Of a stretch of 64,000 bases of DNA, positions 1 to 64,000 are shown piece after piece. This DNA comes from Roseateles sp. (GTDB lineage Bacteria > Pseudomonadota > Gammaproteobacteria > Burkholderiales > Burkholderiaceae_C): NCBI GenBank assembly GCA_019234295.1, contig JAFALK010000009.1, positions 1 to 64,000 of the forward strand, given 5' to 3'. Position numbers and translations under genes: made by a program. The notes beneath the pieces are model-generated. The model saw nothing but the letters and a program-made list of their open reading frames with translations, ran no database searches and was not told where the DNA came from. Positions within the stretch are counted from its first letter, which is position 1, and each line of letters opens with the position of its first letter.

Positions 1-409
1 GCATGCCTTAATGAATAGGCGATGAATGCCAATAATTCAAGAAATTTAGTGTCTACAAATCAGACACCGAAATCCAATGCAAAACAGCCTGCCTCATAGG
101 TGAGAACAGGCTGTCAGAGCTCGAGAATGGGCCGGAACTTCAGACTAAACCTGCAAGGCTCGAAAGAGCGAGAGCTCAATGCCAGCCTGAGCGATTGGCG
201 GTCATGTCGGGACTCGGAGCCAAGCGGACTGCTCCCAGGTCTTCACGCGCGACACGTTAAAGAAGACCAGAGCCTCAGGCTACGAAAGATTCGTCACACC
301 GATATTCACATCACGCAACATAAGCAACGTCAGATTGCTTCTTTTGTATTCGCATGTCCAATCGATAAGGTCCGCAGTCCTCTGTAACGCATATAGGGAC
401 TGCAACTTC
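1..409. other. structured leader/intergenic region before first TonB receptor
   Basis: No convincing gene is seen here. The stretch holds several inverted repeats: GTGTCT(49-54)/AGACAC(62-67), a strong nested hairpin ACAGCCTG(84-91)/CAGGCTGT(107-114) with an inner CTCA/TGAG stem, and GCTC-GAAA-GAGC near 158-169. Read on the minus strand, the 84-114 hairpin is followed by TTTT, so it could be a leftward intrinsic terminator. I do not recognise a known riboswitch family in it. Confidence 0.4.
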
Positions 410-2800
410 ATGGCATCGAAGCACAAGGGACTCTCCAACATCTCGTCCATTGCCCTCGCAGCGGCAGCTGCGCTTGGCGCAAGCGCACAGGCCGATCCGG
501 CACTGCCGACTGAGGCCACCACCCTGGACAGTGTGATCGTGACAGGCACGAGAACTCTGGGTACCAAGGCCAGCGAAAGCACCTCACCGATCTCGATCAT
601 CAGCGCGGATGAGCTGCAGGTGACGGGCCAGCGCAATGTGATCGACGCGCTGGCGCGGCTCGAGCCCAGCTTCGTGGCGCGTGCGTTGGGCGGGGACTAT
701 GCCAACATCGTTCGTTCTGCGACCTTGCGGGGCCAGGGTCCGAACCAGACGCTCGTTCTCGTCAATGGCAAACGCCGACACACGACAGCTTTCATCTCCA
801 CCAGCGGCGGGCTGACCTCGGGTGCCGCTGCGGTCGACCTGGACCAGATCCCTGTTTCCGCCATTGATCGCATCGAGGTCCTGCGCGACGGCGCCGCCGC
901 GCAGTACGGCTCCGATGCGATTGCCGGCGTGATCAACATCATCCTGAAGAATTCCAAGACCGAAGGATCTCTGGACGTTTCCTACGGCAAGTTCCACAGC
1001 AGCGACATCAACCCAAACGGCTTGGGCGACGGACGCACCCGCACGATTGCAGCTGCCAAGGGATTCAAGCTCGACACCGACGGCTTCCTGGATGTCAGCG
1101 TCGAGTGGCGGGACAAGGCCCACACCAACCAGACAGGTCCTGAACAACGCACGACGGTCATCAACAAGTACGCCAGCCGGATCATTGGCGATGCAGCGTA
1201 CGAGCTCGGATCCCTCGCGATCAATGCCGGCAAGACGGTGAGCCCCGACATCGAAGCCTATGCCTTTGGCACCTTCAGCACTCGCAACGCCGACTCCTAT
1301 CAGAACCAGCGCTTGCCGAACAACCCGGCATTTGCATCGCTCGTCGCCGCGGGCATCTACACGCAGGGCTTCGAGCCTCGGGAGACGATCTCCGAGCAGA
1401 ACCGATCGGCATCGTTCGGCCTGCGCGGTCACTTCTGGGGCGAAGGTCGCTGGGATGCCAGCATCACCGCAGGAGGCGATCGGATCGACCTGGGCATCGA
1501 CAACACGGTCAACGTCAACCTGTTCAACGACACCGGCAAGAGTCCGTACAGCGCAAGCATCGGCCAGTTCTCGAACAGGCAGACCACCGTCAACCTCGAC
1601 TTGAACAAGCCGGTCGAAGTCGGTCTTGGCCACCCCTTGGAGTTGGCCGGTGGCCTGGAGTTCCGCCAGGAGAACTATGGCATCAAGGCGGGTGATTTCG
1701 CCTCCAGCTACAAGGGCGGCACGCAAGCCTTCGTCGGCTTGACCGATCACGATGCCGGCAACCACGACCGGCATGTGCTGGGCGCCTATCTGGATGCCGA
1801 GTTGCGGCCCGCCGAGAATCTGCAGTTCGGCGCGGCCCTGCGCAGCGAGCATTACAACGACTTCGGCAGCACCACCACAGGCAAGCTCAGCGCCCGCTGG
1901 GACCTCAGCAAGACCTTCGCGCTCCGCGGCACGGCAAGCAACGGCTACAGGGCGCCCAACCTGGCAGAGCAGTATTTCTCATCCACGCTGGTCACGCCGA
2001 CCTTCACTTATGTCCAACTGCAGGCGAATTCGGCGGCGGCGAAGCTGGCCGGCGCACAGGATCTGAAGCCCGAGAAGTCAGACAACATCAGCGTGGGCCT
2101 GGTTGCCAATCCGGCGCGCGACCTCCAGTTCACGGCCGATGTCTATCAGATCCGTATCAAGGATCGGATCGTGCTGAAAACCGGCATCACGGGAGCGCCT
2201 GCCGCGCTGGCCATTGCAGCTGCGGGCATCGTTGCGCAGCCGGGCACGTCGGCCTTCTATGCCAACTACTTCGCCAATGGCATCGATACCACGAGCCAAG
2301 GCCTTGATCTCTCGGCCCAGACGCGCAGCGACTTTGGCTCGCTCGGCTTCGTCAAATGGTCACTGGCTGGCAATTTCCAGAAGGTCAAGATCGACAAGGC
2401 TGATCCGAGCTTCAACCTCGGCGTGCTCAGCCCGCTGACCGATTCAACGCCCAAGCACAAGCTCGTCGCCACGGCCGACTATGGGCTGGGCGCCTTCACC
2501 GGCACGCTGCGCATCACCCACTTCGGCCAGACGCACCAGTGGACGGCCGACGGCTTGACGGGTGGCGCGCCCTGGCACGACGAAGTCGTCAAGCCGGCCT
2601 TCATCGTGGACCTGGAACTCGGCTACGAGTTCAGCGACGGACTGCGCCTGGCCATCGGCGCCAACAACCTCGCCAACAAGCGGCCCCAGCAGGTGCCGAT
2701 TGCCACAGCCCTGCCCACCGGCGGCCAGCTACTGCCGGCCTTCTCGCCGTACGGCATCAACGGCGCCTTCTATTACGCCAACGCGAACTGGCGCTTCTGA
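410..2800 (+). CDS. TonB-dependent outer-membrane receptor
   Basis: This 796-residue protein is an energised outer-membrane importer of the iron-complex receptor type. After a signal peptide with a long alanine-rich core it shows a TonB-box-like DSVIVTG, a plug domain with LVNGKRRH and IEVLRDGAAAQYGSDAIAGV, then a 22-strand-type barrel ending in an aromatic residue (NWRF), as expected for barrel assembly. The ATG at 410 gives a clean signal peptide; an upstream in-frame start would add about 25 residues before it. A second receptor of the same subclass follows after 51 bases. The neighbouring monooxygenase/ABC operon suggests an organosulfur substrate, but the substrate itself cannot be read from the sequence. 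Confidence 0.9.
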   Translation: MASKHKGLSNISSIALAAAAALGASAQADPALPTEATTLDSVIVTGTRTLGTKASESTSPISIISADELQVTGQRNVIDALARLEPSFVARALGGDYANIVRSATLRGQGPNQTLVLVNGKRRHTTAFISTSGGLTSGAAAVDLDQIPVSAIDRIEVLRDGAAAQYGSDAIAGVINIILKNSKTEGSLDVSYGKFHSSDINPNGLGDGRTRTIAAAKGFKLDTDGFLDVSVEWRDKAHTNQTGPEQRTTVINKYASRIIGDAAYELGSLAINAGKTVSPDIEAYAFGTFSTRNADSYQNQRLPNNPAFASLVAAGIYTQGFEPRETISEQNRSASFGLRGHFWGEGRWDASITAGGDRIDLGIDNTVNVNLFNDTGKSPYSASIGQFSNRQTTVNLDLNKPVEVGLGHPLELAGGLEFRQENYGIKAGDFASSYKGGTQAFVGLTDHDAGNHDRHVLGAYLDAELRPAENLQFGAALRSEHYNDFGSTTTGKLSARWDLSKTFALRGTASNGYRAPNLAEQYFSSTLVTPTFTYVQLQANSAAAKLAGAQDLKPEKSDNISVGLVANPARDLQFTADVYQIRIKDRIVLKTGITGAPAALAIAAAGIVAQPGTSAFYANYFANGIDTTSQGLDLSAQTRSDFGSLGFVKWSLAGNFQKVKIDKADPSFNLGVLSPLTDSTPKHKLVATADYGLGAFTGTLRITHFGQTHQWTADGLTGGAPWHDEVVKPAFIVDLELGYEFSDGLRLAIGANNLANKRPQQVPIATALPTGGQLLPAFSPYGINGAFYYANANWRF

Positions 2801-2851
2801 GCCCGCGGGCGGCGCGTTCCGCCCCGTTCCATCGAATTGCTCCCTCCAAAC

Positions 2852-5401
2852 ATGAACTCCAACACCCCCTCTCCTCGTCGCCCCTCCAAGGAACAGTCGC
2901 AGTCTCTCCGTGATCGGCATCGCTTAAGCACCGTTGCACTTGCCTTTGGCGGTGCGCTGGCTGGCAGCAGTTGCATGGCCGCGACCGCCGCGGCAATTGA
3001 AGCCCGGGAGCAGCTTGCCTCCGTCGATCCTGCGAACGTGCTGGACTCGGTCATCGTCACGGGCAACCGCGGCTATGCACGCACGGTGTCCGACAGCCCC
3101 GCCCCCATTGACGTGATCAGCGGAGAACAGATCCAGAAGCTGGGCGGCAACACCGCATTGCGCGACGCGCTGGCGCAGCTGTTGCCGTCCTTCCTGACCA
3201 CCACGCAATCCAGCCTCTCGGCCGACAGCATCGCGCGCCCGGCCGGCCTGCGCGGCTTGAGCGGCGCGCATGTGCTGGTGCTGGTCAACGGCAAGCGGCG
3301 GCACAACAGTGCCATCGTGAGCCTCGCGCCCAACAACCAGAGCAACGGCTCCAATCCCGTGGACCTGGATCTGATCCCGGTCAGCGCCATCGACCATATC
3401 GAAGTGCTGCGCGACGGTGCAGCGGCGCAGTACGGATCCGACGCGATCGCAGGCGTCCTGAACATCATCCTCAAAAGCAGCAGCCAAGGCGGCAGCAGCG
3501 ACACAACGATCGGCGCGCGCCACAAGTACGACAACGGCGGCAAGGACAACGGCAGCACCGTCCAGCAGACGCTGGACTGGGGCCTGGCCCTGCCGCGCCA
3601 GGGCTATCTCAACCTCGCGGCGGACGGCAAGTACCAGCAGGCGACCGTGCGCAACACCGACGCCACGGGCGCTTTCTACTACCCCGTCAATGGCCAGGCC
3701 GATCCGCGCGAAGCCACGGTGAACAAGAAGGTCTACGCCGGCGGGCTCCCCGAGATCAAGGCGCTGAACCTTTCCTACAACGCCGAGGCGCCGGTGGACG
3801 ACACGCTGGCCTTCTACTCGTTCGGCACCGTCAGCGCGCGCGACGGGCGCGTGGGCCAGAACTTCCGCCGGCCCAACTCGCTCAACATCATTCCCTCGCT
3901 CTACCCGGACGGCACTGCGCCGGTCTACACGCTGAGCGAGCGGGACTTCCAGCTGGCCGGCGGCGCGCGGCTGGAGTCGGCGGGCTGGGCCTGGGATGTC
4001 AGCAGCACCTACGGCGTCGACCATGTGCAGAACGGCTCCGACCACACGCTGAACGCCTCGCTGGGCCCGACGAGTCCCACGAGCTTCAACACCTTCACGG
4101 GCAAGTTCACACAGTGGACCAACAACCTCGACGCCACGCGAGGCATCGACGTCGGCCTGAAGAAGCCCTTGCAAACCTCGTGGGGCCTTGAGCATCGGCA
4201 GGAGAAATACGAGACTGTCTCGGGAGACCCGCTGTCCTACCAGTTCGGCGCTTATGTCTTCCCCAGCGGCCCGCTGGCAGGCAAGCTCGCCACCACGGGC
4301 GCACAGGGTGCGATCACCGTCACGCCGGGTGACGAAGCGCACCTCAAGCGCAGCAGCTACGCCGCCTATGTGGACTTCGGCCTGAACCCGTCCGAACACT
4401 GGTTCGTCGGCCTGGCCGGCCGCGCGGAGCACTACGACGACGGCTCCGGCAACACCACCAGCGGCAAGCTCGCCACGCGCTACGAGTTGAGCTCACAGCT
4501 CTCCTTGCGCGCCACGGTCAGCAACGGTTTCCGGGCGCCGGCGCTGACGCAGGCCGGCTTCGCCCAGACGTCCAACCAGTACAACATCGTCAACGGCGTC
4601 AACCAGTTCGTGCAATCGAAGTCGGTGCAGGTCGGCTCCGCGCTCGGCCAGGCGCTGGGAGCCAGCACGCTCATGCCGGAGAAGTCGCGCAATCTGAGCC
4701 TGGGCCTGAGCTACACGCCGATCAAGCTGCTGAGCCTGACCGTCGACGCTTACCGGATCGAGCTCAAGGACCGCATCGCCCAGACCGGCTTCCTGCAAGG
4801 CGCCGCCGTGAATGCACTGCTCGTGGCGAACGGCTTCCAGGCCGGCCAGTCGATCAAGTACTTCGCCAATGCGATCGACACGCGCACGACTGGCGTGGAC
4901 GTGGTGGGCGACTACACGCAGGACCTGGCCTCCGCCGGCAAGCTGCGCTGGTCCTTGGGCTACAACTACAACAAGACCAGCATCACCCACATCCGCGACA
5001 ACCCCTCGCAACTGGCCGGGCTCGGCCTGACGCTGTTCGACCGTGCCGCCCAAGGCGCGATCACCCACTCCAACCCGAGGTCCAAGCTAATCCTGGGCGA
5101 GAACTGGCGCAACAACGATTGGGAAGTCAATCTGCGCGAGACGCGCTACGGAGGCAACCAACTGCTCAACGTCAACCCGATCTACGACCAGGTCTACGCG
5201 GCGCGCTGGTTGACGGACCTGGAGGTTGGATACCGCATCGGCGGCAAGGCGACACTGTCCGTCGGCGCCAACAACCTGTTCAACACGTACCCGAGCAGGA
5301 ACACGGTGCCCGACACCAACGGCTTCCCGCCATATTCGAGCATCTCGCCTTTCGGTCTGTACGGAGCGTTCTACTACACCCGGTTGAGCGTCGTGTTCTG
5401 A
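2852..5401 (+). CDS. TonB-dependent outer-membrane receptor (tandem paralogue)
   Basis: This 849-residue receptor has a long arginine-rich N-region before its signal-peptide core, a VLDSVIVTGNRG TonB-box region, and the same plug signature as its upstream neighbour (LVNGKRRH, IEVLRDGAAAQYGSDAIAG). It ends in LSVVF, an aromatic C-terminus for outer-membrane insertion. It lies 51 bases after the first receptor and is probably co-transcribed with it. The ATG at 2852 was chosen because it precedes the basic segment of the signal peptide; an in-frame start at 2837 is possible. The two receptors share the plug strongly but diverge in the barrel, suggesting related but distinct ligands. Confidence 0.88.
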   Translation: MNSNTPSPRRPSKEQSQSLRDRHRLSTVALAFGGALAGSSCMAATAAAIEAREQLASVDPANVLDSVIVTGNRGYARTVSDSPAPIDVISGEQIQKLGGNTALRDALAQLLPSFLTTTQSSLSADSIARPAGLRGLSGAHVLVLVNGKRRHNSAIVSLAPNNQSNGSNPVDLDLIPVSAIDHIEVLRDGAAAQYGSDAIAGVLNIILKSSSQGGSSDTTIGARHKYDNGGKDNGSTVQQTLDWGLALPRQGYLNLAADGKYQQATVRNTDATGAFYYPVNGQADPREATVNKKVYAGGLPEIKALNLSYNAEAPVDDTLAFYSFGTVSARDGRVGQNFRRPNSLNIIPSLYPDGTAPVYTLSERDFQLAGGARLESAGWAWDVSSTYGVDHVQNGSDHTLNASLGPTSPTSFNTFTGKFTQWTNNLDATRGIDVGLKKPLQTSWGLEHRQEKYETVSGDPLSYQFGAYVFPSGPLAGKLATTGAQGAITVTPGDEAHLKRSSYAAYVDFGLNPSEHWFVGLAGRAEHYDDGSGNTTSGKLATRYELSSQLSLRATVSNGFRAPALTQAGFAQTSNQYNIVNGVNQFVQSKSVQVGSALGQALGASTLMPEKSRNLSLGLSYTPIKLLSLTVDAYRIELKDRIAQTGFLQGAAVNALLVANGFQAGQSIKYFANAIDTRTTGVDVVGDYTQDLASAGKLRWSLGYNYNKTSITHIRDNPSQLAGLGLTLFDRAAQGAITHSNPRSKLILGENWRNNDWEVNLRETRYGGNQLLNVNPIYDQVYAARWLTDLEVGYRIGGKATLSVGANNLFNTYPSRNTVPDTNGFPPYSSISPFGLYGAFYYTRLSVVF

Positions 5402-5417
5402 AGCCGCGGCCTGCACC

Positions 5418-6680
5418 TCACTTCCAGGCGTAGGCCAGGCCAACCAGGGTTTCCTTCAGGCTGACGTTGGCATTGCCACCGCCAAAGCCGCCTGGAGGAT
5501 TGCCCGGCGGAATGGAACCCTGGCCGCGCACGGTGTGGGCCGGCGCGAAGCCGACGAAGGCACTGATCTCGTCGCCTTGCTGGTGCAGGGTCGCGCCGAT
5601 CGACCAATATTGCTGGACCACGCCGGGTGCCAGCACATTGAAGAAGGTCTGATCGTTCGGCACGGGCTGGCTGTTGTGGCTGAAGCCGGCCCGCAGTTCC
5701 AGCGCCTGCGTCACTCGATGGCTGATCGCCAGCTTGTAGACGTTGACGTCCCTCCAGCCGAAGCCCGGGCCATTCGAAGCCCCGAGCGGCACGCCTTGCA
5801 GAAGCACCGCCAGCGAGTCGCCGACGGCAGCCACGGCGCTGTAGCGGATGTGCTGGTAGTCGGCACCGAAGCTCCACTGCGCGTCTGGCTGAAGCTTGAT
5901 CCCGACACCATAGGATTCCGGCACGTCGAAGCGGCCGCCATCGGCGAACAGGCCGCTGTACTTGCTGAACTTGCCATGGACCTTGGACGCCCAGCTCGCC
6001 CCAAGGGTCACGCTCTCGGAGACCTTGCCGGTCCAGCCCAGCCGGAAGCCCACACCGGTGGAGCTGTCGTTTCCTCGGTCGCTGACGTTCGACGGCGTGG
6101 CCGAAAAGCCGGAGAACAGGCCGATGCCCTTGGCCGAAAAGCGTTGGTACGCCAGGTTGAGCGCCAGACCGACATTGTTGACGGCGCTGAGCTTCCACGC
6201 CACCGACGGCGACACGAACAGCTGTTCCAGGTTGACGCCAGCCGCTCCCGTGGCGCCAAAGCGGCTGTAGGGATTGGCGGGGTAGTCCGTGTTCATACCG
6301 CCATTGCCATAGACGGCCACGCCCCAGGCCAGATCGTCGGAGAGCCGCTTGCTGTAGCCGAACTCAGGCAACCAGAAATTGCGCTTGCCGTTGCCGCTGT
6401 AGCTGGCGTCCGCGCCGAAGGCGTTTCCCTCGATCTGCGCGCTGCGCTTGGGAGAGAACCAGGTCAGCCCGAGGTCGATGCGATCACCGACGTCCAATGT
6501 GCCGGCCGGATTGCTGGCCGCTGCCAACGCGTCCTGGGACCAGGCCAGGGCGACACCTGCCTGCCCTTGGGCCTTGACGCCGAAGCCCTGCGAGAAATAC
6601 CCATCCGTCGCCCATGCCGGAATCGGTGCTGCGACGGCAAGCAGCGTGAGGGCGAAGGTGCGGGCGGAGTCTGTGCGCAT
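5418..6680 (-). CDS. FadL/OmpP1-family outer-membrane channel
   Basis: Members of this family form 14-strand barrels that let hydrophobic molecules such as long-chain fatty acids or aromatics cross the outer membrane. After a signal peptide (cut after PAWA) the mature protein begins TDGYFSQGFGVKAQGQAGVALAW, the typical FadL start, and contains the early AAASNPAG motif. The length of about 420 residues is normal, and the C-terminus ends in a tyrosine/tryptophan-rich strand (GLAYAWK). The start at 6680 is preceded by GGAA at good distance; an ATG four codons upstream (6692) is the alternative. It converges on the TonB receptor with only 16 bases between stop codons. Confidence 0.85.
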   Translation of the reverse strand: MRTDSARTFALTLLAVAAPIPAWATDGYFSQGFGVKAQGQAGVALAWSQDALAAASNPAGTLDVGDRIDLGLTWFSPKRSAQIEGNAFGADASYSGNGKRNFWLPEFGYSKRLSDDLAWGVAVYGNGGMNTDYPANPYSRFGATGAAGVNLEQLFVSPSVAWKLSAVNNVGLALNLAYQRFSAKGIGLFSGFSATPSNVSDRGNDSSTGVGFRLGWTGKVSESVTLGASWASKVHGKFSKYSGLFADGGRFDVPESYGVGIKLQPDAQWSFGADYQHIRYSAVAAVGDSLAVLLQGVPLGASNGPGFGWRDVNVYKLAISHRVTQALELRAGFSHNSQPVPNDQTFFNVLAPGVVQQYWSIGATLHQQGDEISAFVGFAPAHTVRGQGSIPPGNPPGGFGGGNANVSLKETLVGLAYAWK

Positions 6681-6798
6681 GTGAAGTTCCATTGACGAAA
6701 GATCGCCGGAATCTACCGAGCACGGCGCCCTTCATGAACGAAGGGAAACGCAAATGCTCATGCGCAAAAAGTTCGCCCGTAGACCGTCTACCCGTGCT

Positions 6799-7815
6799 TC
6801 AAGCCGCCTGCAACGCGGGCGCGCGACCCAGCGCCGGTGCGATCAGACGTGCCGCATCCTCGATGATCTGCGCGTATTCCTCCGTGCGGAAGTCGTAGGG
6901 CAGTTCCAGTCGCAGTTCGCTGACCAGCGGCAGCACGGGATCGCGGGCGAGCGTGCTGAGAATCTCGTCCGCACTGCCCACCAGGTCCCGGGCGACCAGC
7001 GTGCGGCGCTCGCCTTGGGGCGCGAGCGTGCGCGCGTGCCGGCTGGCGGCGAACTCGTGGTAGCGCTTGCGCGTCGCGGCGTCAGCGCTGTCGGTCGGAA
7101 TGATCACGCGGCCGAGCGCGACGCGGGGCGCGCGCTCCGCGCTCCAGCTGCTGCGGAAGAGCTCGAGCTGCTGCGTCTGCGCGGTAAAGAAATCGTCGGT
7201 CTTTTCGCCAGTGCTGATGTTGCCGATCAGCAGGTTGAAGGCCTTGCGACCCGCCCATTCCGCCGAGTACAGCGAGCCGCCGCCATACCAGATCCGGTCG
7301 CCCAGTCCAGGCGCGGAGGGATGCAGGCGCGCGCGCTGCCGGCCGGCCGGCGATTCGATCCACGCGTCCTCGCCCAAAAAGTCGCCGCTCAGGCTTTCGC
7401 GCAACCGTGCCACGCGGCGGTGCGAGAAGTCGATGGTGTCGGGGTTGGCGTCGAGCAGCCGGTTGCCCAGCAGCGCCGCGTACGGCGGCGGCCCAGCGCT
7501 CACCCCCACCTGCAGGCGGCCGCCGAAGAGCACGTCCACCGTGGCCAGGTCCTCGGCCAGGCGGAAGGGGTTCTCGTAGCCCATCTGGATCACCCCCACG
7601 CCCAGGCCGATCCGGCGTGTGCGCTGTGTGGCGGCGGCCAGGAAGGTGGAGGCCGAGGATACGCCGCGCTCCAGGTGCCGCTGGCGAACCCACGCGCTGT
7701 CGAAGCCCAGGGCTTCAGCGCGGGAGAAGAGCTGGAGCGTCGCTTCCAGGCCGGTGGCCGGATCGCTGTCCACATAGTTGCCCGGGATCAGCAGGGCGAG
7801 GTGTTGAATGCTCAT
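6799..7815 (-). CDS. LLM-class flavin-dependent monooxygenase
   Basis: This 338-residue protein is a luciferase-like TIM-barrel flavoenzyme, the class that uses FMNH2 supplied by a separate reductase. It begins MSIQHLALLIPGNY and shows the family pattern of AEALGFDSAWVRQRH followed by TQRTRRIGLGVGVIQM and a GRLQVGVSAG segment. It is the last gene of the minus-strand operon that begins at 15744, lying four bases after the binding-protein gene. The start at 7815 removes a 30-residue non-homologous extension. No flavin reductase is encoded nearby, so the reductant must come from elsewhere. The substrate is inferred to be an organosulfur or S-modified amino acid. Confidence 0.82.
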   Translation of the reverse strand: MSIQHLALLIPGNYVDSDPATGLEATLQLFSRAEALGFDSAWVRQRHLERGVSSASTFLAAATQRTRRIGLGVGVIQMGYENPFRLAEDLATVDVLFGGRLQVGVSAGPPPYAALLGNRLLDANPDTIDFSHRRVARLRESLSGDFLGEDAWIESPAGRQRARLHPSAPGLGDRIWYGGGSLYSAEWAGRKAFNLLIGNISTGEKTDDFFTAQTQQLELFRSSWSAERAPRVALGRVIIPTDSADAATRKRYHEFAASRHARTLAPQGERRTLVARDLVGSADEILSTLARDPVLPLVSELRLELPYDFRTEEYAQIIEDAARLIAPALGRAPALQAA

Positions 7816-7819
7816 GGAG

Positions 7820-8770
7820 TCAGAAGCTCGGGAGGCCGAGTGGGTTGGTTTCGGATTGGGCGACGGCTTCTTGGGAAAGGCCCCAGCGGGCCAGCGTCTG
7901 CGCATACTTGCCGTTGTGGATCAGCGTGTTGGTCGCCGCAGTCAGCGCCGCGGCCAGGCCGCTGCCCTTGCGCGTGGCCACGGCCACGTCGGCCTTCAGC
8001 GGCCAGCCGGCGTTGACGGTACCCACCTCGCGGGTCTTGCGCTCCTTGGCGGCCAGATAGGCGAGGGGACCATGGGGGTTGAAGTGGGCATCCGCGCGGC
8101 CTGATTCCAGCGCCAGCTTGGCCGCGACCAAGTCGTCGAAATACAGAAGCTCGACCGGCTTGCGGCCGGCTGCGATGTTGAGCTTGTTCCATTCGAGCAA
8201 GATGCGCTCCTGGATCGAGCCGGAGCTGGTGATGATCTTCAGCCCGGCGATGTCCTTGGGCTCTTTGATCGAATGGATCGGGCTGTCGTTGCGCACGAAG
8301 AAGCCGTGCAGGCCCAAGCGGTAGGTGGAGAAGTCGAACTTGCGCTTGCGCTCCTCGGTGACACCGACGTTGGAGATCACTGCGTCGTACTTGCCTGAGA
8401 CCAGGCCCAGCGGCCAGTCGGGCCAGGCCACCGTGACGAGGTTGAGCTTGAGTCCCAGCGCCTCGGCCAACTGGTGCGCGTGGTCGGCGTCGGCGCCCAC
8501 GATGGTCTTCGCGTCCGTGGCATAGGTGGAAGTCGGCGGCACAGCGGCGGCGATCGCCACGGTCAAAGTGCCGGGCGTGACGAACTTGAAGTCCTTGGGC
8601 AGCGCCTGGATGGCAGCCGGATCCCGGTCGGCATGGATGCGGTCGGCTTGGGCGGGCGTGAGGTCGATCTGCCCGAAGGCTTCGGCGTGTGTCTGGGCCT
8701 GAGCCCAGGCCGACAGCGTGAGCACGGCGCCCAGCGCGACTGCGGCCAGTTTCCACGGCAATGGATGCAT
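7820..8770 (-). CDS. amino-acid-type ABC transporter substrate-binding protein
   Basis: This periplasmic solute-binding protein (316 residues, SBP_bac_3 fold) captures a polar amino-acid-like ligand for the permease/ATPase encoded upstream. It has a signal peptide ending at AWAQA, a lobe-1 start GTLTVAIAAAVPP, and the diagnostic stretch DAVISNVGVTEERKRKFDFSTYR. The ATG at 8770 has GAGG six to seven bases upstream. It is a paralogue of the next gene (8782-9714) with the same motif order throughout, so the pair arose by tandem duplication. Ligand specificities may have split. Confidence 0.88.
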   Translation of the reverse strand: MHPLPWKLAAVALGAVLTLSAWAQAQTHAEAFGQIDLTPAQADRIHADRDPAAIQALPKDFKFVTPGTLTVAIAAAVPPTSTYATDAKTIVGADADHAHQLAEALGLKLNLVTVAWPDWPLGLVSGKYDAVISNVGVTEERKRKFDFSTYRLGLHGFFVRNDSPIHSIKEPKDIAGLKIITSSGSIQERILLEWNKLNIAAGRKPVELLYFDDLVAAKLALESGRADAHFNPHGPLAYLAAKERKTREVGTVNAGWPLKADVAVATRKGSGLAAALTAATNTLIHNGKYAQTLARWGLSQEAVAQSETNPLGLPSF

Positions 8771-8781
8771 GTATGCGGACC

Positions 8782-9714
8782 TCATTTCTTTGGCAACCCA
8801 GGCGGGTTGGTGCGCGACTGGGCGATCGCTTCGGATTCCAGGCTCCAGCGGCTCAGGGCCTTTGCATAGTTGCCGTTCTGGATCTGCGCGTTGATAGCCG
8901 CAGTAACGGCCTCGGCCAGGCCCGAACCCTTGCGCGAGGCGGCCGCAATCTCGGCCGTCAGCGGCCAGCCGCCGGGGAAGGTGCCGACCAGTCGCGTCTT
9001 GCCATCGCGTGCTTCAAACGCGGCCCAGCCGTTGGGCGCAAAGTGCGCGTCCGCACGGCCGGACTGCAGTGCCAGGCGCAGCACCACCGGATCTTCGTAA
9101 GACTGGAACGCCACCGGCTTCAGGCCTGCAGCGATGTTCTGCTGATTCCAGCGCAGCAAGATCTGCTCCTGATTGGTGGCGGAGGAAACGATCACCCTCA
9201 GGCCCGCCAGATCCTTCGGATCTTTGATCGACCTGATCTTGCTGTCGCTCTTGACGTAAACACCCAACTGGTCGTTGCGGTAGGTGGAGAAGTCGAACTT
9301 CTCCTTGCGCTCCTCGGTCACGGTGACGTTGGAGACGACCAGGTCGTATTTGCCCGACTGCAGGCCCAGCGGCCAGTTCTCCCAGCCCACCGCCACCAGT
9401 TCGAGCTTGCGGCCGAGGCTGTCGGCGATCAGCTGCGCGATGTCCGGCGCGTTGCCCACGGGCGTCTTGTTGTCGGTGGCGTAGTCGCCGAAGGGCAGCA
9501 CGCCCACGGTGGTGGCCACGAGCAGCACGCCGTCCTTGGCGAACTTGGCGTTCGGGCCCAGCAGCTTCAGGGCCGCAGGCACGGGTTGCGAGCGGGGGCG
9601 CGATGCTTGCTCGGGGCTCAGGTCCACCGGCGGTGAGGCCGGCGCCGCTGTGGCCAGCAGAGACAAGGCGAGGCTCGCCGCAAGGAGCAGCGTCTTGCAA
9701 GAATTCTTTGGCAT
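8782..9714 (-). CDS. amino-acid-type ABC transporter substrate-binding protein (paralogue)
   Basis: This 310-residue periplasmic binding protein has a signal peptide (MPKNSCKTLLLAASLALSLL then ATAAPA) and the SBP_bac_3 signature VVSNVTVTEERKEKFDFSTYRN. It aligns along its whole length with the adjacent protein at 7820-8770, including the C-terminal SRTNPPGLP tail. It sits between the fused permease/ATPase gene and its paralogue, so both probably deliver ligands to the same transporter. The family commonly binds cystine, glutamine or related amino acids; an S-substituted cysteine is the inference from the operon. Confidence 0.88.
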   Translation of the reverse strand: MPKNSCKTLLLAASLALSLLATAAPASPPVDLSPEQASRPRSQPVPAALKLLGPNAKFAKDGVLLVATTVGVLPFGDYATDNKTPVGNAPDIAQLIADSLGRKLELVAVGWENWPLGLQSGKYDLVVSNVTVTEERKEKFDFSTYRNDQLGVYVKSDSKIRSIKDPKDLAGLRVIVSSATNQEQILLRWNQQNIAAGLKPVAFQSYEDPVVLRLALQSGRADAHFAPNGWAAFEARDGKTRLVGTFPGGWPLTAEIAAASRKGSGLAEAVTAAINAQIQNGNYAKALSRWSLESEAIAQSRTNPPGLPKK

Positions 9715-9738
9715 GGTCGGTGTTGAGGTGGAGAAGCG

Positions 9739-11562
9739 CTAGAGGACCTTGTCGAGGAAGGCGGCGGTGCGCGCGTGCGACGGCGCGCTGAAGATCTGGT
9801 CCGGGCGGCCGATTTCGAGAATGCGGCCTTGCTCCATAAAGACGACGGTGTCGGCCACCTCGCGTGCAAAGCCGATCTCATGCGTGACGATCACCAGCGT
9901 CGTGCCCGAACGGGCCAACTCCTTGATCACGTCCAGCACTTCTCCCACCAGTTCTGGGTCGAGAGCCGAGGTGGGCTCGTCGAACAGCAGCACCTTGGGC
10001 TTCAGCGCCAGGGCGCGCGCAATTGCCACACGCTGCTGCTGGCCGCCCGAAAGCTGGCGCGGGTAGGCATCGGCCTTGTTTTCCAGACCGACGCGGGTCA
10101 GCAGTTCGCGGGCCAATTGCACGGCCTCGGCGCGAGGCAGGCCACGCACGGTGACCGGGGCCTCGATCAGGTTTTCCAGCACAGTCAGGTGCGGGAAGAG
10201 ATTGAAGTTCTGGAAAACCATGCCGACATCCGCGCGGCGGTGAAGCACCTCGCTCTCCGGCAGCTCGTACAGCGTGTCGCCCTGCTGGCGGTAGCCGATC
10301 AACTCGCCGTCCACGGTGATGAAGCCCTGGTCCACGCGCTCCAGGTGGTTGATGCTGCGCAGCAGCGTCGACTTTCCCGAGCCCGAGGGGCCGAGGATCA
10401 CCGTCACGGCCCCGGCCGGCACGGTGAGCGAGACCTGGTCCAGCACGCGCACGGCACCGTAGCTCTTGCTGACGCCGTGCACGCTGACCTCGCCGCCACG
10501 AACGCGGCCTGCAGCCCAACCCGGCGCGTCCGTTTTGGTTTCGTTCGACGCTTGCGCGGCCACTTCGACCGGCGCCTTGGCTGACGGTGCCGCAAGGCGG
10601 TCGCGCTTCAGCCGCTTGAAGAAGGAGTCGGGCTGGTTGCGCAGCGCACCGCGCGCGTAGTGGCGTTCGATCTGCTGCTGGACGAGCGTCAGCACCGTCA
10701 GGATCACGAGGTACCAGACGGTGGCCACCATCAGCAGCGGGATCACCTCCAGGTTGCGGCGGTAGATGATTTGAATTGTGTAGAACAGCTCGGGCAGCGC
10801 CAGGATGTAGACCACCGACGTGCCCTTGGCCAGGCCGATGATGGCGTTGAAGCCGTTCGGAAGGATGGAGCGCATCGCCTGCGGCAGGACGATCCGCAAG
10901 GCCTGACGGCGGCGCGAGAGGCCGAGTGCAGCAGCCGCTTCCTGCTGTCCCTGATCGACCGAGAGGATGCCGCCGCGGATGATCTCTGCCGAGTAGGCCG
11001 ATTGGTTCAAGGTCAGGCCGATGACGGCCGCCGCAAAGGGCCCGAGAAGCTGCGTGGTCGGATAAGAGAACCAGGTCCAGCCCGTCAACGGCACGCCGAG
11101 GGTGATGGTCTCGTACAGGTAACCCAAGTTGTTGATCAGCAGCAGCAGCACGATCGGCGGGATCGAGCGGAACAGCCACACATAGCCGAACGACAGGCCA
11201 GACAGCAGCGGCGAGCGCGACACCCGCGCCAATGCCAGCAAGGTGCCAAGCGAGAAGCCGAGCGCCGCGCCCAAGGCCGTCAGCAACAAGGTGCGCGCCA
11301 GGCCCGCCAGCACAGCCTCGTCGAAGAAATATTGCGCGAAGACGCTCCAGCCCCACCGCTCGTTCGTCAGCACCGAATGGAGTACCACGCCGATCACGAG
11401 GATCGCAAACACGGTGCCAGCGGTGCGCCAGGGGTAGCGCGCAGGGACCACGCGCAGGCGCGAATAGTCGGTGGGGGCATGCACGTTGCTGTGCGGGGTC
11501 AGCGAAGGGAGGTCGGCGGCAGACCCTTCGATGGAAAGCGTGGCGGAGGCAGAGGAAGTCAT
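9739..11562 (-). CDS. fused ABC transporter permease and ATPase, polar amino acid type
   Basis: This 607-residue protein joins an inner-membrane permease to its ATPase. Residues of about 45 to 310 form a HisM/GlnP-type permease with several hydrophobic helices and the EAA-like loop [21 protein letters not shown] linker of about 45 residues leads to a nucleotide-binding domain with Walker [10 protein letters not shown], the signature LSGGQQQR and Walker [15 protein letters not shown], of the GlnQ type. Such fusions are known in Pseudomonas and Burkholderiales; one polypeptide can dimerise to give a full transporter. Its start overlaps the acetyltransferase stop by four bases (ATGA), so translation is coupled. 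Confidence 0.92.
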
Positions 11563-12116
11563 CGCAGGCTCAATTCCGGTTGTTGGAGCGACGGCGCCGC
11601 ACTCAGGCTCACGGGCAGCGTCAGGTGCTTCTCGAAGGGCAGGCTGCGCAAAGCTTCCAGATCGGCATCGGGCGCATAGAGCGCCGTGTAGCCGTGCTGC
11701 AGATAGAGGCCAACGGCTTCGGGTTGACGGAATCCCGTCGTGAGGAAGAAGCGCCTGTAGTTCTGCCGCAGCGCCTGCCTTTCCAGCTCGGCCAGCAGCC
11801 GCGATGCCAGACCCTGACGACGCAGGCGCTTGTCCGTCCAGACGCGCTTGACTTCGGCGGTGTGCGGATCCGGATGGCGCTTGAAGGCGCCGCCGGCAAT
11901 CGCGACGCCCTCGCGCATCAGCAGAACGAAACTGCCGCCCTGCGCGGGCGTGAACAGCGCGTCCGGATAGCGCGCCATCTCGGCCTCGGCCGATTCTCCA
12001 GCTTGTCTGAACAGTTCGCCGTAGCGACTCTCGTACTCGTGGCTCAACTCGTCGACCAGCGGCTTGGCGCGCGGGTCGGCCGGCACGGTATAGACGAACT
12101 CTTCCTGAAAGCTCAT
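11559..12116 (-). CDS. GNAT-family N-acetyltransferase
   Basis: This 185-residue protein is an acetyl-CoA-dependent acyltransferase. The A motif reads [21 protein letters not shown] (R/Q-x-x-G-x-A acetyl-CoA loop), preceded by a beta-bulge strand and followed by [21 protein letters not shown], typical of GNAT motif B. In the Bacillus ytmI and yxeL systems a GNAT enzyme N-acetylates S-modified cysteine before oxidation; the same neighbours occur here, so that role is inferred. It lies 22 bases after the M20 gene and overlaps the transporter gene start by four bases. Confidence 0.85.
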
Positions 12117-12138
12117 GTGCTCTCCCTCTTGAAGCGAC

Positions 12139-13365
12139 TCAGGCCAGATAGCGCTCGGCCAGTCGCGCCCAGTAGGTCGCGGCCGTCGCCAGGACTTCGT
12201 CGTTGAAGTCGTACTTCGGGCTGTGCAGCGAGGCGCTCTCGCCGTTGCCGATGAACAGGTAGCTGCCCGGGCGCTTCTGCAGCATGTAGGCGAAGTCTTC
12301 GCTCGCCGTGCGGGCCCGGAAGTCGGCGTCGACCTTGTCGGCACCGAGCGTCTCCAGGGCCACCTCGCGGGCAAAGGCGGTTTCGGCCTCATGATTGATC
12401 ACGGCGGGATAGCCCCATTGGTAGACGACCTCCGCGGACGCCCCGAAGCTCGCCGCCTGCGACTTCGCGAGCGCGGGAATGCGCTGGCGCAGCACTTCGC
12501 GCACCTCGGGGCGGAAGGAACGCGCGGTGAGCTTGAGCTCCACGCTGTCCGGGATCACGTTGGCCGCGAAGCCACCATGGATCGAGCCCACCGTGACCAC
12601 GCCCATGTCCAGCGGATTCACGTTGCGCGACACGATGCTCTGCAGCGCCGTGATCAGATGTGCGCTCACCACGATCGGATCCACCGTCTCCTGCGGTTGA
12701 GCGCCATGGCCGCCCTTGCCATAGACGGTGATGGTGGCCTGGTCGACCGAAGCCATCGCCGGCCCGGCCACGCAGCCGAGATGCCCGGCATCAACGCAGG
12801 GCCAGTTGTGCATGCCGAACACGGCATCCACCGGGAAGCGCTCGAACAGCCCGTCAGCAATCATCTTCTTCGCGCCGCCGCCCATCTCCTCGGCCGGCTG
12901 GAAGATCAGCTGCAGCGTGCCATCGAACTCGCCGTGCTTTGCCAAGTAGTGGGCTGCCGCCAGCAGCGAGGCCGTGTGGCCATCGTGCCCGCAGGCGTGC
13001 ATCACGCCTTCGTTCACGCTGGCATAGGGAAGGCCCGTCGCTTCGACGATCGGCAGCGCGTCCATGTCAGCGCGCAGCCCCAGGCGCTTCTCGCCACTGC
13101 CGCGCCTCAGCGTGCCGACCACGCCCGTGGTGGCGATGCCGGTCGTCACCTCATACCCCCAGGCGCTCAGGCGTTCGGCCACCAGCGCGGCGGTGCGGGT
13201 CTCCTTGAACGCCAATTCGGGATGCTGGTGGATGTCGCGGCGCAGGGCGATGAACTCATCGATGCCAGAAGCGATCACGCGCCCGATGCGATCGCTGGCC
13301 TCGCGCGCCAAGGTCTGTGCCAGCGACGGTGCCTGGTTGAAGACGCGTCCGTCGTCGGCTCCCAT
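12139..13365 (-). CDS. M20-family amidohydrolase/deacylase (hippurate hydrolase-like)
   Basis: This 408-residue metallopeptidase of subfamily M20D removes N-acyl groups from amino acids or peptides. It shows IDEFIALRRDIHQHPELAFKE at the start of the domain, the metal-site motif HACGHDGH, the catalytic QPAEE, and the dimerisation-domain pattern GKGGHGAQPQ. The C-terminal metal-ligand region is SLHSPKYDFND. In the Bacillus S-modified cysteine pathway the equivalent enzyme (YxeP/YtnL) deacetylates the product after C-S cleavage. The start codon overlaps the stop codon of the upstream monooxygenase (ATGA at 13363-13367 on the minus strand). Confidence 0.9.
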   Translation of the reverse strand: MGADDGRVFNQAPSLAQTLAREASDRIGRVIASGIDEFIALRRDIHQHPELAFKETRTAALVAERLSAWGYEVTTGIATTGVVGTLRRGSGEKRLGLRADMDALPIVEATGLPYASVNEGVMHACGHDGHTASLLAAAHYLAKHGEFDGTLQLIFQPAEEMGGGAKKMIADGLFERFPVDAVFGMHNWPCVDAGHLGCVAGPAMASVDQATITVYGKGGHGAQPQETVDPIVVSAHLITALQSIVSRNVNPLDMGVVTVGSIHGGFAANVIPDSVELKLTARSFRPEVREVLRQRIPALAKSQAASFGASAEVVYQWGYPAVINHEAETAFAREVALETLGADKVDADFRARTASEDFAYMLQKRPGSYLFIGNGESASLHSPKYDFNDEVLATAATYWARLAERYLA

Positions 13366-14717
13366 CAGGCGGCCTCGGCAACTGCGGGTTGCGCGTCCGC
13401 CGAGCTGTAACGGCTGGCCTTGCGCGGCAGACCGAGGTGCTCGCGCAACGTGGCGCCGGCCAGCTGGCGGTCGTAGCGGCCGCGTGCTTCCAGTGCGGGG
13501 ATGACGAAATCGATGAAGTCCTGCAGACCCTGCGCCTGCACCGGGAAGCCGAGGATGAAGCCGTCGACCGCTTCCTCGTCCACCCAGCGGATGATCTCTT
13601 CGGCAATACGCTCGCCGCTGCCCACGAACTGCGAAGCCGGCGTGGCGGATTCGAAGGCCACCTGCCGCAGCGTCAGGCCCCTCTCCTTGGCATTGGCCTT
13701 GATGCGGTCGGTGGTGGACTGGAAGCTGTTCTTGCCGATGTCGCCCAGCTCGGGGAAGGGGCCGTCCAGCGGATATTGGCTGAAGTCGTGGTGATCGAAG
13801 AAGCGGCCCAGGTAGGCCAGCGCATCCTCGATGCTCAGCAACTCGCGGATCTGCTGGTACTTCTCCTGCGCCTCTTCGTCGGTAGCGGCAACCACGGGCC
13901 CAATGCCGGGGAAGATCTTCACGTCGTCCACCGCGCGGCCGTGCACCACGGCGCTGTTGCGCACCTGATTGCGGAACTTGCGCGTCTCCGCAAGGTTCGG
14001 CGAGTGGGTGAATACCGCGTCCGCATATTTACCGGCCAGCGAGATGCCGGCCTCCGAGGAACCCGCCTGGAAGATCACCGGCTGCCCTTGTGGAGAACGG
14101 CCGATGTTCAGCGGCCCGGCCACCTTGAAGAAGCGGCCCTCGTGATCGAGCGTGTGCAGCTTGGCTGGGTCGAAGAACACGCCGGTCTCGCGGTTGCGAA
14201 TGATGGCGTCGTCGTCCCAGCTGTCCCACAGGCCCTGGGCAACCTGCAGGTACTCGTCCGCAATCTCGTAACGCAACGCGTGGTCGGGGTGCTCGCGGTT
14301 GTAGTTCTTGGCCGATCCTTCCAGAGGTGTCGTCACCACGTTCCAGCCGGCGCGGCCGCCGCTGATGAGGTCCAGCGAGGCGAACTGGCGAGCCACCGTG
14401 AAGGGGTCGGAGTAGCTGGTGCTGACCGTGCCGGCCAGGCCGATCTTCGTTGTGCTCGTGGCCAGCGCAGACAGGATGGTCAACGGCTCGAATCGGTTCA
14501 GGAAGTGCGGAATCGACTTCTCGTTGATATAGAGGCCGTCGGCCACGAAAGCGAAGGCGATGCCCGCGGCTTCGGCCTTCCTCGTCGTCTCCACGATGAA
14601 GTTCAGATTGACGCTGGCGTCGGCCGGGCCCGCAGGATGGCGCCACGAATTCATGTGGCCGCCGGCACCATGCAACATGATGCCGAAGGTGATGTGGCGG
14701 GTGGGGGCGTGGGTCAT
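13365..14717 (-). CDS. NtaA/SnaA/DszA-family FMNH2-dependent monooxygenase
   Basis: This 450-residue flavin monooxygenase belongs to the nitrilotriacetate/dibenzothiophene-sulfone group, which splits C-N or C-S bonds using reduced flavin from a partner reductase. Recognisable parts are MLHGAGGHMNSWRHP at the N-terminus, LISGGRAGWNVVTTPLEGSAKNYNRE in the middle and VIFQAGSSEAGISLAGKYADAVF. The Bacillus YtnJ/YxeK monooxygenases that oxidise N-acetyl S-modified cysteines belong to this family. The ATG at 14717 was chosen because it starts the conserved domain; further upstream sequence overlaps the neighbouring gene. It is coupled to the M20 gene downstream. Confidence 0.9.
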   Translation of the reverse strand: MTHAPTRHITFGIMLHGAGGHMNSWRHPAGPADASVNLNFIVETTRKAEAAGIAFAFVADGLYINEKSIPHFLNRFEPLTILSALATSTTKIGLAGTVSTSYSDPFTVARQFASLDLISGGRAGWNVVTTPLEGSAKNYNREHPDHALRYEIADEYLQVAQGLWDSWDDDAIIRNRETGVFFDPAKLHTLDHEGRFFKVAGPLNIGRSPQGQPVIFQAGSSEAGISLAGKYADAVFTHSPNLAETRKFRNQVRNSAVVHGRAVDDVKIFPGIGPVVAATDEEAQEKYQQIRELLSIEDALAYLGRFFDHHDFSQYPLDGPFPELGDIGKNSFQSTTDRIKANAKERGLTLRQVAFESATPASQFVGSGERIAEEIIRWVDEEAVDGFILGFPVQAQGLQDFIDFVIPALEARGRYDRQLAGATLREHLGLPRKASRYSSADAQPAVAEAA

Positions 14718-14739
14718 GGCTTGGATTTCCTTTGAAGGT

Positions 14740-15744
14740 TCAGTTCGCGGCTGCGGGCACCAGGGCGCCGGCCAGCAGTTCGATGGAGGTGAGTCGGGCG
14801 GCGTAGTCGGGGACCGGCATCTCGACGAGGAACTCGTCAACGCCGTGGCGCTCGTGCAATGCATCCAACTCTGCGCGCACCTGTTCGGCAGTCCCGGCGA
14901 TGACGTGGGGCGTCAGCAGCTCGGTGCGGTATGCGGTGTCACCCACGGCATGCGCGAATTCAGCGGCAGCTTCCTGCGTCGGCAGGTTGACGCTCTGCCC
15001 CGTGGACAGATGCAGCTTGACCATCTGCTTGGCTCCGGCGAGCCTTTGCGCCTCCTCTTGCGTCTCGGCAACAAAGGCGAACAAGGCCAGCAACGGCGAT
15101 CGACCGCTGGCTTCGCGGAAGACCCGGAGCGAACGCGACACGTTGACCGGATCACCATTGAAGTGCCCTGCATAACAGAAGTCCCAGCCCAGGCGGGCCG
15201 CAGTCTCCGCGCTACCCGTGCTCGCGCCCAGCAGAATGCGTGCCGGTGGCAGGGGTGGAACCGGGTGAGCGATAGCGCCAGCCAGCGGGTGCTCTTCGGG
15301 CAGTGAATCGTCCAGGAAGTGGCCGAGCTCAGCGAGCAGGTCATCGAAGGCCGTCGGCCTTTGCTTGTCATGCCGCGACTGGAGCGCACGAGTCGTCGCT
15401 GGCAGGCCACCGGGTGCCTTGCCCACACCCAGGTCCACGCGGCCAGGTGCCAGCGAGGCCAACAACTTGAAGGTCTCTGCGACTTTGAAGGGGCTGTAGT
15501 GCTGCAGCATCACACCGCCAGAGCCCACGCGAATACTGCTGGTGCGAGCCAGCAGATACGCTATGAGGATCTCCGGTGCGACACCCGCCAGTTGATGGTT
15601 TCCATGGTGCTCGTTCAACCAGAAGCGGTAATAGCCCAAGGCTTCAGCACGCTGCGCCAGTTGCGTCGTGCGATGCAGGGCCTCGGCCGCTGTGGAGCCT
15701 TGCGGAATGAGGCTCTTCTCGAGGAGTGAGAGTCGGTACGTCAT
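14740..15744 (-). CDS. LLM-class flavin-dependent oxidoreductase, MsnO8-like
   Basis: This 334-residue luciferase-like protein is the first gene of the eight-gene minus-strand operon. It starts MTYRLSLLEKSLIPQG, the usual opening of the MsnO8/YtmO-like subfamily, and shows YYRFWLNEHHGN, GSGGVMLQHYSPFKVAE and APGRVDLGVGKAPG. Family members oxidise small organosulfur or other substrates with FMNH2. The stop codon is 22 bases from the DszA-like monooxygenase start. The promoter must lie in 15745-15983, where catATG-like repeats are seen but no certain element. Confidence 0.87.
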   Translation of the reverse strand: MTYRLSLLEKSLIPQGSTAAEALHRTTQLAQRAEALGYYRFWLNEHHGNHQLAGVAPEILIAYLLARTSSIRVGSGGVMLQHYSPFKVAETFKLLASLAPGRVDLGVGKAPGGLPATTRALQSRHDKQRPTAFDDLLAELGHFLDDSLPEEHPLAGAIAHPVPPLPPARILLGASTGSAETAARLGWDFCYAGHFNGDPVNVSRSLRVFREASGRSPLLALFAFVAETQEEAQRLAGAKQMVKLHLSTGQSVNLPTQEAAAEFAHAVGDTAYRTELLTPHVIAGTAEQVRAELDALHERHGVDEFLVEMPVPDYAARLTSIELLAGALVPAAAN

Positions 15745-15983
15745 GGGCTGAAGCGAAGCGAGGCGTGATCGAACTTGATAACTGCGGGGTGCATGTGCGT
15801 GTAGATATGGGTGGGTGTTCGGCCCATTCTGGTTTCAACATTCACCGCACAGAAGCTCGTTCTTCGTATGTTCATATGCAGTGGCGCCGTGAGCAAACCG
15901 CATATGCATCCGCTTATTTCGCATTCGGATCCTGGCGCCATTCCTCATAGGCTTGGCCCACCGATTTCTTTGAAAGGTGATGC
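15745..15983. promoter_or_regulatory. divergent intergenic region of the organosulfur operon
   Basis: This 239-base gap separates the leftward operon from the rightward DUF3088 gene and must hold at least one promoter. It is AT-richer than its surroundings and contains repeated CATATG-type words (near 15872 and 15901). LysR regulators of the CysB/Cbl type control such operons in relatives, but I cannot identify a sure site or a regulator gene nearby. Confidence 0.35.
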
Positions 15984-16328
15984 GTGAGTCGTGATCGATT
16001 GCTGCTGTTCCAGCCTGGATTTGTGGACGAAAAGCACCCGGGGGAAAGGTTCGTCTGCCCTCACGGCCTGTCCATCGAAGGCCTTCTCTCATCTGCGCCT
16101 GATCGTGCCGCCCGGCTAGACATCGAACGTCTGCCGTACCCGCGCCCAAGACCCGTCGTGATCGATGCGCTGGACGAACACCACCAGGGATTGCCAGTAC
16201 TTCTCCTGGGCGACGAATACCCTGTGCCAGAAGATGCGAAGGTGCTCGGTTCGCAAGCCTTCGTCACCGACACGCAGCGCATCCTGTCGCTGCTGGCTGA
16301 ACGGCATGGCTTTCCAAAGGTGCATTGA
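15984..16328 (+). CDS. DUF3088 domain protein
   Basis: This 114-residue soluble protein matches the DUF3088 pattern: it opens MSRDRLLLFQPGFVDEKHPGERFVCPHG, followed by IEGLLSSAPDRAARLDIERLPYPRPRPVVIDAL and LPVLLLGDE. The layout resembles a thioredoxin-fold-like domain, but function is unknown. The GTG at 15984 is preceded by AAAGGTG, a plausible ribosome site. It diverges from the organosulfur operon; nothing links it to that operon other than position. Confidence 0.75.
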   Translation: MSRDRLLLFQPGFVDEKHPGERFVCPHGLSIEGLLSSAPDRAARLDIERLPYPRPRPVVIDALDEHHQGLPVLLLGDEYPVPEDAKVLGSQAFVTDTQRILSLLAERHGFPKVH

Positions 16329-16458
16329 CCGGTCATTGCGGGACCCACTCGCAAATCACTGAGCGCCGGCATTTCCTCGCGCGCTCTGGAGGACCGATCC
16401 CGCAGCCTACGCTGTTGCGCTTCATTGAAGCTGCACGCTGGCCCCCATTGCTTCGCTC

Positions 16459-17004
16459 ATGGACCTGCGTGTGCGCAACGCACTGTCGGAACGCAGGTAC
16501 CACGGCAGCTACCAGCGGATCGCGGAGCTGCTGGCCTACCTTCAGCTTCCCGCCGAAAACCTTCACCGATTCTTCGAGCAGGTCGCCTTGAGCGTGATGG
16601 TCCGAAATGGCGACGGTCACTTGAAGAACTTCGCGGTGACGTATGGCAAAGGCGAGGCGCCGTCACTGTCGCCGCTCTTCGACGTGGTGACTGCTGCCGT
16701 CTACACCTACACCCGCTACGTGGGTGACATCGAACACACAGATCGAACGATGGCGCTCAAGCTCTTCGCAGGCAAGCACCACTCGAAGGCTTACCCGACC
16801 ACCGAGGAACTGATGCGGTTTGGCACAGAGGTGTGCGGTGTGGTGCGGCCTGGGTCCACCCTGCAACGTATTGCGCAGGCCATGCAGGAGACGCTAGACG
16901 ATGCGAAGGGCGACTCGCGAATTCCTGCTGACTTGTTGGCCAAGATGGAGCCGGTTTGGCAGAACGGCATGACATACGCACCTCGGGAGCAGCGCTCCGC
17001 TTGA
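16459..17004 (+). pseudogene. hipA kinase remnant (C-terminal part only)
   Basis: HipA proteins are Ser/Thr kinases of about 400-440 residues that pair with the HipB antitoxin. Only the C-terminal 181 residues remain here, with the catalytic-loop-like RNGDGHLKNFAVTY and the following SPLFDVVTAAVY (DFG-like metal site). The N-subdomain and ATP-loop are missing, and no HipB gene is upstream. Bases 16329-16458 contain no intact in-frame continuation. It is best read as a decayed toxin gene; if translated, it would lack the N-lobe and should be inactive. Confidence 0.65.
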
Positions 17005-17144
17005 GAACTCGCATCGAGTCGCAAGGCCGTCGCCGAAGATCCTCTTGCCGGAAGTGCCGTCGCTCAGATGTCCAGCACCTGGCGTTTTGCATCGACCGGT
17101 TGGATCCGCGGTTGCGTCCCGCCGATCACGGCGGCCCGCTGCTT

Positions 17145-17161
17145 GCACAGCAATGGTGCAG
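17145..17161. promoter_or_regulatory. NtrC-type enhancer site
   Basis: The 17-bp sequence TGCACAGCAATGGTGCA fits the NtrC consensus TGCACY-N4-TGGTGCA at every position but one. It lies about 105-120 bp upstream of the sigma-54 promoter at 17267, the usual enhancer distance. A weaker half-site (GCACC at 17167-17171) follows. This places the guanidine operon under nitrogen control. Confidence 0.75.
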
Positions 17162-17204
17162 CGACGCACCTGATATTGCACCCTTGCATTCGGTCGGGCA
17201 TGTC

Positions 17205-17214
17205 CCCCCCCCCC
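17205..17214. repeat. run of ten cytosines
   Basis: A homopolymer of ten C residues sits between the NtrC-type site and the sigma-54 promoter. Such tracts can change length by slippage; because enhancer spacing is flexible, the effect on expression is probably mild. It may also be a sequencing weak point. Confidence 0.8.
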
Positions 17215-17266
17215 TGCGCTCCAGTCGAATCGCATCAAGTGACATCCTGAAGCCGTCCCCGTTTGC

Positions 17267-17281
17267 TGGCCCAATTGTTGC
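17267..17281 (+). promoter_or_regulatory. sigma-54 promoter of the guanidine operon
   Basis: TGGCCCAATTGTTGC followed by T matches the -24/-12 pattern TGGCAC-N5-TTGC with the invariant GG and GC separated by exactly ten bases. One base differs from consensus in the -24 box. The expected start of transcription is about 17293, just before the inverted repeat at 17296-17323 and about 50 bases before the first gene. Confidence 0.75.
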
Positions 17282-17295
17282 TACTGGAGTTGAAA

Positions 17296-17323
17296 GTATT
17301 ACGTTTTATCAATTTCGTAATAA
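17296..17323. promoter_or_regulatory. NikR-like operator (inverted repeat)
   Basis: GTATTAC, 14 bases, then GTAATAA form a near-perfect inverted repeat (TATTACG/CGTAATA, seven bases each arm). Variant NikR-family operators described in prokaryotes have the form GTRTTAY-N12 to N14-RTAAYAC. The site overlaps or directly follows the predicted transcription start, where a repressor would block. The operon encodes a NikR-like protein at 22195-22650, so autoregulation is inferred. Confidence 0.65.
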
Positions 17324-17343
17324 TTTCAAATGAGGAATGACTG

Positions 17344-18333
17344 ATGGCAGCAAGTTACTGGTCTCGGCGCTCGATTGCCGCGGCGGCCCTGTTTGCTTCG
17401 GCGATGTTTTGCGTCACGGCGCAAGCAGCCCAACCCTTGAAAATTGGTTATAGCGATTGGCCTGGATGGGTGGCCTGGCAGATTGCCATCGACAAGGGAT
17501 GGTTCAAGGAAGCGGGGGTGGAGGTGCGTTTCGAGTGGTTCGACTACTCGGCCTCGATGGACGCCTACACCGCCGGAAAACTCGATGCGGTCAACATGAC
17601 CAACGGCGATGCCTTGGTCACCGGCGCGGGCGGGGCCAAGAGCGTCATGGTGCTGGTCACAGACTATTCCAACGGCAATGACATTCTGGCCGCCAAGCCA
17701 GGCATCAAGACGGTGGCAGATCTGAAGGGCAAGAAAGTCGCCGTGGAACGCGGCCTGGTGGAACACTTGCTCTTGCTCAATGCGCTGAAGAAGGCAGGCC
17801 TGACGGAGTCCGACGTCACCTTGGTGAATGTCAAGACCAATGAAATCCCACAGACACTTGCGGCCAAGGACGTGTCCGCGGCGGGGGCCTGGCAACCCAT
17901 AGCGGGCGAAGCGCTCAAGGCGGTCCCCGGTGCCAGGGCCATCTACACCTCCGCCGACGAACCCGGCCTCATTTACGACGTGCTTGCGGTCAATCCCGCC
18001 AGTGCGAAGGCGCGCCGCACCGATTGGCAAAAAGTTGTGCAGGTATGGGGCCGCGTAGTGGCGTATATCGAAGATCCCAAATCCCAGGCGGACGCGGTCA
18101 GGATCATGGCGGCCAGGTCGGGCGTCAGCCCCGCCGAGTATCTGCCCTTGCTGAAGGGAACGAAGTTGCTCAGCCTGGATGCTGGCAAGAAGGCCTACAT
18201 CAAGGCCGCAGGTTTCGGCTCCCTGTACGGATCCACCAAGATTGTTGACGCCTTCAATGTGGCCAACCAGGTCTACAAGGCGCCTGAGAAGTTGGACAGC
18301 TATATGGACCCGTCCTTCACCATCGGCCCGTAA
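17344..18333 (+). CDS. ABC transporter substrate-binding protein, NitT/TauT type (guanidine/urea module)
   Basis: This 329-residue periplasmic binding protein has a signal peptide ending around VTAQA and a mature start [32 protein letters not shown], characteristic of the NMT1/TauA group. It is the first gene after the sigma-54 promoter and NikR-like operator, and its permease and ATPase lie two and three genes downstream. Together they form an importer for guanidine, urea or a related compound, inferred from the enzymes encoded beside it. The ATG at 17344 has GAGGAATG nearby as ribosome site. A 192-base gap follows before the hydrolase gene. Confidence 0.88.
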
Positions 18334-18525
18334 GCGCGGCGAGCCAGCAGGAGGTCGTATTGGCCCCGCCTGTTTTGAGCTGCAGCTGCGCCCTCATTCG
18401 CATCATGCTTCGACGCCTTGATGGTGAGCCCCCGTGTCTTTGGCGCCTCCAAGCGTCTGGGCGGCGATCCGCGTGTGTTGGCGATTGACGTGCGCCAGAT
18501 TGATTGCAAGATTGGAAATGGAAGA

Positions 18526-20274
18526 ATGGCCCAAACCGAGAAACATGGTCCTGTCCATCCTTGTCAGCTTCCGGCTGGGGATGCACCCGCATTGGCGCCA
18601 CAGGCCTGGATTTCTCGCCCTGCGCAAGCCCTGGCGGGCAGCGGCACCGGCGCACTGGCGGGGCTGACGTTCGCGGCCAAAGACAATATCGACGTGGCAG
18701 GGCTGCCTACCACAGCCGCCTGCCCAGCATTCAGCTATCGGCCGGCAGAACACGCTTTCGTGGTGCGCAGGCTGCTGGATGCGGGTTCATCGCTGCTGGG
18801 TAAAACCAACCTGGACCAATTTGCCTGCGGGCTCAATGGCACGCGGTCGCCGTACGGTGTCGTTCCCAACGCATTTGACCCGCGTTACGTGTCGGGCGGG
18901 TCCAGTTCCGGCTCGGCCTATGCGGTGGCGACCGGCCAAGTCGACTTTGCTCTGGGAACCGATACCGCCGGCTCCGGTCGCGTGCCGGCCGGGCTGAACA
19001 ATATCGTGGGATTCAAACCCAGCAAGGGGCTGATCAGCACCCGGGGCGTGGTGCCCGCGGCGCAGAGTGTCGATTGCGTGTCCATCTTCGCACGCACCGT
19101 CGCTACAGCCGCCCGTGTCTTGCACGCGGCCATGGGCTACGACGCTTTGGACCCCTATTCCCGGCGCCTGGAACTAGCCTCCAGCCCTTTGCCGGCACGA
19201 TTTCGCTTCGGCGTGCCATCCGAGTTGCAGTTCTTTGGTGACAAGGCCGCGGAAGATGCGTTTCAACGGGCGATAACGCAATTGCACGAGCTGGGGGGCG
19301 CGCCCATCATCATCGATTACGCCCCACTCGCCGGTGCCGCAGCCTTGTTGTACGAGAGCGCGTTGGTGGCCGAGCGCTACGCCGCAGTGCGCGACTTCTT
19401 TGACGCGCACGAGGACCAGGTGCTGGAGCCTGTGCGGGGCATCATGGCCAGCGGGCGTGGCCAAAGCGCTGCCGACGTGTTCCAGGCACAAACGCGCTTG
19501 CGCATCTTTGCGCAGCAGGCCGCAGGCATCTGGAACGATATTGACGTCTTGCTAGTGCCCACGGCACCCACGCACTACACGATTGCCCAAATGCAGGCCG
19601 ACCCATTGGCGCTGAATCGCAATCTGGGCGTGTACACGAATTTCGTCAACCTGCTGGACTATGCCGCCATCTCGGTGCCCAGCTCGATGCGCGCTGACGG
19701 CCTTCCCTTCGGCATCACTTTGATTGGCCCCTGCGGTAGTGATTGGCAACTGGCTGAACTGAGCCAGCGTTTCCACCACGCCAGCGGATTGGCGCAAGGC
19801 GCTCTCGGTAAGCCTTTGCCAGCCCCCCAAGCCATTGCGGGCTTGCAGTCAGACCCTATGACCGCAATCAAAGTAGCCGTGGTCGGCGCCCACCTGTCCG
19901 GCATGCCCTTGAACCTGCAGTTGACTGAGCGCCACGCCGTTCTGGTCGCCCGCACCGAAACGGCGCCGGATTACAAGCTGTTTGCATTGCCTGGCACGTT
20001 TCCGCCCAAGCCTGGTCTGCTGCGGGTGGCACCTGGACTGGGTACGCGAATCGCAGTCGAAGTCTGGGAGATGCCGCTGGTGCATTTTGGCTCCTTCGTC
20101 GCCTTGATCCCGGCGCCGCTGGGCGTGGGCACACTGATGTTGAGCGATGGCAGCACCGTCCAGGGTTTCATTTGCGAACCACAGGCGCTTGAAGGTGCGC
20201 AAGACATCAGCGCCTGGGGCGGCTGGCGAGCCTACATGGCGTCGCGAAGCCTGGATGGCACACCTACACCATGA
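18526..20274 (+). CDS. atzF: allophanate hydrolase
   Basis: Allophanate hydrolase splits allophanate into two ammonia and two CO2, the last step of urea/guanidine carboxylase pathways. The 582-residue protein has the amidase-signature domain with the Lys-Ser-Ser triad visible in LTFAAKDNID, SGGSSSGSA and LGTDTAGSGRVPAG, then a C-terminal allophanate-hydrolase domain of about 130 residues (from roughly residue 445: MTAIKVAVVGAHLSGMPLN, later EVWEMP). The length is typical. The ATG at 18526 follows a GGAAGA stretch; a TTG/ATG extension at 18418 adds 36 non-homologous residues. The stop overlaps the permease start (ATGA). Confidence 0.92.
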   Translation: MAQTEKHGPVHPCQLPAGDAPALAPQAWISRPAQALAGSGTGALAGLTFAAKDNIDVAGLPTTAACPAFSYRPAEHAFVVRRLLDAGSSLLGKTNLDQFACGLNGTRSPYGVVPNAFDPRYVSGGSSSGSAYAVATGQVDFALGTDTAGSGRVPAGLNNIVGFKPSKGLISTRGVVPAAQSVDCVSIFARTVATAARVLHAAMGYDALDPYSRRLELASSPLPARFRFGVPSELQFFGDKAAEDAFQRAITQLHELGGAPIIIDYAPLAGAAALLYESALVAERYAAVRDFFDAHEDQVLEPVRGIMASGRGQSAADVFQAQTRLRIFAQQAAGIWNDIDVLLVPTAPTHYTIAQMQADPLALNRNLGVYTNFVNLLDYAAISVPSSMRADGLPFGITLIGPCGSDWQLAELSQRFHHASGLAQGALGKPLPAPQAIAGLQSDPMTAIKVAVVGAHLSGMPLNLQLTERHAVLVARTETAPDYKLFALPGTFPPKPGLLRVAPGLGTRIAVEVWEMPLVHFGSFVALIPAPLGVGTLMLSDGSTVQGFICEPQALEGAQDISAWGGWRAYMASRSLDGTPTP

Positions 20275-21233
20275 TGAAGTTTGTGATTCCACTTGGCCGC
20301 CGGGCCGCCCCATCCCGACGCGCCTTGCTCACGCTGTGCTCCTTCCTGATTCCCATCCTGATCTGGTGCCTGTTCAGCTATGTGCCATTCATCTGGCATC
20401 CCAAAGTCATGGTGAGCGATCCCGGCGGCGTGGACTATTTCAACCCCGGCACGCTGGTGGACAAGGACGAGTTTGAAGACCAGGCGGGACAGATGAAGGC
20501 ACAAGGCCTGGCCGTGCCTCGCGGCCACCCGGCCAACCCGGTGTACCTGCCTGCTCCGCACGTTGTCGCCAAGGCCTTTGTCGTCGCTTTCAGCACTGCG
20601 CCGCAGACCCGCGACGGCGTATGGCTGCACGAAAGCCTGTGGCACAGCATTCAAATCATCTTCTGGGGTTTTGTGCTGTCGTCTCTGGTGGGTGTGCCGC
20701 TGGGCGTGCTCACCGGCACCTATGTCACGTTGGCACGCCTGAGCGAACCGTTCATCGAATTCTTCCGCTACCTGCCGGCTCCGGCCTTCGGCGCGCTGGC
20801 AGTAGCCGTGCTGGGCATTTACGACGGGCCAAAGATTGCCATCATCGTCATTGGAACCTTCTTCCAGCAAGTACTGGTGGTGGCCAACACCACGCGCAAG
20901 CTCGACCCGACCATCGTGGAGGCAGCGCGCACCCTGGGCACGCGTGGACGCTTAATCACCAAGGTGGTCGTGCCGGCCATCTTGCCCGATCTGTACCGCG
21001 ACCAGCGCATCCTGCTGGGCTGGGCGTGGACCTACCTCATCGTCGCCGAATTGATCGGCACCAGCTCCGGCATCACCTGGTACATCACCCAGCAGGCGCG
21101 CTACCAGCACTTCGAGAACGTGTATGCCGCCATCATCATCATCGGCATGATCGGGTTTGGCAGCGATCTGGGCTTCGAGCGCCTGGGGCGCAAGCTCTTT
21201 CCTTGGCATGTTGCACAAGGAGACAAACGATGA
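20271..21233 (+). CDS. ABC transporter permease (guanidine/urea module)
   Basis: This 320-residue inner-membrane protein is the permease of the NitT/TauT-type importer. It has an N-terminal helix ([22 protein letters not shown]), a periplasmic insert, and the BPD_transp_1 core with helices and the coupling-loop segment [27 protein letters not shown]. Four-base overlaps join it to the hydrolase gene before it and to the ATPase gene after it, so the three are co-translated. The periplasmic insert of about 80 residues between the first and second helices is typical of taurine/nitrate-type permeases. Confidence 0.9.
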
Positions 21234-22159
21234 CTGCTGCAAGCCCGAAGCTCGACGAAGGCGCACTGGCCTATCTCGAGCAGACCGACGCGGTGCGACA
21301 GCGATTCAAGCGCATCAAAGAGCGCGACGTCGTGCTCGAAGTCCGCAAGCTGCACAAGACTTTCGAGACACCACAAGGCGCGACCGAGGCACTGCGCGAC
21401 ATCAACTTCAAGGTGCATCGGCGCGAATTCATTTGCGTGATCGGCCCTTCCGGATGCGGCAAGTCCACGCTGATCCGCATCCTGGCGGGACTGGAGCGGC
21501 ATTCCAGCGGCGAAGTGCTGCTTGACGACAAGCCAGTGACAGGTCCTGGGCGTGACCTGGGAATGGTGTTTCAGGGCTACTCGCTGTTTCCGTGGCTCAC
21601 GGTTAAGCGCAACATCATGTTCGGTCCCCAGATGAGCGGCCAGAGCACTGGCACGGCCGAAAGTCTGGCGCGAACCTGGATCGATCTGGTCGGCCTAACG
21701 CAATTTGCAGACGCCTACCCGCACCAATTGTCCGGCGGCATGCGACAACGTGTGGCCATTGCCCGCGCACTGGTCAATCAGCCCCGCATCCTGTTGATGG
21801 ACGAGCCCTTTGGCGCGCTCGATGCACAAACCCGAAGCCGCATGCAAAGTCATCTCCTGGACATCTGGAAGAACATCGACCTCACCATCCTTTTCATCAC
21901 CCACGATCTGGACGAGGCCATCTATCTGGCTGACCGCATTCTGGTGTTGAAGCCCCATCCCGGCGAGGTACAGGAACTCATCGAAGTGCCGGTTCCGCGT
22001 CCGCGCGCGCCGGCGCAATTTGGCAGCCCTGAGTTTCGTGCGGTGAAGGCGCGTCTGGAGGCCTTGATACATCCCCCGCATGAATTGGACTCCGCCGAAG
22101 ACACGGTGGCCTTCGCAAACATGATCCGCTTCACCGACGTCGCGGACGATGTGGAGTAA
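21230..22159 (+). CDS. ABC transporter ATP-binding protein (guanidine/urea module)
   Basis: This 309-residue ATPase drives the importer. It contains Walker [10 protein letters not shown], the Q-loop [14 protein letters not shown], signature LSGGMRQR, Walker [13 protein letters not shown] and the switch histidine in [10 protein letters not shown], the pattern of the NrtD/SsuB/TauB group. It has an additional N-terminal stretch of about 35 residues before the first strand. Start and permease stop overlap (ATGA). A 35-base gap separates it from the regulator gene. Confidence 0.92.
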
Positions 22160-22194
22160 ACGATTCATGAAAACGGCAAACGTCTGGGCGGCAC

Positions 22195-22650
22195 ATGACA
22201 AGCGATGACAACACCACGGTCAGCCGCATCAGCATCTCTTTGCCGCCGGCGTTGCTGGAAGAGTTGGACCACATGGTGGCCAGCCAGGGCTATGGCAGCC
22301 GCTCGCAAGCCATTGGCGACATGGTCAATTACCAGTTGGCGGAACACAAGCGCAAGCTCGGCAACGACATCATGGCCGGCACCATCACCCTGCTGTACGA
22401 CCGCAGCACCCGAGGCCTGCAAAAGAAACTGGCGGACATCCAGTTCCAGCACATCGACGAGGTGATCAGTTCCCTGCACGTGCACCTGACGCACAACCAG
22501 ATGATGGAAGTGCTACTGATCCAGGGCCACGCCCACAAGTTGCAGGCCATTGCAAACGAAGTGACCACGCTGCGCGGCGTCTTGAGTGGCCGCCTGCAGC
22601 TGCTGGCCGCCATCATCCCCCAGATTCACGTGCCCGCCGAAGACCAGTGA
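22195..22650 (+). CDS. NikR-like ribbon-helix-helix regulator with altered metal site
   Basis: This 151-residue protein has an N-terminal ribbon-helix-helix domain (SRISISLPPALLEELD, residues 10-25, with the beta-strand DNA contacts R11, S13, S15; YGSRSQAIGDMV) and a C-terminal ACT-like NikR domain. Of the four E. coli nickel ligands (His76, His87, His89, Cys95), the two in LHVH are kept (His95, His97), but the His76 position is Phe84 and the Cys95 position is Met103. It therefore probably does not bind nickel in the classical square-planar way and may sense something else. It likely binds the inverted repeat at 17296-17323. It sits between transporter and enzyme genes of the operon. Confidence 0.82.
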   Translation: MTSDDNTTVSRISISLPPALLEELDHMVASQGYGSRSQAIGDMVNYQLAEHKRKLGNDIMAGTITLLYDRSTRGLQKKLADIQFQHIDEVISSLHVHLTHNQMMEVLLIQGHAHKLQAIANEVTTLRGVLSGRLQLLAAIIPQIHVPAEDQ

Positions 22651-22664
22651 GAGGACGCAGAGAG

Positions 22665-23447
22665 ATGACAGACCCTATCCAGCCCGCTGTTGACGCCACG
22701 CCTCATTGGCGCAACTTTGCGCCCGACCTGCCCGCCGACAAGGTGATGTTTTCCGAGCTGGTCCCTGGCGGCGCCCACTGGTCGTATACGCTTCCCCGTG
22801 GCACCACGCTGCGCATGGTGGCGCTGGAAGATGGTGCCAATCTGAGTCTCGTGCTGTATTCGGCTGCAGAAAAGCTGGAACGCTACAACATGCCCGATTC
22901 GCTCAAGGCCCAGCACACGGCCCACTACACGCGCGGCCATGTGCTGATGAGCGACATGGGGCGTGCGCTGGCTTCCATCACCGGCGACACCGTGGGCTGG
23001 CACGACCCGCTGGGGCTGCTGCTGGACGATAGCCGGATGGCCAAGAAGTTCGCAGCGCTGCCCTACCAGGCGGCCCGCAACGGCATGCACCGCAGCGGCC
23101 GCGACGGACTGCTGACCGAAATCGCCAAGTACGGGCTGACGAGACGGGACCTGATTGCCCCCGTGAATTTCTTCTCCAAGGTCACGGTGAACGAGGACGG
23201 CCAGTTTGAATTTGTTGCCGGGCACTGCAAGGCGGGCGACCACGTGGACCTGCGCCTGGACATGAACGTCATCGTCGCCTTCTCCACGGCGCCTCACCCG
23301 CTGGACCCCAGCACCACCTACAACGCGAAGAAAGTGGGCCTGGCGCTGTGGCGATCCGGCCCGGCCAAGGACGACGACTACTGCCGCAGCTTTCGTTCCG
23401 AAAATGCCCGCGCGCTGCACAACAGCGACGTCTTGCACATGCTCTGA
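22665..23447 (+). CDS. urea/guanidine-carboxylase-associated protein 1 (DUF1989), carboxyguanidine deiminase subunit
   Basis: This 260-residue soluble protein belongs to the DUF1989 family annotated as urea amidolyase-associated protein 1. In characterised systems the two DUF1989 partners form the CgdAB carboxyguanidine deiminase, which converts carboxyguanidine to allophanate and ammonia. Visible family parts are ELVPGGAHWSYTLPRGTTLRMVALEDGANLSLVLY and RDLIAPVNFFSKVTVNEDGQFEF. It lacks the cysteine cluster found in its partner. The ATG at 22665 follows a purine-rich AGAGAG; the in-frame GTG at 22647 overlaps the regulator stop. Which of cgdA or cgdB it is I cannot decide. Confidence 0.85.
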   Translation: MTDPIQPAVDATPHWRNFAPDLPADKVMFSELVPGGAHWSYTLPRGTTLRMVALEDGANLSLVLYSAAEKLERYNMPDSLKAQHTAHYTRGHVLMSDMGRALASITGDTVGWHDPLGLLLDDSRMAKKFAALPYQAARNGMHRSGRDGLLTEIAKYGLTRRDLIAPVNFFSKVTVNEDGQFEFVAGHCKAGDHVDLRLDMNVIVAFSTAPHPLDPSTTYNAKKVGLALWRSGPAKDDDYCRSFRSENARALHNSDVLHML

Positions 23448-23456
23448 GCCCACACC

Positions 23457-24110
23457 ATGACTGCCAAACGAATCCAAGAGAGCACGCTGGCACCGCAGCA
23501 CAGCGTCCTGAATCACACGGTCCCTGCGGGCGAGCCGTATCTTCTGGGCATTGCCAAGGGCCAGACCGTTCGCATCGTGGACCTGGAAGGAAATCAGGCC
23601 GTGGATGTGATTTTCTACAACCGCCACGATCCTTCAGAGCACTACAGCGCCACGCAAACCTTGATGGCCCAAGGTGGCATTTATCTGACCACGGACTCGG
23701 TGCTTTACAGCGATGAGGGCAACCCCATGCTCACCATCGTCGCCGATACCTGCGGGCGTCACGACACGCTCGGCGGTGCCTGCGCCGCCGAAAGCAATAT
23801 GGTGCGCTACGCGCTGCAAAAAAAATTCATGCACAGTTGTCGCGACAACTTCCTGATCACGCTGCAACGGGCAGGTCTGGACCTGGCCAAACGCGACCTG
23901 GTGCCCAATGTGAACTTCTTCATGAACGTGCCGGTGACAGCGTCGGGCCAGCTGACCTTTGCCGACGGCGTATCCGCGCCTGGCAAATACGTCGAACTGC
24001 GCGCCTTGATGGATGTCTGGATGCTGGTCTCCAATTGCCCGCAACTGAACAACCCATGCAACGCCTACAACCCGACGCCCATTCAATTGCTGGTGTGGAA
24101 TCCCGCTTGA
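23457..24110 (+). CDS. urea/guanidine-carboxylase-associated protein 2 (DUF1989), carboxyguanidine deiminase subunit
   Basis: This 217-residue protein is the DUF1989 partner of the preceding gene, nine bases downstream. It shows VPAGEPYLLGIAKGQTVRIVDLEGNQAVDVIFYN and conserved cysteines/histidines in DTCGRHDTLGGAC, HSCRDNF and SNCPQLNNPCNAYNPTPIQL, a likely zinc site. It should act with the DUF1989 protein at 22665 as carboxyguanidine deiminase between the carboxylase and allophanate hydrolase. Its presence argues for guanidine rather than plain urea as the carboxylase substrate. An 81-base gap follows, containing a two-hairpin RNA element. Confidence 0.87.
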   Translation: MTAKRIQESTLAPQHSVLNHTVPAGEPYLLGIAKGQTVRIVDLEGNQAVDVIFYNRHDPSEHYSATQTLMAQGGIYLTTDSVLYSDEGNPMLTIVADTCGRHDTLGGACAAESNMVRYALQKKFMHSCRDNFLITLQRAGLDLAKRDLVPNVNFFMNVPVTASGQLTFADGVSAPGKYVELRALMDVWMLVSNCPQLNNPCNAYNPTPIQLLVWNPA

Positions 24111-24133
24111 GTGGCAAGACCATCAACCTCGTT

Positions 24134-24177
24134 GCCGGACGACCGGCCGCGCTTTTCCTAATGATGTGGGACGACCC
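24134..24177 (+). promoter_or_regulatory. guanidine-II (mini-ykkC) riboswitch candidate
   Basis: Two hairpins with the diagnostic ACGA tetraloop lie in the 81-base gap before the carboxylase. Hairpin one is GCCGG-ACGA-CCGGC (24134-24147), hairpin two GGG-ACGA-CCC (24168-24177), separated by 20 bases and ending 14 bases before the ATG. Both loops are closed by GG/CC, as in the family. Guanidine-II riboswitches expose the ribosome site when guanidine binds both loops. The second stem is short, so a database search is still needed. Confidence 0.75.
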
Positions 24178-24191
24178 CGACTCGGTTTGCC

Positions 24192-27100
24192 ATGTTCAAG
24201 AAAGTCCTGATCGCCAACCGTGGCGCCATTGCTTGCAGAATCCAGCGCTCGCTCGGAAAGCTGGGAGTCAAGTCTGTGGCCGTGTACTCCGAGGCCGATG
24301 CCGCCGCGCGCCACGTACTGGAGGCCGACGAAGCCTATCTTCTTGGTCCGGCGCCGGCGTCGGAGAGCTACCTCGACGCGCAAAAGATACTGGCCATCGC
24401 ACAGCGTAGCGGGGCCCAGGCCATCCACCCCGGCTATGGGTTTCTTTCCGAGAACCCCGATTTCGCGCAAGCCTGCGAGGCGGCAGGGATTGCCTTCATC
24501 GGGCCTACCGCCGCGCAGATGCGCGCCTTTGGACTGAAGCACACCGCGCGCGAACTGGCCCAGCGCAATGGTGTACCCATGCTGCCGGGCTCGGGCCTGC
24601 TGGCCGACGCACAGCACGCTCAACGCGAGGCTGAGCGCATTGGCTATCCGGTCATGCTCAAGAGCACTGCCGGCGGCGGCGGTATCGGCATGCGCCTGGT
24701 ATGGGACAAGGCTGCACTGGCCGACGCGTTCGCCGCCGTCGATCGGCTGGCCCGTGCCAATTTCAAGGAACCCGGCATCTACTTGGAAAAGTACGTGGAG
24801 CACGCGTGTCACATTGAAGTGCAACTCTTCGGCGATGGCCAAGGCGAGGTGATCGCGCTGGGTGAGCGGGATTGCTCCGTGCAGCGGCGCAACCAAAAGG
24901 TGATTGAGGAAACGCCGGCGCCTGGCCTGTCCAACAAGCAGCGCAAGCAACTGCTAGACATCGCCGTCAAGCTGGGCCGCGCCGTGAATTACCGCTCCGC
25001 CGGCACGGTGGAATTCGTGTACGACGTCAGCAGCGGGAGCTTCTATTTTCTGGAGGTCAATACGCGGCTGCAAGTGGAGCACGGCGTGACCGAGGAAGTG
25101 ACAGGCGTTGACTTGGTTGAGTGGATGGTCCGCCTGGCCGCGCACGAGTTGCCGGACCTGCGCAGTTTGAAGGTGCGCTCCAAAGGCGCGGCCATGCAGG
25201 TGCGCGTTTATGCCGAGGATCCGAACAAGAACTTCCAGCCCTCGGCCGGCCTGTTGACATCGGTGCGCTATCCGAGCGGAATTCGTGTGGATGGGTGGGT
25301 GGAAAGCGGTACGGTGGTGCCACCACACTATGACCCCATGCTGGCCAAGCTGATTGCGTTTGGACGCAATCGAGAGGCCGCTCGCAAGAAGCTGCTGGTC
25401 GCTATCCATGACAGTGAGATCGCCGGCATCGAGACCAACCGCGCCTATCTGGCCCAAGTGCTGGCCTACCCGGACTTCATCGCGGGTAAGCAGACTACTC
25501 ATATGCTCGCGGGGCTGCACTACCAGGCCAACACCATTGACGTGCTGGAGCCGGGCTTGCAGTCCACCGTGCAGGACTGGCCGGGCCGCCAGGGCTACTG
25601 GAACGTGGGACTGCCGCCTTGCGGCCCGATGGATGCCCTCTCCCATCGACTTGCCAACCGCCTGGTGGGCAACCATGAGTCCGCCGCTGCCTTGGAGCTG
25701 ACTGCCGCAGGCCCCACTTTGAAATTCAATTGCGACGCGGTGATCGCAATGACCGGTGCGGCCATGCACGCCACACTGGACGGTCAGGCGCTGGCGCCCT
25801 GGAAAGCGCATCCGGTCAAGGCCAACAGCGTGCTCAAGCTGGGAGCCATCGTCGGGGCCGGGTTGCGCGCCTATGTGGCGGTGCAAGGCGGCCTTCAGGT
25901 GCCGGAATACCTGGGCTCGAGATCCACGTTCACACTGGGACAGTTTGGCGGCCATGGTGGACGCGCCCTGCGCACAGGCGACGTGCTGCCCGTTGTACCG
26001 GCTCACGCCGAGAGCCTTGCCAGTGCCGCCAGACGCCGGGCGCTGTCGCCCCGCTTGCGACCCCCAATCACTCACGATTGGGAGATTGGAGTGCTGTACG
26101 GCCCGCACGGCGCGCCGGAATTTTTCACAGACGACGACATCAGCACATTTTTTGCCACTGGCTGGGAGGTGCACTACAACTCGTCGCGCACCGGTGTCCG
26201 CCTGATCGGGCCCAAGCCTCAGTGGGCGCGCCGCGACGGCGGCGAAGCAGGCTTGCACCCCTCCAACATTCACGACAATGCCTACGCGATCGGTGCGGTG
26301 GACTTTACGGGCGACATGCCCGTCATCCTCGGGCCGGATGGCCCCAGCCTCGGCGGCTTTGTCTGCCCGGCCACCATTGTCCAGGCGGAACTGTGGAAGC
26401 TTGGCCAGTTGAAGCCGGGCGACCGCGTTCGCTTCAAGCGGCTCACGCAAAGCCAGGCCAACGCCATGCAGCTTTCGCAGGATGGCGCAATCGCCGCCCT
26501 GGACAAGCCCGCTTTCGTCACGCTGCCCTTGCGGCACAGCGCCTTGAGCACACCGGTGGTGCGCCACCTGAAGAAGGAGGGCGAAAAGCCGGATTTCGTG
26601 ATCCGCCAGTCGGGCGACGCCAATCTGCTGATCGAGCTGGGCCCGCTGGTGCTGGACCTGGAACTGCGGCTGGGCGTGCAAGCGCTGATGGATGCGCTGC
26701 AAGCCGACATCGAGGCCGGGAGGACCCAGGGCGTGCTGGACCTGACCCCAGGCATACGCTCGCTGCAAGTGCATTTCGATCCGCGCCGAATCACCCAGAA
26801 CCAGCTGATCGACAAGATCGTTGCGCTGGAGGAGGCCTTGCCTGACCTGGACGATATGGAGGTCGCATCACGCATCGTTCACCTGCCCCTGTCCTGGGAT
26901 GATTCGGCCACGAAACTGGCGATTGAGAAGTACATGCAGTCAGTGCGCGCCGACGCGCCCTGGTGTCCCAGCAACATCGAGTTCATACGGCGCATCAACG
27001 GACTGGAGACATTGGCCGACGTCAACAAGATCGTGTTCGAAGCGAGCTATTTGGTCATGGGGCTGGGTGATGTCTACCTCGGTGCACCCGTGGCCACGCC

Positions 27101-27821
27101 GCTGGACCCGCGCCACCGGCTGGTGACCACCAAGTACAACCCGGCTCGCACCTGGACCCCGGAGAATGCCGTGGGTATCGGCGGCGCCTACATGTGCATC
27201 TATGGCATGGAAGGCCCCGGCGGATACCAGTTTGTCGGGCGCACCGTGCAGATGTGGAACCGCCACAAGAAGACGAAGGATTTCAGCAAGCCTTGGCTGT
27301 TGCGATTTTTCGATCAGGTTCGTTTCTATCCGGTCAGCGAAGAAAAGCTGGTTGAGCTCAGACGAGACCTGCTGACGGGCGAGTTTCGACTGCAGATCGA
27401 GCCCACCCGGTTTCGCCTTCGTGACTATCGCGCGTTCCTGGCGAGCAATGCCAGCGCAATCGCCGCATTCAAGAGCAAGCAGCAAGGTGCCTTCGAAGCG
27501 GAACGCGAACGCTGGAGCGCTGCCGGCCAGGAAATGGCGGTGATCGACAGCGACCTCTTCGCAGCCGAGCCCGACAGCAAGCTGGAATTGCCAGCGCACG
27601 CGCAGCCCGTGGTGACACCAGTGTCAGGCAGTGTTTGGAAGCTCGACGTCCAGCTGGGTGAGCAGGTCACAAAGGGCCAGACGCTGATCACCGTGGAGTC
27701 GATGAAGATGGAGTTTGCACTGACGGCCCCATGCGCTGGAACGGTCACGCATATCTTTTGCAACGAAGGCAGCGGTGTGTCGTCCGGCCAGGACTTGCTA
27801 CTCGTCTCTGCGCAGCCTTGA
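24192..27821 (+). CDS. biotin-dependent guanidine/urea carboxylase
   Basis: This 1209-residue enzyme carboxylates guanidine (or urea) with bicarbonate and ATP. It runs biotin carboxylase (residues 1-450; [20 protein letters not shown]-grasp loop [23 protein letters not shown]), carboxyltransferase KipA-like part (about 458-770; [24 protein letters not shown]) and KipI-like part (about 805-1020), then a biotin-carrier domain with VESMKMEF and biotinyl Lys1172. Residue Asp704 in GAVDFTGD occupies a place where, as I recall, yeast urea carboxylase has Asn; Asp there marks guanidine carboxylases. The flanking DUF1989 genes and guanidine riboswitches support guanidine. The allophanate hydrolase is a separate gene, as usual in bacteria. 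Confidence 0.9.
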
Positions 27822-27959
27822 GAGCGAAGGGGCGCGCCCAATGCGCAGCTTTCGCATCAGTTTCGTGCAACGCACCAAGACACGCCTGCATATGGTGCTT
27901 ATTCTTTCCATGTAGCCCGAAAAGGCGGCTGTGGCCCGGCATAAACGCTTCAATTTTCC

Positions 27960-27974
27960 TGGCATAGGAATTGC
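27960..27974 (+). promoter_or_regulatory. sigma-54 promoter of the riboswitch/TonB receptor unit
   Basis: TGGCATAGGAATTGC followed by T gives the -24 GG and -12 GC exactly ten bases apart, as in TGGCAC-N5-TTGCW. Transcription would start near 27986, about 30 bases before the guanidine-I aptamer. Upstream, NtrC-like half-sites GCACCA (27872-27877) and TGGTGC (27893-27898) exist, but their spacing is about one helical turn longer than normal. Confidence 0.65.
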
Positions 27975-28013
27975 TGATCACATGGCGGGAAGCGACTGGA
28001 ATTTTCGCCAACC

Positions 28014-28136
28014 GAAGGGGCGCTAGGGTTCCGATCGAGCACAGCTGGCATGTGCTCGGTGCTGGTCCAAGAGCGCTCGGCCTCAAGTGCGCTCGACCGC
28101 ATTCAGGTTCCACGGCGGGACAAAAGCCCGGGAGAT
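28014..28136 (+). promoter_or_regulatory. guanidine-I (ykkC) riboswitch
   Basis: The three conserved blocks of the ykkC aptamer appear in order: GCTAGGGTTCCG (28022-28033), GCTGGTCCAAGAGCG (28061-28075) and ACGGCGGGACAAAAGCCCGGGAGA-type sequence (28112-28135). Between the first two is a perfect 8-bp hairpin, CGAGCACA(28036-28043)/TGTGCTCG(28051-28058). The only clear departure from the core is CCAAGAG for CCGAGAG. The aptamer ends about 58 bases before the receptor ATG. GAGGT (28150-28154) can pair with ACCTC just before the start codon, a possible translation switch. Confidence 0.9.
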
Positions 28137-28194
28137 TACTTCGTGTTTCGAGGTGGTTTCCCAAATTTTTGTCACCCTTGCCTTGGACCTCCAT

Positions 28195-30603
28195 ATGCTG
28201 AACTCAATCTCGATGCGCCGGGTCAATCCTGCTAAGTCTTGCGTACCGACCTCCCCGCCGTTCGCATTGCGCAAGCTGACGGCACTATCACTGTGTCTTG
28301 TCGCCAGCGTGGCCTGGTCTGCCGAAGCCGAAGTCGCCGACGGCGGTGCCGACGCGACGCAAGAGCAGGACAGGCTGGAGGCGGTGGTCATTACGTCTCA
28401 AAAGCGCATTCAAGCGATTCAGACAGTACCCGTGAGCGTCTCGGTGCTGAGCGGCAAGGAGCTGGCGGCCCAGCACATCGACAACTACGACGATCTGAGT
28501 CGCGCTGTGCCGGGTGTGTCGTTCAATTCAGTGGGTGCCAACGAAGGCCTGACCAATGTCACCATCCGCGGCGTCAGTTCTACATCGGGCTCGGCCACCG
28601 TGGGGCTGTACCTGGACGACGTGTCCATCACCACCAAGAACTTTTACGACTTCGCGGCGCAACCCAAGTTCTTCGACCTGCAAGGCATCGAGGTGTTGCG
28701 CGGACCGCAAGGTTCACTGTGGGGGGCAAGCTCTGAGGGCGGAACGATACGCTTCATCCCTGTGCAGCCTGACATGACCGCGCAAAGCAGCCAGGTGAGC
28801 ATCGAGACTTCAACGACCCAGCACGGCGGCATCAACTATGGTGCCAGCGCCCTCTTCAACACGCCGGTGAAGGATGATGTCTTCGCGCTGCGCGGAAGCA
28901 TTTATTCCAACCACGAGAGCGGCTACATCGACCACTTCGATCAGAAGGGCAACCTGGTCAAAAAGGGTGTCAATGACGAAAAGGTGACCAGCTTTCATCT
29001 GTTGGGCAAGATCACGCCTAGTGACGAACTCACCATCAAGCCCGCCGTGTTCTACCAACTGAGCAACACGGGCGACAACTCAGCCTTCTATCCCTCAATG
29101 GGCCTGCACCAGCAGAACAAGCAGGTCAGGGAAAATGGCCGTGACGAGATGGCCTTAGGCAGCTTGTCTATCCAGCAGAACTTCAAGGCCTTTGACTTCA
29201 CTTCGGTCACCGGTGTCTTCAAACGCCAATTCGACCGACAGGAAGACGGTACTTACTACAACAGCACCGTCTTCGCGCAGGCCTTTCTGGACCCCCTTTA
29301 CCCGAACTACCAAGCGCAAAACGACGCCATCATTGGCAACCTGGCCTCACCGGTCAAGATGAAGACCAATTACCGTCAGGTCAGCCAGGAGTTCAGGCTG
29401 TCCTCGCCGGAAGGGGGCAAGGGCCCTGTCCAATGGGTGGCCGGTGTGTACTACGCCGAGCAGTCGATTCACAACACCGACTTCCAGCAAATACCCGGCA
29501 TCAACACAGCATTCCAAAGCATCTATGGCATGCCGATGGAGCAGTCGCTGGTGCAAGGCGCCTATGGCGCGCCGGGGCTGCAGTTATTCCCGAACGACAT
29601 TGACGAGTCGGACGACAGAACCTATCGCGAAAAGCAAACCGCCATCTTCGGGCAGGTCGACGTCGATCTGCGACCCGATTGGCACATGGGGCTTGGGGCC
29701 CGTCTGGTTCACGCGAACGAAACCTTCGTCTCCACCGAAATTGGTTTCTACCAGATCGGCAACATCAGCCCTTACAACCAATCGGCCAGCTTCAGCACGG
29801 TAACGCCGAAGGCGACCCTGAGCCACGACCTGGATGAAAACCACAAGATGTACTTGTCCGCCGGAGAAGGTACACGCCTGGGCGGCCCCACGGGTCCCAT
29901 CGTGTACGGGCCTACGTCGGTTTGCGCGAGCGACTTTGCCGCCATCGGCCAAACCTCGCAGCCGACCAAGTTCAATTCCGACAGCTTGTGGACCTACGAG
30001 GCCGGTTCAAAGAACGTGCTGGCCGATGGGCAGGTGACTTTGAATGCCGCCGTCTTTCACACCGACTGGCAGAACATCCAGCAGCAAATCTATCTGCCGA
30101 CCTGCGGCTACTACTTCACCTCGAACGTGGGCAATGCAGCCATTGACGGCGGCGAGCTGGAGCTGGCTGCACTGCTGACCCGCAACTTGGCCTTGAACAT
30201 GACCCTCAGCCGGGAGAATGCCAGGGTCACCAGTTCAAACAACCCAGCGACTGTGGCGGTAGGTGCCCATTTGATCGATGTTCCGGATCTGACCGCGACA
30301 CTCGCCGCCACCTACGGTTTTTCGTTCGGCGACGGCACAAGAGTCAGTGCGCGCGCGGAATATGCCTTTACCGGGCATTCGTATGGCAGCTATCAAGTCT
30401 CCAATTCCAACTACTACAACCCTGCCTACGGCGTGCTCAATCTGAATCTGATGTTTACGCTGAAGGACTTTGAAATTACGGCATTCGCAAAGAATGCACT
30501 GAACAACCAAACCATCATCCAGCGGCCGGAAATCAACACGGTCGTGGAAGGCTATACCGTGCGGCCCAGAACCATCGGCATGAAGGTGACCGCGCATTTT
30601 TGA
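28195..30603 (+). CDS. TonB-dependent outer-membrane receptor under guanidine riboswitch
   Basis: This 802-residue receptor has a signal peptide (RKLTALSLCLVASVAWSAEA), a TonB-box-like LEAVVITSQKR, a plug with VTIRGVSSTSGSATVGLYLDD and IEVLRGPQGSLWGASSEGGTIRF, and a barrel ending in MKVTAHF with terminal phenylalanine. It belongs to the subgroup with VPVSVSVLSG, not the subclass of the two receptors at 0.4-5.4 kb. The ATG at 28195 was chosen because longer frames start inside the riboswitch; ATG 28213 is the alternative and also leaves the signal peptide intact. Control by a guanidine-I riboswitch and sigma-54 promoter implies uptake of guanidine or a guanidino compound across the outer membrane. 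Confidence 0.88.
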   Translation: MLNSISMRRVNPAKSCVPTSPPFALRKLTALSLCLVASVAWSAEAEVADGGADATQEQDRLEAVVITSQKRIQAIQTVPVSVSVLSGKELAAQHIDNYDDLSRAVPGVSFNSVGANEGLTNVTIRGVSSTSGSATVGLYLDDVSITTKNFYDFAAQPKFFDLQGIEVLRGPQGSLWGASSEGGTIRFIPVQPDMTAQSSQVSIETSTTQHGGINYGASALFNTPVKDDVFALRGSIYSNHESGYIDHFDQKGNLVKKGVNDEKVTSFHLLGKITPSDELTIKPAVFYQLSNTGDNSAFYPSMGLHQQNKQVRENGRDEMALGSLSIQQNFKAFDFTSVTGVFKRQFDRQEDGTYYNSTVFAQAFLDPLYPNYQAQNDAIIGNLASPVKMKTNYRQVSQEFRLSSPEGGKGPVQWVAGVYYAEQSIHNTDFQQIPGINTAFQSIYGMPMEQSLVQGAYGAPGLQLFPNDIDESDDRTYREKQTAIFGQVDVDLRPDWHMGLGARLVHANETFVSTEIGFYQIGNISPYNQSASFSTVTPKATLSHDLDENHKMYLSAGEGTRLGGPTGPIVYGPTSVCASDFAAIGQTSQPTKFNSDSLWTYEAGSKNVLADGQVTLNAAVFHTDWQNIQQQIYLPTCGYYFTSNVGNAAIDGGELELAALLTRNLALNMTLSRENARVTSSNNPATVAVGAHLIDVPDLTATLAATYGFSFGDGTRVSARAEYAFTGHSYGSYQVSNSNYYNPAYGVLNLNLMFTLKDFEITAFAKNALNNQTIIQRPEINTVVEGYTVRPRTIGMKVTAHF

Positions 30604-30821
30604 CACCGGCAGCACCGAAGCCTCGGGCAAGCGCCTCAAAGCCCTTGAGGCCGAGATTTATCGCATTGTTGTGGGCATCCGCATCCATCGGCATCAGCCA
30701 GGCATTGCAGCATCGGCTAGCTGCCGCGGAAACCGAGCGGTCAACATAGCGGACCCGGTTGGAGAACATGGCCAGCGCCTGGCATTGGCTCTTCTCGTCC
30801 ACGTAGATGACCTGAGCCTTG
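30604..30821 (-). pseudogene. transposase remnant
   Basis: On the minus strand, one frame reads AQVIYVDEKSQCQAL near the right end, resembling the VDEKSQ-x-QAL catalytic segment of IS630-type DDE transposases. Further left another stretch (DADAHNNAINLGLKGFEALARG) resembles the tail of TnpB-like proteins. Neither is an intact gene. The segment is best described as mobile-element debris between the receptor and the diguanylate cyclase; family assignment is uncertain. Confidence 0.4.
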
Positions 30822-32327
30822 CTACAACGCACCTGAATGTTCGACCACTTTAGTGGCGGCATCCAGGTGCAAGTACTCGACGCGGTTGCGCCCGAGTGCC
30901 TTCGCTTGGTATAGCGCGCGGTCGGCTTGCTGTACCAGTGCCATCGGATCAGTGCTTGCCGACGCGCCTGTGTCAAGGCGCACACTGGAGGCGCCGATGC
31001 TGACACTGACATGGCCCAGCGGGCTGTCAAAATTCTCGATCTGCAAAACCTCGACGGCGTGACGTAGTCGCTCGGCAAGCAGTTCGATGCGGGTCGCGTC
31101 GACGTCCCAAACCAGGGCCATGAATTCCTCGCCGCCCCAACGTGCAAGCACATCGTTGCCACGTGTCAGTTGGGCCTTTAGCGCCTGAGCTACCTGACGC
31201 AAACAATCGTCGCCGCATGTATGACCGTAGCGGTCGTTCAGCCGCTTGAAATGATCGATGTCGATCATCAGCACCCCGACCGAGCGCGCTGAATCCGAAT
31301 CGCGGCGCCACAACTCGGGCAGCGCATGGTCCAGGTAGTGACGGTTATATAGACCAGTCAATGCGTCAGTCAAGGCCATGATCTCCAACTGACTGCCGCG
31401 GTCAATGTGGCTGATCTGCACTATGGCACTGCGTAGCACGTAGCCCAAAGCCGCCAGCAACACGGCGGATGCGCCCAGCACGTAATCGAGGCGAATCAAC
31501 ATCAGTGCCACGACGAGAAGGCCACCTGCCAGTGCCATCGGCGCCAAGGTTCGCACGACGCCGATCATGCGGGCGCTGGGGACGCGCTGCGATTGCGAGC
31601 TCGTGCTGCGCTCGCTCAAAATCCACAGCAGAACGAACGCCACCGTCACAATGGAAGCGTACTCAGGCCCGAGTTCCGGTTTGCCGGCGAAAAAGTGATT
31701 GTTGATGAAAGCCATCGCCAAGTAGAGCCAAGTGTGCAGCGTCAGTGCACCAAAAAGCGCTCGCTCATCAGCCCTTGCTGCCGCCCACCAACGGATCAGC
31801 GAGCCGAAGGCAATGACCAGGTTCTGGATATCAATCAGCCGGACCATTTCGGCCACGCCAGCATCGTCAGGTAGTCCGCGCGCAGTCAGCAAACCCCAAG
31901 TCACAAGAAAATAGCAGCAACCGAGCGCGAGCGCCAATACCGCATCGATACAGCGCGCCAGCACGTGGCCCTTGTATTGCCAATCGCCAGAGAGCAGGAA
32001 TGCGATCGGCACCGCAGACAGGTGAAAGGCCAGCATCGTGCCGCGCTGCATCTCCTCAATCAGACCCAACAGCCATTCGTTGCGGAAGTTGGCGGCGGCT
32101 CCAATGCTCCAGATGAGCATAGCCAGCGCGCTCAACAACCAGCCTTGTCGGGCGAATCCTTGTTCGCGCCGACTGCGCCGCCACAACGCCCATGCTGCGC
32201 AGACCGGCGCCGCCACCATAGCAATCAAGGCAACGGGCTCACGCCACGCTGGCACGAATGCCAGCAGCATCGCCTGAATCAAGAGGAAAAGAATCGGGCC
32301 CGCTCGTGGCAAGTGGTCATTGATCAC
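30822..32327 (-). CDS. membrane diguanylate cyclase (GGDEF domain)
   Basis: This protein of about 501 residues makes the second messenger cyclic di-GMP. The N-terminal 290 residues hold about nine hydrophobic helices (for example ILFLLIQAMLLAFVPAW, GCCYFLVTWGLLTA, FVLLWILSE), acting as a membrane sensor module. The GGDEF domain follows: MALTDALTGLYNRHYLDHALPEL, VGVLMIDIDHFKRLNDRYGH, and the active-site variant GGEEF in RWGGEEFM. No RxxD inhibitory site is seen directly before it. The GTG at 32327 is the likeliest start; no in-frame ATG exists close by, so the N-terminus is uncertain. No local regulatory partner is evident. Confidence 0.82.
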   Translation of the reverse strand: MINDHLPRAGPILFLLIQAMLLAFVPAWREPVALIAMVAAPVCAAWALWRRSRREQGFARQGWLLSALAMLIWSIGAAANFRNEWLLGLIEEMQRGTMLAFHLSAVPIAFLLSGDWQYKGHVLARCIDAVLALALGCCYFLVTWGLLTARGLPDDAGVAEMVRLIDIQNLVIAFGSLIRWWAAARADERALFGALTLHTWLYLAMAFINNHFFAGKPELGPEYASIVTVAFVLLWILSERSTSSQSQRVPSARMIGVVRTLAPMALAGGLLVVALMLIRLDYVLGASAVLLAALGYVLRSAIVQISHIDRGSQLEIMALTDALTGLYNRHYLDHALPELWRRDSDSARSVGVLMIDIDHFKRLNDRYGHTCGDDCLRQVAQALKAQLTRGNDVLARWGGEEFMALVWDVDATRIELLAERLRHAVEVLQIENFDSPLGHVSVSIGASSVRLDTGASASTDPMALVQQADRALYQAKALGRNRVEYLHLDAATKVVEHSGAL

Positions 32328-32570
32328 GTCGATCTTCGTTCTGCATGTAGCCCGTTGGCCATATGAAGCATATCGCGTGTTCGCACTGTCGAATCTATGG
32401 ATGCCGCGACGGCATTTGCTGGCATTGCAGCGTTGCAGCGTTGCAGTGAAGGGTGCGTCTGCGATGCGCTCCCGGATGCCCACAGCCCATCGGCGAAGGC
32501 TGATCGCGCCCTTGGAAACCGTGCTGTGCCGCCGCCAAGTTTCGAAATCACGCGCTGCGCACGGCATCAT
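32328..32570. other. non-coding region with short tandem repeat
   Basis: No gene is seen. It contains three near-identical 8-base units TTGCAGCG at 32425-32448 (last unit TTGCAGTG). The region precedes the diguanylate cyclase and would contain its promoter. Confidence 0.4.
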
Positions 32571-32718
32571 TCGCGCAGCGAGGTTCGCAACGAGTTGTGC
32601 CGATCATCCTTAGCTGGACCGGGGCCCCAGCGACACTGCAACGCTACTGGTTAATGCGACGCTACGAGAGGAATATGAGGCTCTTCACGCGGGTGTCAAC
32701 GCCGCACGCCTTGCCCTG

Positions 32719-33042
32719 GTGACAGCGCTAAGGACCACTGCCAAGCCCAAGCTGCTGGTCATCGACGAACTCGGCTACCTGCCGTTCGAGGCCAACGCGG
32801 CGCACCTGTTCTTCCAGCTCGTGAGCCGACGCTATGAGCGCGGCGCGACGCTGCTGACCAGCAACCGTTCGGTCGCGGAATGGGGTGGCGTCTTCGGAGA
32901 CGCAGTGGTCGCCACCGCCATCCTGGACCGACTGCTGCATCACAGCCACGTCATCACCATCCGCGGCGACAGCTACCGGCTCAGGGCCAAACGCAAGTCC
33001 GGTCTGGTCAAGGACCACACCGCGCTCGCCACTGCAGCTTGA
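32719..33042 (+). pseudogene. IS21-family istB remnant (C-terminal half)
   Basis: IstB is the ATPase helper of IS21 transposition, normally about 250 residues. Only the last 107 residues remain: AKPKLLVIDELGYLPFEANAAHLFFQLVSRRYERG (Walker B DE), SNRSVAEWGGVFGD and VATAILDRLLHHSHVITIRGDSYRL. The N-terminal Walker A part and the istA transposase are absent; the frame runs upstream into unrelated sequence (REEYEALHAGVNAARLAL). It is a truncated element, unable to transpose. Confidence 0.85.
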
Positions 33043-33052
33043 TCAACCCAGG

Positions 33053-33100
33053 GGGTCAATTCTGAATGTCGTCAGGGTCAGTTCTCGATGTCGCCTGACA
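33053..33100. repeat. IS21-type terminal repeats
   Basis: Two related 19-base units, GGGTCAATTCTGAATGTCG (33053-33071) and GGGTCAGTTCTCGATGTCG (33075-33093), lie 22 bases apart just after istB, and the element ends in CTGACA at 33100. Multiple end repeats and a TGTCA-type terminus are typical of IS21. No matching left end is in view, so the element is truncated. Confidence 0.75.
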
Positions 33101-33418
33101 GCCGACCGAGTTGGGGCGCCTGTTGGGACTTCGTCCAGTGAATCCAAAGTACGTTAGCTACGACGGCGCAGATTTTCCCGTGCGCCCGGATCTCTACAGG
33201 CCCGAGGGCAAGCGCAGGCGGCCAAGACGCAAGATCGGCTAGCAGGCCTTGCAGAGAACCCGGCTTCTCGGCCCAACGGTCACCCGGTATCGGGCCATTG
33301 ATCATTGGAACTATGGATCCTCGTCGGAGGGCACGGAGCGCAACGGTCATTTCGAGCCGAAACAGATTTCCGCTGGGCACAGGATGGGCACGAAATGGGC
33401 ACAGCGTGGGCACAAAGC
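33101..33418. other. intergenic region without recognised gene
   Basis: No convincing gene. The stretch contains three short GGGCAC-type repeats around 33374-33413. It lies between the IS21 end and the terminator/attachment-site region of the tRNA-linked element. Confidence 0.35.
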
Positions 33419-33446
33419 AAAAACGCCAACCTCACGGTTGGCGTTT
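33419..33446 (-). terminator. intrinsic terminator, probably the former tRNA-fMet terminator
   Basis: AAACGCCAACC(33421-33431)/GGTTGGCGTTT(33436-33446) form a perfect 11-bp stem with loop TCAC. Read leftward the stem is followed by TTTTT. It stands 38 bases left of the tRNA-like direct repeat at 33484, as a terminator of the tRNA would before an element split them. Confidence 0.75.
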
Positions 33447-33483
33447 GATGCGTCGTAAGTCGCTGGTACGCTTACGAAATTCT

Positions 33484-33497
33484 GTGGTTGCGGGGGC
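33484..33497. repeat. putative attL: duplicated 3' end of tRNA-fMet
   Basis: GTGGTTGCGGGGGC is identical and in the same orientation to 62875-62888, the 3' end of the initiator tRNA gene; with two mismatches the match extends to 21 bases (19 identical). This is the arrangement left by integration into a tRNA 3' end. Confidence 0.65.
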
Positions 33498-33654
33498 GCG
33501 ATTTTGCATTTGGAGACGGCAGGACGCTCCATAGCCTTGCATTGGTGCCCCGATGGTCGGGGCTGCGTAGCAGATGCTGTCCATGGTCGCTGGCCGGCAA
33601 GAGCAACGGCGCGGTGCTTTCCGCTCCTCACAGCCACTCAACGCCTGGCACAGG

Positions 33655-34953
33655 CTATCGCCTCAGATCGATGATCAGGGGCCCGTCCAAGGCCTGCATG
33701 ATGGCAGAGGCTGGCTGGCCATGGGCGAGCAGCTTGGCCATGCCGTTCATGGCTGCCGTGATGTGGCGGAAGTATTTCTTGTAGCTCGGGCACAGGTAGT
33801 TCAGGCCGGGCTCGCCATCGGGTGTGGTCGCGAAGCGATTCTTCGGGCACTCCCCATGGCAGGCAAACCGGTAGTCGCAGCGGCGGCAGTACGCTGGCAA
33901 CGCGGTTTCCTTGGCGGCGCCAAAGGCCTGCTGTCGAGGCGACTGCATAAGCTCTACCAAAGAGTCGCGGCGGATGTCGCCCAAGTGGTAGTCCGGATAC
34001 ATGAAGTGGTCGCAGGAATAGACGCTGCCGTTGTGCTCGACGATGGCAGCCTTGCCGCAGCGCGGCGCGAACAGGCACACGGTTGCCGGCAACTGGCACC
34101 ACGCGGCCAGTGCCCATTCGAAGTTCATCACATGGATCGACCCGACGTCGTGGCGCACCCACTCATCGAACACCGCGATCAGGAAGTCACCGTAGGCCTC
34201 GGGCTCGACAGTGTGCTGCGTCACCGCCGCGGGCCCATCCGTGGGCGAGCTCGGACGCGACAGAAACGGCGGCGTACCAAAGGTCTGGCCGAGCGCGATC
34301 GCCGCAGGGCCGGGCAGCCGCTCGACGACGGGGTTGAACTGGATGAAGCGCACGCCCTCGTCCTTGAGGAAGCGGTAGACCTCCAGCGGATGCCGAGCCA
34401 CGTCGCGCGCCACCGTCACCAACACGTTCAACGCAACGCCGTGCTGTTGCAGCAGGCGAAGGCCGCGCATCACGGCATCGAAGGACGAGCGGCCCTGCTT
34501 GTCCAGCCGGTACAGATCGTGCACCTCGCGTGGCCCATCCAGGCTCAAGCCCACCGTGAAACCTTCGCGCGCCAGAAACCGCGCCCAGGTCTCGTCGATG
34601 AGCGTGCCATTGGTCTGCAGCGTATTGCGGATGCGTTTGCTCGCAGCCCAGGGCCGCTGCGCTGCCACCACGCGTTCGAAGAATTCCACGCCCAGCAAGG
34701 TGGGCTCCCCTCCTTGCCAGGTGAATTCGACCTCGGGCGTCGTCTGCGCCTCGACATAGGAGCGCACATAGGCCTGTAGCACCTCGTCGGACATCCTGAA
34801 GCGATGCCGCGGCTCGAACTGATGCTCCTTCTCCAGGTAGAAGCAGTAACTGCAGTCGAGATTGCAGATCGGCCCCATGGGTTTGGCCATGAGATGGATG
34901 CCCTGAACCGGCGCTGAAGCGCCAGCGGCGTCGGGCAAGGCGGTCTGGTTCAT
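33655..34953 (-). CDS. anaerobic sulfatase-maturating radical SAM enzyme
   Basis: This 432-residue enzyme oxidises a Ser or Cys of its partner sulfatase to formylglycine. It has the radical-SAM cluster motif CNLDCSYC (Cys30, Cys34, Cys37), EFTWQGGEPTLLG, and a SPASM-type C-terminal cysteine region (APRCGKA, YSCDHF, CRRCDYRFACHGECPKN, NYLCPSY) for two auxiliary iron-sulfur clusters. Its start overlaps the stop of the sulfatase gene by four bases (34950-34953), so the pair is co-translated. This fits AtsB/anSME-type partners. Confidence 0.93.
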   Translation of the reverse strand: MNQTALPDAAGASAPVQGIHLMAKPMGPICNLDCSYCFYLEKEHQFEPRHRFRMSDEVLQAYVRSYVEAQTTPEVEFTWQGGEPTLLGVEFFERVVAAQRPWAASKRIRNTLQTNGTLIDETWARFLAREGFTVGLSLDGPREVHDLYRLDKQGRSSFDAVMRGLRLLQQHGVALNVLVTVARDVARHPLEVYRFLKDEGVRFIQFNPVVERLPGPAAIALGQTFGTPPFLSRPSSPTDGPAAVTQHTVEPEAYGDFLIAVFDEWVRHDVGSIHVMNFEWALAAWCQLPATVCLFAPRCGKAAIVEHNGSVYSCDHFMYPDYHLGDIRRDSLVELMQSPRQQAFGAAKETALPAYCRRCDYRFACHGECPKNRFATTPDGEPGLNYLCPSYKKYFRHITAAMNGMAKLLAHGQPASAIMQALDGPLIIDLRR

Positions 34954-37352
34954 CGGTAGACGATGTGAACGTCGTTGATCTTACCGCTGAAAGCAAACGG
35001 CGCCTGCTCGAAATAGTCCAGCGACACGGGCGATCCCAGGTCACGTCCCACGTCGAAGGTCTCCGTCGCCGTGAACAGCATGGGTACGGTAAAGGGGAGC
35101 TCGGCCTTGCCCACTTCGTGGCCATCGACGCTGAGCGTCACTTCAGCCGGGCCCGCGCGCCGGCCCGAAGTGAGCTTCAGGTCGACATCGATCGCATGAT
35201 GGCCCGCCGGTAGGGCCTTGGGCGTGCTCACCCGGGTACGCACCAGCCCCTGGCCGTTGTACTCATAGCTCAGCACGCCGTTCTTCACATAAAGGCTGAT
35301 GCCGCCTGACACGCCGCCCATGGCGTACAGCACACCGTTCGCGTTCGGCCCGAACTCGGCGTCGACCGTCACGCGGTTGTCGCGCGAGCGGATGTTGGGC
35401 GCCATCACCTCGGGCAGGCGCGTCGTGTCCGCGCCGAAATGCCATTGCGTGCCGGAGGGCGCCTCGTGGCGCGGGTGTAGAGCCTCGGACAGCGCCTCGC
35501 CCAGCGGATACACATTGTTGGCCCGAGCATCCTCGTCGAACTTGCGCTTCAGTGCCGCGAGTTTCTCCGGATGCTCCGCGGCCAAGTCGTGCGACTGGCT
35601 GTAGTCGTGCTTCAAGTCGTACAGCGCCCATTGGTCATCCTGTGGATTCCACTTGAGCCAGCCCAGGTGATCGCCGAGCCATGGGTTGTGCAGCAGGTAG
35701 GAGAGCTTGCCCGGCCATGAGATCAATCCCGACAAGTCCGCGACCCAGGGCTTGCGCGGGCCGAACACCGAGGCGATCCAGCCGTCGGCGTATTCCGCGC
35801 GGCTGCCCAGGATCTCGAAATACTGCTGCGCCTTACGTGTGGGCGCCGTCGGCTGGTCGAAGGTGTAAGCCATGCTCACGCCGTCCAGCGGCATCTGCGC
35901 CACGCCCGCAACGCTCTTGGGCGGATCGATGTGCAGCAATTCGTAAATGGTCGGCGCGATGTCGTCGACATGGTGGAACTGGGTGCGCACGATGCCGTCA
36001 TGCTTGATCTTCGCCGGCCAGGACGCCGCCATGGCCACGCGCGTCCCGCCGAAGTATCCGGCCACCAGCTTCGTGCCGACGAAGGGGCTTTCGCCGGCCC
36101 AGGCCCAGGCCGCGTTGTAGTGCTCGGCCACCTTGGGGCCGCCCAGTGCCTGCTCGCCGCCGTACATGTCAGCCAGCGCCTTCATGTTCTGCTCCGGCGT
36201 GGTCGTGATGCCGTTGAGCCCAACCAAGTCGTTGATGGATCCGCGCATGCCCTCCGCAGAGGCGCCGTTGTCGGAGAACACATAGAAGATCAGCGTGTTG
36301 TCGCGCAGGCCCAGCCGCTCGAGCTCGTCGATGACCTTACCCGCCTGCGTGTCGGTGTGCTCCAGGAAGCCGGCATAGACCTCCATCAGCCGCGCCTGGA
36401 ATCGACGCTCCTGCGCGGACAGGCTGTTCCAGGCCGGCATCTCGGCCGGTCGCGGCACATTGACCGTGTCGGCCGGGATCCAGCCCATGGCCTTCTGGCG
36501 CTCAAACGTCTGCTGACGGTAGGCATCCCAGCCCGCGTCGAACTTGCCCTTGTACTTGTCGGCCCATTCTTTGAACACCTGATGCGGCGCGTGCACGGCC
36601 CCCGGCGCCCAGTACATGAAGAAGGGCTGCTGGGGGGCCTTGACCTGGTGCTCGTCCAGCCACCTGACGGCCTGCGCCGCGAGATCCTCGGTCAGGTGGT
36701 ACTTGGGGTCGTTAGGCGGTTCGATCGGATGGGTGTCGTTATACAGGCGCGGGTGGTACTGGTCCGTCTCGCCACCCAAGAAGCCATAGAAATGATCGAA
36801 GCCGTAGCCCGTGGGCCAATGGGTGAACGGGCCCTTGGGCGAGGTCTCGTCCGGCGGCGTGTTGTGCCATTTGCCGAAGGCCGCGGAGGCGTAGCCCTGG
36901 CCGTGCAGCACCCGCGGGATCGTGGCCGCGCTGTCGGGGATCAGGCCGTTGTAGCCGGGCGCATCCGTCGAAATTTCGGTGATCGAACCGTTGCCGACGT
37001 GGTGGTGGTTGCGCCCCGTGAGCAGGGCGGCCCGGGTGGCGGAGCTGATCGCTGCTGCATGGAAGGCGTTGTACTCGATCCCGGTCTGTGCAACACGCGT
37101 CAGCGTCGGGGTATGAATCGCACCGCCCACCGTGTCGGACTGCGCGAAGCCCGCATCGTCGAGCATGATGATGAGGATATTGGGCACCTTCTGCGGGACC
37201 GGTGACTTGTTTTGCGGAACCGGCGCCATCTTCGTAGACGGCGCTTGCGCCGCATCGGCCAAGCCAGGTGCGGCCAGCATGATGCCCAGGGCCACGGCCG
37301 TGAGCCTGCCCCCTGCGGATGCCCTGGCAGGCGTTTTACGAAGGCACGCCAT
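34950..37352 (-). CDS. periplasmic arylsulfatase, Ser type
   Basis: This 800-residue alkaline-phosphatase-fold enzyme hydrolyses sulfate esters. After a signal peptide (VALGIMLAAPGLADAAQA) it shows NILIIMLDDAGFAQSD (metal Asp pair), the modification motif Ser103-Ser-Ala-Thr-Arg107 followed by AALLTGRNHHH, GKWHN, and FYVFSDNGASAEG (second metal Asp-Asn). The motif S-x-A-x-R makes Ser103 the formylglycine precursor, agreeing with the adjacent radical-SAM maturase. An additional C-terminal beta-rich segment of about 150 residues follows the catalytic domain. The start at 37352 gives the signal peptide; the frame is open further upstream without homology. Confidence 0.92.
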   Translation of the reverse strand: MACLRKTPARASAGGRLTAVALGIMLAAPGLADAAQAPSTKMAPVPQNKSPVPQKVPNILIIMLDDAGFAQSDTVGGAIHTPTLTRVAQTGIEYNAFHAAAISSATRAALLTGRNHHHVGNGSITEISTDAPGYNGLIPDSAATIPRVLHGQGYASAAFGKWHNTPPDETSPKGPFTHWPTGYGFDHFYGFLGGETDQYHPRLYNDTHPIEPPNDPKYHLTEDLAAQAVRWLDEHQVKAPQQPFFMYWAPGAVHAPHQVFKEWADKYKGKFDAGWDAYRQQTFERQKAMGWIPADTVNVPRPAEMPAWNSLSAQERRFQARLMEVYAGFLEHTDTQAGKVIDELERLGLRDNTLIFYVFSDNGASAEGMRGSINDLVGLNGITTTPEQNMKALADMYGGEQALGGPKVAEHYNAAWAWAGESPFVGTKLVAGYFGGTRVAMAASWPAKIKHDGIVRTQFHHVDDIAPTIYELLHIDPPKSVAGVAQMPLDGVSMAYTFDQPTAPTRKAQQYFEILGSRAEYADGWIASVFGPRKPWVADLSGLISWPGKLSYLLHNPWLGDHLGWLKWNPQDDQWALYDLKHDYSQSHDLAAEHPEKLAALKRKFDEDARANNVYPLGEALSEALHPRHEAPSGTQWHFGADTTRLPEVMAPNIRSRDNRVTVDAEFGPNANGVLYAMGGVSGGISLYVKNGVLSYEYNGQGLVRTRVSTPKALPAGHHAIDVDLKLTSGRRAGPAEVTLSVDGHEVGKAELPFTVPMLFTATETFDVGRDLGSPVSLDYFEQAPFAFSGKINDVHIVYR

Positions 37353-37717
37353 GCGGCCTTCAACGCCGGGGCGGGATAAGCTTGTGCGTTTCACGCGAAC
37401 TCCTGTTGGATGCGCCGGCCGCCGACTGGCATTCCGCCGGGGTCGCCCGCGGAGCCGTGGCGCCATTGACGACGAATGGGCGCCATCGTCCGCGATGCCG
37501 GCATGAGAGCGCAATGTGCAATATCGCCAGCCCCCAGTCATTTCGGGACATCCAAGGGTTGGTCCGCACGCGAGTCGAGCGCACAGGCGGCCCACCTCAC
37601 CTCGAGTCTCGCCCTGGGAAATTCCCCGAGTTGGCGGCAGTTGACATCCAGGTGTCGAACACGGACTGGCCCAGGCTAGGTAGGATCGACCGTTGTTCGA
37701 ATTTCTGGAGTCAAGAC
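37353..37717. promoter_or_regulatory. divergent sulfatase/thiolase intergenic region
   Basis: No gene is seen in these 365 bases. A degenerate copy of the cluster motif lies at 37631-37656: TTGGCGGCAGTTGAC, seven bases, TGTC, matching the TTG, the TTGAC and the GAC-N7-TGTC spacing of the three stronger copies. Promoters for both directions must lie here. Confidence 0.4.
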
Positions 37718-38902
37718 ATGAACAAGCGTGATGTGGTGGTGCTGGGCGCCGCGCGCTCCCCCATCGGCAGCTTCGGCGGTTCGCTGGCCGACATCGAGCC
37801 GGCCGAGCTGGCCGGTACGGTGATGAAGGAGGCCGTGACGCGCTCCGGCGTCGATCCCAAGTCGATCCACTACGTGACCGTGGGCAATACGCTGCCGACC
37901 GATAGCCGCTTCGGCTACGTGGCACGCGTCGCCTCGATCCAGGCTGGGCTCCCCATGGACTCTGTCGCCATGGGCGTGAACCGACTGTGCTCCTCCGGCT
38001 TGCAGGGCATCGTCACCACCGCGCAGAACATCCTGCTGGGCGACTGCGACTACGGCATCGGCGGCGGCGTGGAAGTGATGAGCCGCGCGGCCTACCTCTC
38101 GCCCACCATGCGTTCGGGCGCGCGCATGGGCGACGTCAAGATGATTGACGCCATGACGGCCATCCTCACCGACCCCTTTGGCGTGGGTCACATGGGCGTC
38201 ACCGCCGAGAACCTGGCGGCCAAGTGGGGCATCACCCGCGAGCAGCAGGACGCGCTGGCGGTCGAGTCCCATCGCCGCGCAGCCGGCGCCATCGTCGAAG
38301 GGCGCTTCAAGTCGCAGATCGTGCCCATCGTGCGCCAGACCCGCAAGGGCGAGGTGGTGTTCGACACGGACGAGCACGTGAAACCGGGCACCACGATCGA
38401 GACGCTGGCGAAGATGAAGCCCGCCTTCCAGAAAGACGGTACCGTCACCGCCGGCAACGCCTCCGGCATCAACGACGGCGCAGCCTTCTTCGTGCTGGGC
38501 GACGCAGCCGTGGCAGCCTTGCACGGCCACAAGCCCATGGCGCGGCTCGTGTCGTACGCTGTGGCGGGCGTACCAAACGACGTGATGGGCGAAGGTCCCA
38601 TCCCCGCCACGCGGCTGGCCCTCCGGAAGGCTGGGCTGCGCCTGGACCAGATCGACCTGATCGAGAGCAACGAAGCCTTCGCGGCCCAAGCGATCGCAGT
38701 CGCGCGCGGGCTGGAGCTCGACATGGGCAAGACCAACCCCAACGGGGGTGCCATCGCGCTGGGCCACCCCATCGGCTGCTCAGGCGCGTTCATCGCCACG
38801 AAGGCGATCTACGAGCTGCAGCGCACGCAGGGGCGCTACGCGCTGGTGACCATGTGCATCGGCGGTGGGCAAGGCATCGCAGTGGTGTTCGAGCGAGTCT
38901 GA
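37718..38902 (+). CDS. thiolase (acetyl-CoA C-acyltransferase)
   Basis: This 394-residue thiolase cleaves or forms 3-ketoacyl-CoA. The nucleophile is Cys91 in NRLCSSGLQ; the other catalytic motifs are GNASGINDGAA, NEAFAAQ, GGAIALGHPIGCSG and CIGGGQG with the second cysteine. The length is standard. The ATG at 37718 follows CTGGAG at seven bases; the frame is open upstream without homology. It probably supplies the final beta-oxidation-like step for the acyl-CoA made by the ligase at 49613. Confidence 0.93.
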   Translation: MNKRDVVVLGAARSPIGSFGGSLADIEPAELAGTVMKEAVTRSGVDPKSIHYVTVGNTLPTDSRFGYVARVASIQAGLPMDSVAMGVNRLCSSGLQGIVTTAQNILLGDCDYGIGGGVEVMSRAAYLSPTMRSGARMGDVKMIDAMTAILTDPFGVGHMGVTAENLAAKWGITREQQDALAVESHRRAAGAIVEGRFKSQIVPIVRQTRKGEVVFDTDEHVKPGTTIETLAKMKPAFQKDGTVTAGNASGINDGAAFFVLGDAAVAALHGHKPMARLVSYAVAGVPNDVMGEGPIPATRLALRKAGLRLDQIDLIESNEAFAAQAIAVARGLELDMGKTNPNGGAIALGHPIGCSGAFIATKAIYELQRTQGRYALVTMCIGGGQGIAVVFERV

Positions 38903-38924
38903 GATCGCCCGACGCCGCCCTCGG

Positions 38925-39902
38925 TCAGGCCGAAGCGATTCGTCCCAGCCGAGCGTGAACGATGGCTCGTGCTTCCGCCATGATCCGGCCCATGAGTTCC
39001 TGGACCGTGGGCACATCGTGGATCAAGCCCGCCACCATCCCGCAGGACCATGCACCAGCGTCCATCTCGCCGTCCTGCATGATCCGCGGGTAGACGCCCA
39101 CCACCTCCTCGAGGATGTCGTCGAAGGTCACCGCGGCGCCAAGTCGGCGCTCCTTATCCAGAAGGCGCTCGACCGCCGCGTTGTTCAACACGCGCTCGGT
39201 GTTTCGCAGCGGGCGCATCACGAGCCGGGTGTCCAGCTCGCTCGCCGCGACGATGGCCTGTTTGACCTTGTCGTGAACGGGAGCCTCCTTTGTCGCGATG
39301 AAGCGCGTGCCCATGTTGATGCCTTCGGCGCCCAGCGCCAATGCCGCGACCAGCGAACGCCCATCGGCCATGCCGCCCGAGGCAACGATTGGAATACGCA
39401 ATTCTTCGGCTGCGCGGGGCAACAAGATGAAGTTGGGTACATCGTCCTCGCCCGGGTGGCCGCCGCATTCGAACCCGTCCACGCTGACTGCGTCGCACCC
39501 GATGGCTTCGGCCTTCCTCGCGTGTCGCACCGAGGTGCACTTGTGGATTACCTTGATGCCATGCTCCTTCAACGTGGCCATCCAAGGCTGCGGGTTGTTG
39601 CCCGCGGTCTCGACGATCCTGACGCCCCCCTCGATGAGGGCCCGGATGTAGCCGGGATAGTCGGGCGTGGTCACCGTCGGCAGAAAGGTCAGGTTGACGC
39701 CGAAAGGCTTGTCGGTCATTTCGCGGCAGCGTCGGATCTCGCGGGCTAGCAGGTCTGGCGTGCGCTGGGTGAGCCCGGTGAGGATGCCCAGGCCGCCGGC
39801 GTTGGACACCGCCGATGCCAGCTCGGCCAGCCCGACGTGGTGCATGCCGCCTTGAATGATCGGATGCTCGATGCCCAGGAGTTCGGTGATACGTGTCTTC
39901 AT
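38925..39902 (-). CDS. nitronate monooxygenase-like flavin oxidoreductase
   Basis: This 325-residue FMN-dependent TIM-barrel protein matches the 2-nitropropane dioxygenase/NMO family: MKTRITELLGIEHPIIQGGM, AGGLGILTGLTQRT, KCTSVRHARKAEAIGCDAVSVDGFECGGHPG, VASGGMADGRSLVAALALGAEGINMGTRF. In catabolic clusters members often act as enoyl reductases or unsaturated acyl-CoA oxidoreductases instead of nitronate oxidases; that is an inference. It faces the thiolase tail to tail and its promoter region at 39903-40104 holds a strong cluster motif. Confidence 0.88.
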   Translation of the reverse strand: MKTRITELLGIEHPIIQGGMHHVGLAELASAVSNAGGLGILTGLTQRTPDLLAREIRRCREMTDKPFGVNLTFLPTVTTPDYPGYIRALIEGGVRIVETAGNNPQPWMATLKEHGIKVIHKCTSVRHARKAEAIGCDAVSVDGFECGGHPGEDDVPNFILLPRAAEELRIPIVASGGMADGRSLVAALALGAEGINMGTRFIATKEAPVHDKVKQAIVAASELDTRLVMRPLRNTERVLNNAAVERLLDKERRLGAAVTFDDILEEVVGVYPRIMQDGEMDAGAWSCGMVAGLIHDVPTVQELMGRIMAEARAIVHARLGRIASA

Positions 39903-40003
39903 GCAAAGGGAGTGACTTCGTGGAGGAGTGGCCGGGGCAAGCCGGCACCGTGGCAGGCATTGAATCCGATGGAGACGCCTGCCCTCTCGGTGCAAATACT
40001 GAT

Positions 40004-40029
40004 TTGTCCCCAATAGACCGTTGCCTGTC
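40004..40029. promoter_or_regulatory. cluster operator motif, copy B
   Basis: TTGTCCC-C-AATAGAC, seven bases, TGTC. It shares the exact spacing of copies at 42676 and 58345, and the 13 bases ACTGATTTGTCCC are identical to copy A. It lies between the divergent flavin-oxidoreductase and cupin genes, 76 bases before the cupin ATG. Confidence 0.65.
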
Positions 40030-40104
40030 CTGAAGTGATATCGGCGGCGGCAGGCCCGTTGCCGATGATGGGACCGTGAATTCCACAGCATCTCCCGCGC
40101 CCCC

Positions 40105-40596
40105 ATGAACGACGGCACGATCCAGTCACCGCGATCACCGATCGACCCCTGCGTCATCGACGCCGAATCGGTTCCGTGGATCCCTCTCCCCGCGTGCGGC
40201 GACGAGGTGATGGTCAAGTACTACAAGCTTGACCCTGTCGGCGGCGAAATGGTGCTGCAGCTGCGGGCTCCTTCGGGTGCAATCGTGCCCGAGCTGCAGC
40301 ACTCAGGGAGCCTGCTCACGTACACGATTGAGGGGCGCTGGAAGCTCGCGGGCGCTCGCTGGATCGCCGGTCCTGGCAGCGTGGTGTGCGCCCCCGCAGG
40401 AAGCCGCCACTCCCCCGCCTGCGTCGTCGGCGAGGAGTGCGTCATCACCATGCACATCGTGGCGGGAACGGTCGTGATGTACGACCGGAACGGCAGCGTG
40501 CTGGCCGTCGAGAACTGCCAGACGGCCCTGGCGCGCTACGCCGCGTACTGCGAGCGCTCAGGCATCTTGCCGCGTGACCTCGCCACGCCTTGTTGA
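40105..40596 (+). CDS. cupin-domain protein, dihydroxyacetophenone dioxygenase-like
   Basis: This 163-residue single-domain cupin resembles the ChrR-type cupins and 2,4'-dihydroxyacetophenone dioxygenases: WIPLPACGDEVMVKYYKLDPVGGEMVLQLRAPSGAIVPELQHSGSLLTYTIEGRW, then WIAGPGSVVCAPAGSRHSP. Of the usual metal ligands, one histidine each is seen in LQHSG and SRHSP, with Glu in IEGRW. It could be an oxygenase or a binding protein. It stands first in a short unit with the SDR gene 51 bases downstream and has the cluster motif upstream. Confidence 0.75.
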   Translation: MNDGTIQSPRSPIDPCVIDAESVPWIPLPACGDEVMVKYYKLDPVGGEMVLQLRAPSGAIVPELQHSGSLLTYTIEGRWKLAGARWIAGPGSVVCAPAGSRHSPACVVGEECVITMHIVAGTVVMYDRNGSVLAVENCQTALARYAAYCERSGILPRDLATPC

Positions 40597-40647
40597 ACCT
40601 TCCCGTCAGAAGCCAACCGGCCAGACTCTTTCAGAACGACCCGCAGA

Positions 40648-41484
40648 ATGAAAATTTCGGATTTCAAAGACAAGATTGTCGTCATTACTGGTGCAGGCTC
40701 CGGCATTGGCCGCTCGACGGCGCTGGCGTTTGCGCGACAGGGTGCCCACGTCGTGGCGACCGACATCGCGGAGCAGGCATTGATGGCTGTCGAGCGCGAC
40801 ATCACTGCGCTGGGCGCGCGCTGCCTGGCTCAAAGGGTGGATGTGTCGAATGCCGACGACATGCGAAGCTTTGCCGACCGTGTACGGCGCGACGTGGGCA
40901 TTCCGCATGTCATCGTCAACAACGCCGGTGTTGCCTATCTGGGCCGCTTCATCGACAGCGACCTTGAGCACTGGAGGCGCCTCATGGACATCAACGTGAT
41001 GGGCGTCGTCCACGGCTGTCATTTCTTCCTGCCGATGATGATCTCGGCGGGCGGCCCGCGCCGGATGATCAATGTAGCTTCCTCGGCGGCCAACTTTCCA
41101 TCCCCGTCCATGGCCGCCTATGCGGCTTCGAAGTACGCCGTAGCTGGATTCAGCGAGGTCCTGAAGATGGAGCTGTCCGAAACCGGCATCGGCGTCATCA
41201 CGGTCTGCCCGGGCGTCATCAACACGCCCATCGCCAAGCCGAGCGGTCGCAACACCGCGCCGACATTCACCCCCGAGCAGATCGACCGGCTGCAGAACTA
41301 CTACGCATCCGAGGGTTGCTCGCCCGACCGCGTCGCCGAGGCCATCGTCCGCGCCGCGCGCCGCGGCGGCGACATCGTGCTGGTCGGCCCCTATGCGCGG
41401 CTGGTCTATCACGCCCGCCGGCTGTCGCTGCGACTTGCACGCAAGCTGATGCTCGACGGCGCTCGTCGGATCGGCCTCTTCTGA
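40648..41484 (+). CDS. short-chain dehydrogenase/reductase
   Basis: This 278-residue NAD(P)-dependent oxidoreductase has the nucleotide-binding TGAGSGIGRS, NNAG in IVNNAGVAYLG, catalytic Ser in NVASSAANF, and YAASK (Tyr/Lys pair). An Asp at the end of the second strand (VVATDIAEQ) favours NAD. It follows the cupin gene in the same direction and converges on the AraC gene. It probably oxidises a hydroxyl group in the cluster's pathway. Confidence 0.9.
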   Translation: MKISDFKDKIVVITGAGSGIGRSTALAFARQGAHVVATDIAEQALMAVERDITALGARCLAQRVDVSNADDMRSFADRVRRDVGIPHVIVNNAGVAYLGRFIDSDLEHWRRLMDINVMGVVHGCHFFLPMMISAGGPRRMINVASSAANFPSPSMAAYAASKYAVAGFSEVLKMELSETGIGVITVCPGVINTPIAKPSGRNTAPTFTPEQIDRLQNYYASEGCSPDRVAEAIVRAARRGGDIVLVGPYARLVYHARRLSLRLARKLMLDGARRIGLF

Positions 41485-41514
41485 GTCTGACACCGGGCAG
41501 CGCTTCAGTACGCC

Positions 41515-42570
41515 TTATTCCACGCTGCCCACGGGCGGATGGCCATCGGCAAGTTGCCGCTGGTATTCGCTTGGCGCCACGCCGATCACGCGTCGAAACG
41601 CGCGGCTGAAATTGGCTGAATCACTGAAGCCCAGGTTCAGAGCCACCTGGGCCACCTTCGCCCCGGGCTCGCCCAGCAGCGCGCAGGCTCTTTCGAAACG
41701 CACCTGCTGCGCCAGATCGCGGAACTGCAGGTTTTCCTTTTTCAGGTAGCGGTCTATCGTGCGCGACGATACATTCATGCGGCGCGCCAGTTCGGTGCGC
41801 GTGACCAGGTCGCCTTGAACCTGGCGCAGCATCATGGTCACGTAGTCGCCCCAGCCGGTTTCGCCGGCAGGCGGGCGCTGTCCAAGCGCCGTGCATTGCT
41901 TGTCAACATCCTCGACGACACGCGCGTCGGCCAACGGCAGTGGACGGTCGAGCCATTCCGCATCCATCACCACTCGCACGCCCGGCAGAGCGCGCTCCTC
42001 GAAGTGGAAGCGGACCGGGGCCAGCGCCAGGTAGCGCGTCACGTGCGGCGGCTCCGGCATCGAGAGGTAGATATCGTAGGCTGGGCTGGCATCGCCTAGC
42101 AGGAGCTGGACCTGGTTCTGGTGCGCCATGGCAAGTCCCTCGTAGTAGAAGCGCAGCGTCTCCAAGGGCATGCTGAACGATGGCGTGTAGACCACCTCGC
42201 CGCGCCGGCCGGTGCGGTGGTAGCGCATGGTGAAGGTCTCGATCATCAAGTGGTAGTGGCGCGTCACGAGCTTGAGCAGCTCGTCGATGGTGCGCACGCT
42301 GAGCATCCCGTAGCCGAGGATGTCGTGCGAATTCATCTTGATCATCCGGCCGAACTCGAACCCAAGATCGCTGCGGCCGGTGATACGCCGCACCGACGAC
42401 ACGAAGGCCTCGACGTCAGTCGGAAGCAACGTGGCGTCGCGCGTCCTCACGCGCTCCTCCTCGAGCCCGGCCATGAGCATCAACCTGGCGACGTCGGTGC
42501 CCTGGCGCTTCAGGGCATCGAGCAGCAGGACGATGTAGCGGGCTGGGACCCGCCTGGACGGAGCGTTCAT
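41515..42570 (-). CDS. AraC-family transcriptional regulator
   Basis: This 351-residue regulator has an N-terminal arabinose-binding-like/OruR-type sensing domain (about 1-230) and a C-terminal double helix-turn-helix: RTELARRMNVSSRTIDRYLKKE (first), then VAQVALNLGFSDSANFSRAFRRVIGVAPSEYQRQ (second, the AraC signature). It diverges from the DUF1302 operon, with a 311-base region holding operator copy A between them. It is the only recognisable transcription factor in the catabolic cluster and so the best candidate to bind the repeated 26-bp motif. Confidence 0.9.
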   Translation of the reverse strand: MNAPSRRVPARYIVLLLDALKRQGTDVARLMLMAGLEEERVRTRDATLLPTDVEAFVSSVRRITGRSDLGFEFGRMIKMNSHDILGYGMLSVRTIDELLKLVTRHYHLMIETFTMRYHRTGRRGEVVYTPSFSMPLETLRFYYEGLAMAHQNQVQLLLGDASPAYDIYLSMPEPPHVTRYLALAPVRFHFEERALPGVRVVMDAEWLDRPLPLADARVVEDVDKQCTALGQRPPAGETGWGDYVTMMLRQVQGDLVTRTELARRMNVSSRTIDRYLKKENLQFRDLAQQVRFERACALLGEPGAKVAQVALNLGFSDSANFSRAFRRVIGVAPSEYQRQLADGHPPVGSVE

Positions 42571-42675
42571 GCGCTGGCTTCAGATGTGTAGTGACAGGGT
42601 CCGGAGTGATGGCACCGCAGAGGCCAGGACTCTAGTGCGCAGCTGGGCATTGCGGATGCGAGGGCTATCACTGAT

Positions 42676-42701
42676 TTGTCCCAAATTGACAGGCGACTGT
42701 C
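42676..42701. promoter_or_regulatory. cluster operator motif, copy A
   Basis: TTGTCCC-A-AATTGAC, seven bases, TGTC, in the divergent region between the AraC regulator and the DUF1302 operon. Spacing is identical to copies B (40004) and C (58345). The rest of this 311-base gap contains no gene. Confidence 0.65.
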
Positions 42702-42881
42702 TTTGTCAAACATCGTGTGCCGACGAATCGGCCCGGATGATGCCTATCACCGCAATGAGCGGCGTCAGGAGCCGGCACGGGAATCGATCCTAGCCCTCTC
42801 GGGTGGTGCGAGTCCAGCGCCGCCCGGCCGCGCCGCCACGTGCACGGCTCGGTTCTTTCAATGACTACAAAGGAGACATTA

Positions 42882-44750
42882 GTGTCCCGTTTCGCTCTGA
42901 AATTTCCTCGCGGCACATGTGGGCTCCGCGCAGCCCCGATTGCGCTAGCTGCCACGGCCGCGCTGGCGGCGCTCTCTCCGGCGCGCGCAGCCGAAATCGA
43001 CACCGGCAACCCCGACGTGGTGCTGCGCTGGGACAACACTCTGCGCTACAACCTCGGCGTGCGCACGCAGGCCCAAGATCCGGCCATGCTGGCCAACCCG
43101 AACTACGACGACGGCGACCGCAACTTCGAGAAGGGCAAGCTCGTCGCCAACCGCCTCGACTGGCTCAGCGAGGCCGACCTCGTCGTCGACAAGAAGTTCG
43201 GCGCGCGCCTCAGCGGCACCGGCTGGATCGATGGCGCCTACGGCCATCTGTCCGACAGCGTCGCCGCCACCGCGAACACGCTCGACGCCAACGGCGCGCC
43301 GGCGCCGGGCCAGCTCTCGCCCTATGCCAAGCGCTTCGCCAAGGGCCCCTCGGGCGAGCTGCTCGACGCCTTCGTGTTCGCCAACGGCCAGCTCGGCGAC
43401 ACGCCGGTGAGCGTGCGCGCCGGCCGCCACACTGTGTTCTGGGGCGAAGGCCTGCTCGGCGGCTCCGCCATCCACGGCGTCTCCTACGGCCAGTATTCGC
43501 TCGACCTGTGGAAGGCCCTGGCCACGCCCGGCATCGAGCTCAAGGAACTCTATCGCCCGCGCAACTCGGTCACCGTGCAGGCCCAGCCGACCACCGAGCT
43601 GAGCCTCGCGGCCCAGGCCTTCCTCGACTGGGAAGCGGCGCGCTACCCCGAGAGCGGCAGCTACCTGACCGTCAACGACGCCCTGCTCAAGGGCGGCGAT
43701 TCGCTCGTCGCCGGCCCCAACCAGCGCCTGCTGCAGACGCCGGTCGGCACGCCGTCCAAGACCGGCGACTTCGGCGTCTCGGCGCGCTGGAGCCCGCAGT
43801 GGCTCGACGGCACCGCCGGCCTTTACCTGCGCCGCACCTCCGACATCCAGCCCCAGCTCGCCGTGCTGCCGGCCGTGGCCACGGTGCCGGCCTCGGCCTG
43901 CGGAGCGCTGGGCTTCACGCCGCTGGCCGCGACGACCTGCTACATCAACCCGGCCGCCGCGACGCTGCCGCAGATCCTCTCCGGCAAGGTCGGCCAGTAC
44001 GCGGCCTTCTACGGCCATGGCATCGACATCCTCGGCCTGAGCCTGAGCAAGGAAGTCTCCGGTGTCAGCGTCGGCGCCGAGCTCAGCGTGCGCGAACACA
44101 TGCCGCTGCAGAGCATCCCGGTGACGGTGCTGCCAGCGCACCTGGTCAACCCGGCGGCCGGCCAGGTCGCGACCACGGCGCTCGACGGCGACGCCCCCGG
44201 CGCGCGCGGCAAGACCGCGCATGGCGTGCTGACCCTGATCGGCATCGTCAACAAGACGCCGCTATTCGACACCGCCAACTGGCAGTTCGAGGCGGTCTGG
44301 AACCGCTGGCTGAGCGTCGAGCAAAACGCTGCCGCCTTCAAGGGCAGCGAGACCTACCGCCACGGCGAGGACGGCGGGCTCACGCCGCTGGCCGCCGGCC
44401 ATGGCGCCAACGTGGACGCGGTCACGCGCGACTACATGGGCCTGGCGCTGAACTTCACGCCGACCTGGTTCCAGGTCCTGCCGAGCGTGGACCTGTCGCT
44501 GCCAATCAGCTGGTCGGGCGGCGCGATGGGTAACTCGGCCGTGCTCTCCGGCGGCAACAAGAACGCCGGCTCCTTCTCGCTCGGCGTGGCCGCCGACATG
44601 CAGTCCCGCTACAACCTCGCGCTGCGCTACGTGGGCTTCTACGGCGGCTACAGCAAGACCGCCACGGGCATGGTCGACGTCACCAACGGCACCAACGCCG
44701 TGCTGTCCGACCGCGGCCATGTGCTGCTGACCTTCAAGACCACGTTCTGA
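42882..44750 (+). CDS. DUF1302 outer-membrane protein
   Basis: This 622-residue secreted protein belongs to DUF1302, a family encoded with DUF1329, YCF48 and RND genes in clusters for hydrophobic substrates such as steroids or terpenoids. It has a signal peptide (ALAATAALAALSPARAAE), then VVLRWDNTLRYNLGVR and many barrel-like strands, ending in VLLTFKTTF with terminal Phe. The GTG at 42882 was chosen because AAAGGAG lies seven bases upstream; an ATG at 42861 would place that ribosome site inside the gene. It starts a long operon running to at least 57606. Confidence 0.85.
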   Translation: MSRFALKFPRGTCGLRAAPIALAATAALAALSPARAAEIDTGNPDVVLRWDNTLRYNLGVRTQAQDPAMLANPNYDDGDRNFEKGKLVANRLDWLSEADLVVDKKFGARLSGTGWIDGAYGHLSDSVAATANTLDANGAPAPGQLSPYAKRFAKGPSGELLDAFVFANGQLGDTPVSVRAGRHTVFWGEGLLGGSAIHGVSYGQYSLDLWKALATPGIELKELYRPRNSVTVQAQPTTELSLAAQAFLDWEAARYPESGSYLTVNDALLKGGDSLVAGPNQRLLQTPVGTPSKTGDFGVSARWSPQWLDGTAGLYLRRTSDIQPQLAVLPAVATVPASACGALGFTPLAATTCYINPAAATLPQILSGKVGQYAAFYGHGIDILGLSLSKEVSGVSVGAELSVREHMPLQSIPVTVLPAHLVNPAAGQVATTALDGDAPGARGKTAHGVLTLIGIVNKTPLFDTANWQFEAVWNRWLSVEQNAAAFKGSETYRHGEDGGLTPLAAGHGANVDAVTRDYMGLALNFTPTWFQVLPSVDLSLPISWSGGAMGNSAVLSGGNKNAGSFSLGVAADMQSRYNLALRYVGFYGGYSKTATGMVDVTNGTNAVLSDRGHVLLTFKTTF

Positions 44751-44770
44751 CCTTTTTCAGGAATCCGACC

Positions 44771-46132
44771 ATGAACCACAAGACTACCCTGTGGGCGGCC
44801 TGCCTGCTCGCGCTCGGCGCGATGCAGGCCGGCGCCGCCGTCCCGGCCGACGAGGCCAAGCAGCTCGGCAGCAACCTCACCCGCTTCGGCGCCGAGGTCG
44901 GCGCCAATGCCGACAAGAGCATCCCCGCCTACGACGGCGGCGTCGCCGTGCCGACCGCCTACAAGAAGGGATCGGGCATTCGCCCCGATCCCTATGCCGT
45001 CGAGAAGCCGCTCTACTCGATCAAGGGCGTCGACGCCGCCAAGTACGCGGACAAGCTCACCGCCGGCACGCGCGAGCTGCTCAAGAAGTTCCCGAGCATG
45101 CGCGTGGACGTCTACCCGACGCATCGCTCGATCGCCTTCCCCAAGTACGTGCTCGACAACACGGCCAAGAACGCCACCTCGGTCAAGACCACCGACGGCG
45201 GCCTGGGCCTTGAAGGCACCTACGCCGGCATCCCCTTTCCCATCCCCAAGACCGGCGCGGAGGTGATGTGGAACCACGTGCTGCGCTTCCAGGGCCCGAC
45301 GCAGTTCACCAAGTACGACTCGATCAATGTGGACTCGGCCGGCAAGGCCGTTCTGGCCACCTCGGGCGAGATCTATGTGGACACCCCCTATTACGACGCC
45401 AAGCGGACGGCCGCCTCGGCCGACAACGACGTCTACTTCCGCACCAAGATCACCTACACCGCGCCGGCCCGCCGCGCTGGCGAGGCCCTGCTGGCTCAGG
45501 ACTACGTCAACCCGATGAAGTACGGCCGCAAGGCCTGGCAATACCTCCCCGGCCAGCGCCGCGTCAAGCTTGCGCCCGATATCGCCTACGACACGCCCAA
45601 CCCAGGTGCGGCCGGCGCCTCGACCTATGACGACGCCTGGGTCTTTAACGGTGCCATGGATCGCTACGACTGGAAGCTCGTCGGCAAGCGCGAGATGATC
45701 GTGCCCTACAACGACTACAAGCTCGCCTACGCCAAGGATCCCTTCGCCGCCGCCACGCCGGGCCACCTCAACCCTGACTACGTGCGCTGGGAGCTGCACC
45801 GCGTCTGGGTCGTTGAGGCCACCCTCAAGGAAGGCAAGCGCCACATCTACGCCAAGCGCACGTTCTACGTCGACGAGGACTCCTGGTCTGCCGTAGCGTC
45901 GGATGAATACGATGCGCGCGGCAGCCTATTCCGTGCCGGATTCATCTACCTGAACTCGGCCTACGAGATTCCGACGCCCGCCACCAACGCCCAGGCCTTT
46001 TACGACTTCACCAGCGGCGGCTACAACGTGTCCGGCCTGCTGGGCGCCTACGAGATTGGCCTGAAGTTCATCGACGCGATGCCTGCAACGCAGTGGACAG
46101 CGGACGCGCTGGCCGGCTCCGGCGTGCGATGA
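44771..46132 (+). CDS. DUF1329 exported protein
   Basis: This 453-residue protein has a signal peptide (LWAACLLALGAMQAGAA) and DUF1329 hallmarks such as the start VPADEAKQLGSNLTRFGAEVGANADKSIPAYDGG, later PGQRRVKLAPDIAYDTPNPG and YNDYKLAY. The fold of this family resembles outer-membrane lipoprotein-carrier (LolB-like) barrels, fitting a role in carrying a hydrophobic substrate through the periplasm. It follows DUF1302 by 20 bases and its stop overlaps the YCF48 gene start (ATGA). Confidence 0.88.
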   Translation: MNHKTTLWAACLLALGAMQAGAAVPADEAKQLGSNLTRFGAEVGANADKSIPAYDGGVAVPTAYKKGSGIRPDPYAVEKPLYSIKGVDAAKYADKLTAGTRELLKKFPSMRVDVYPTHRSIAFPKYVLDNTAKNATSVKTTDGGLGLEGTYAGIPFPIPKTGAEVMWNHVLRFQGPTQFTKYDSINVDSAGKAVLATSGEIYVDTPYYDAKRTAASADNDVYFRTKITYTAPARRAGEALLAQDYVNPMKYGRKAWQYLPGQRRVKLAPDIAYDTPNPGAAGASTYDDAWVFNGAMDRYDWKLVGKREMIVPYNDYKLAYAKDPFAAATPGHLNPDYVRWELHRVWVVEATLKEGKRHIYAKRTFYVDEDSWSAVASDEYDARGSLFRAGFIYLNSAYEIPTPATNAQAFYDFTSGGYNVSGLLGAYEIGLKFIDAMPATQWTADALAGSGVR

Positions 46133-47184
46133 GGCGATTTGCAATTGTCTTCGCCGCGGCGCTGCTGACAGGCGGCGCCGCTCTGGCCGACGAAGACCCG
46201 CTGGACCTGCCATCCCAACCGAGCGAACTCGCGCCCATGCGGCCCATCACCGCCATCGCGCGGGCCGGCGACAGCGTCGTTGCGGTTGGCTCGCGGGGTC
46301 ACGTGCTGCGCTCGAGCAACGGCGGTGGCAGTTGGACCCAGTCCCCGCTGCCCCTGAGCTCGGACCTCACGGCCGTGCAGTTCGTCAATGCGAAGACCGG
46401 CTACGCCGTCGGCCACGACGGCGTGGTGTTGCGCAGCGACGACGGCGGCGCCTCCTGGCGCAAGCTGCTCGACGGCCGCGCGGCCAACCAACTGCTGCTC
46501 GCCCACATGCGCTCGGTGGCGGAGGCCGGCGGCGAGACCGGACAACGGCTGCTTGCCGAGGCGCAGCGCGATGCCGACGCGGGGCCGGACAAGCCCTTCC
46601 TAGATCTCTTCTTCACCAGCGCCGAAAAAGGCTTCGTCGTCGGCGCCTACAACCTGATCTTCCGCACGGTCGACGGCGGAAAAAGCTGGCAGCCCTGGTT
46701 CGATCGCACCAACAACCCCAAGTTCTTCAACCTCTACGCCATCCGTCCCTGCGGCGACTCGCTGTGCATCGCGGGCGAGGCCGGCCTGCTGCTCAAGCTC
46801 GACGGCAAGGCTCAGCGCTTCCAGGCGCTGGCTTCGCCTTACGAGGGCAGCTTCTTCGGTCTGGTGGCCGCCAAGGCGGGCCTGATCGCCTTCGGCATGC
46901 GCGGCCACGCCTACCTGAGCAGCGACGAAGGCCGCAGCTGGCAGCCGCTCGACACCGGCCTGGGCGCCAGCATCACCGCCGGGGACGCGCTTCCGGACGG
47001 GCGCGTCGCGCTCGTCGACCAGGCCGGCAATCTGGCCCTGAGCCGCGACGGCGGCGAGAGCTTCACGCGCACGGCAACCCAGCCGCCCGCGCCCCTTTCG
47101 GCCGTGGCCTTCAACGGGTCCGCGCTGGTGCTGGGCAGCAGCCGCGGCCTAGGCACCCTCGATATTTCCAAGATCAAGCCATGA
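46129..47184 (+). CDS. YCF48/BNR-repeat exported beta-propeller
   Basis: This 351-residue protein has a signal peptide (IVFAAALLTGGAALA) and repeated propeller blades with BNR/Asp-box-like words: SSNGGGSWTQ, SDDGGASWRK, TVDGGKSWQPW, SSDEGRSWQP and SRDGGESFTR. It is a periplasmic YCF48-type protein, a constant partner of DUF1302/DUF1329/RND genes, perhaps assisting assembly of the RND transporter. Its start overlaps the DUF1329 stop and its stop overlaps the RND start, both as ATGA. Confidence 0.88.
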   Translation: MRRFAIVFAAALLTGGAALADEDPLDLPSQPSELAPMRPITAIARAGDSVVAVGSRGHVLRSSNGGGSWTQSPLPLSSDLTAVQFVNAKTGYAVGHDGVVLRSDDGGASWRKLLDGRAANQLLLAHMRSVAEAGGETGQRLLAEAQRDADAGPDKPFLDLFFTSAEKGFVVGAYNLIFRTVDGGKSWQPWFDRTNNPKFFNLYAIRPCGDSLCIAGEAGLLLKLDGKAQRFQALASPYEGSFFGLVAAKAGLIAFGMRGHAYLSSDEGRSWQPLDTGLGASITAGDALPDGRVALVDQAGNLALSRDGGESFTRTATQPPAPLSAVAFNGSALVLGSSRGLGTLDISKIKP

Positions 47185-49616
47185 GCACCCCAGGGGCCGA
47201 CGCCGGCCACATGCCGGTCATGCGCGAACTGCGCGACTTTCCTCGCGAATCGGGCAATCTTCTGGAGCGCGCGGTGTTCAACCACCGCCGTTTGGTGCTG
47301 CTGGCCTGCCTGATCGCCACCCTTGCACTGGCCTTCTTCGCCACGCGCGTGCAGCTCAACGCAAGCTTCGAGAAGATGATCCCCACGGATCATCCGTACA
47401 TCAAGAACTACCTGGACAACCGCAGTGAGCTGCGCGGCATGGGCAATATGCTGCGCGTGGTGGTCGAGAATCCTGGCGACGACGTGTTCGATCCGCGCTA
47501 TCTCGACGCGCTCAAGCACATCAACGACGAGCTCTACCTCGCTCCCGGCGTCGACCGCGCCTGGGTCAAATCGCTGTGGATGCCGGCCGTGCGCTGGACC
47601 GAGGTCACCGAGGAAGGCTTCCAGGGCGGCCCGGTCATGCCCGACAACTTCGACGGCTCGCCCGACAGCGTGCGGCGCCTTCGTGCCAATGCCACGCGCG
47701 CCGGCCTGGTGGGTTCCCTGGTAGCCAACGACTTCAAGTCCAGCGCCATCATGCTGCCCCTGCTCGACCGCATGCCCGATGGCGGCCGGCTCGACTACTG
47801 GAAGCTCTCGGCCACCATCGACGACATCCGCGTCCGGTACGAAGCGGGCACGGCCGCCGACGGCAAGCCCGGGGGCGTGAAGATCCACGTGATCGGCTTC
47901 GCCAAGATCGTCGGCGAGCTGCTCAACGGGCTGCACCAAGTGATGCTGTACTTCGGCGTCGCCGCGCTGATCGCCGCGGCCCTGCTCTACGGCTACACGC
48001 GCTGCCTGCGCTCGACCGCGCTCGTGCTGGCCTGCTCGCTGGTGGCGGTGCTGTGGCAGATCGGCCTCGTCGCGGCGCTGGGCATCGAGCTCGATCCCTA
48101 CTCCATTCTCGTGCCCTTCCTAGTCTTCGCCATCGGCGTGAGCCATGGCGCGCAGAAGATGAACGGCATCATGCAAGACGTCGGCCGTGGCACGCATCGG
48201 CTCGTCGCCGCACGCTACACCTTCCGCCGACTCTTCATGGCCGGCGTCACGGCCCTGCTGGCCGATGCGGTGGGCTTCGCCGTACTGGTGCTGATCCCCA
48301 TCGCCGTGATCCGCGAGCTGGCGCTGACCGCCAGCATTGGCGTGGCCGTGCTGGTATTCACCAACCTGATCCTGCTGCCGGTGTTGCTGAGCTTCACCGG
48401 TGTGAGCTCCGGCGCGGCGGCGCGCAGCCTCAAGCTCGAGGAGGCCCAGGCCGAGGGGCGGCGCGGCGGCCTGTGGCGCTGGCTCGACCACTTCGCCGAG
48501 CGACGCTCCTGGGCCACCGCGGCGGTGGTGGGCGCGGCTGTACTGGTCGGCGCGGGCTATGCGGTGAGCCTCAGGCTGCAGGTCGGCGACCTGGACCCCG
48601 GCGCGCCCGAGCTGCGCCGCCACTCGCGCTACAACCTCGACGACGCCTTTGTCGCCGCGCATTACGGGCTCTCCAGCGACGTCTTCGCCCTGATCGTGAA
48701 GACGCCCAAGGAAGGCTGCCTGCGCTATGACACGCTGACCCATGTAGACCGCCTGGCCTGGGAACTTCAGCAACTTCCCCAGGTGCGCGCCACCGTCGGC
48801 CTGCAGGACGTGGTGCGCCAGATCACGGCCGGCAGCTTCGAGGGCAACCCAAAGTGGCTGACCATCAGCCGCAACCAGGACGTGCTGAACTATGGCGCTC
48901 AGCAGGCCACGGTCAACAACCCCGAGCTCTTCAACACCGAATGCTCGGTGATGCCGCTGATCGCCTACCTGACCGACCACAAGGCCGCGACGCTGGACGC
49001 GGTGCTGGGCACGGTGGAGCGCTTCACGCAGGCCCACCCGAGCGATCCGGCGAAGCTGCAGATCCTGCCCGCGGCCGGCCCGGCCGGCATCGAGGCCACC
49101 ACCAACATCGTCGTGAAAGAGGCCAACCACACGATGCTGCTGTACGTCTACGCGGCCGTGATCGCGCTGTGCTTCGTGACCTTCCGCTCCTGGCGGGCGG
49201 TGCTGGTCGCGGTGATTCCGCTGGCCATCACCTCCATCCTTTGCGAGGCTTTGATGGTGCTGCTGGGCATCGGCGTCAAGGTCGCCACGCTGCCCGTGAT
49301 CGCACTAGGCGTGGGCATCGGAGTGGACTACGCGCTGTACCTGCTCTCCGTCCAGCTCGCCGGCCAGCGTCGCGGGCTCCCGCTGGCGCGCGCCTATGGC
49401 GACGCCGTGATGTTCACCGGCCGCGTCGTCGCCCTTGTCGGCGTGACCCTGGCCGCAGGCGTCATCACCTGGGCCTTCTCGCCCATCAAGTTCCAGGCCG
49501 ATATGGGCATCCTGCTGACTTTCATGTTCGTCTGGAACATGGTCGGCGCCCTCGTCCTGATCCCCGCCCTCTCGCATTTCCTACTGGGCGACAAGCATTT
49601 CAAGGTACGCACATGA
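47181..49616 (+). CDS. RND/MMPL-family transporter
   Basis: This 811-residue inner-membrane protein has the two-fold repeated RND layout: one helix near residue 40, a periplasmic domain, five helices (about 255-420), then a second helix/domain/five-helix half. The second half includes VIALGVGIGVDYALYLLS with the intramembrane Asp typical of proton-coupled transport. It resembles the hydrophobe/lipid group rather than the drug-efflux AcrB group. Partners are the DUF1302, DUF1329 and YCF48 proteins encoded just before it. Both junctions have four-base overlaps. Confidence 0.9.
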   Translation: MSTPGADAGHMPVMRELRDFPRESGNLLERAVFNHRRLVLLACLIATLALAFFATRVQLNASFEKMIPTDHPYIKNYLDNRSELRGMGNMLRVVVENPGDDVFDPRYLDALKHINDELYLAPGVDRAWVKSLWMPAVRWTEVTEEGFQGGPVMPDNFDGSPDSVRRLRANATRAGLVGSLVANDFKSSAIMLPLLDRMPDGGRLDYWKLSATIDDIRVRYEAGTAADGKPGGVKIHVIGFAKIVGELLNGLHQVMLYFGVAALIAAALLYGYTRCLRSTALVLACSLVAVLWQIGLVAALGIELDPYSILVPFLVFAIGVSHGAQKMNGIMQDVGRGTHRLVAARYTFRRLFMAGVTALLADAVGFAVLVLIPIAVIRELALTASIGVAVLVFTNLILLPVLLSFTGVSSGAAARSLKLEEAQAEGRRGGLWRWLDHFAERRSWATAAVVGAAVLVGAGYAVSLRLQVGDLDPGAPELRRHSRYNLDDAFVAAHYGLSSDVFALIVKTPKEGCLRYDTLTHVDRLAWELQQLPQVRATVGLQDVVRQITAGSFEGNPKWLTISRNQDVLNYGAQQATVNNPELFNTECSVMPLIAYLTDHKAATLDAVLGTVERFTQAHPSDPAKLQILPAAGPAGIEATTNIVVKEANHTMLLYVYAAVIALCFVTFRSWRAVLVAVIPLAITSILCEALMVLLGIGVKVATLPVIALGVGIGVDYALYLLSVQLAGQRRGLPLARAYGDAVMFTGRVVALVGVTLAAGVITWAFSPIKFQADMGILLTFMFVWNMVGALVLIPALSHFLLGDKHFKVRT

Positions 49617-51250
49617 ACGGACAGATGCAGCAGCCGCCGCTGCTGATCTCGAACCTACTGATACACGCGGAACGCCATCATGGTGAGCAGGAGGTCGTCT
49701 CCCGTCGTGTCGAGGGCGACATCCATCGCACCACTTACCGCGAGCTGGCGGCGCGTGCGCGGCGCATGGCCAACGCGCTCAAGACCCTGGGCATCGGGCA
49801 GGGCCAGCGCGTCGCCACGCTGGCCTGGAACGGCTACCGCCACATGGAGCTTTACTACGCAGTCTCGGGTTCCGGCGCCGTGCTGCATACGCTGAATCCG
49901 CGCCTGCATGCGGACTGGCTCGTCTACATCATCGAGCATGCCGAAGACCAGATCGTCTTCTTCGACATGAGCTTCCTGCCGCTGATCCAGGCCATCGCGC
50001 CGCGCCTGAAGTGCGTGAAGACCTTCGTGGCCCTCAGCGATCCGGACAACATGGCCGGCACCGACCTGCCAGGCCTGCTGTGCTACGAAGACCTGATCGC
50101 CACCCACGGCGACCAGTTCGACTGGCCCGCGCTCGACGAGAATGCGGCCTCCAGCCTCTGCTACACCAGCGGCACCACCGGCAATCCCAAGGGCGTGCTC
50201 TACAGCCACCGCTCAACGCTGCTGCACGCTTTTTCCGCGGCGCTGCCAGACGCGCTGAACTGCTCGGCCCGCGATGCCATCCTCCCGGTGGTGCCCATGT
50301 TCCACGTCAACGCCTGGGGGCTGCCCTACATCGCGTGCATGGTCGGCGCCAAGCTGGTGTTTCCCGGTCCATCGCTGGACGGCAAGTCCCTGTACGAACT
50401 CTTCGAGACCGAAGGAGTCACCCTGTCGGCCGGGGTGCCCACGGTCTGGCAGGCGCTGCTCGCCCATGTCGAAGGCAAGGCACTGAGTTTCTCGACGATG
50501 AAGCGCACAGTGATCGGCGGCTCGGCCTGCCCGCCCGCCATGATGCGCGCCTTCCAGGACAAGCATGGCGTCGCGGTCCTGCATGCCTGGGGCATGACAG
50601 AAACGAGCCCACTGGGCACGATCTGCACGTTCAAGCCCTCGCAGCTCGCCCTGTCGCTGGAAGAGCGCTATGCGATCCAGGCCAAGCAAGGCCGCGCCGT
50701 GTTCGGCGTCGACATCAAGATCGTCGGCGACGACGGCGCGGAACTGCCGTGGGACGGCCAGTCCAGCGGCGACCTGCTGGTGAGAGGGCCATGGGTGGTT
50801 TCGGAATACATGCGGGGCGAAGGTGGCAACCCGTTGCGGGACGCCAATGGCAAGAGCTGGTTCCCCACGGGAGACGTGGCAACGATAGACGCCCATGGCT
50901 TCATGCAAATCACCGACCGGGCCAAGGACGTCATCAAGTCCGGCGGCGAATGGATCGGGTCCATCGATCTCGAGAACATCGCCATGGCCCACCCGGCCGT
51001 GGCGATGGCGGCCTGCATTGCCGTGCCGCACCCGAAATGGGACGAGCGTCCGCTACTCGTCGTGGTGAAGAAGACCGGCGCCCAGCTCACGCGCGAGGAA
51101 CTGATCTCGTTCTACGACGGAAAGATCGCCAAGTGGTGGACGCCCAACGACGTGGTCTTCGTCGACGCCATTCCGCTGGGTGCGACGGGAAAGATGCTGA
51201 AGCAGCGCCTGCGCGAGCAGTTCAAGGACCACGTGCTGCCCGCAGCCTGA
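49613..51250 (+). CDS. long/medium-chain acyl-CoA ligase (AMP-binding)
   Basis: This 545-residue enzyme activates a carboxylic acid with ATP and CoA. Motifs are [16 protein letters not shown] (P-loop), [23 protein letters not shown] and the A10-like [14 protein letters not shown] with catalytic Lys. The subfamily resembles FadD-like ligases acting on medium- or long-chain and aromatic acids. Its start overlaps the RND stop, linking transport and activation in translation. The thiolase at 37718 could act downstream. Confidence 0.92.
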
Positions 51251-51271
51251 CAGAAACCGGAGATACCTTCC

Positions 51272-53065
51272 ATGAATCGATACCGCATCACCGCGTCGAC
51301 CTTCGGCGCGGCCCTCCTTGCAGCGGCCTCGTGCGCCCAGGCCGGAACGATCGCCGGCACCGTGACAACCGCCGGCCAGCCGCTGGCCGGCGCCATGGTG
51401 ACCGCCTTCGACGGCGCGCAGAAGCGCCGCGATACCGTCTACACCGACGCGCTGGGAAATTACACGCTGAACGTCGACTTCGGCGGGAAGTTGACCCTGC
51501 GCGCGCGCGCGCCGTATTTCAAGGACGCCACGCAAGACATCACCCTCGCTGTCAACGCGAAGGCGACGCAGGTATTCAATCTCGAGCGCCACAGCGTAGC
51601 CGAAGAGTTGTCGGTCAGCCTTCCGGCCTCTGCCCACCTGACCACGCTACCTTGGCCCAGCCACGACACGCGCGCCGCTTTCATCAGCCAATGCAACTAT
51701 TGCCATCAGGTTGGCAATGCCCTGACGCGTGCGCCAAAGGATGAGGCGGGCTGGAAGCAGACCGTGACCCGCATGGAGGGCTACTTCGCAGCGCTCACAC
51801 CTCAGGAGGAAAAGGACATCACCCAAGTGCTGGCCAAGGGTTTCGATGGAAAGCCGGTCGCGGCCAAGGAGCTGTATCCCTCCCAGCCCGAGGTGGCCAG
51901 CGCGAAAGTCAAGGAATGGGTCGTCGGCGACGCCATGAGCTTCATTCACGATGCGGACGTCGGCGAGGACGAGCGCATGTACGGATCGGACGAAGGGCAC
52001 GACCTGATCTGGGTGTTGGACCGATCAACGGGGCAGATCACGCAGAACAAGCTTCCGGATATCGATCTGCCCGAGGGCGGAGTCTTTTCCGGCGTCCAGC
52101 TGCCCATCGGCGTGTTCACCGGCAAGCATGGACCGCACAGCATGGCGCAGGCCAAAGACGGCAAGTTTTGGATCACCAACGCACTTTCTTCCACGCTGGC
52201 TTCCTTCGATCCGGTAACGAAGAAGTTCAAGCTCTACGAACTGGGACGTACGCATCTATATCCGCACACGGTCCGCATCGACAAGGAAGGCATCGTCTGG
52301 TTCACGATCACGGCCTCCAATGAGGTGGGGCGTTTCGATCCGAAGACCGAGAAGTTCACGGCCATCCAGCTCCCTCACGGCTTCTGGCAGGGGGTGACCG
52401 ACTACATGTTTCCCTACATCCTCAAGATCGGATCGCTATTCCCGAAGCAAAACTTCCAGCTTGGCGTGGCACATCATCGCTGGGCAAATGTGGGACGGGG
52501 CGCCTTCGCGTTTCCCTACGGCATCGACGTGAATCCGGTGGACGGTTCGATCTGGTACGCGAAGTTGTACGCCCACAAGATCGGCCGCATCGATCCCAAG
52601 ACATTGGCCATCACTGAATACGACACGCCGCTAAAGGGACCGCGCCGCCTGCGCTTTGACAAGTCGGGCATCCTGTGGATCCCCTCCTTCGATGAGGGTG
52701 GCCTGATGAAGTTCGATTCCAAGACCGCTCGCTTTCAGACCTTCAAGCTGCCCTTGCTGGCCCACAACGAGTACGAGGTGCCCTACGCGCTGAACGTGCA
52801 TCCGAAAACCGGCGACGTCTGGATCACCTCGAACATGTCCGATCGCATCTTCCGCTTCGACCCCAAGACGGAGACCTTCGTCACCTACGCGATGCCCACG
52901 CGCGTGACTTGGCTGCGCGATCTGGTGTTCGCCAAGGACGGCGGCATCTGCTCAAGCTCCTCGAACCTGCCGGCGTACGGCATCGAAGGAGGACTGGCGT
53001 CCTTCATCTGCCTGTATCCCGATGGCGAAAAACCCGTGACCACTGCCTCGGTCGCGAAGAACTGA
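51272..53065 (+). CDS. exported fusion: carboxypeptidase-regulatory domain, cytochrome c, Vgb-like propeller
   Basis: This 597-residue secreted protein has a signal peptide (FGAALLAAASCAQA), a carboxypeptidase-regulatory-like beta-sandwich (about 25-110; GTVTTAGQPLAGAMVTAFD, YTDALGNYTL), a cytochrome-c-like module with a single haem site Cys141-N-Y-Cys144-His, and a beta-propeller of the virginiamycin B lyase/SMP-30 type with repeats such as GHDLIWVLDRSTGQI, GIVWFTITASNEVGRFDPKTEKF and GSIWYAKLYAHKIGRIDPKTLAI. A haem plus propeller suggests a periplasmic redox enzyme or electron acceptor for oxidation of the imported substrate. The exact reaction is unknown. Confidence 0.85.
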   Translation: MNRYRITASTFGAALLAAASCAQAGTIAGTVTTAGQPLAGAMVTAFDGAQKRRDTVYTDALGNYTLNVDFGGKLTLRARAPYFKDATQDITLAVNAKATQVFNLERHSVAEELSVSLPASAHLTTLPWPSHDTRAAFISQCNYCHQVGNALTRAPKDEAGWKQTVTRMEGYFAALTPQEEKDITQVLAKGFDGKPVAAKELYPSQPEVASAKVKEWVVGDAMSFIHDADVGEDERMYGSDEGHDLIWVLDRSTGQITQNKLPDIDLPEGGVFSGVQLPIGVFTGKHGPHSMAQAKDGKFWITNALSSTLASFDPVTKKFKLYELGRTHLYPHTVRIDKEGIVWFTITASNEVGRFDPKTEKFTAIQLPHGFWQGVTDYMFPYILKIGSLFPKQNFQLGVAHHRWANVGRGAFAFPYGIDVNPVDGSIWYAKLYAHKIGRIDPKTLAITEYDTPLKGPRRLRFDKSGILWIPSFDEGGLMKFDSKTARFQTFKLPLLAHNEYEVPYALNVHPKTGDVWITSNMSDRIFRFDPKTETFVTYAMPTRVTWLRDLVFAKDGGICSSSSNLPAYGIEGGLASFICLYPDGEKPVTTASVAKN

Positions 53066-53078
53066 AAGGGAATCAGCC

Positions 53079-53414
53079 ATGCAAACCTTCCTGATGGTCG
53101 CTCTGATCGTCGTCCTGATGTCACCGCTGCTGGTGTTCTGCGGCCTGCCCCTTATCGCCGCGGCGGTCCTGTTCCACCGGCTCACGCCGCTGTGGCTGGG
53201 CGAGCGCAGCCGCCGATTGATCGCCTGCGGCATTGCCGCTCTTGGCGTGGCCCCGGCCTTTGACCAGTTCTGGATGCCTAAGAACATCTACCTGTGCTGG
53301 CTGGACGGTGACTCGGTAGAGCCTTGGTTCGCGCTGGCCTCGTTTTTCGTCACGTGGCTTGTGGTGACGCTGATCACTGCCGTGCCGTTCCGCGGCCGCC
53401 GTCAATACGCATGA
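53079..53414 (+). CDS. small inner-membrane protein
   Basis: This 111-residue protein has three to four hydrophobic helices (FLMVALIVVLMSPLLVFCGLPLIAAAVLF, LIACGIAALGVAPAF, ASFFVTWLVVTLITAVPF). I recognise no family. It follows the cytochrome/propeller gene by 13 bases and precedes the aldehyde dehydrogenase by 25, so it is part of the operon and might anchor or assist the periplasmic haem protein. Confidence 0.65.
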   Translation: MQTFLMVALIVVLMSPLLVFCGLPLIAAAVLFHRLTPLWLGERSRRLIACGIAALGVAPAFDQFWMPKNIYLCWLDGDSVEPWFALASFFVTWLVVTLITAVPFRGRRQYA

Positions 53415-53439
53415 ATCATCGCAACGAGGAGATGACCCA

Positions 53440-54888
53440 ATGAGCGACAACACCTTCGATGCCGACATGCCTGCACGAATCACCCACGTCTTCGCAGCGC
53501 AGGAGCGTGCGTTCCATGCGCACCCGTCTCCGAGTGCCGAGGAACGCCGCTCGATGCTGCGCGCGCTGAAGAAGCAGCTGTCCCGCTACCAGGACGTGCT
53601 CGGCGAGGCGATCGAAGCGGATTTCGGTGCACGCGCGCGCTCCGAAACCAAGATGCTGGACATCCTCCCGACAGTCCTGGAGATCAACCACGCCATCCAG
53701 CATCTGTCGCGCTGGATGAAGCCGAGCAGGCGATCGACCGAACTGCTTTTCCTCGGCAATCGGCTGCGCGTGTGTTACCAGCCCAAGGGCGTGGTCGGCG
53801 TGATCGCCACTTGGAATTTTCCGGTCTACCTTTCGATGGGGCCGCTCGCCGCCGCCCTGGCTGCGGGCAATCGCGTGATGGTGAAGATGCCCGAGACGAC
53901 GCCGGCCACCAACGCGGTGCTCAAGCGCATGCTGGCCGAGGTATTCAGCGAAGACCAGGTGGCGCTGGTCGGTGAAGAACTCGGCGATCCCGCCACCTTC
54001 ACCGCGCTGCCCTTCCATCACATCGTCTTCACGGGATCTCCGGCGGTCGGACGCATCGTGATGCGCCAGGCTGCCGCCAACCTGACGCCGGTGACGCTTG
54101 AGCTGGGCGGGAAATCTCCGGCGCTGCTGCTGCGGGACTATTCGGTGCGCGATGCTGCCAAGCGCATCGTGCACGGCAAGGGCACCAATGGCGGCCAGAT
54201 CTGCGTGGCGCCCGACTATGCGCTGGTTCCTCGCGAGAGCCTTGCCGAGTTTGTCGAGGCCGCCAAGCTTGGATTCGAGAAGCTGTACGGCCGCTCGACC
54301 CAGGGCAACCCGGACTACACCGCGGTGGCGAGCGAGCGGCATGCGGCACGCATCCGGAGCCTGCTCGACGACGCGCTGTCCAAGGGTGCGCAAATCACTC
54401 CGTGCGCCTCGCCGACCGCTGGCCGGCAGATGCCGATCCACATCGTCACTCAGGTCACCGACCAGATGGCGCTGATGAACGAAGAGATCTTCGGCCCCAT
54501 CCTGCCCGTTGTCCCCTACGACAGCGTGGAGCAAGCCATCGACTACATCCGCGCTCGCCCGCGGCCGCTAGCTTTGTACTGCTTCAGCCACGACACCTCC
54601 GCGCGAGAACAGGTGTTGTCGAACACGCACTCGGGCGGCGTCACGATCAATGACTGGGGTTGGCACGTCGTCAACCACGATGCGCCCTTCGGTGGCATCG
54701 GCAACTCGGGCATGGGCAACTATCACGGCAAGGAGGGCTTCCGGGAGCTCTCGCACGCTCGCACGGTGTTCAGGCGCCGGCGCTGGTTCCCCATCGACCT
54801 GTTCTACCCGCCGTACGGCAATCTCGTCCAGCGCCTGTCGCTGGGGCTGTTCATCGGTCGCGGCGATTCCAGCCTGAAGGCTCGATAA
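53440..54888 (+). CDS. aldehyde dehydrogenase, coniferyl-aldehyde-dehydrogenase type
   Basis: This 482-residue NAD(P)-dependent enzyme oxidises an aldehyde to its acid. It has GVIATWNFPVYLSMGPLAAALAAGN (Asn of the oxyanion hole), LELGGKSPALL (catalytic Glu) and the nucleophile Cys255 in NGGQICVAPDY. The N-terminal layout and the hydrophobic C-terminal tail (RWFPIDLFYPPYGNLVQRL) match the class-3/coniferyl group that acts on long-chain or aromatic aldehydes. It would produce the acid for the CoA ligase at 49613. Confidence 0.92.
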   Translation: MSDNTFDADMPARITHVFAAQERAFHAHPSPSAEERRSMLRALKKQLSRYQDVLGEAIEADFGARARSETKMLDILPTVLEINHAIQHLSRWMKPSRRSTELLFLGNRLRVCYQPKGVVGVIATWNFPVYLSMGPLAAALAAGNRVMVKMPETTPATNAVLKRMLAEVFSEDQVALVGEELGDPATFTALPFHHIVFTGSPAVGRIVMRQAAANLTPVTLELGGKSPALLLRDYSVRDAAKRIVHGKGTNGGQICVAPDYALVPRESLAEFVEAAKLGFEKLYGRSTQGNPDYTAVASERHAARIRSLLDDALSKGAQITPCASPTAGRQMPIHIVTQVTDQMALMNEEIFGPILPVVPYDSVEQAIDYIRARPRPLALYCFSHDTSAREQVLSNTHSGGVTINDWGWHVVNHDAPFGGIGNSGMGNYHGKEGFRELSHARTVFRRRRWFPIDLFYPPYGNLVQRLSLGLFIGRGDSSLKAR

Positions 54889-54910
54889 ATGAAACCGCCC
54901 CGGAAACATC

Positions 54911-55732
54911 ATGAACAGCTTGCTGACACCCAAACGCATCACCGTCAACGGACTGGCGTTCAACGTCCTCGTTGAGGGAGAAGGCCCCGACGTGCTGCTC
55001 GTCCACGGTTTTCCGGATTCGCACGACGTATGGCGCAAGCAGATCCCTGCCCTTGTTGCGGCCGGCTATCGCGTGATAGCCCCCGACACCCGCGGCTGCG
55101 GTGACTCCGAGATCGCACCTGGCGTGAGCGATTACGGGCTCGGCATACTGGTCTCGGACCTCGCCGGCATCCTCGATGCGCTGGGCATCGACAAGGTGCG
55201 CCTGGTCGGCCACGACTGGGGCGCGGCGATCGGCTGGGCTTTTTGCATGCGTCATCCGCAGCGCGTCGATCGCTATGCAGCGCTGTCCGTCGGCCATCTG
55301 ACGGCTTATGCACGCGGGTCTCTGGTCCAAAAGCTCAAGGCCTGGTACGTGCTGATGTTCCAGCTGCCCGGCCTGGCCGAGTGGGTGATCCGCGCGTGGA
55401 ACTGGCGCTTCTTGCGCGCCTTCACCGGGTTCGCGGAGGAATGGCCGGGCTGGCGCCGCCGCGCCGAGCGCCCCGGGAGGCTGACCGCAGGTCTCAACTA
55501 CTACCGGGCGAATCGAAGCCTGGTGCTGGGGCGCCGCCTGCCCGACGTGCCCGTGCCCGTGATGGGCGTCTTCAGCACCGGCGACCGATTCCTGGACGAG
55601 CGCCAGATGATGGACTCGGCGCGCTATGTGCGCGGCCCGTGGCGCTACGAGCGCATCGAAGGCGTCTGCCACTGGCTCCAGTTGGAAGCCCCTGAGCGCG
55701 TCAATGCGCTGCTGCTGGACTTCTTCCGCTGA
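54911..55732 (+). CDS. alpha/beta hydrolase, epoxide-hydrolase-like
   Basis: This 273-residue hydrolase shows the oxyanion segment LLVHGFPDSHDVWRKQ, the nucleophile elbow GHDWGAAIGW with Asp102 instead of Ser, and the catalytic His in EGVCHWLQLEAPE. An Asp nucleophile is characteristic of epoxide hydrolases and haloalkane dehalogenases, and the HGFPDSHDVW region fits epoxide hydrolases. A lid region with several Tyr/Trp lies between. It is 22 bases after the aldehyde dehydrogenase in the operon. Confidence 0.87.
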   Translation: MNSLLTPKRITVNGLAFNVLVEGEGPDVLLVHGFPDSHDVWRKQIPALVAAGYRVIAPDTRGCGDSEIAPGVSDYGLGILVSDLAGILDALGIDKVRLVGHDWGAAIGWAFCMRHPQRVDRYAALSVGHLTAYARGSLVQKLKAWYVLMFQLPGLAEWVIRAWNWRFLRAFTGFAEEWPGWRRRAERPGRLTAGLNYYRANRSLVLGRRLPDVPVPVMGVFSTGDRFLDERQMMDSARYVRGPWRYERIEGVCHWLQLEAPERVNALLLDFFR

Positions 55733-55759
55733 CCCCATCGCCCCAACGCAAAGGACTTC

Positions 55760-56425
55760 ATGAAAACCTCACGCCTCCTCCCGCTGCTGGGCGCCGTGCT
55801 GCTTGCATTGATCGGCTTGGTCTGGCTGCAGCAGTCACCGGGCCTGTGGCGCGCACCGCTCACGGCCGCCGAGGTGGGCGCCTATTTGCGCCGCATCGAT
55901 GCCCAGGTGCCGCTACGCCCCGAGGAGAAGGTCGCCATCCTGGAGCGCGTCAAGGCATTTGGCGAAGCCGACGACGGGCGTCCCGTCTACATGCTCAACG
56001 TGATGCGCTTCTTCGACCAGATTCGGCCGATGGCTGGCGGACCGAACTTCGAGGGCACGCCAGTCCAGGCCAATGCGCTCTACGAGGAGGCAGCCACGAA
56101 GCTGCTGCTCAAGAACGGCGGCTATCCGATCTACGCAGGCAACACCGCCGAGCCCAATCTCTTCAGCACCGACGCACCTCTGGACCATTGGAGTCGCGTG
56201 CTCGTCGTGCGCTACCCGAGTCGGCGTGCGTTCCTGGAACTGCTCGCCGATCCGGCCTACGGTCCCATCGCGCCCTACAAGCTGATGTCGCTAGACCTGA
56301 TGCTCACACCCACCGAAGTGGAGATGGTCGTGCCCGAACTGCGCCTCGTGACAATCGTGCTGGCCTTGCTCGTGTTCATGGCCGCCGGCTGGTGGCGCGC
56401 CGCGCGCCGGGGAACCCGCGCATGA
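55760..56425 (+). CDS. membrane-anchored protein, DUF1330/dimeric-barrel-like
   Basis: This 221-residue protein has an N-terminal helix (LLPLLGAVLLALIGLVWLQ), a soluble centre, and a C-terminal helix (LVTIVLALLVFMAAGWW). The centre includes VYMLNVMRFF and VLVVRYPSRRAFLELLADPAYGPIAPYK, resembling the DUF1330/EthD ferredoxin-like dimeric barrel. It may be an accessory enzyme tethered to the membrane. Function is unknown. Its stop overlaps the dehydrogenase start (ATGA), so the two are co-translated. Confidence 0.65.
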   Translation: MKTSRLLPLLGAVLLALIGLVWLQQSPGLWRAPLTAAEVGAYLRRIDAQVPLRPEEKVAILERVKAFGEADDGRPVYMLNVMRFFDQIRPMAGGPNFEGTPVQANALYEEAATKLLLKNGGYPIYAGNTAEPNLFSTDAPLDHWSRVLVVRYPSRRAFLELLADPAYGPIAPYKLMSLDLMLTPTEVEMVVPELRLVTIVLALLVFMAAGWWRAARRGTRA

Positions 56426-57606
56426 AGGCCGTCGTCTGCCAGAACCGCGAGCTTTCGCTCGTTGATCTGCCCGAGCGAGAACCGGGTGAAGGCCAGGTGC
56501 TGGTCAAGGTGTTGCGTTGCGGCATCTGCGGCTCCGACCTACACGTTCGCCAGCATTGCGACCACTGGGGCCAGCTGATGGCGCGCAGCGGCTACCGCGG
56601 CATCAGCAGCAGCGCCGCGCCGGTCGTCTTCGGCCATGAGTTCAGCGCCGAGGTGATCGAGCACGGCCCGGGCACCACGCGCAAGCTCCGGCCCGGCACG
56701 CCGGTCGTCGCCATGCCGCTGCTGCGCCGCGGCGCGGAGATCGACATGATTGGCCTCTCCGAGCAGTCGCCGGGGGCCTATGCGGAACGCACGGTGGTGC
56801 AGGAATCGCTGATGCTGCCCATCCCGAACGGACTGGCGCCGCGCGTGGCCGCGCTGACCGAGCCCATGGCCGTGGGCTGGCACGCGGTGCGCCGCGGCGA
56901 GGTGAAGAAAGGCGATGTAGCCGTGGTGATCGGCTGCGGCCCCGTGGGCCTGGCCATCATCGCCCTGCTCAAGGCACGCGACGTTCTTACCGTGATCGCA
57001 GCCGACTTTTCGGCAGGCCGGCGCCAGCTCGCGCAAGCGTGCGGGGCCGACCGCGTCATCGACCCGCGCGAAACTTCGCCCTATGCAAGCTGGGAAGCAT
57101 TCGGACACGTGCCCGATGTTCCCGCAATGTTCGAGCTGGGACTGTCCACGCGCGAAAAGCTCGGCAAGTTGCCCCTGCCTTGGTGGCAGACTTGGCGCCT
57201 AGCCGAAGGGCTGGGCCTGGCGCCCAAGCGCCCAGTGGTCTTCGAGTGCGTGGGCGCTCCGGGCGTGGTGCAGAGCGTGATCTCGGGCGCACCGCACTAT
57301 TCCCGCGTGGTTGTGGCCGGCGTGTGCATGCAGAGCGACCATATTGAACCTTCGATCGCGATCAACAAAGAGATCGAGCTGCGCTTCGTGCTCGGCTATT
57401 CGCCGCTGGAGTTCCGCGACGTGCTGCACATGATGGCCGAAGGCCGCGTCCAATGCGAGCCGGTGTTGACCGGCGAAGTGGGCCTAGCCGGCGTCGACGC
57501 CGCCTTCACGGCCCTCGGCGATCCGAACCGCCACGCCAAGATTCTCATCGACCCCTCCAGCGCGACCGCGCTGTGTTATGAGAGCAATATCTTTAGCTCA
57601 CGTTGA
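56422..57606 (+). CDS. zinc-dependent alcohol dehydrogenase lacking the structural-zinc cysteines
   Basis: This 394-residue medium-chain dehydrogenase has catalytic-zinc residues in LRCGICGSDLH and FGHEFSAEV, the conserved LTEPMAVGWHAV, and the nucleotide loop IGCGPVGLAII. The usual four-cysteine structural-zinc loop after GTPVVAMP is missing; that region reads LLRRGAEIDMIGLSEQSPGAYAE. Residues after the Rossmann fold contain an insertion (ELGLSTREKLGKLPLPWWQTW). It should oxidise an alcohol to feed the aldehyde dehydrogenase at 53440. It is the last gene of the long operon. Confidence 0.88.
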   Translation: MKAVVCQNRELSLVDLPEREPGEGQVLVKVLRCGICGSDLHVRQHCDHWGQLMARSGYRGISSSAAPVVFGHEFSAEVIEHGPGTTRKLRPGTPVVAMPLLRRGAEIDMIGLSEQSPGAYAERTVVQESLMLPIPNGLAPRVAALTEPMAVGWHAVRRGEVKKGDVAVVIGCGPVGLAIIALLKARDVLTVIAADFSAGRRQLAQACGADRVIDPRETSPYASWEAFGHVPDVPAMFELGLSTREKLGKLPLPWWQTWRLAEGLGLAPKRPVVFECVGAPGVVQSVISGAPHYSRVVVAGVCMQSDHIEPSIAINKEIELRFVLGYSPLEFRDVLHMMAEGRVQCEPVLTGEVGLAGVDAAFTALGDPNRHAKILIDPSSATALCYESNIFSSR

Positions 57607-58344
57607 TTGGTAATAGTGGGTGGTTGGCACCAATTGTGATTTTGAGTGGTTTACCGGCCAATGTTGCACGCCACCAGGCTAGAGTCTAGGCACCACGCAA
57701 CCCCGCCTGAGGCCGAAAGATCCCGACACGACCGTTCATCACGCTCGGAAGATGCGACCGTTGGGCCGTCAGCGCTTGGATGCGTCACCGACTGGGCGGT
57801 GGCGGCCGACCTCGGCACACCGCTAGCCTTGTTCTGCGCGACATTGCGAATCCGCGGCCATTAAGCATGTGCTGTTCCGGGACGCAATGGAATCGCTGGC
57901 GGGTCTGGCACCCATTCTGTGCCGGTGGGACCTAGCCGGATCAAAGACCTTCGGACTCTCCGCCATGGCCACTGCGCGGCAGCGCCGCGCCCCGATTCCA
58001 GGCCTCCCGGCCGCCCGTCATCTTGCGAGCGCGAGCACCGACGCGGAGTTCCCCAACGACATCGGTAGCGGCGAGCGACGAGCGGCGCCTGGCATCGTCG
58101 TCCGCCGGGTTGGAAGGCGTCGTCGGGATCGCCATGCTTTGCATAGTTACAGGCTCTGCGGGAACTTCATCATCACCTGGTCGCTGGCTCGGAAGCGCCT
58201 GAGTTGATATACGAACCAGTACGTCACCTCGCGGTGCCCTGATAAGCATCGATCGGAGCATCGATCACGCGGGTCTTGTAGGAGTAAGTCAGGGGGCTAC
58301 CGAGGAGCGGGCGCATCCATCTGCACTACCGGGGAGCGCCCCGA
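57607..58344. other. long region without recognised gene
   Basis: About 740 bases lie between the operon end and the VOC fusion gene with no convincing coding frame or known element. A 9-bp direct repeat GCATCGATC occurs twice around 58246-58266. It may contain decayed sequence. Confidence 0.4.
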
Positions 58345-58370
58345 TTGTCCCGAATTGACTGCAAGATGTC
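58345..58370. promoter_or_regulatory. cluster operator motif, copy C
   Basis: TTGTCCC-G-AATTGAC, seven bases, TGTC, ending 48 bases before the VOC-fusion start codon. It matches copies A (42676) and B (40004) in every fixed position, which links this gene to the AraC-controlled cluster. Confidence 0.65.
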
Positions 58371-58418
58371 TGGTACGAACCTTGCCGCTGCGACTTTGAC
58401 GACGCACAGTCGTTGTCC

Positions 58419-59849
58419 ATGATGACAGCCAGCACCCCTTTGAACCAAATCGCGTTCTCGGTCATTGATTTGCGCGTTACTGAGCGATGGTTTCGCGAAG
58501 GAATGGGCTTCGTGCCCGCCGGCGGCAGCCGCCTGATGATGAGCTCGCCGCTCACCCAACTTGTTCAGGGGTTGCCTGGCGCGGCCTCGAACTGCTGGTG
58601 GCTGGTGGGCCTCAATCCGTGGTTTCAGATCGAGATGTTCCAGTTCTGCCGTCCGATGGCGAAACTCATGCCGGATGACGCGAGACCGTGCGACATCGGA
58701 TATCGACGAATCGGTGTGTGGGTGGCTGACTTCGACGCAGCGCTACGTCGCCTGGCGGTGCTTGGCACTCAACCCATCGGACCAACCCTCGGACAGATGG
58801 GGGACCGCCGTGCTTGCGTGCGCAATCCGGACGGCGTCTTCGTCGAGCTGCTGGAACGAGACCCGCTTCCGCATGCGCAGCGGGCACAGCGCAAAGGCTG
58901 CACAGCCGCTATGCGATCGATAACGCTGTCGACGCCAGATCTGGCGCGCAGTGTGGCGACGTTCCAATCCATCGGTGGACGCGAGCCCCTGTCGACGGAG
59001 CTGCATGCACCTGAGCACGAAGCCCTATGGAATCTGCCAGGAGCGCACCGCAAGAGCGCGGTGCTGGAATGCGGCGACATATTGGTCGAGGTCGTGCAGT
59101 ACCTCGACCCCGCGGGCCAACCGTGGCCGTCGGGATATCGAATCTGTGATCAGGGCATCCTCAACGTCGCCTTCGGTGCACGTACCAAGCGCGACCACAC
59201 GGCGATCTACCAGCGAGCCCTCGCTGTGGGCGCGCGTCCCAATCATCGCCCGATACACCTCCCGGGCGCTGGTGTCGTCTACGTGAACGATGCCCTTGGG
59301 TTTTCTATCGAGATTCTTTGGATGTCGATGCGCGGGGACAAGCAGTGGGGCTTTGTCCAGATGCCCATCGATAAGCGCCCTTCGCCCGACAGCCATCAGG
59401 TCGAGGCCAGCGTCGAGATTGAGGCACCCTTGGAGGAGGTATGGGCGACCCTCAACGATCCGGACCGGATGGACGCCTGGATCGGCTTCGAGAGCGTGCG
59501 TGTACAGCGTGACGGGTTCTCCTCTCGCAACGGGCGTGGCAGCGAGCGTCTGATGCGTGGCACGCCAGGCGTCGTCGTAGAGCAGGTCGTAGCGGTAGAT
59601 CCAAAGCGGTGCATCCGCTATCGTGTGATACAGGGTTCGCCTTTCATCTACCACCTGGGCAACATCGAATTGGGCGAGACCGGAAGGGGACACACGCGAG
59701 TGGCGTGGTCCATCCGCTTTCGATCCAAGGTGCCTTTCCTAGGCGGTTTCTGGCATCTGCTGCTTCAGCGATTGCTTCACGGAATGCTCCGCAAGGGGTT
59801 GAAGCCGTACGTCGAACACACGGTCCTGGCATCGACGCAGGCGCGCTGA
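58419..59849 (+). CDS. VOC-VOC-SRPBCC fusion protein
   Basis: This 476-residue protein joins two glyoxalase/dioxygenase-fold (VOC) domains to a START-like SRPBCC domain. VOC one spans about residues 5-150 (LNQIAFSVIDLRVTERWFREGMGF, CVRNPDGVFVELLERD), VOC two about 165-310 (ITLSTPDLARSVATFQSIGGRE, VVYVNDALGFSIEILW), and SRPBCC about 328-470 (VEASVEIEAPLEEVWATLNDPDRMDAWIGF). The first metal-ligand position of each VOC domain is not His, so metal binding by the standard set is doubtful. A substrate-binding or isomerase/cyclase role is possible. I do not know a characterised protein with this order. Confidence 0.78.
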   Translation: MMTASTPLNQIAFSVIDLRVTERWFREGMGFVPAGGSRLMMSSPLTQLVQGLPGAASNCWWLVGLNPWFQIEMFQFCRPMAKLMPDDARPCDIGYRRIGVWVADFDAALRRLAVLGTQPIGPTLGQMGDRRACVRNPDGVFVELLERDPLPHAQRAQRKGCTAAMRSITLSTPDLARSVATFQSIGGREPLSTELHAPEHEALWNLPGAHRKSAVLECGDILVEVVQYLDPAGQPWPSGYRICDQGILNVAFGARTKRDHTAIYQRALAVGARPNHRPIHLPGAGVVYVNDALGFSIEILWMSMRGDKQWGFVQMPIDKRPSPDSHQVEASVEIEAPLEEVWATLNDPDRMDAWIGFESVRVQRDGFSSRNGRGSERLMRGTPGVVVEQVVAVDPKRCIRYRVIQGSPFIYHLGNIELGETGRGHTRVAWSIRFRSKVPFLGGFWHLLLQRLLHGMLRKGLKPYVEHTVLASTQAR

Positions 59850-59852
59850 GGG

Positions 59853-59990
59853 ATGGAGACCGCAGCACAGTTCGCCGACTGTGTCGCATTCATCACCGGA
59901 GGCAGTAGCGGTATCGGGCTACTGGCGGCGACCGAGCTCTCTGCCGATGGCCGGAATGTTTTCCCAGTCTCGCAATTCGCGCTCCAGTAG
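59853..59990 (+). pseudogene. SDR gene fragment (5' end only)
   Basis: The frame reads METAAQFADCVAFITGGSSGIGLLAATELSADGRNVF, the cofactor-binding start of a short-chain dehydrogenase (TGGSSGIG), then loses homology at about 59960 and stops after 45 codons. It begins three bases after the VOC-fusion stop, so it was the next gene of that unit before a rearrangement cut it. Confidence 0.75.
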
Positions 59991-60056
59991 GCGGCGGTCA
60001 GCGTTGCGACGGACGAGAGCGTCGATCGCCCGACGCTTGAGAGTCTTGATCTTCAT
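59919..60056 (-). CDS. small protein after parB fragment, possibly truncated
   Basis: A 45-codon frame (MKIKTLKRRAIDALVRRNADRRLLERELRDWENIP...) starts at 60056, overlapping the parB-fragment stop by ATGA. It is basic and helical in character, like small genes following plasmid parB. Its last 13 or so codons overlap the SDR fragment, so the 3' end was probably lost at the junction near 59960. I do not recognise the family. Confidence 0.45.
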   Translation of the reverse strand: MKIKTLKRRAIDALVRRNADRRLLERELRDWENIPAIGRELGRRQ

Positions 60057-60724
60057 GGCTGGCGCCGCGAAGCCTGCAGCGGCCCATCGTTCTGCGGTGA
60101 ACGGTCAAGCGAGCAGTACGCCCTCAATGTAGCCTTCAGTCCGTCCACGTCACCGAATGCAGGCTCCAGCCGGATGACAATCCCTTTGCGGCTTCTCGCC
60201 TTCGGTAACTCGAGCGTGGCAATCTTGTTGCCCTGGTGGTCGTTCACGACTTCCGTTCTTCCCGCTCGGCTTGCCGTGGTCTGGGTCACATTGCAAAGGC
60301 GTTGAAAGATGAACTCGGGGTCGATAGCCTTCGAGGCCGATGCGAGCTCTGCCGCTCTCGCATAGACGCCCTCCTCGTCTGCGGCGATGGCTTCGTGCAA
60401 AGCTGCCCCCCAGTTGACCTGGATGTCCTTCGGAGACGCAAAGGCCTTCAGTACGCATTCGGGCAGCTCCGCCAGCCTCAAGGCCTTCGCCATGCCAGAA
60501 AAATCCTTGACTCCTAGCGCGTCTGCAAGTTTTCGGAGCGACGTGGAGCGGAACCGTGGCATCTCTCTGGCAGCCTTGTATTGCTTGCCGCGCTCGAGCG
60601 GACTGAGATCGTTTCGGCTCAGGTTTTCAGAGAGCATGCGAAGCATAGATTCGGCGTCGTCGGCCGTGACCAGGTGCGCAAGGACCTGGAGTCCGAGTGG
60701 TCTTGCCCCCGCATAACCGGACAC
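60053..60724 (-). pseudogene. ParB-family partition protein fragment
   Basis: The 223-residue frame matches the central and C-terminal parts of plasmid-type ParB: LGLQVLAHLVTADDAESMLRMLSENLSRNDLSPLERGKQYKAAREM, then the helix-turn-helix SLRKLADALGVKDFSGMAKALRLAELPECVLKAF. The N-terminal ParB/sulfiredoxin domain with its GxxR motifs is missing, and a stop lies directly upstream. No parA is in view. It suggests a plasmid or integrative element contributed here and was then interrupted by the IS3 piece at 60725. Confidence 0.72.
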
Positions 60725-60870
60725 GGTCTATGCGCTGGTTGACGCGCTCCCGATCTGGGCGGCGCGCTGTTGATGTTGCCTGAACTCTCTGGGCGACCGC
60801 ATTTTCAGGCTCGAGTGCGGATGCACGTTGTTGAAGTGCTCGAAGGCCGCGGGTAACGGCGCATCACAGA
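60725..60870 (-). pseudogene. IS3-family transposase orfB remnant (C-terminus)
   Basis: On the minus strand the sequence reads AFEHFNNVHPHSSLKMRSPREFRQHQ, the common C-terminal end of IS3-group orfB transposases. Only about 45 codons remain. It abuts the truncated parB, so insertion of an IS3 element and later deletion likely removed the 5' half of parB. Confidence 0.75.
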
Positions 60871-61305
60871 CTTGGGCAAACTACCCTGGCCTCTAGCCTG
60901 CGCAGCGGTCCTAATGCGGTCGGCGCCTTGAAGCTTTGGCGCTCATGTGATATCCAATAAATTGGGCGTTCTGTGCCTTGCTGAATGCAGCCCGGCTGCT
61001 TACTTGAAATCGCGCGGCACAGGTGATATGCAATATGGGAACTCATGCACAAGCCCGATGCAACGCTCCCTGCAACACCAACACCATCAAGAAGATTTGG
61101 CCCTCGAGTCGCCGTTCCCAGATCGCCACGGAGTGGGCATGGCTCCCGCTTCGGAACACACCAGCTTCGGCGGCCCCGCCAGCGAAATGTCGTCGGGACT
61201 GACCACTGTCATTCGAATCCTCGCGATAGCCAACGCAAGACGCCTTTTGGATTCCCAGAACTCTGAGCAGTCCTATCGCCATCACGAATTCGATCGACCG
61301 ACAAC
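60871..61305. other. region before recombinase without recognised gene
   Basis: About 435 bases contain open frames on both strands but none with recognisable homology or good start signals. The recombinase promoter must lie within it. Confidence 0.35.
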
Positions 61306-62952
<1,647 letters not shown>

Positions 62953-63013
62953 ACTGAAGCTAGCAGTATATACGAATATTCAGGCTCTGCCAAACGAGCA
63001 GCGCACTTTCTTC

Positions 63014-64000
63014 TTAGGCGCCCGCGTTCATCATCGGCGCGGTGGCCCCTTGCGAGCCCGCAGTTGGCGGGCAGTAGTTGCGTACGTAGTCGCCATGGGC
63101 CGGCATCTGCGCAACAGCGCGATTGACCTTGAGCTGGATGTCGCCGAGGAAGTCGGCGAGCTCGGCCCGGCCCATCAGGTCGGCCACCGGGTGGTAGCTG
63201 CGCGGCGCGATGCCCTGCCCCATCATGACCTGGATCCAGGAATTCTCTGCAAAGAGCTCGTCGCTCGAGCGGAACACGCGCGCGGTGTCACGGAAAAGTT
63301 CGATGCGATGGCGCAGGCTCGCCGGCACTTCCATCTCGCGCACGTGACGCCAGAGATCGGAGTCCTGGCGATTGTTGACGTGGTAGTGCAGCACGATGAA
63401 GTCGCGGATGTGCTCGAGCTCGCGCTGCGACTGGCGGTTGAACTCCTCGACGTCCGCCAGGCTGATGCCGCCGGCCGGGAAGATTTGCATGAGGCGGATG
63501 GCGGCGCGCTGGATCAGGTGGATGCTGGTGGATTCCAGCGGCTCGATGAAGCCGCTGGCCAGGCCGACGGCGATGCAGTTGCGCTCCCAGGTCTTGTGGC
63601 GCTGGCCGGGCAGGAACTTGAGCACGCGCGGTTGGATCAGCAACTCGCCCTCGACGTTCTTCTTGAGCACCTCGGGAGCATCTGCGTCGCTCATCTCCTT
63701 GCTACTGTAGACAAGACCATTGCCCACGCGGTGCTGCAGCGGGATGCGCCATTGCCAGCCGAAGGGGTGCGCGATCGAGCGCGTGTAGGGCCAGGGCTCG
63801 CGCACGGCCGCGGTCTGCACCGCGACGGCGCGGTCGCAGGGCAGCCAGTGCGACCAGTCCTCGTAGCCCACACCGAGGGTCTCGCCGATCAGCAGGGCGC
63901 GAAAGCCTGTGCAGTCGATAAAGAGATCGCCCTCGATGCGCGAGCCGTCCTGCATTTGCAGGGCGGTGATGTCGCCATCACGGCCTTGCGGGCCGTCTTG
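63014..64000 (-). CDS. tryptophan-halogenase-family flavoprotein, 3' part (cut by window edge)
   Basis: The frame runs off the window at 64000; about 328 C-terminal residues are visible. They show GDLFIDCTGFRALLIGETLGVGYEDWSHWLPCDRAVAVQT, FGWQWRIPLQHRVGNGLVY and NCIAVGLASGFIEPLESTSIHLIQRA, the pattern of tryptophan 7-halogenase-like FAD enzymes, including W-x-W-x-I-P (WQWRIP). The N-terminal nucleotide loop is outside the window. Such genes in Burkholderiales and Xanthomonas relatives often accompany TonB receptors; the substrate is unknown. It ends 61 bases from the tRNA. Confidence 0.88.
   Translation of the reverse strand, partial: QDGPQGRDGDITALQMQDGSRIEGDLFIDCTGFRALLIGETLGVGYEDWSHWLPCDRAVAVQTAAVREPWPYTRSIAHPFGWQWRIPLQHRVGNGLVYSSKEMSDADAPEVLKKNVEGELLIQPRVLKFLPGQRHKTWERNCIAVGLASGFIEPLESTSIHLIQRAAIRLMQIFPAGGISLADVEEFNRQSQRELEHIRDFIVLHYHVNNRQDSDLWRHVREMEVPASLRHRIELFRDTARVFRSSDELFAENSWIQVMMGQGIAPRSYHPVADLMGRAELADFLGDIQLKVNRAVAQMPAHGDYVRNYCPPTAGSQGATAPMMNAGA

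Follow-up and report, generated by a model that had tools for sequence, protein, structure and literature searches.

TonB-dependent outer-membrane receptors (TBDRs) can act with cognate ABC importers, as in the FhuA-FhuBCD and BtuB-BtuCDF systems. A riboswitch before such a receptor gene also has precedent, since cobalamin riboswitches precede genes for TonB-dependent B12 receptors in examples from the accessible sections of PMC9723704 and PMC10949472; there the control is negative feedback (PMC10949472). In Vreelandella boliviensis, the guanidine-carboxylase operon has a guanidine-I riboswitch at its head and a guanidine-II riboswitch between cgdB and gca (PMC12508155, available portion), and such operons also occur in Raoultella, Erwinia and Klebsiella (PMC12186494, available portion).

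We analysed a 64,000-nucleotide stretch of a Roseateles sp. contig (the window), in which a guanidine-I riboswitch stands before a TBDR gene. As far as the accessible parts of the two guanidine papers describe their operons, the window resembles them in encoding an ABC importer, a deiminase pair, a carboxylase and an allophanate hydrolase, and in having a motif that resembles guanidine-II between the genes for the second deiminase subunit and the carboxylase. It differs from them in that guanidine-I precedes a TBDR gene rather than importer genes, in that the operon head lacks a guanidine-I match, and in its NikR-like regulator. Like the cobalamin examples in those excerpts, the window places a riboswitch before an outer-membrane receptor gene, but guanidine-I would be expected to switch the receptor on. 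Unlike the FhuA and BtuB systems, the window receptor is tied to nitrogen assimilation, not to iron or B12. The words TonB and porin have zero hits in the main text of PMC12508155 and PMC12186494, and a full-text search of a limited paper collection found no connection between TBDRs and guanidine, in agreement with the earlier note on this DNA, which had proposed energised outer-membrane uptake under guanidine-I as a new branch. Such a step would complement the guanidine riboswitches, exporters, inner-membrane importer and enzymes known from the literature, so far as the excerpts cover them.

The guanidine-I leader and its receptor gene

The earlier note had recognised the riboswitch from three conserved ykkC blocks and placed it at 28014-28136. 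We found an RF00442 match at 28012-28136 (+), beginning 2 nt further upstream, that contains all three blocks and spans the complete model (1-107 of 107) with 74.8 bits against a gathering threshold of 63 (E = 1.8e-11, search over the whole window). This aptamer is the only RF00442 match in its own draft assembly (4.47 Mb, 86.7% complete), and its 3' block, GGGAGAT, is unchanged in 8/8 aligned TBDR-linked aptamers. A published guanidine-I riboswitch from an analogous operon recognises guanidine but does not bind methylguanidine (PMC12508155, available portion), so the ligand sensed by the window RNA is most likely guanidine.

The same GGGAGAT block forms the 5' arm of a terminator-like hairpin at 28130-28162 (+), so that the aptamer's 3' strand is tied into an alternative structure. 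The hairpin is a 14-pair site, of a kind that the shuffled region contains 0.8 times on average; segment 28131-28175 has a predicted folding energy of -16.9 kcal/mol (z -4.7; equalled by 0/200 shuffles), and a T-rich tail (AAATTTTTGT) follows at 28163-28172 (+). Hairpins using the same arm are predicted in 7/7 folded relatives, with z-scores from -0.5 to -3.8. In six of the seven these are modest (-0.5 to -1.4), and in two loci (L037 and L054) no T-run lies behind the hairpin; the mechanism in these relatives may therefore be translational or Rho-dependent. This hairpin was absent from the earlier note.

Downstream of the aptamer lies, as had been claimed, a TBDR gene (28195-30603, +; 802 aa). 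It is complete, its ATG is 59 nt beyond the aptamer end and its product contains Plug (5e-17) and TonB_dep_Rec_b-barrel (1.6e-29) domains; the gene called next is on the minus strand. The predicted structure is a plugged 22-strand barrel (pLDDT 78.5, pTM 0.80), the architecture of FhuA and BtuB. Folds nearest to this model include FyuA, Fiu, PiuA, FhuA, PqqU and OprC, with identities of at most 17% among the best 50 Foldseek hits; the best PDB sequence match scored 60 bits (4epa, FyuA), and no solved close relative was found. Neither the PDB sequence matches nor the fold matches gave a pointer to the substrate. The host genome has TonB genes, with three of five TonB_C matches above the cutoff.

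The upstream guanidine-carboxylase operon

The guanidine-carboxylase operon previously noted beside the riboswitch is real: Pfam and TIGR profiles identify its genes at 17344-27821 (+), upstream of the aptamer. It begins with the SBP of an ABC importer, NMT1/SsuA-like (17344-18333, +; PF09084, PF13379), which has weak matches to sulfonate, nitrate and taurine binders and scores 158 bits with TIGR03427, below the cutoff of 334. Allophanate hydrolase (18418-20274, +; TIGR02713, 760 bits), the importer's permease (20271-21233, +; PF00528) and ATPase (21233-22159, +, start approximate; PF00005) and a NikR-like ribbon-helix-helix regulator (22195-22650, +; PF08753 and PF01402) follow. The two DUF1989 subunits of carboxyguanidine deiminase are UAAP1 (22647-23447, +; TIGR03425, 329.5 bits, cutoff 206) and UAAP2 (23457-24110, +; TIGR03424, 334 bits, cutoff 284.7). 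The last gene encodes a biotin-dependent carboxylase annotated as urea carboxylase (24192-27821, +; TIGR02712, 1857 bits).

We assign this enzyme to the guanidine carboxylases. Its Asp704 aligns with Asn1330 of urea amidolyase 5i8i, in the column that we take to be the substrate-determining position, and Asp also occupies this column in 14/14 other carboxylases that cover it and in 5/5 more. In guanidine carboxylases, Asp replaces Asn at the residue that determines the substrate (PMC12186494, whose available portion gives no residue number).

Just before the carboxylase start codon, at 24131-24179 (+), are tandem hairpins resembling guanidine-II (mini-ykkC), with ACGR loops and stems of 5 and 3 pairs. 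They score 24.1 bits with RF01068, below the gathering threshold of 32, and we do not count them as a family member; 60 Markov-1 sequences contain on average 0.1 pairs of GGACGACC hairpins per 64 kb, and a related locus (L039) has guanidine-II above threshold (36.5 bits) in the same place. The motif may work like guanidine-II. At the operon's own head, no guanidine riboswitch was found (search of 14000-34000, E <= 1). Both the motif and this absence had been missed earlier.

Receptor relatives at guanidine loci

A scan with the window receptor alone as query found no relatives. A scan with an alignment of two receptors, in which genomic neighbourhood played no part in selection, yielded 19 loci whose receptors share about 50-70% identity with the window's, in alpha-, beta- and gammaproteobacteria as the records are named. 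We found that guanidine-pathway enzyme genes (UAAP/GC/AH) adjoin the receptor in 17 of them, and guanidine-I with importer gene(s) in the remaining two (L040, L041). Guanidine-I lies directly before the TBDR gene in seven (L037, L040, L041, L045, L049, L051, L054) and stands at the operon head in one more (L039), so the co-occurrence in relatives on which the earlier note had staked its proposal does exist. In L049, guanidine-I, TBDR, NikR-like, UAAP1, UAAP2 and GC follow one another on one strand; the receptor gene of L042, like that of L051, is encoded on the other strand from the enzyme genes. This recurrence at guanidine loci of distant bacteria suggests that the receptor serves guanidine use through uptake across the outer membrane.

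Three loci point to the partner of that step. L040 comprises transport functions alone, in the order guanidine-I, TBDR, SBP, permease and ATPase; its genome, apparently G255, has the carboxylase locus on a separate contig, where further permease and ATPase genes accompany it. L045 likewise continues from riboswitch and TBDR into SBP, permease and ATPase genes, all on one strand; L041 continues in the same way as far as an SBP gene, after which the contig ends. In all three the SBP is homologous to the window's NMT1-like SBP. From this gene order, which in L040 and L045 resembles the pairing of FhuA and BtuB with their importers, we infer that receptor and ABC importer form one route.

Could the aptamer and receptor be neighbours by coincidence, the aptamer's true target having been the upstream operon or a gene since lost? 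The genome is rich in TBDRs (its 4.47-Mb assembly gave 39 matches to the Plug domain, and three of these fall in the window), and the operon head has no guanidine riboswitch match. Against this, all 19 of 19 related loci place the receptor group at guanidine genes or RNA, seven of them with the aptamer immediately ahead of the receptor, and the aptamer-to-start spacing is held at 56-60 nt in the window, L037, L051 and L054. Nor does a single recently moved cassette account for the pattern, as gene orders and identities differ among the 19 loci. The recurrence thus already contradicts coincidence, which we regard as extremely improbable.

The receptor is optional for the pathway, not required: a profile of 24 aligned receptors had no match at carboxylase loci L120-L123 (four genomes outside the class), L124 (the second G255 locus) or L029 (G103). 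In a survey of Burkholderiales of the kind that had been proposed, none of the 46 aptamer flanks tested besides the window's had such a receptor (47 aptamer flanks, 1.5 kb per side, that of L064 incomplete, from at least 83 aptamer places listed in the order; the G255 aptamer, outside this set, was examined via L024/L028). In genome samples, where receptor counts come from scoring just the top few preliminary candidates in each genome and some receptors could have been missed, guanidine-I occurred in 51/399 genomes of the order and the receptor group in 2/399; in the phylum sample, carboxylase matches occurred in 35/334 genomes and receptor matches in two, the window's own, which alone held the group, and G096 (38% identity, outside the group). 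The class sample (E <= 1e-120) had the receptor in the window's own genome only (1/369), and plasmids had no relatives at E <= 1e-100. Ten sphingomonad/Caulobacterales receptor loci lack RF00442 at the gathering threshold, several of them having little upstream sequence and L052 starting inside the receptor; in the five searched for sub-threshold guanidine riboswitches, none appeared at E <= 1. Guanidine genes were not seen at the distant-receptor loci L057 (7.1 kb) and L059 (3.8 kb), which says little because both are short.

Uptake model and candidate cargoes

We consider it probable that guanidine assimilation is served here by an inducible uptake branch of high affinity. Without guanidine, GGGAGAT would pair downstream into the terminator-like hairpin and the receptor gene would be off; cytoplasmic guanidine bound to the aptamer would retain this strand and turn the gene on, a polarity taken from published guanidine-I work. 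The receptor, powered by TonB, would carry cargo across the outer membrane, the SBP-permease-ATPase importer would move it to the cytoplasm, and guanidine carboxylase, the UAAP1/UAAP2 carboxyguanidine deiminase and allophanate hydrolase would convert it to ammonia.

The identity of the cargo is not deducible from sequence. Free guanidinium, or a labile complex of it, has in our estimate nearly an even chance. If guanidinium is the cargo, then at about 60 Da it might be the smallest organic molecule that any TBDR carries; it would break the rule of thumb that TBDRs serve porin-excluded cargo, and it would imply scavenging of guanidine present in very small amounts.

TBDR cargo is typically too large for porins or present at too low a level for them to suffice. 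Four porins (Porin_4) were identified in the host; guanidinium should diffuse in through these, and periplasmic guanidinium concentrated by the receptor would leak back. This porin argument, raised in the earlier note for a larger guanidino compound or a metal complex as ligand, is still alive as regards the receptor; for the RNA, the ligand is most likely guanidine itself. The receptor could thus import a larger guanidine-yielding compound or complex barred by porins, from which released guanidine would induce the riboswitch and feed the pathway, a possibility that we hold to be doubtful. The receptor group's predicted extracellular parts are well conserved (125/235 clade-conserved positions), and one published guanidine operon encodes methylguanidine enzymes (PMC12508155, available portion). 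On the other side, no matching enzyme was recognised among the 30 annotated of 96 unlabelled neighbour ORFs (they include chemoreceptors, LysR, MFS, GNAT, metallo-beta-lactamase-fold, radical SAM, aldehyde dehydrogenase and lipid-synthesis proteins; four gave no Pfam match), though one could lie elsewhere in the genome. A larger cargo would point to an unknown natural guanidine source.

Residue conservation was compared within the group, with sides assigned by strand order and not from a 3D pocket. Clade-specific conserved barrel positions are predicted to be extracellular in 34 of 44 cases, compared with 331/605 overall (Fisher p 0.001); relative to other clade-conserved positions (91/139), the enrichment is not significant (p 0.10). 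Among these clade-specific residues, D470-E471-x-D473 is fixed in 17/17 group receptors and missing from 7/7 outgroup rows. In the tree, the receptors form one clade with weak support (66/42; 64% of bootstraps). Fragments or frame-broken sequences (L052, L053, L054) and L028, on the same contig as L040, were left out of both analyses; L059, L060 and a distant receptor (L049:2875-6057) were also left out of the residue comparison, L059 and L049:2875-6057 being long branches in the tree.

The conserved acidic residues could bind metal, and OprC, a copper receptor, is among the fold matches beside many siderophore receptors. Together with the carboxylase's biotin-enzyme domains and the NikR-family gene, found in the operon and also in L037, L042, L044, L047 and L049, this raises the alternative that the receptor supplies the pathway with a metal or cofactor (nickel, zinc or biotin) rather than guanidine. 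The window's NikR-like protein, however, replaces two of the four nickel ligands of nickel-responsive NikR (His76, His87, His89 and Cys95), with Phe at 76 and Met at 95. Equivalents of His76 and Cys95 are lost in 6/6 proteins aligned with E. coli NikR and in 4/4 more. In addition, Pfam and TIGR profiles revealed no nickel enzyme of guanidine breakdown in the operon, and what comes after the receptor gene in L040, L041 and L045 is a gene for a homologue of the window's NMT1-like SBP, not an obvious metal importer. We therefore judge metal or cofactor uptake unlikely, and a cargo of some other kind less likely still.

Returning to guanidinium, we tentatively suggest that these receptors may be a dedicated TBDR group that actively imports it with its own ABC importer; guanidine-I would switch the group on in betaproteobacteria and certain other bacteria, and a nickel-blind NikR-type regulator would do so in alphaproteobacteria. 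Isolates that carry the receptor include Novosphingobium nitrogenifigens DSM 19370 (L055) and other named Novosphingobium strains, in which both the guanidinium and the larger-compound readings are open to experiment.

The guanidine-I riboswitch and the receptor gene

The earlier note had read the leader of a TonB-dependent receptor gene as a guanidine-I (ykkC) riboswitch, and our searches bear this out. We found that Rfam family RF00442 matches the forward strand at 28012-28136 over the whole model length, above the gathering score (74.8 bits against 63; E 1.8e-11), and that the three conserved ykkC blocks described in that note are all present in the aptamer. No other Rfam family matched this site when 14000-34000 was searched at E <= 1. 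The match is the only one for RF00442 in the host genome, a draft assembly (86.7% complete, 97 contigs). The receptor gene (28195-30603, forward strand) encodes Plug and beta-barrel domains; its predicted structure is a plugged 22-strand barrel (pLDDT 78.5, pTM 0.80), and all 50 Foldseek matches listed were plugged-barrel TonB-dependent receptors. The next gene called, on the opposite strand, encodes a GGDEF protein. Two more receptor plug domains lie within the window, at about 569-931 and 3086-3457.

At the 3' end of the aptamer, a terminator-like hairpin (28130-28162, forward strand) begins with the aptamer's own final seven bases, GGGAGAT, and is followed by AAATTTTTGT. The fold of 28131-28175 (-16.9 kcal/mol, z -4.7) was equalled by 0 of 200 shuffles. 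Because a simple terminator scan expects 0.8 sites in the region by chance, support for this candidate expression platform comes mainly from its overlap with the aptamer and its counterparts in relatives: a hairpin on the same arm was predicted in all seven relatives folded, with z at -3.8 in locus L054 but between -0.5 and -1.4 in the remaining six. The T-run is absent from L037 and L054. The aptamer ends 59 nt before the receptor ATG in the window, and 60, 56 and 58 nt before the first in-frame ATG or GTG in L037, L051 and L054, respectively. Excerpts of published accounts describe guanidine-I as an ON switch acting via a terminator (PMC12186494; PMC12508155), and we infer that the window's copy would act in the same way.

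The adjoining guanidine operon

Upstream of the aptamer and on the same strand lie genes for a substrate-binding protein (SBP), allophanate hydrolase, permease, ATPase, a NikR-like regulator, the carboxyguanidine deiminase subunits UAAP1 and UAAP2, and a carboxylase of 1209 aa. Asp704 of this carboxylase aligns with Asn1330 of urea amidolyase 5i8i, a column that we take to be the Asp/Asn position meant in a review of the field. In the relevant excerpt of that review, Asp marks guanidine carboxylases and Asn urea carboxylases (PMC12186494). Asp occupies the column in all 14 other carboxylases that reach it, a set from which the L051 fragment is missing because it stops short, and also in the carboxylases of five further loci.

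Directly before the carboxylase start, at 24131-24179 on the forward strand, we found two guanidine-II-like hairpins in tandem, GGACGACC, which score 24.1 bits with RF01068, below the cutoff of 32; Markov-1 sequence yields on average 0.1 such pairs per 64 kb. Among 13 loci, two ACGR hairpins precede the carboxylase only in the window and in L039, where the score (36.5 bits) exceeds the cutoff; L029 has a single ACGR hairpin and a second with the loop ACGT, and the other 10 have none. Guanidine-II between deiminase and carboxylase genes is already known, according to excerpts of PMC12508155. Judged by sequence, the window may thus hold two guanidine riboswitch classes in adjoining units. Published guanidine operons, as far as the excerpts describe them, carry the riboswitch at their head, whereas our search of 14000-34000 (E <= 1) found no guanidine riboswitch at the head of this one (17000-17344, the operon starting at 17344).

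Recurrence of the receptor with guanidine genes

Sampling 399 genomes of the order gave a first relative: contig C41 of genome G255 carries guanidine-I (78.8 bits), a receptor 58% identical to the window's, then genes for SBP (71%), permease (73%) and ATPase (77%). Peptide patterns from an alignment of these two receptors, used in a context-blind scan of 84,980 species genomes, yielded 24 loci. In 19 of them (L037-L055, with L040 being, judged by its length, the G255 contig), the receptor is 50-70% identical to the window's over its best segment (49.7% in L049). Their records are named Burkholderiaceae, Burkholderiales, Oxalobacteraceae, Ferrovum, Rhodospirillales, Caulobacterales, Sphingomonadales, Novosphingobium and Gammaproteobacteria, many being metagenome bins whose taxon names and contig membership are somewhat doubtful. 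In 17 of the 19, the stretch covered includes genes for UAAP, carboxylase or allophanate hydrolase; L040 and L041, the two exceptions, carry guanidine-I together with importer gene(s). The pairing described in the earlier note recurs: guanidine-I directly precedes the receptor in seven of the 19 (L037, L040, L041, L045, L049, L051 and L054). It heads the operon in L039, and the other 11 have no RF00442 match at gathering; ten of these are sphingomonad or Caulobacterales loci, and the eleventh, L038, is cut within the carboxylase gene. L052 begins inside the receptor and so lacks its leader.

No enzyme genes were found beside the other five scan matches (L056-L060, 23-38% identical), nor beside three receptors with 35-38% identity (G096, G000:C88 and G255:C9), where the only matches were to generic ATPases. 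Exceptions are a 35%-identical receptor on the other strand about 0.7 kb from guanidine-I in L041, and distant receptors near the guanidine loci of L049 (27% identical) and L052 (other strand, after UAAP2). Separately, G096 locus L025 has a ZMP/ZTP riboswitch at 1228-1353 on the reverse strand (59.1 bits against a cutoff of 39). It follows a 38%-identical receptor on the same strand, some 150 nt beyond the point where the coding match ends at its 3' side.

Guanidine-I itself is present in 15 of 149 relatives and, across the order, in 51 of 399 genomes; a receptor profile run across 47 aptamer flanks from those two samples found the window's receptor only. In a phylum sample of 334 genomes, 35 have the carboxylase, a count that may include urea carboxylases, and one, the window's own, has a member of the receptor group. 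The receptor is thus a rare accessory, yet it occurs with guanidine genes or RNA in all 19 loci and the window. A full-text search of open-licence PMC papers, seen as matching excerpts, turned up no link of a TonB-dependent receptor to a guanidine riboswitch or guanidine uptake; TonB appeared there in siderophore, heme or cobalamin receptors, other iron genes, or lists and references. The riboswitch class and the receptor fold are known; within those excerpts we did not find their pairing or its pathway role described.

Proposed transport route and possible cargo

A single guanidine-I lies ahead of receptor, SBP, permease and ATPase genes in L040 and L045 (the L045 permease identified by Pfam), and ahead of receptor and SBP genes in L041. 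This gene order is what one route across both membranes would be expected to show. The transport-only unit of G255 is separate from that genome's carboxylase locus, and the latter includes permease, ATPase and NikR-like genes of its own; the carboxylase contig has no RF00442 match, the genome's one listed match being on C41.

On a 26-receptor tree, the 17 guanidine-locus rows need one label change against 7.8 in shuffles (0/500), although the branch joining them is weakly supported (66/42). We found 48 positions that are fixed in 16 or all 17 of the members and shared by no more than one of the seven outgroup rows; D470, E471 and D473 are each 17/17 and 0/7. With the extracellular side assigned from strand order in the predicted model, 34 of 44 group-specific barrel positions lie in an extracellular loop or no more than 4 residues from one, whereas the figure for barrel positions overall is 331 of 605 (Fisher p 0.001); the enrichment is not significant against other conserved positions (91/139, p 0.10). 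This pattern suggests that the group has a common, specific cargo, though it does not name it.

The earlier note had objected that guanidinium should pass porins and proposed a larger guanidino compound or a metal complex. The host genome (4.47 Mb, 39 Plug matches) encodes TonB; its four Porin_4 genes make the objection real, and the likelihood is therefore divided among several cargoes. Guanidinium or a labile complex has somewhat under an even chance. A larger, guanidine-yielding compound is possible but doubtful: no matching enzyme was found among the annotated 30 of 96 unlabelled neighbour ORFs. A metal or cofactor is improbable, nickel being weakened because the counterparts of the nickel ligands His76 and Cys95 are replaced in the NikR-like proteins examined (6/6, then 4/4 more, 10/10 in all). 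Some other cargo is less probable still.

NikR-family genes lie near UAAP or carboxylase genes at 22195-22650 in the window and in L037, L042, L044, L047, L049, L120, L121, L122 and L124. Because the regulator is also present where no guanidine riboswitch was detected (e.g. in L042, L044 and L047), it may be a protein regulator that responds to guanidine or a pathway intermediate; a full-text search of open-licence papers found none containing both NikR and guanidine carboxylase. In two Novosphingobium loci, genes for methyl-accepting chemotaxis proteins lie between allophanate hydrolase and receptor (L043 5001-6884; L046 7050-8867), which hints that the same compound may be a chemoattractant.
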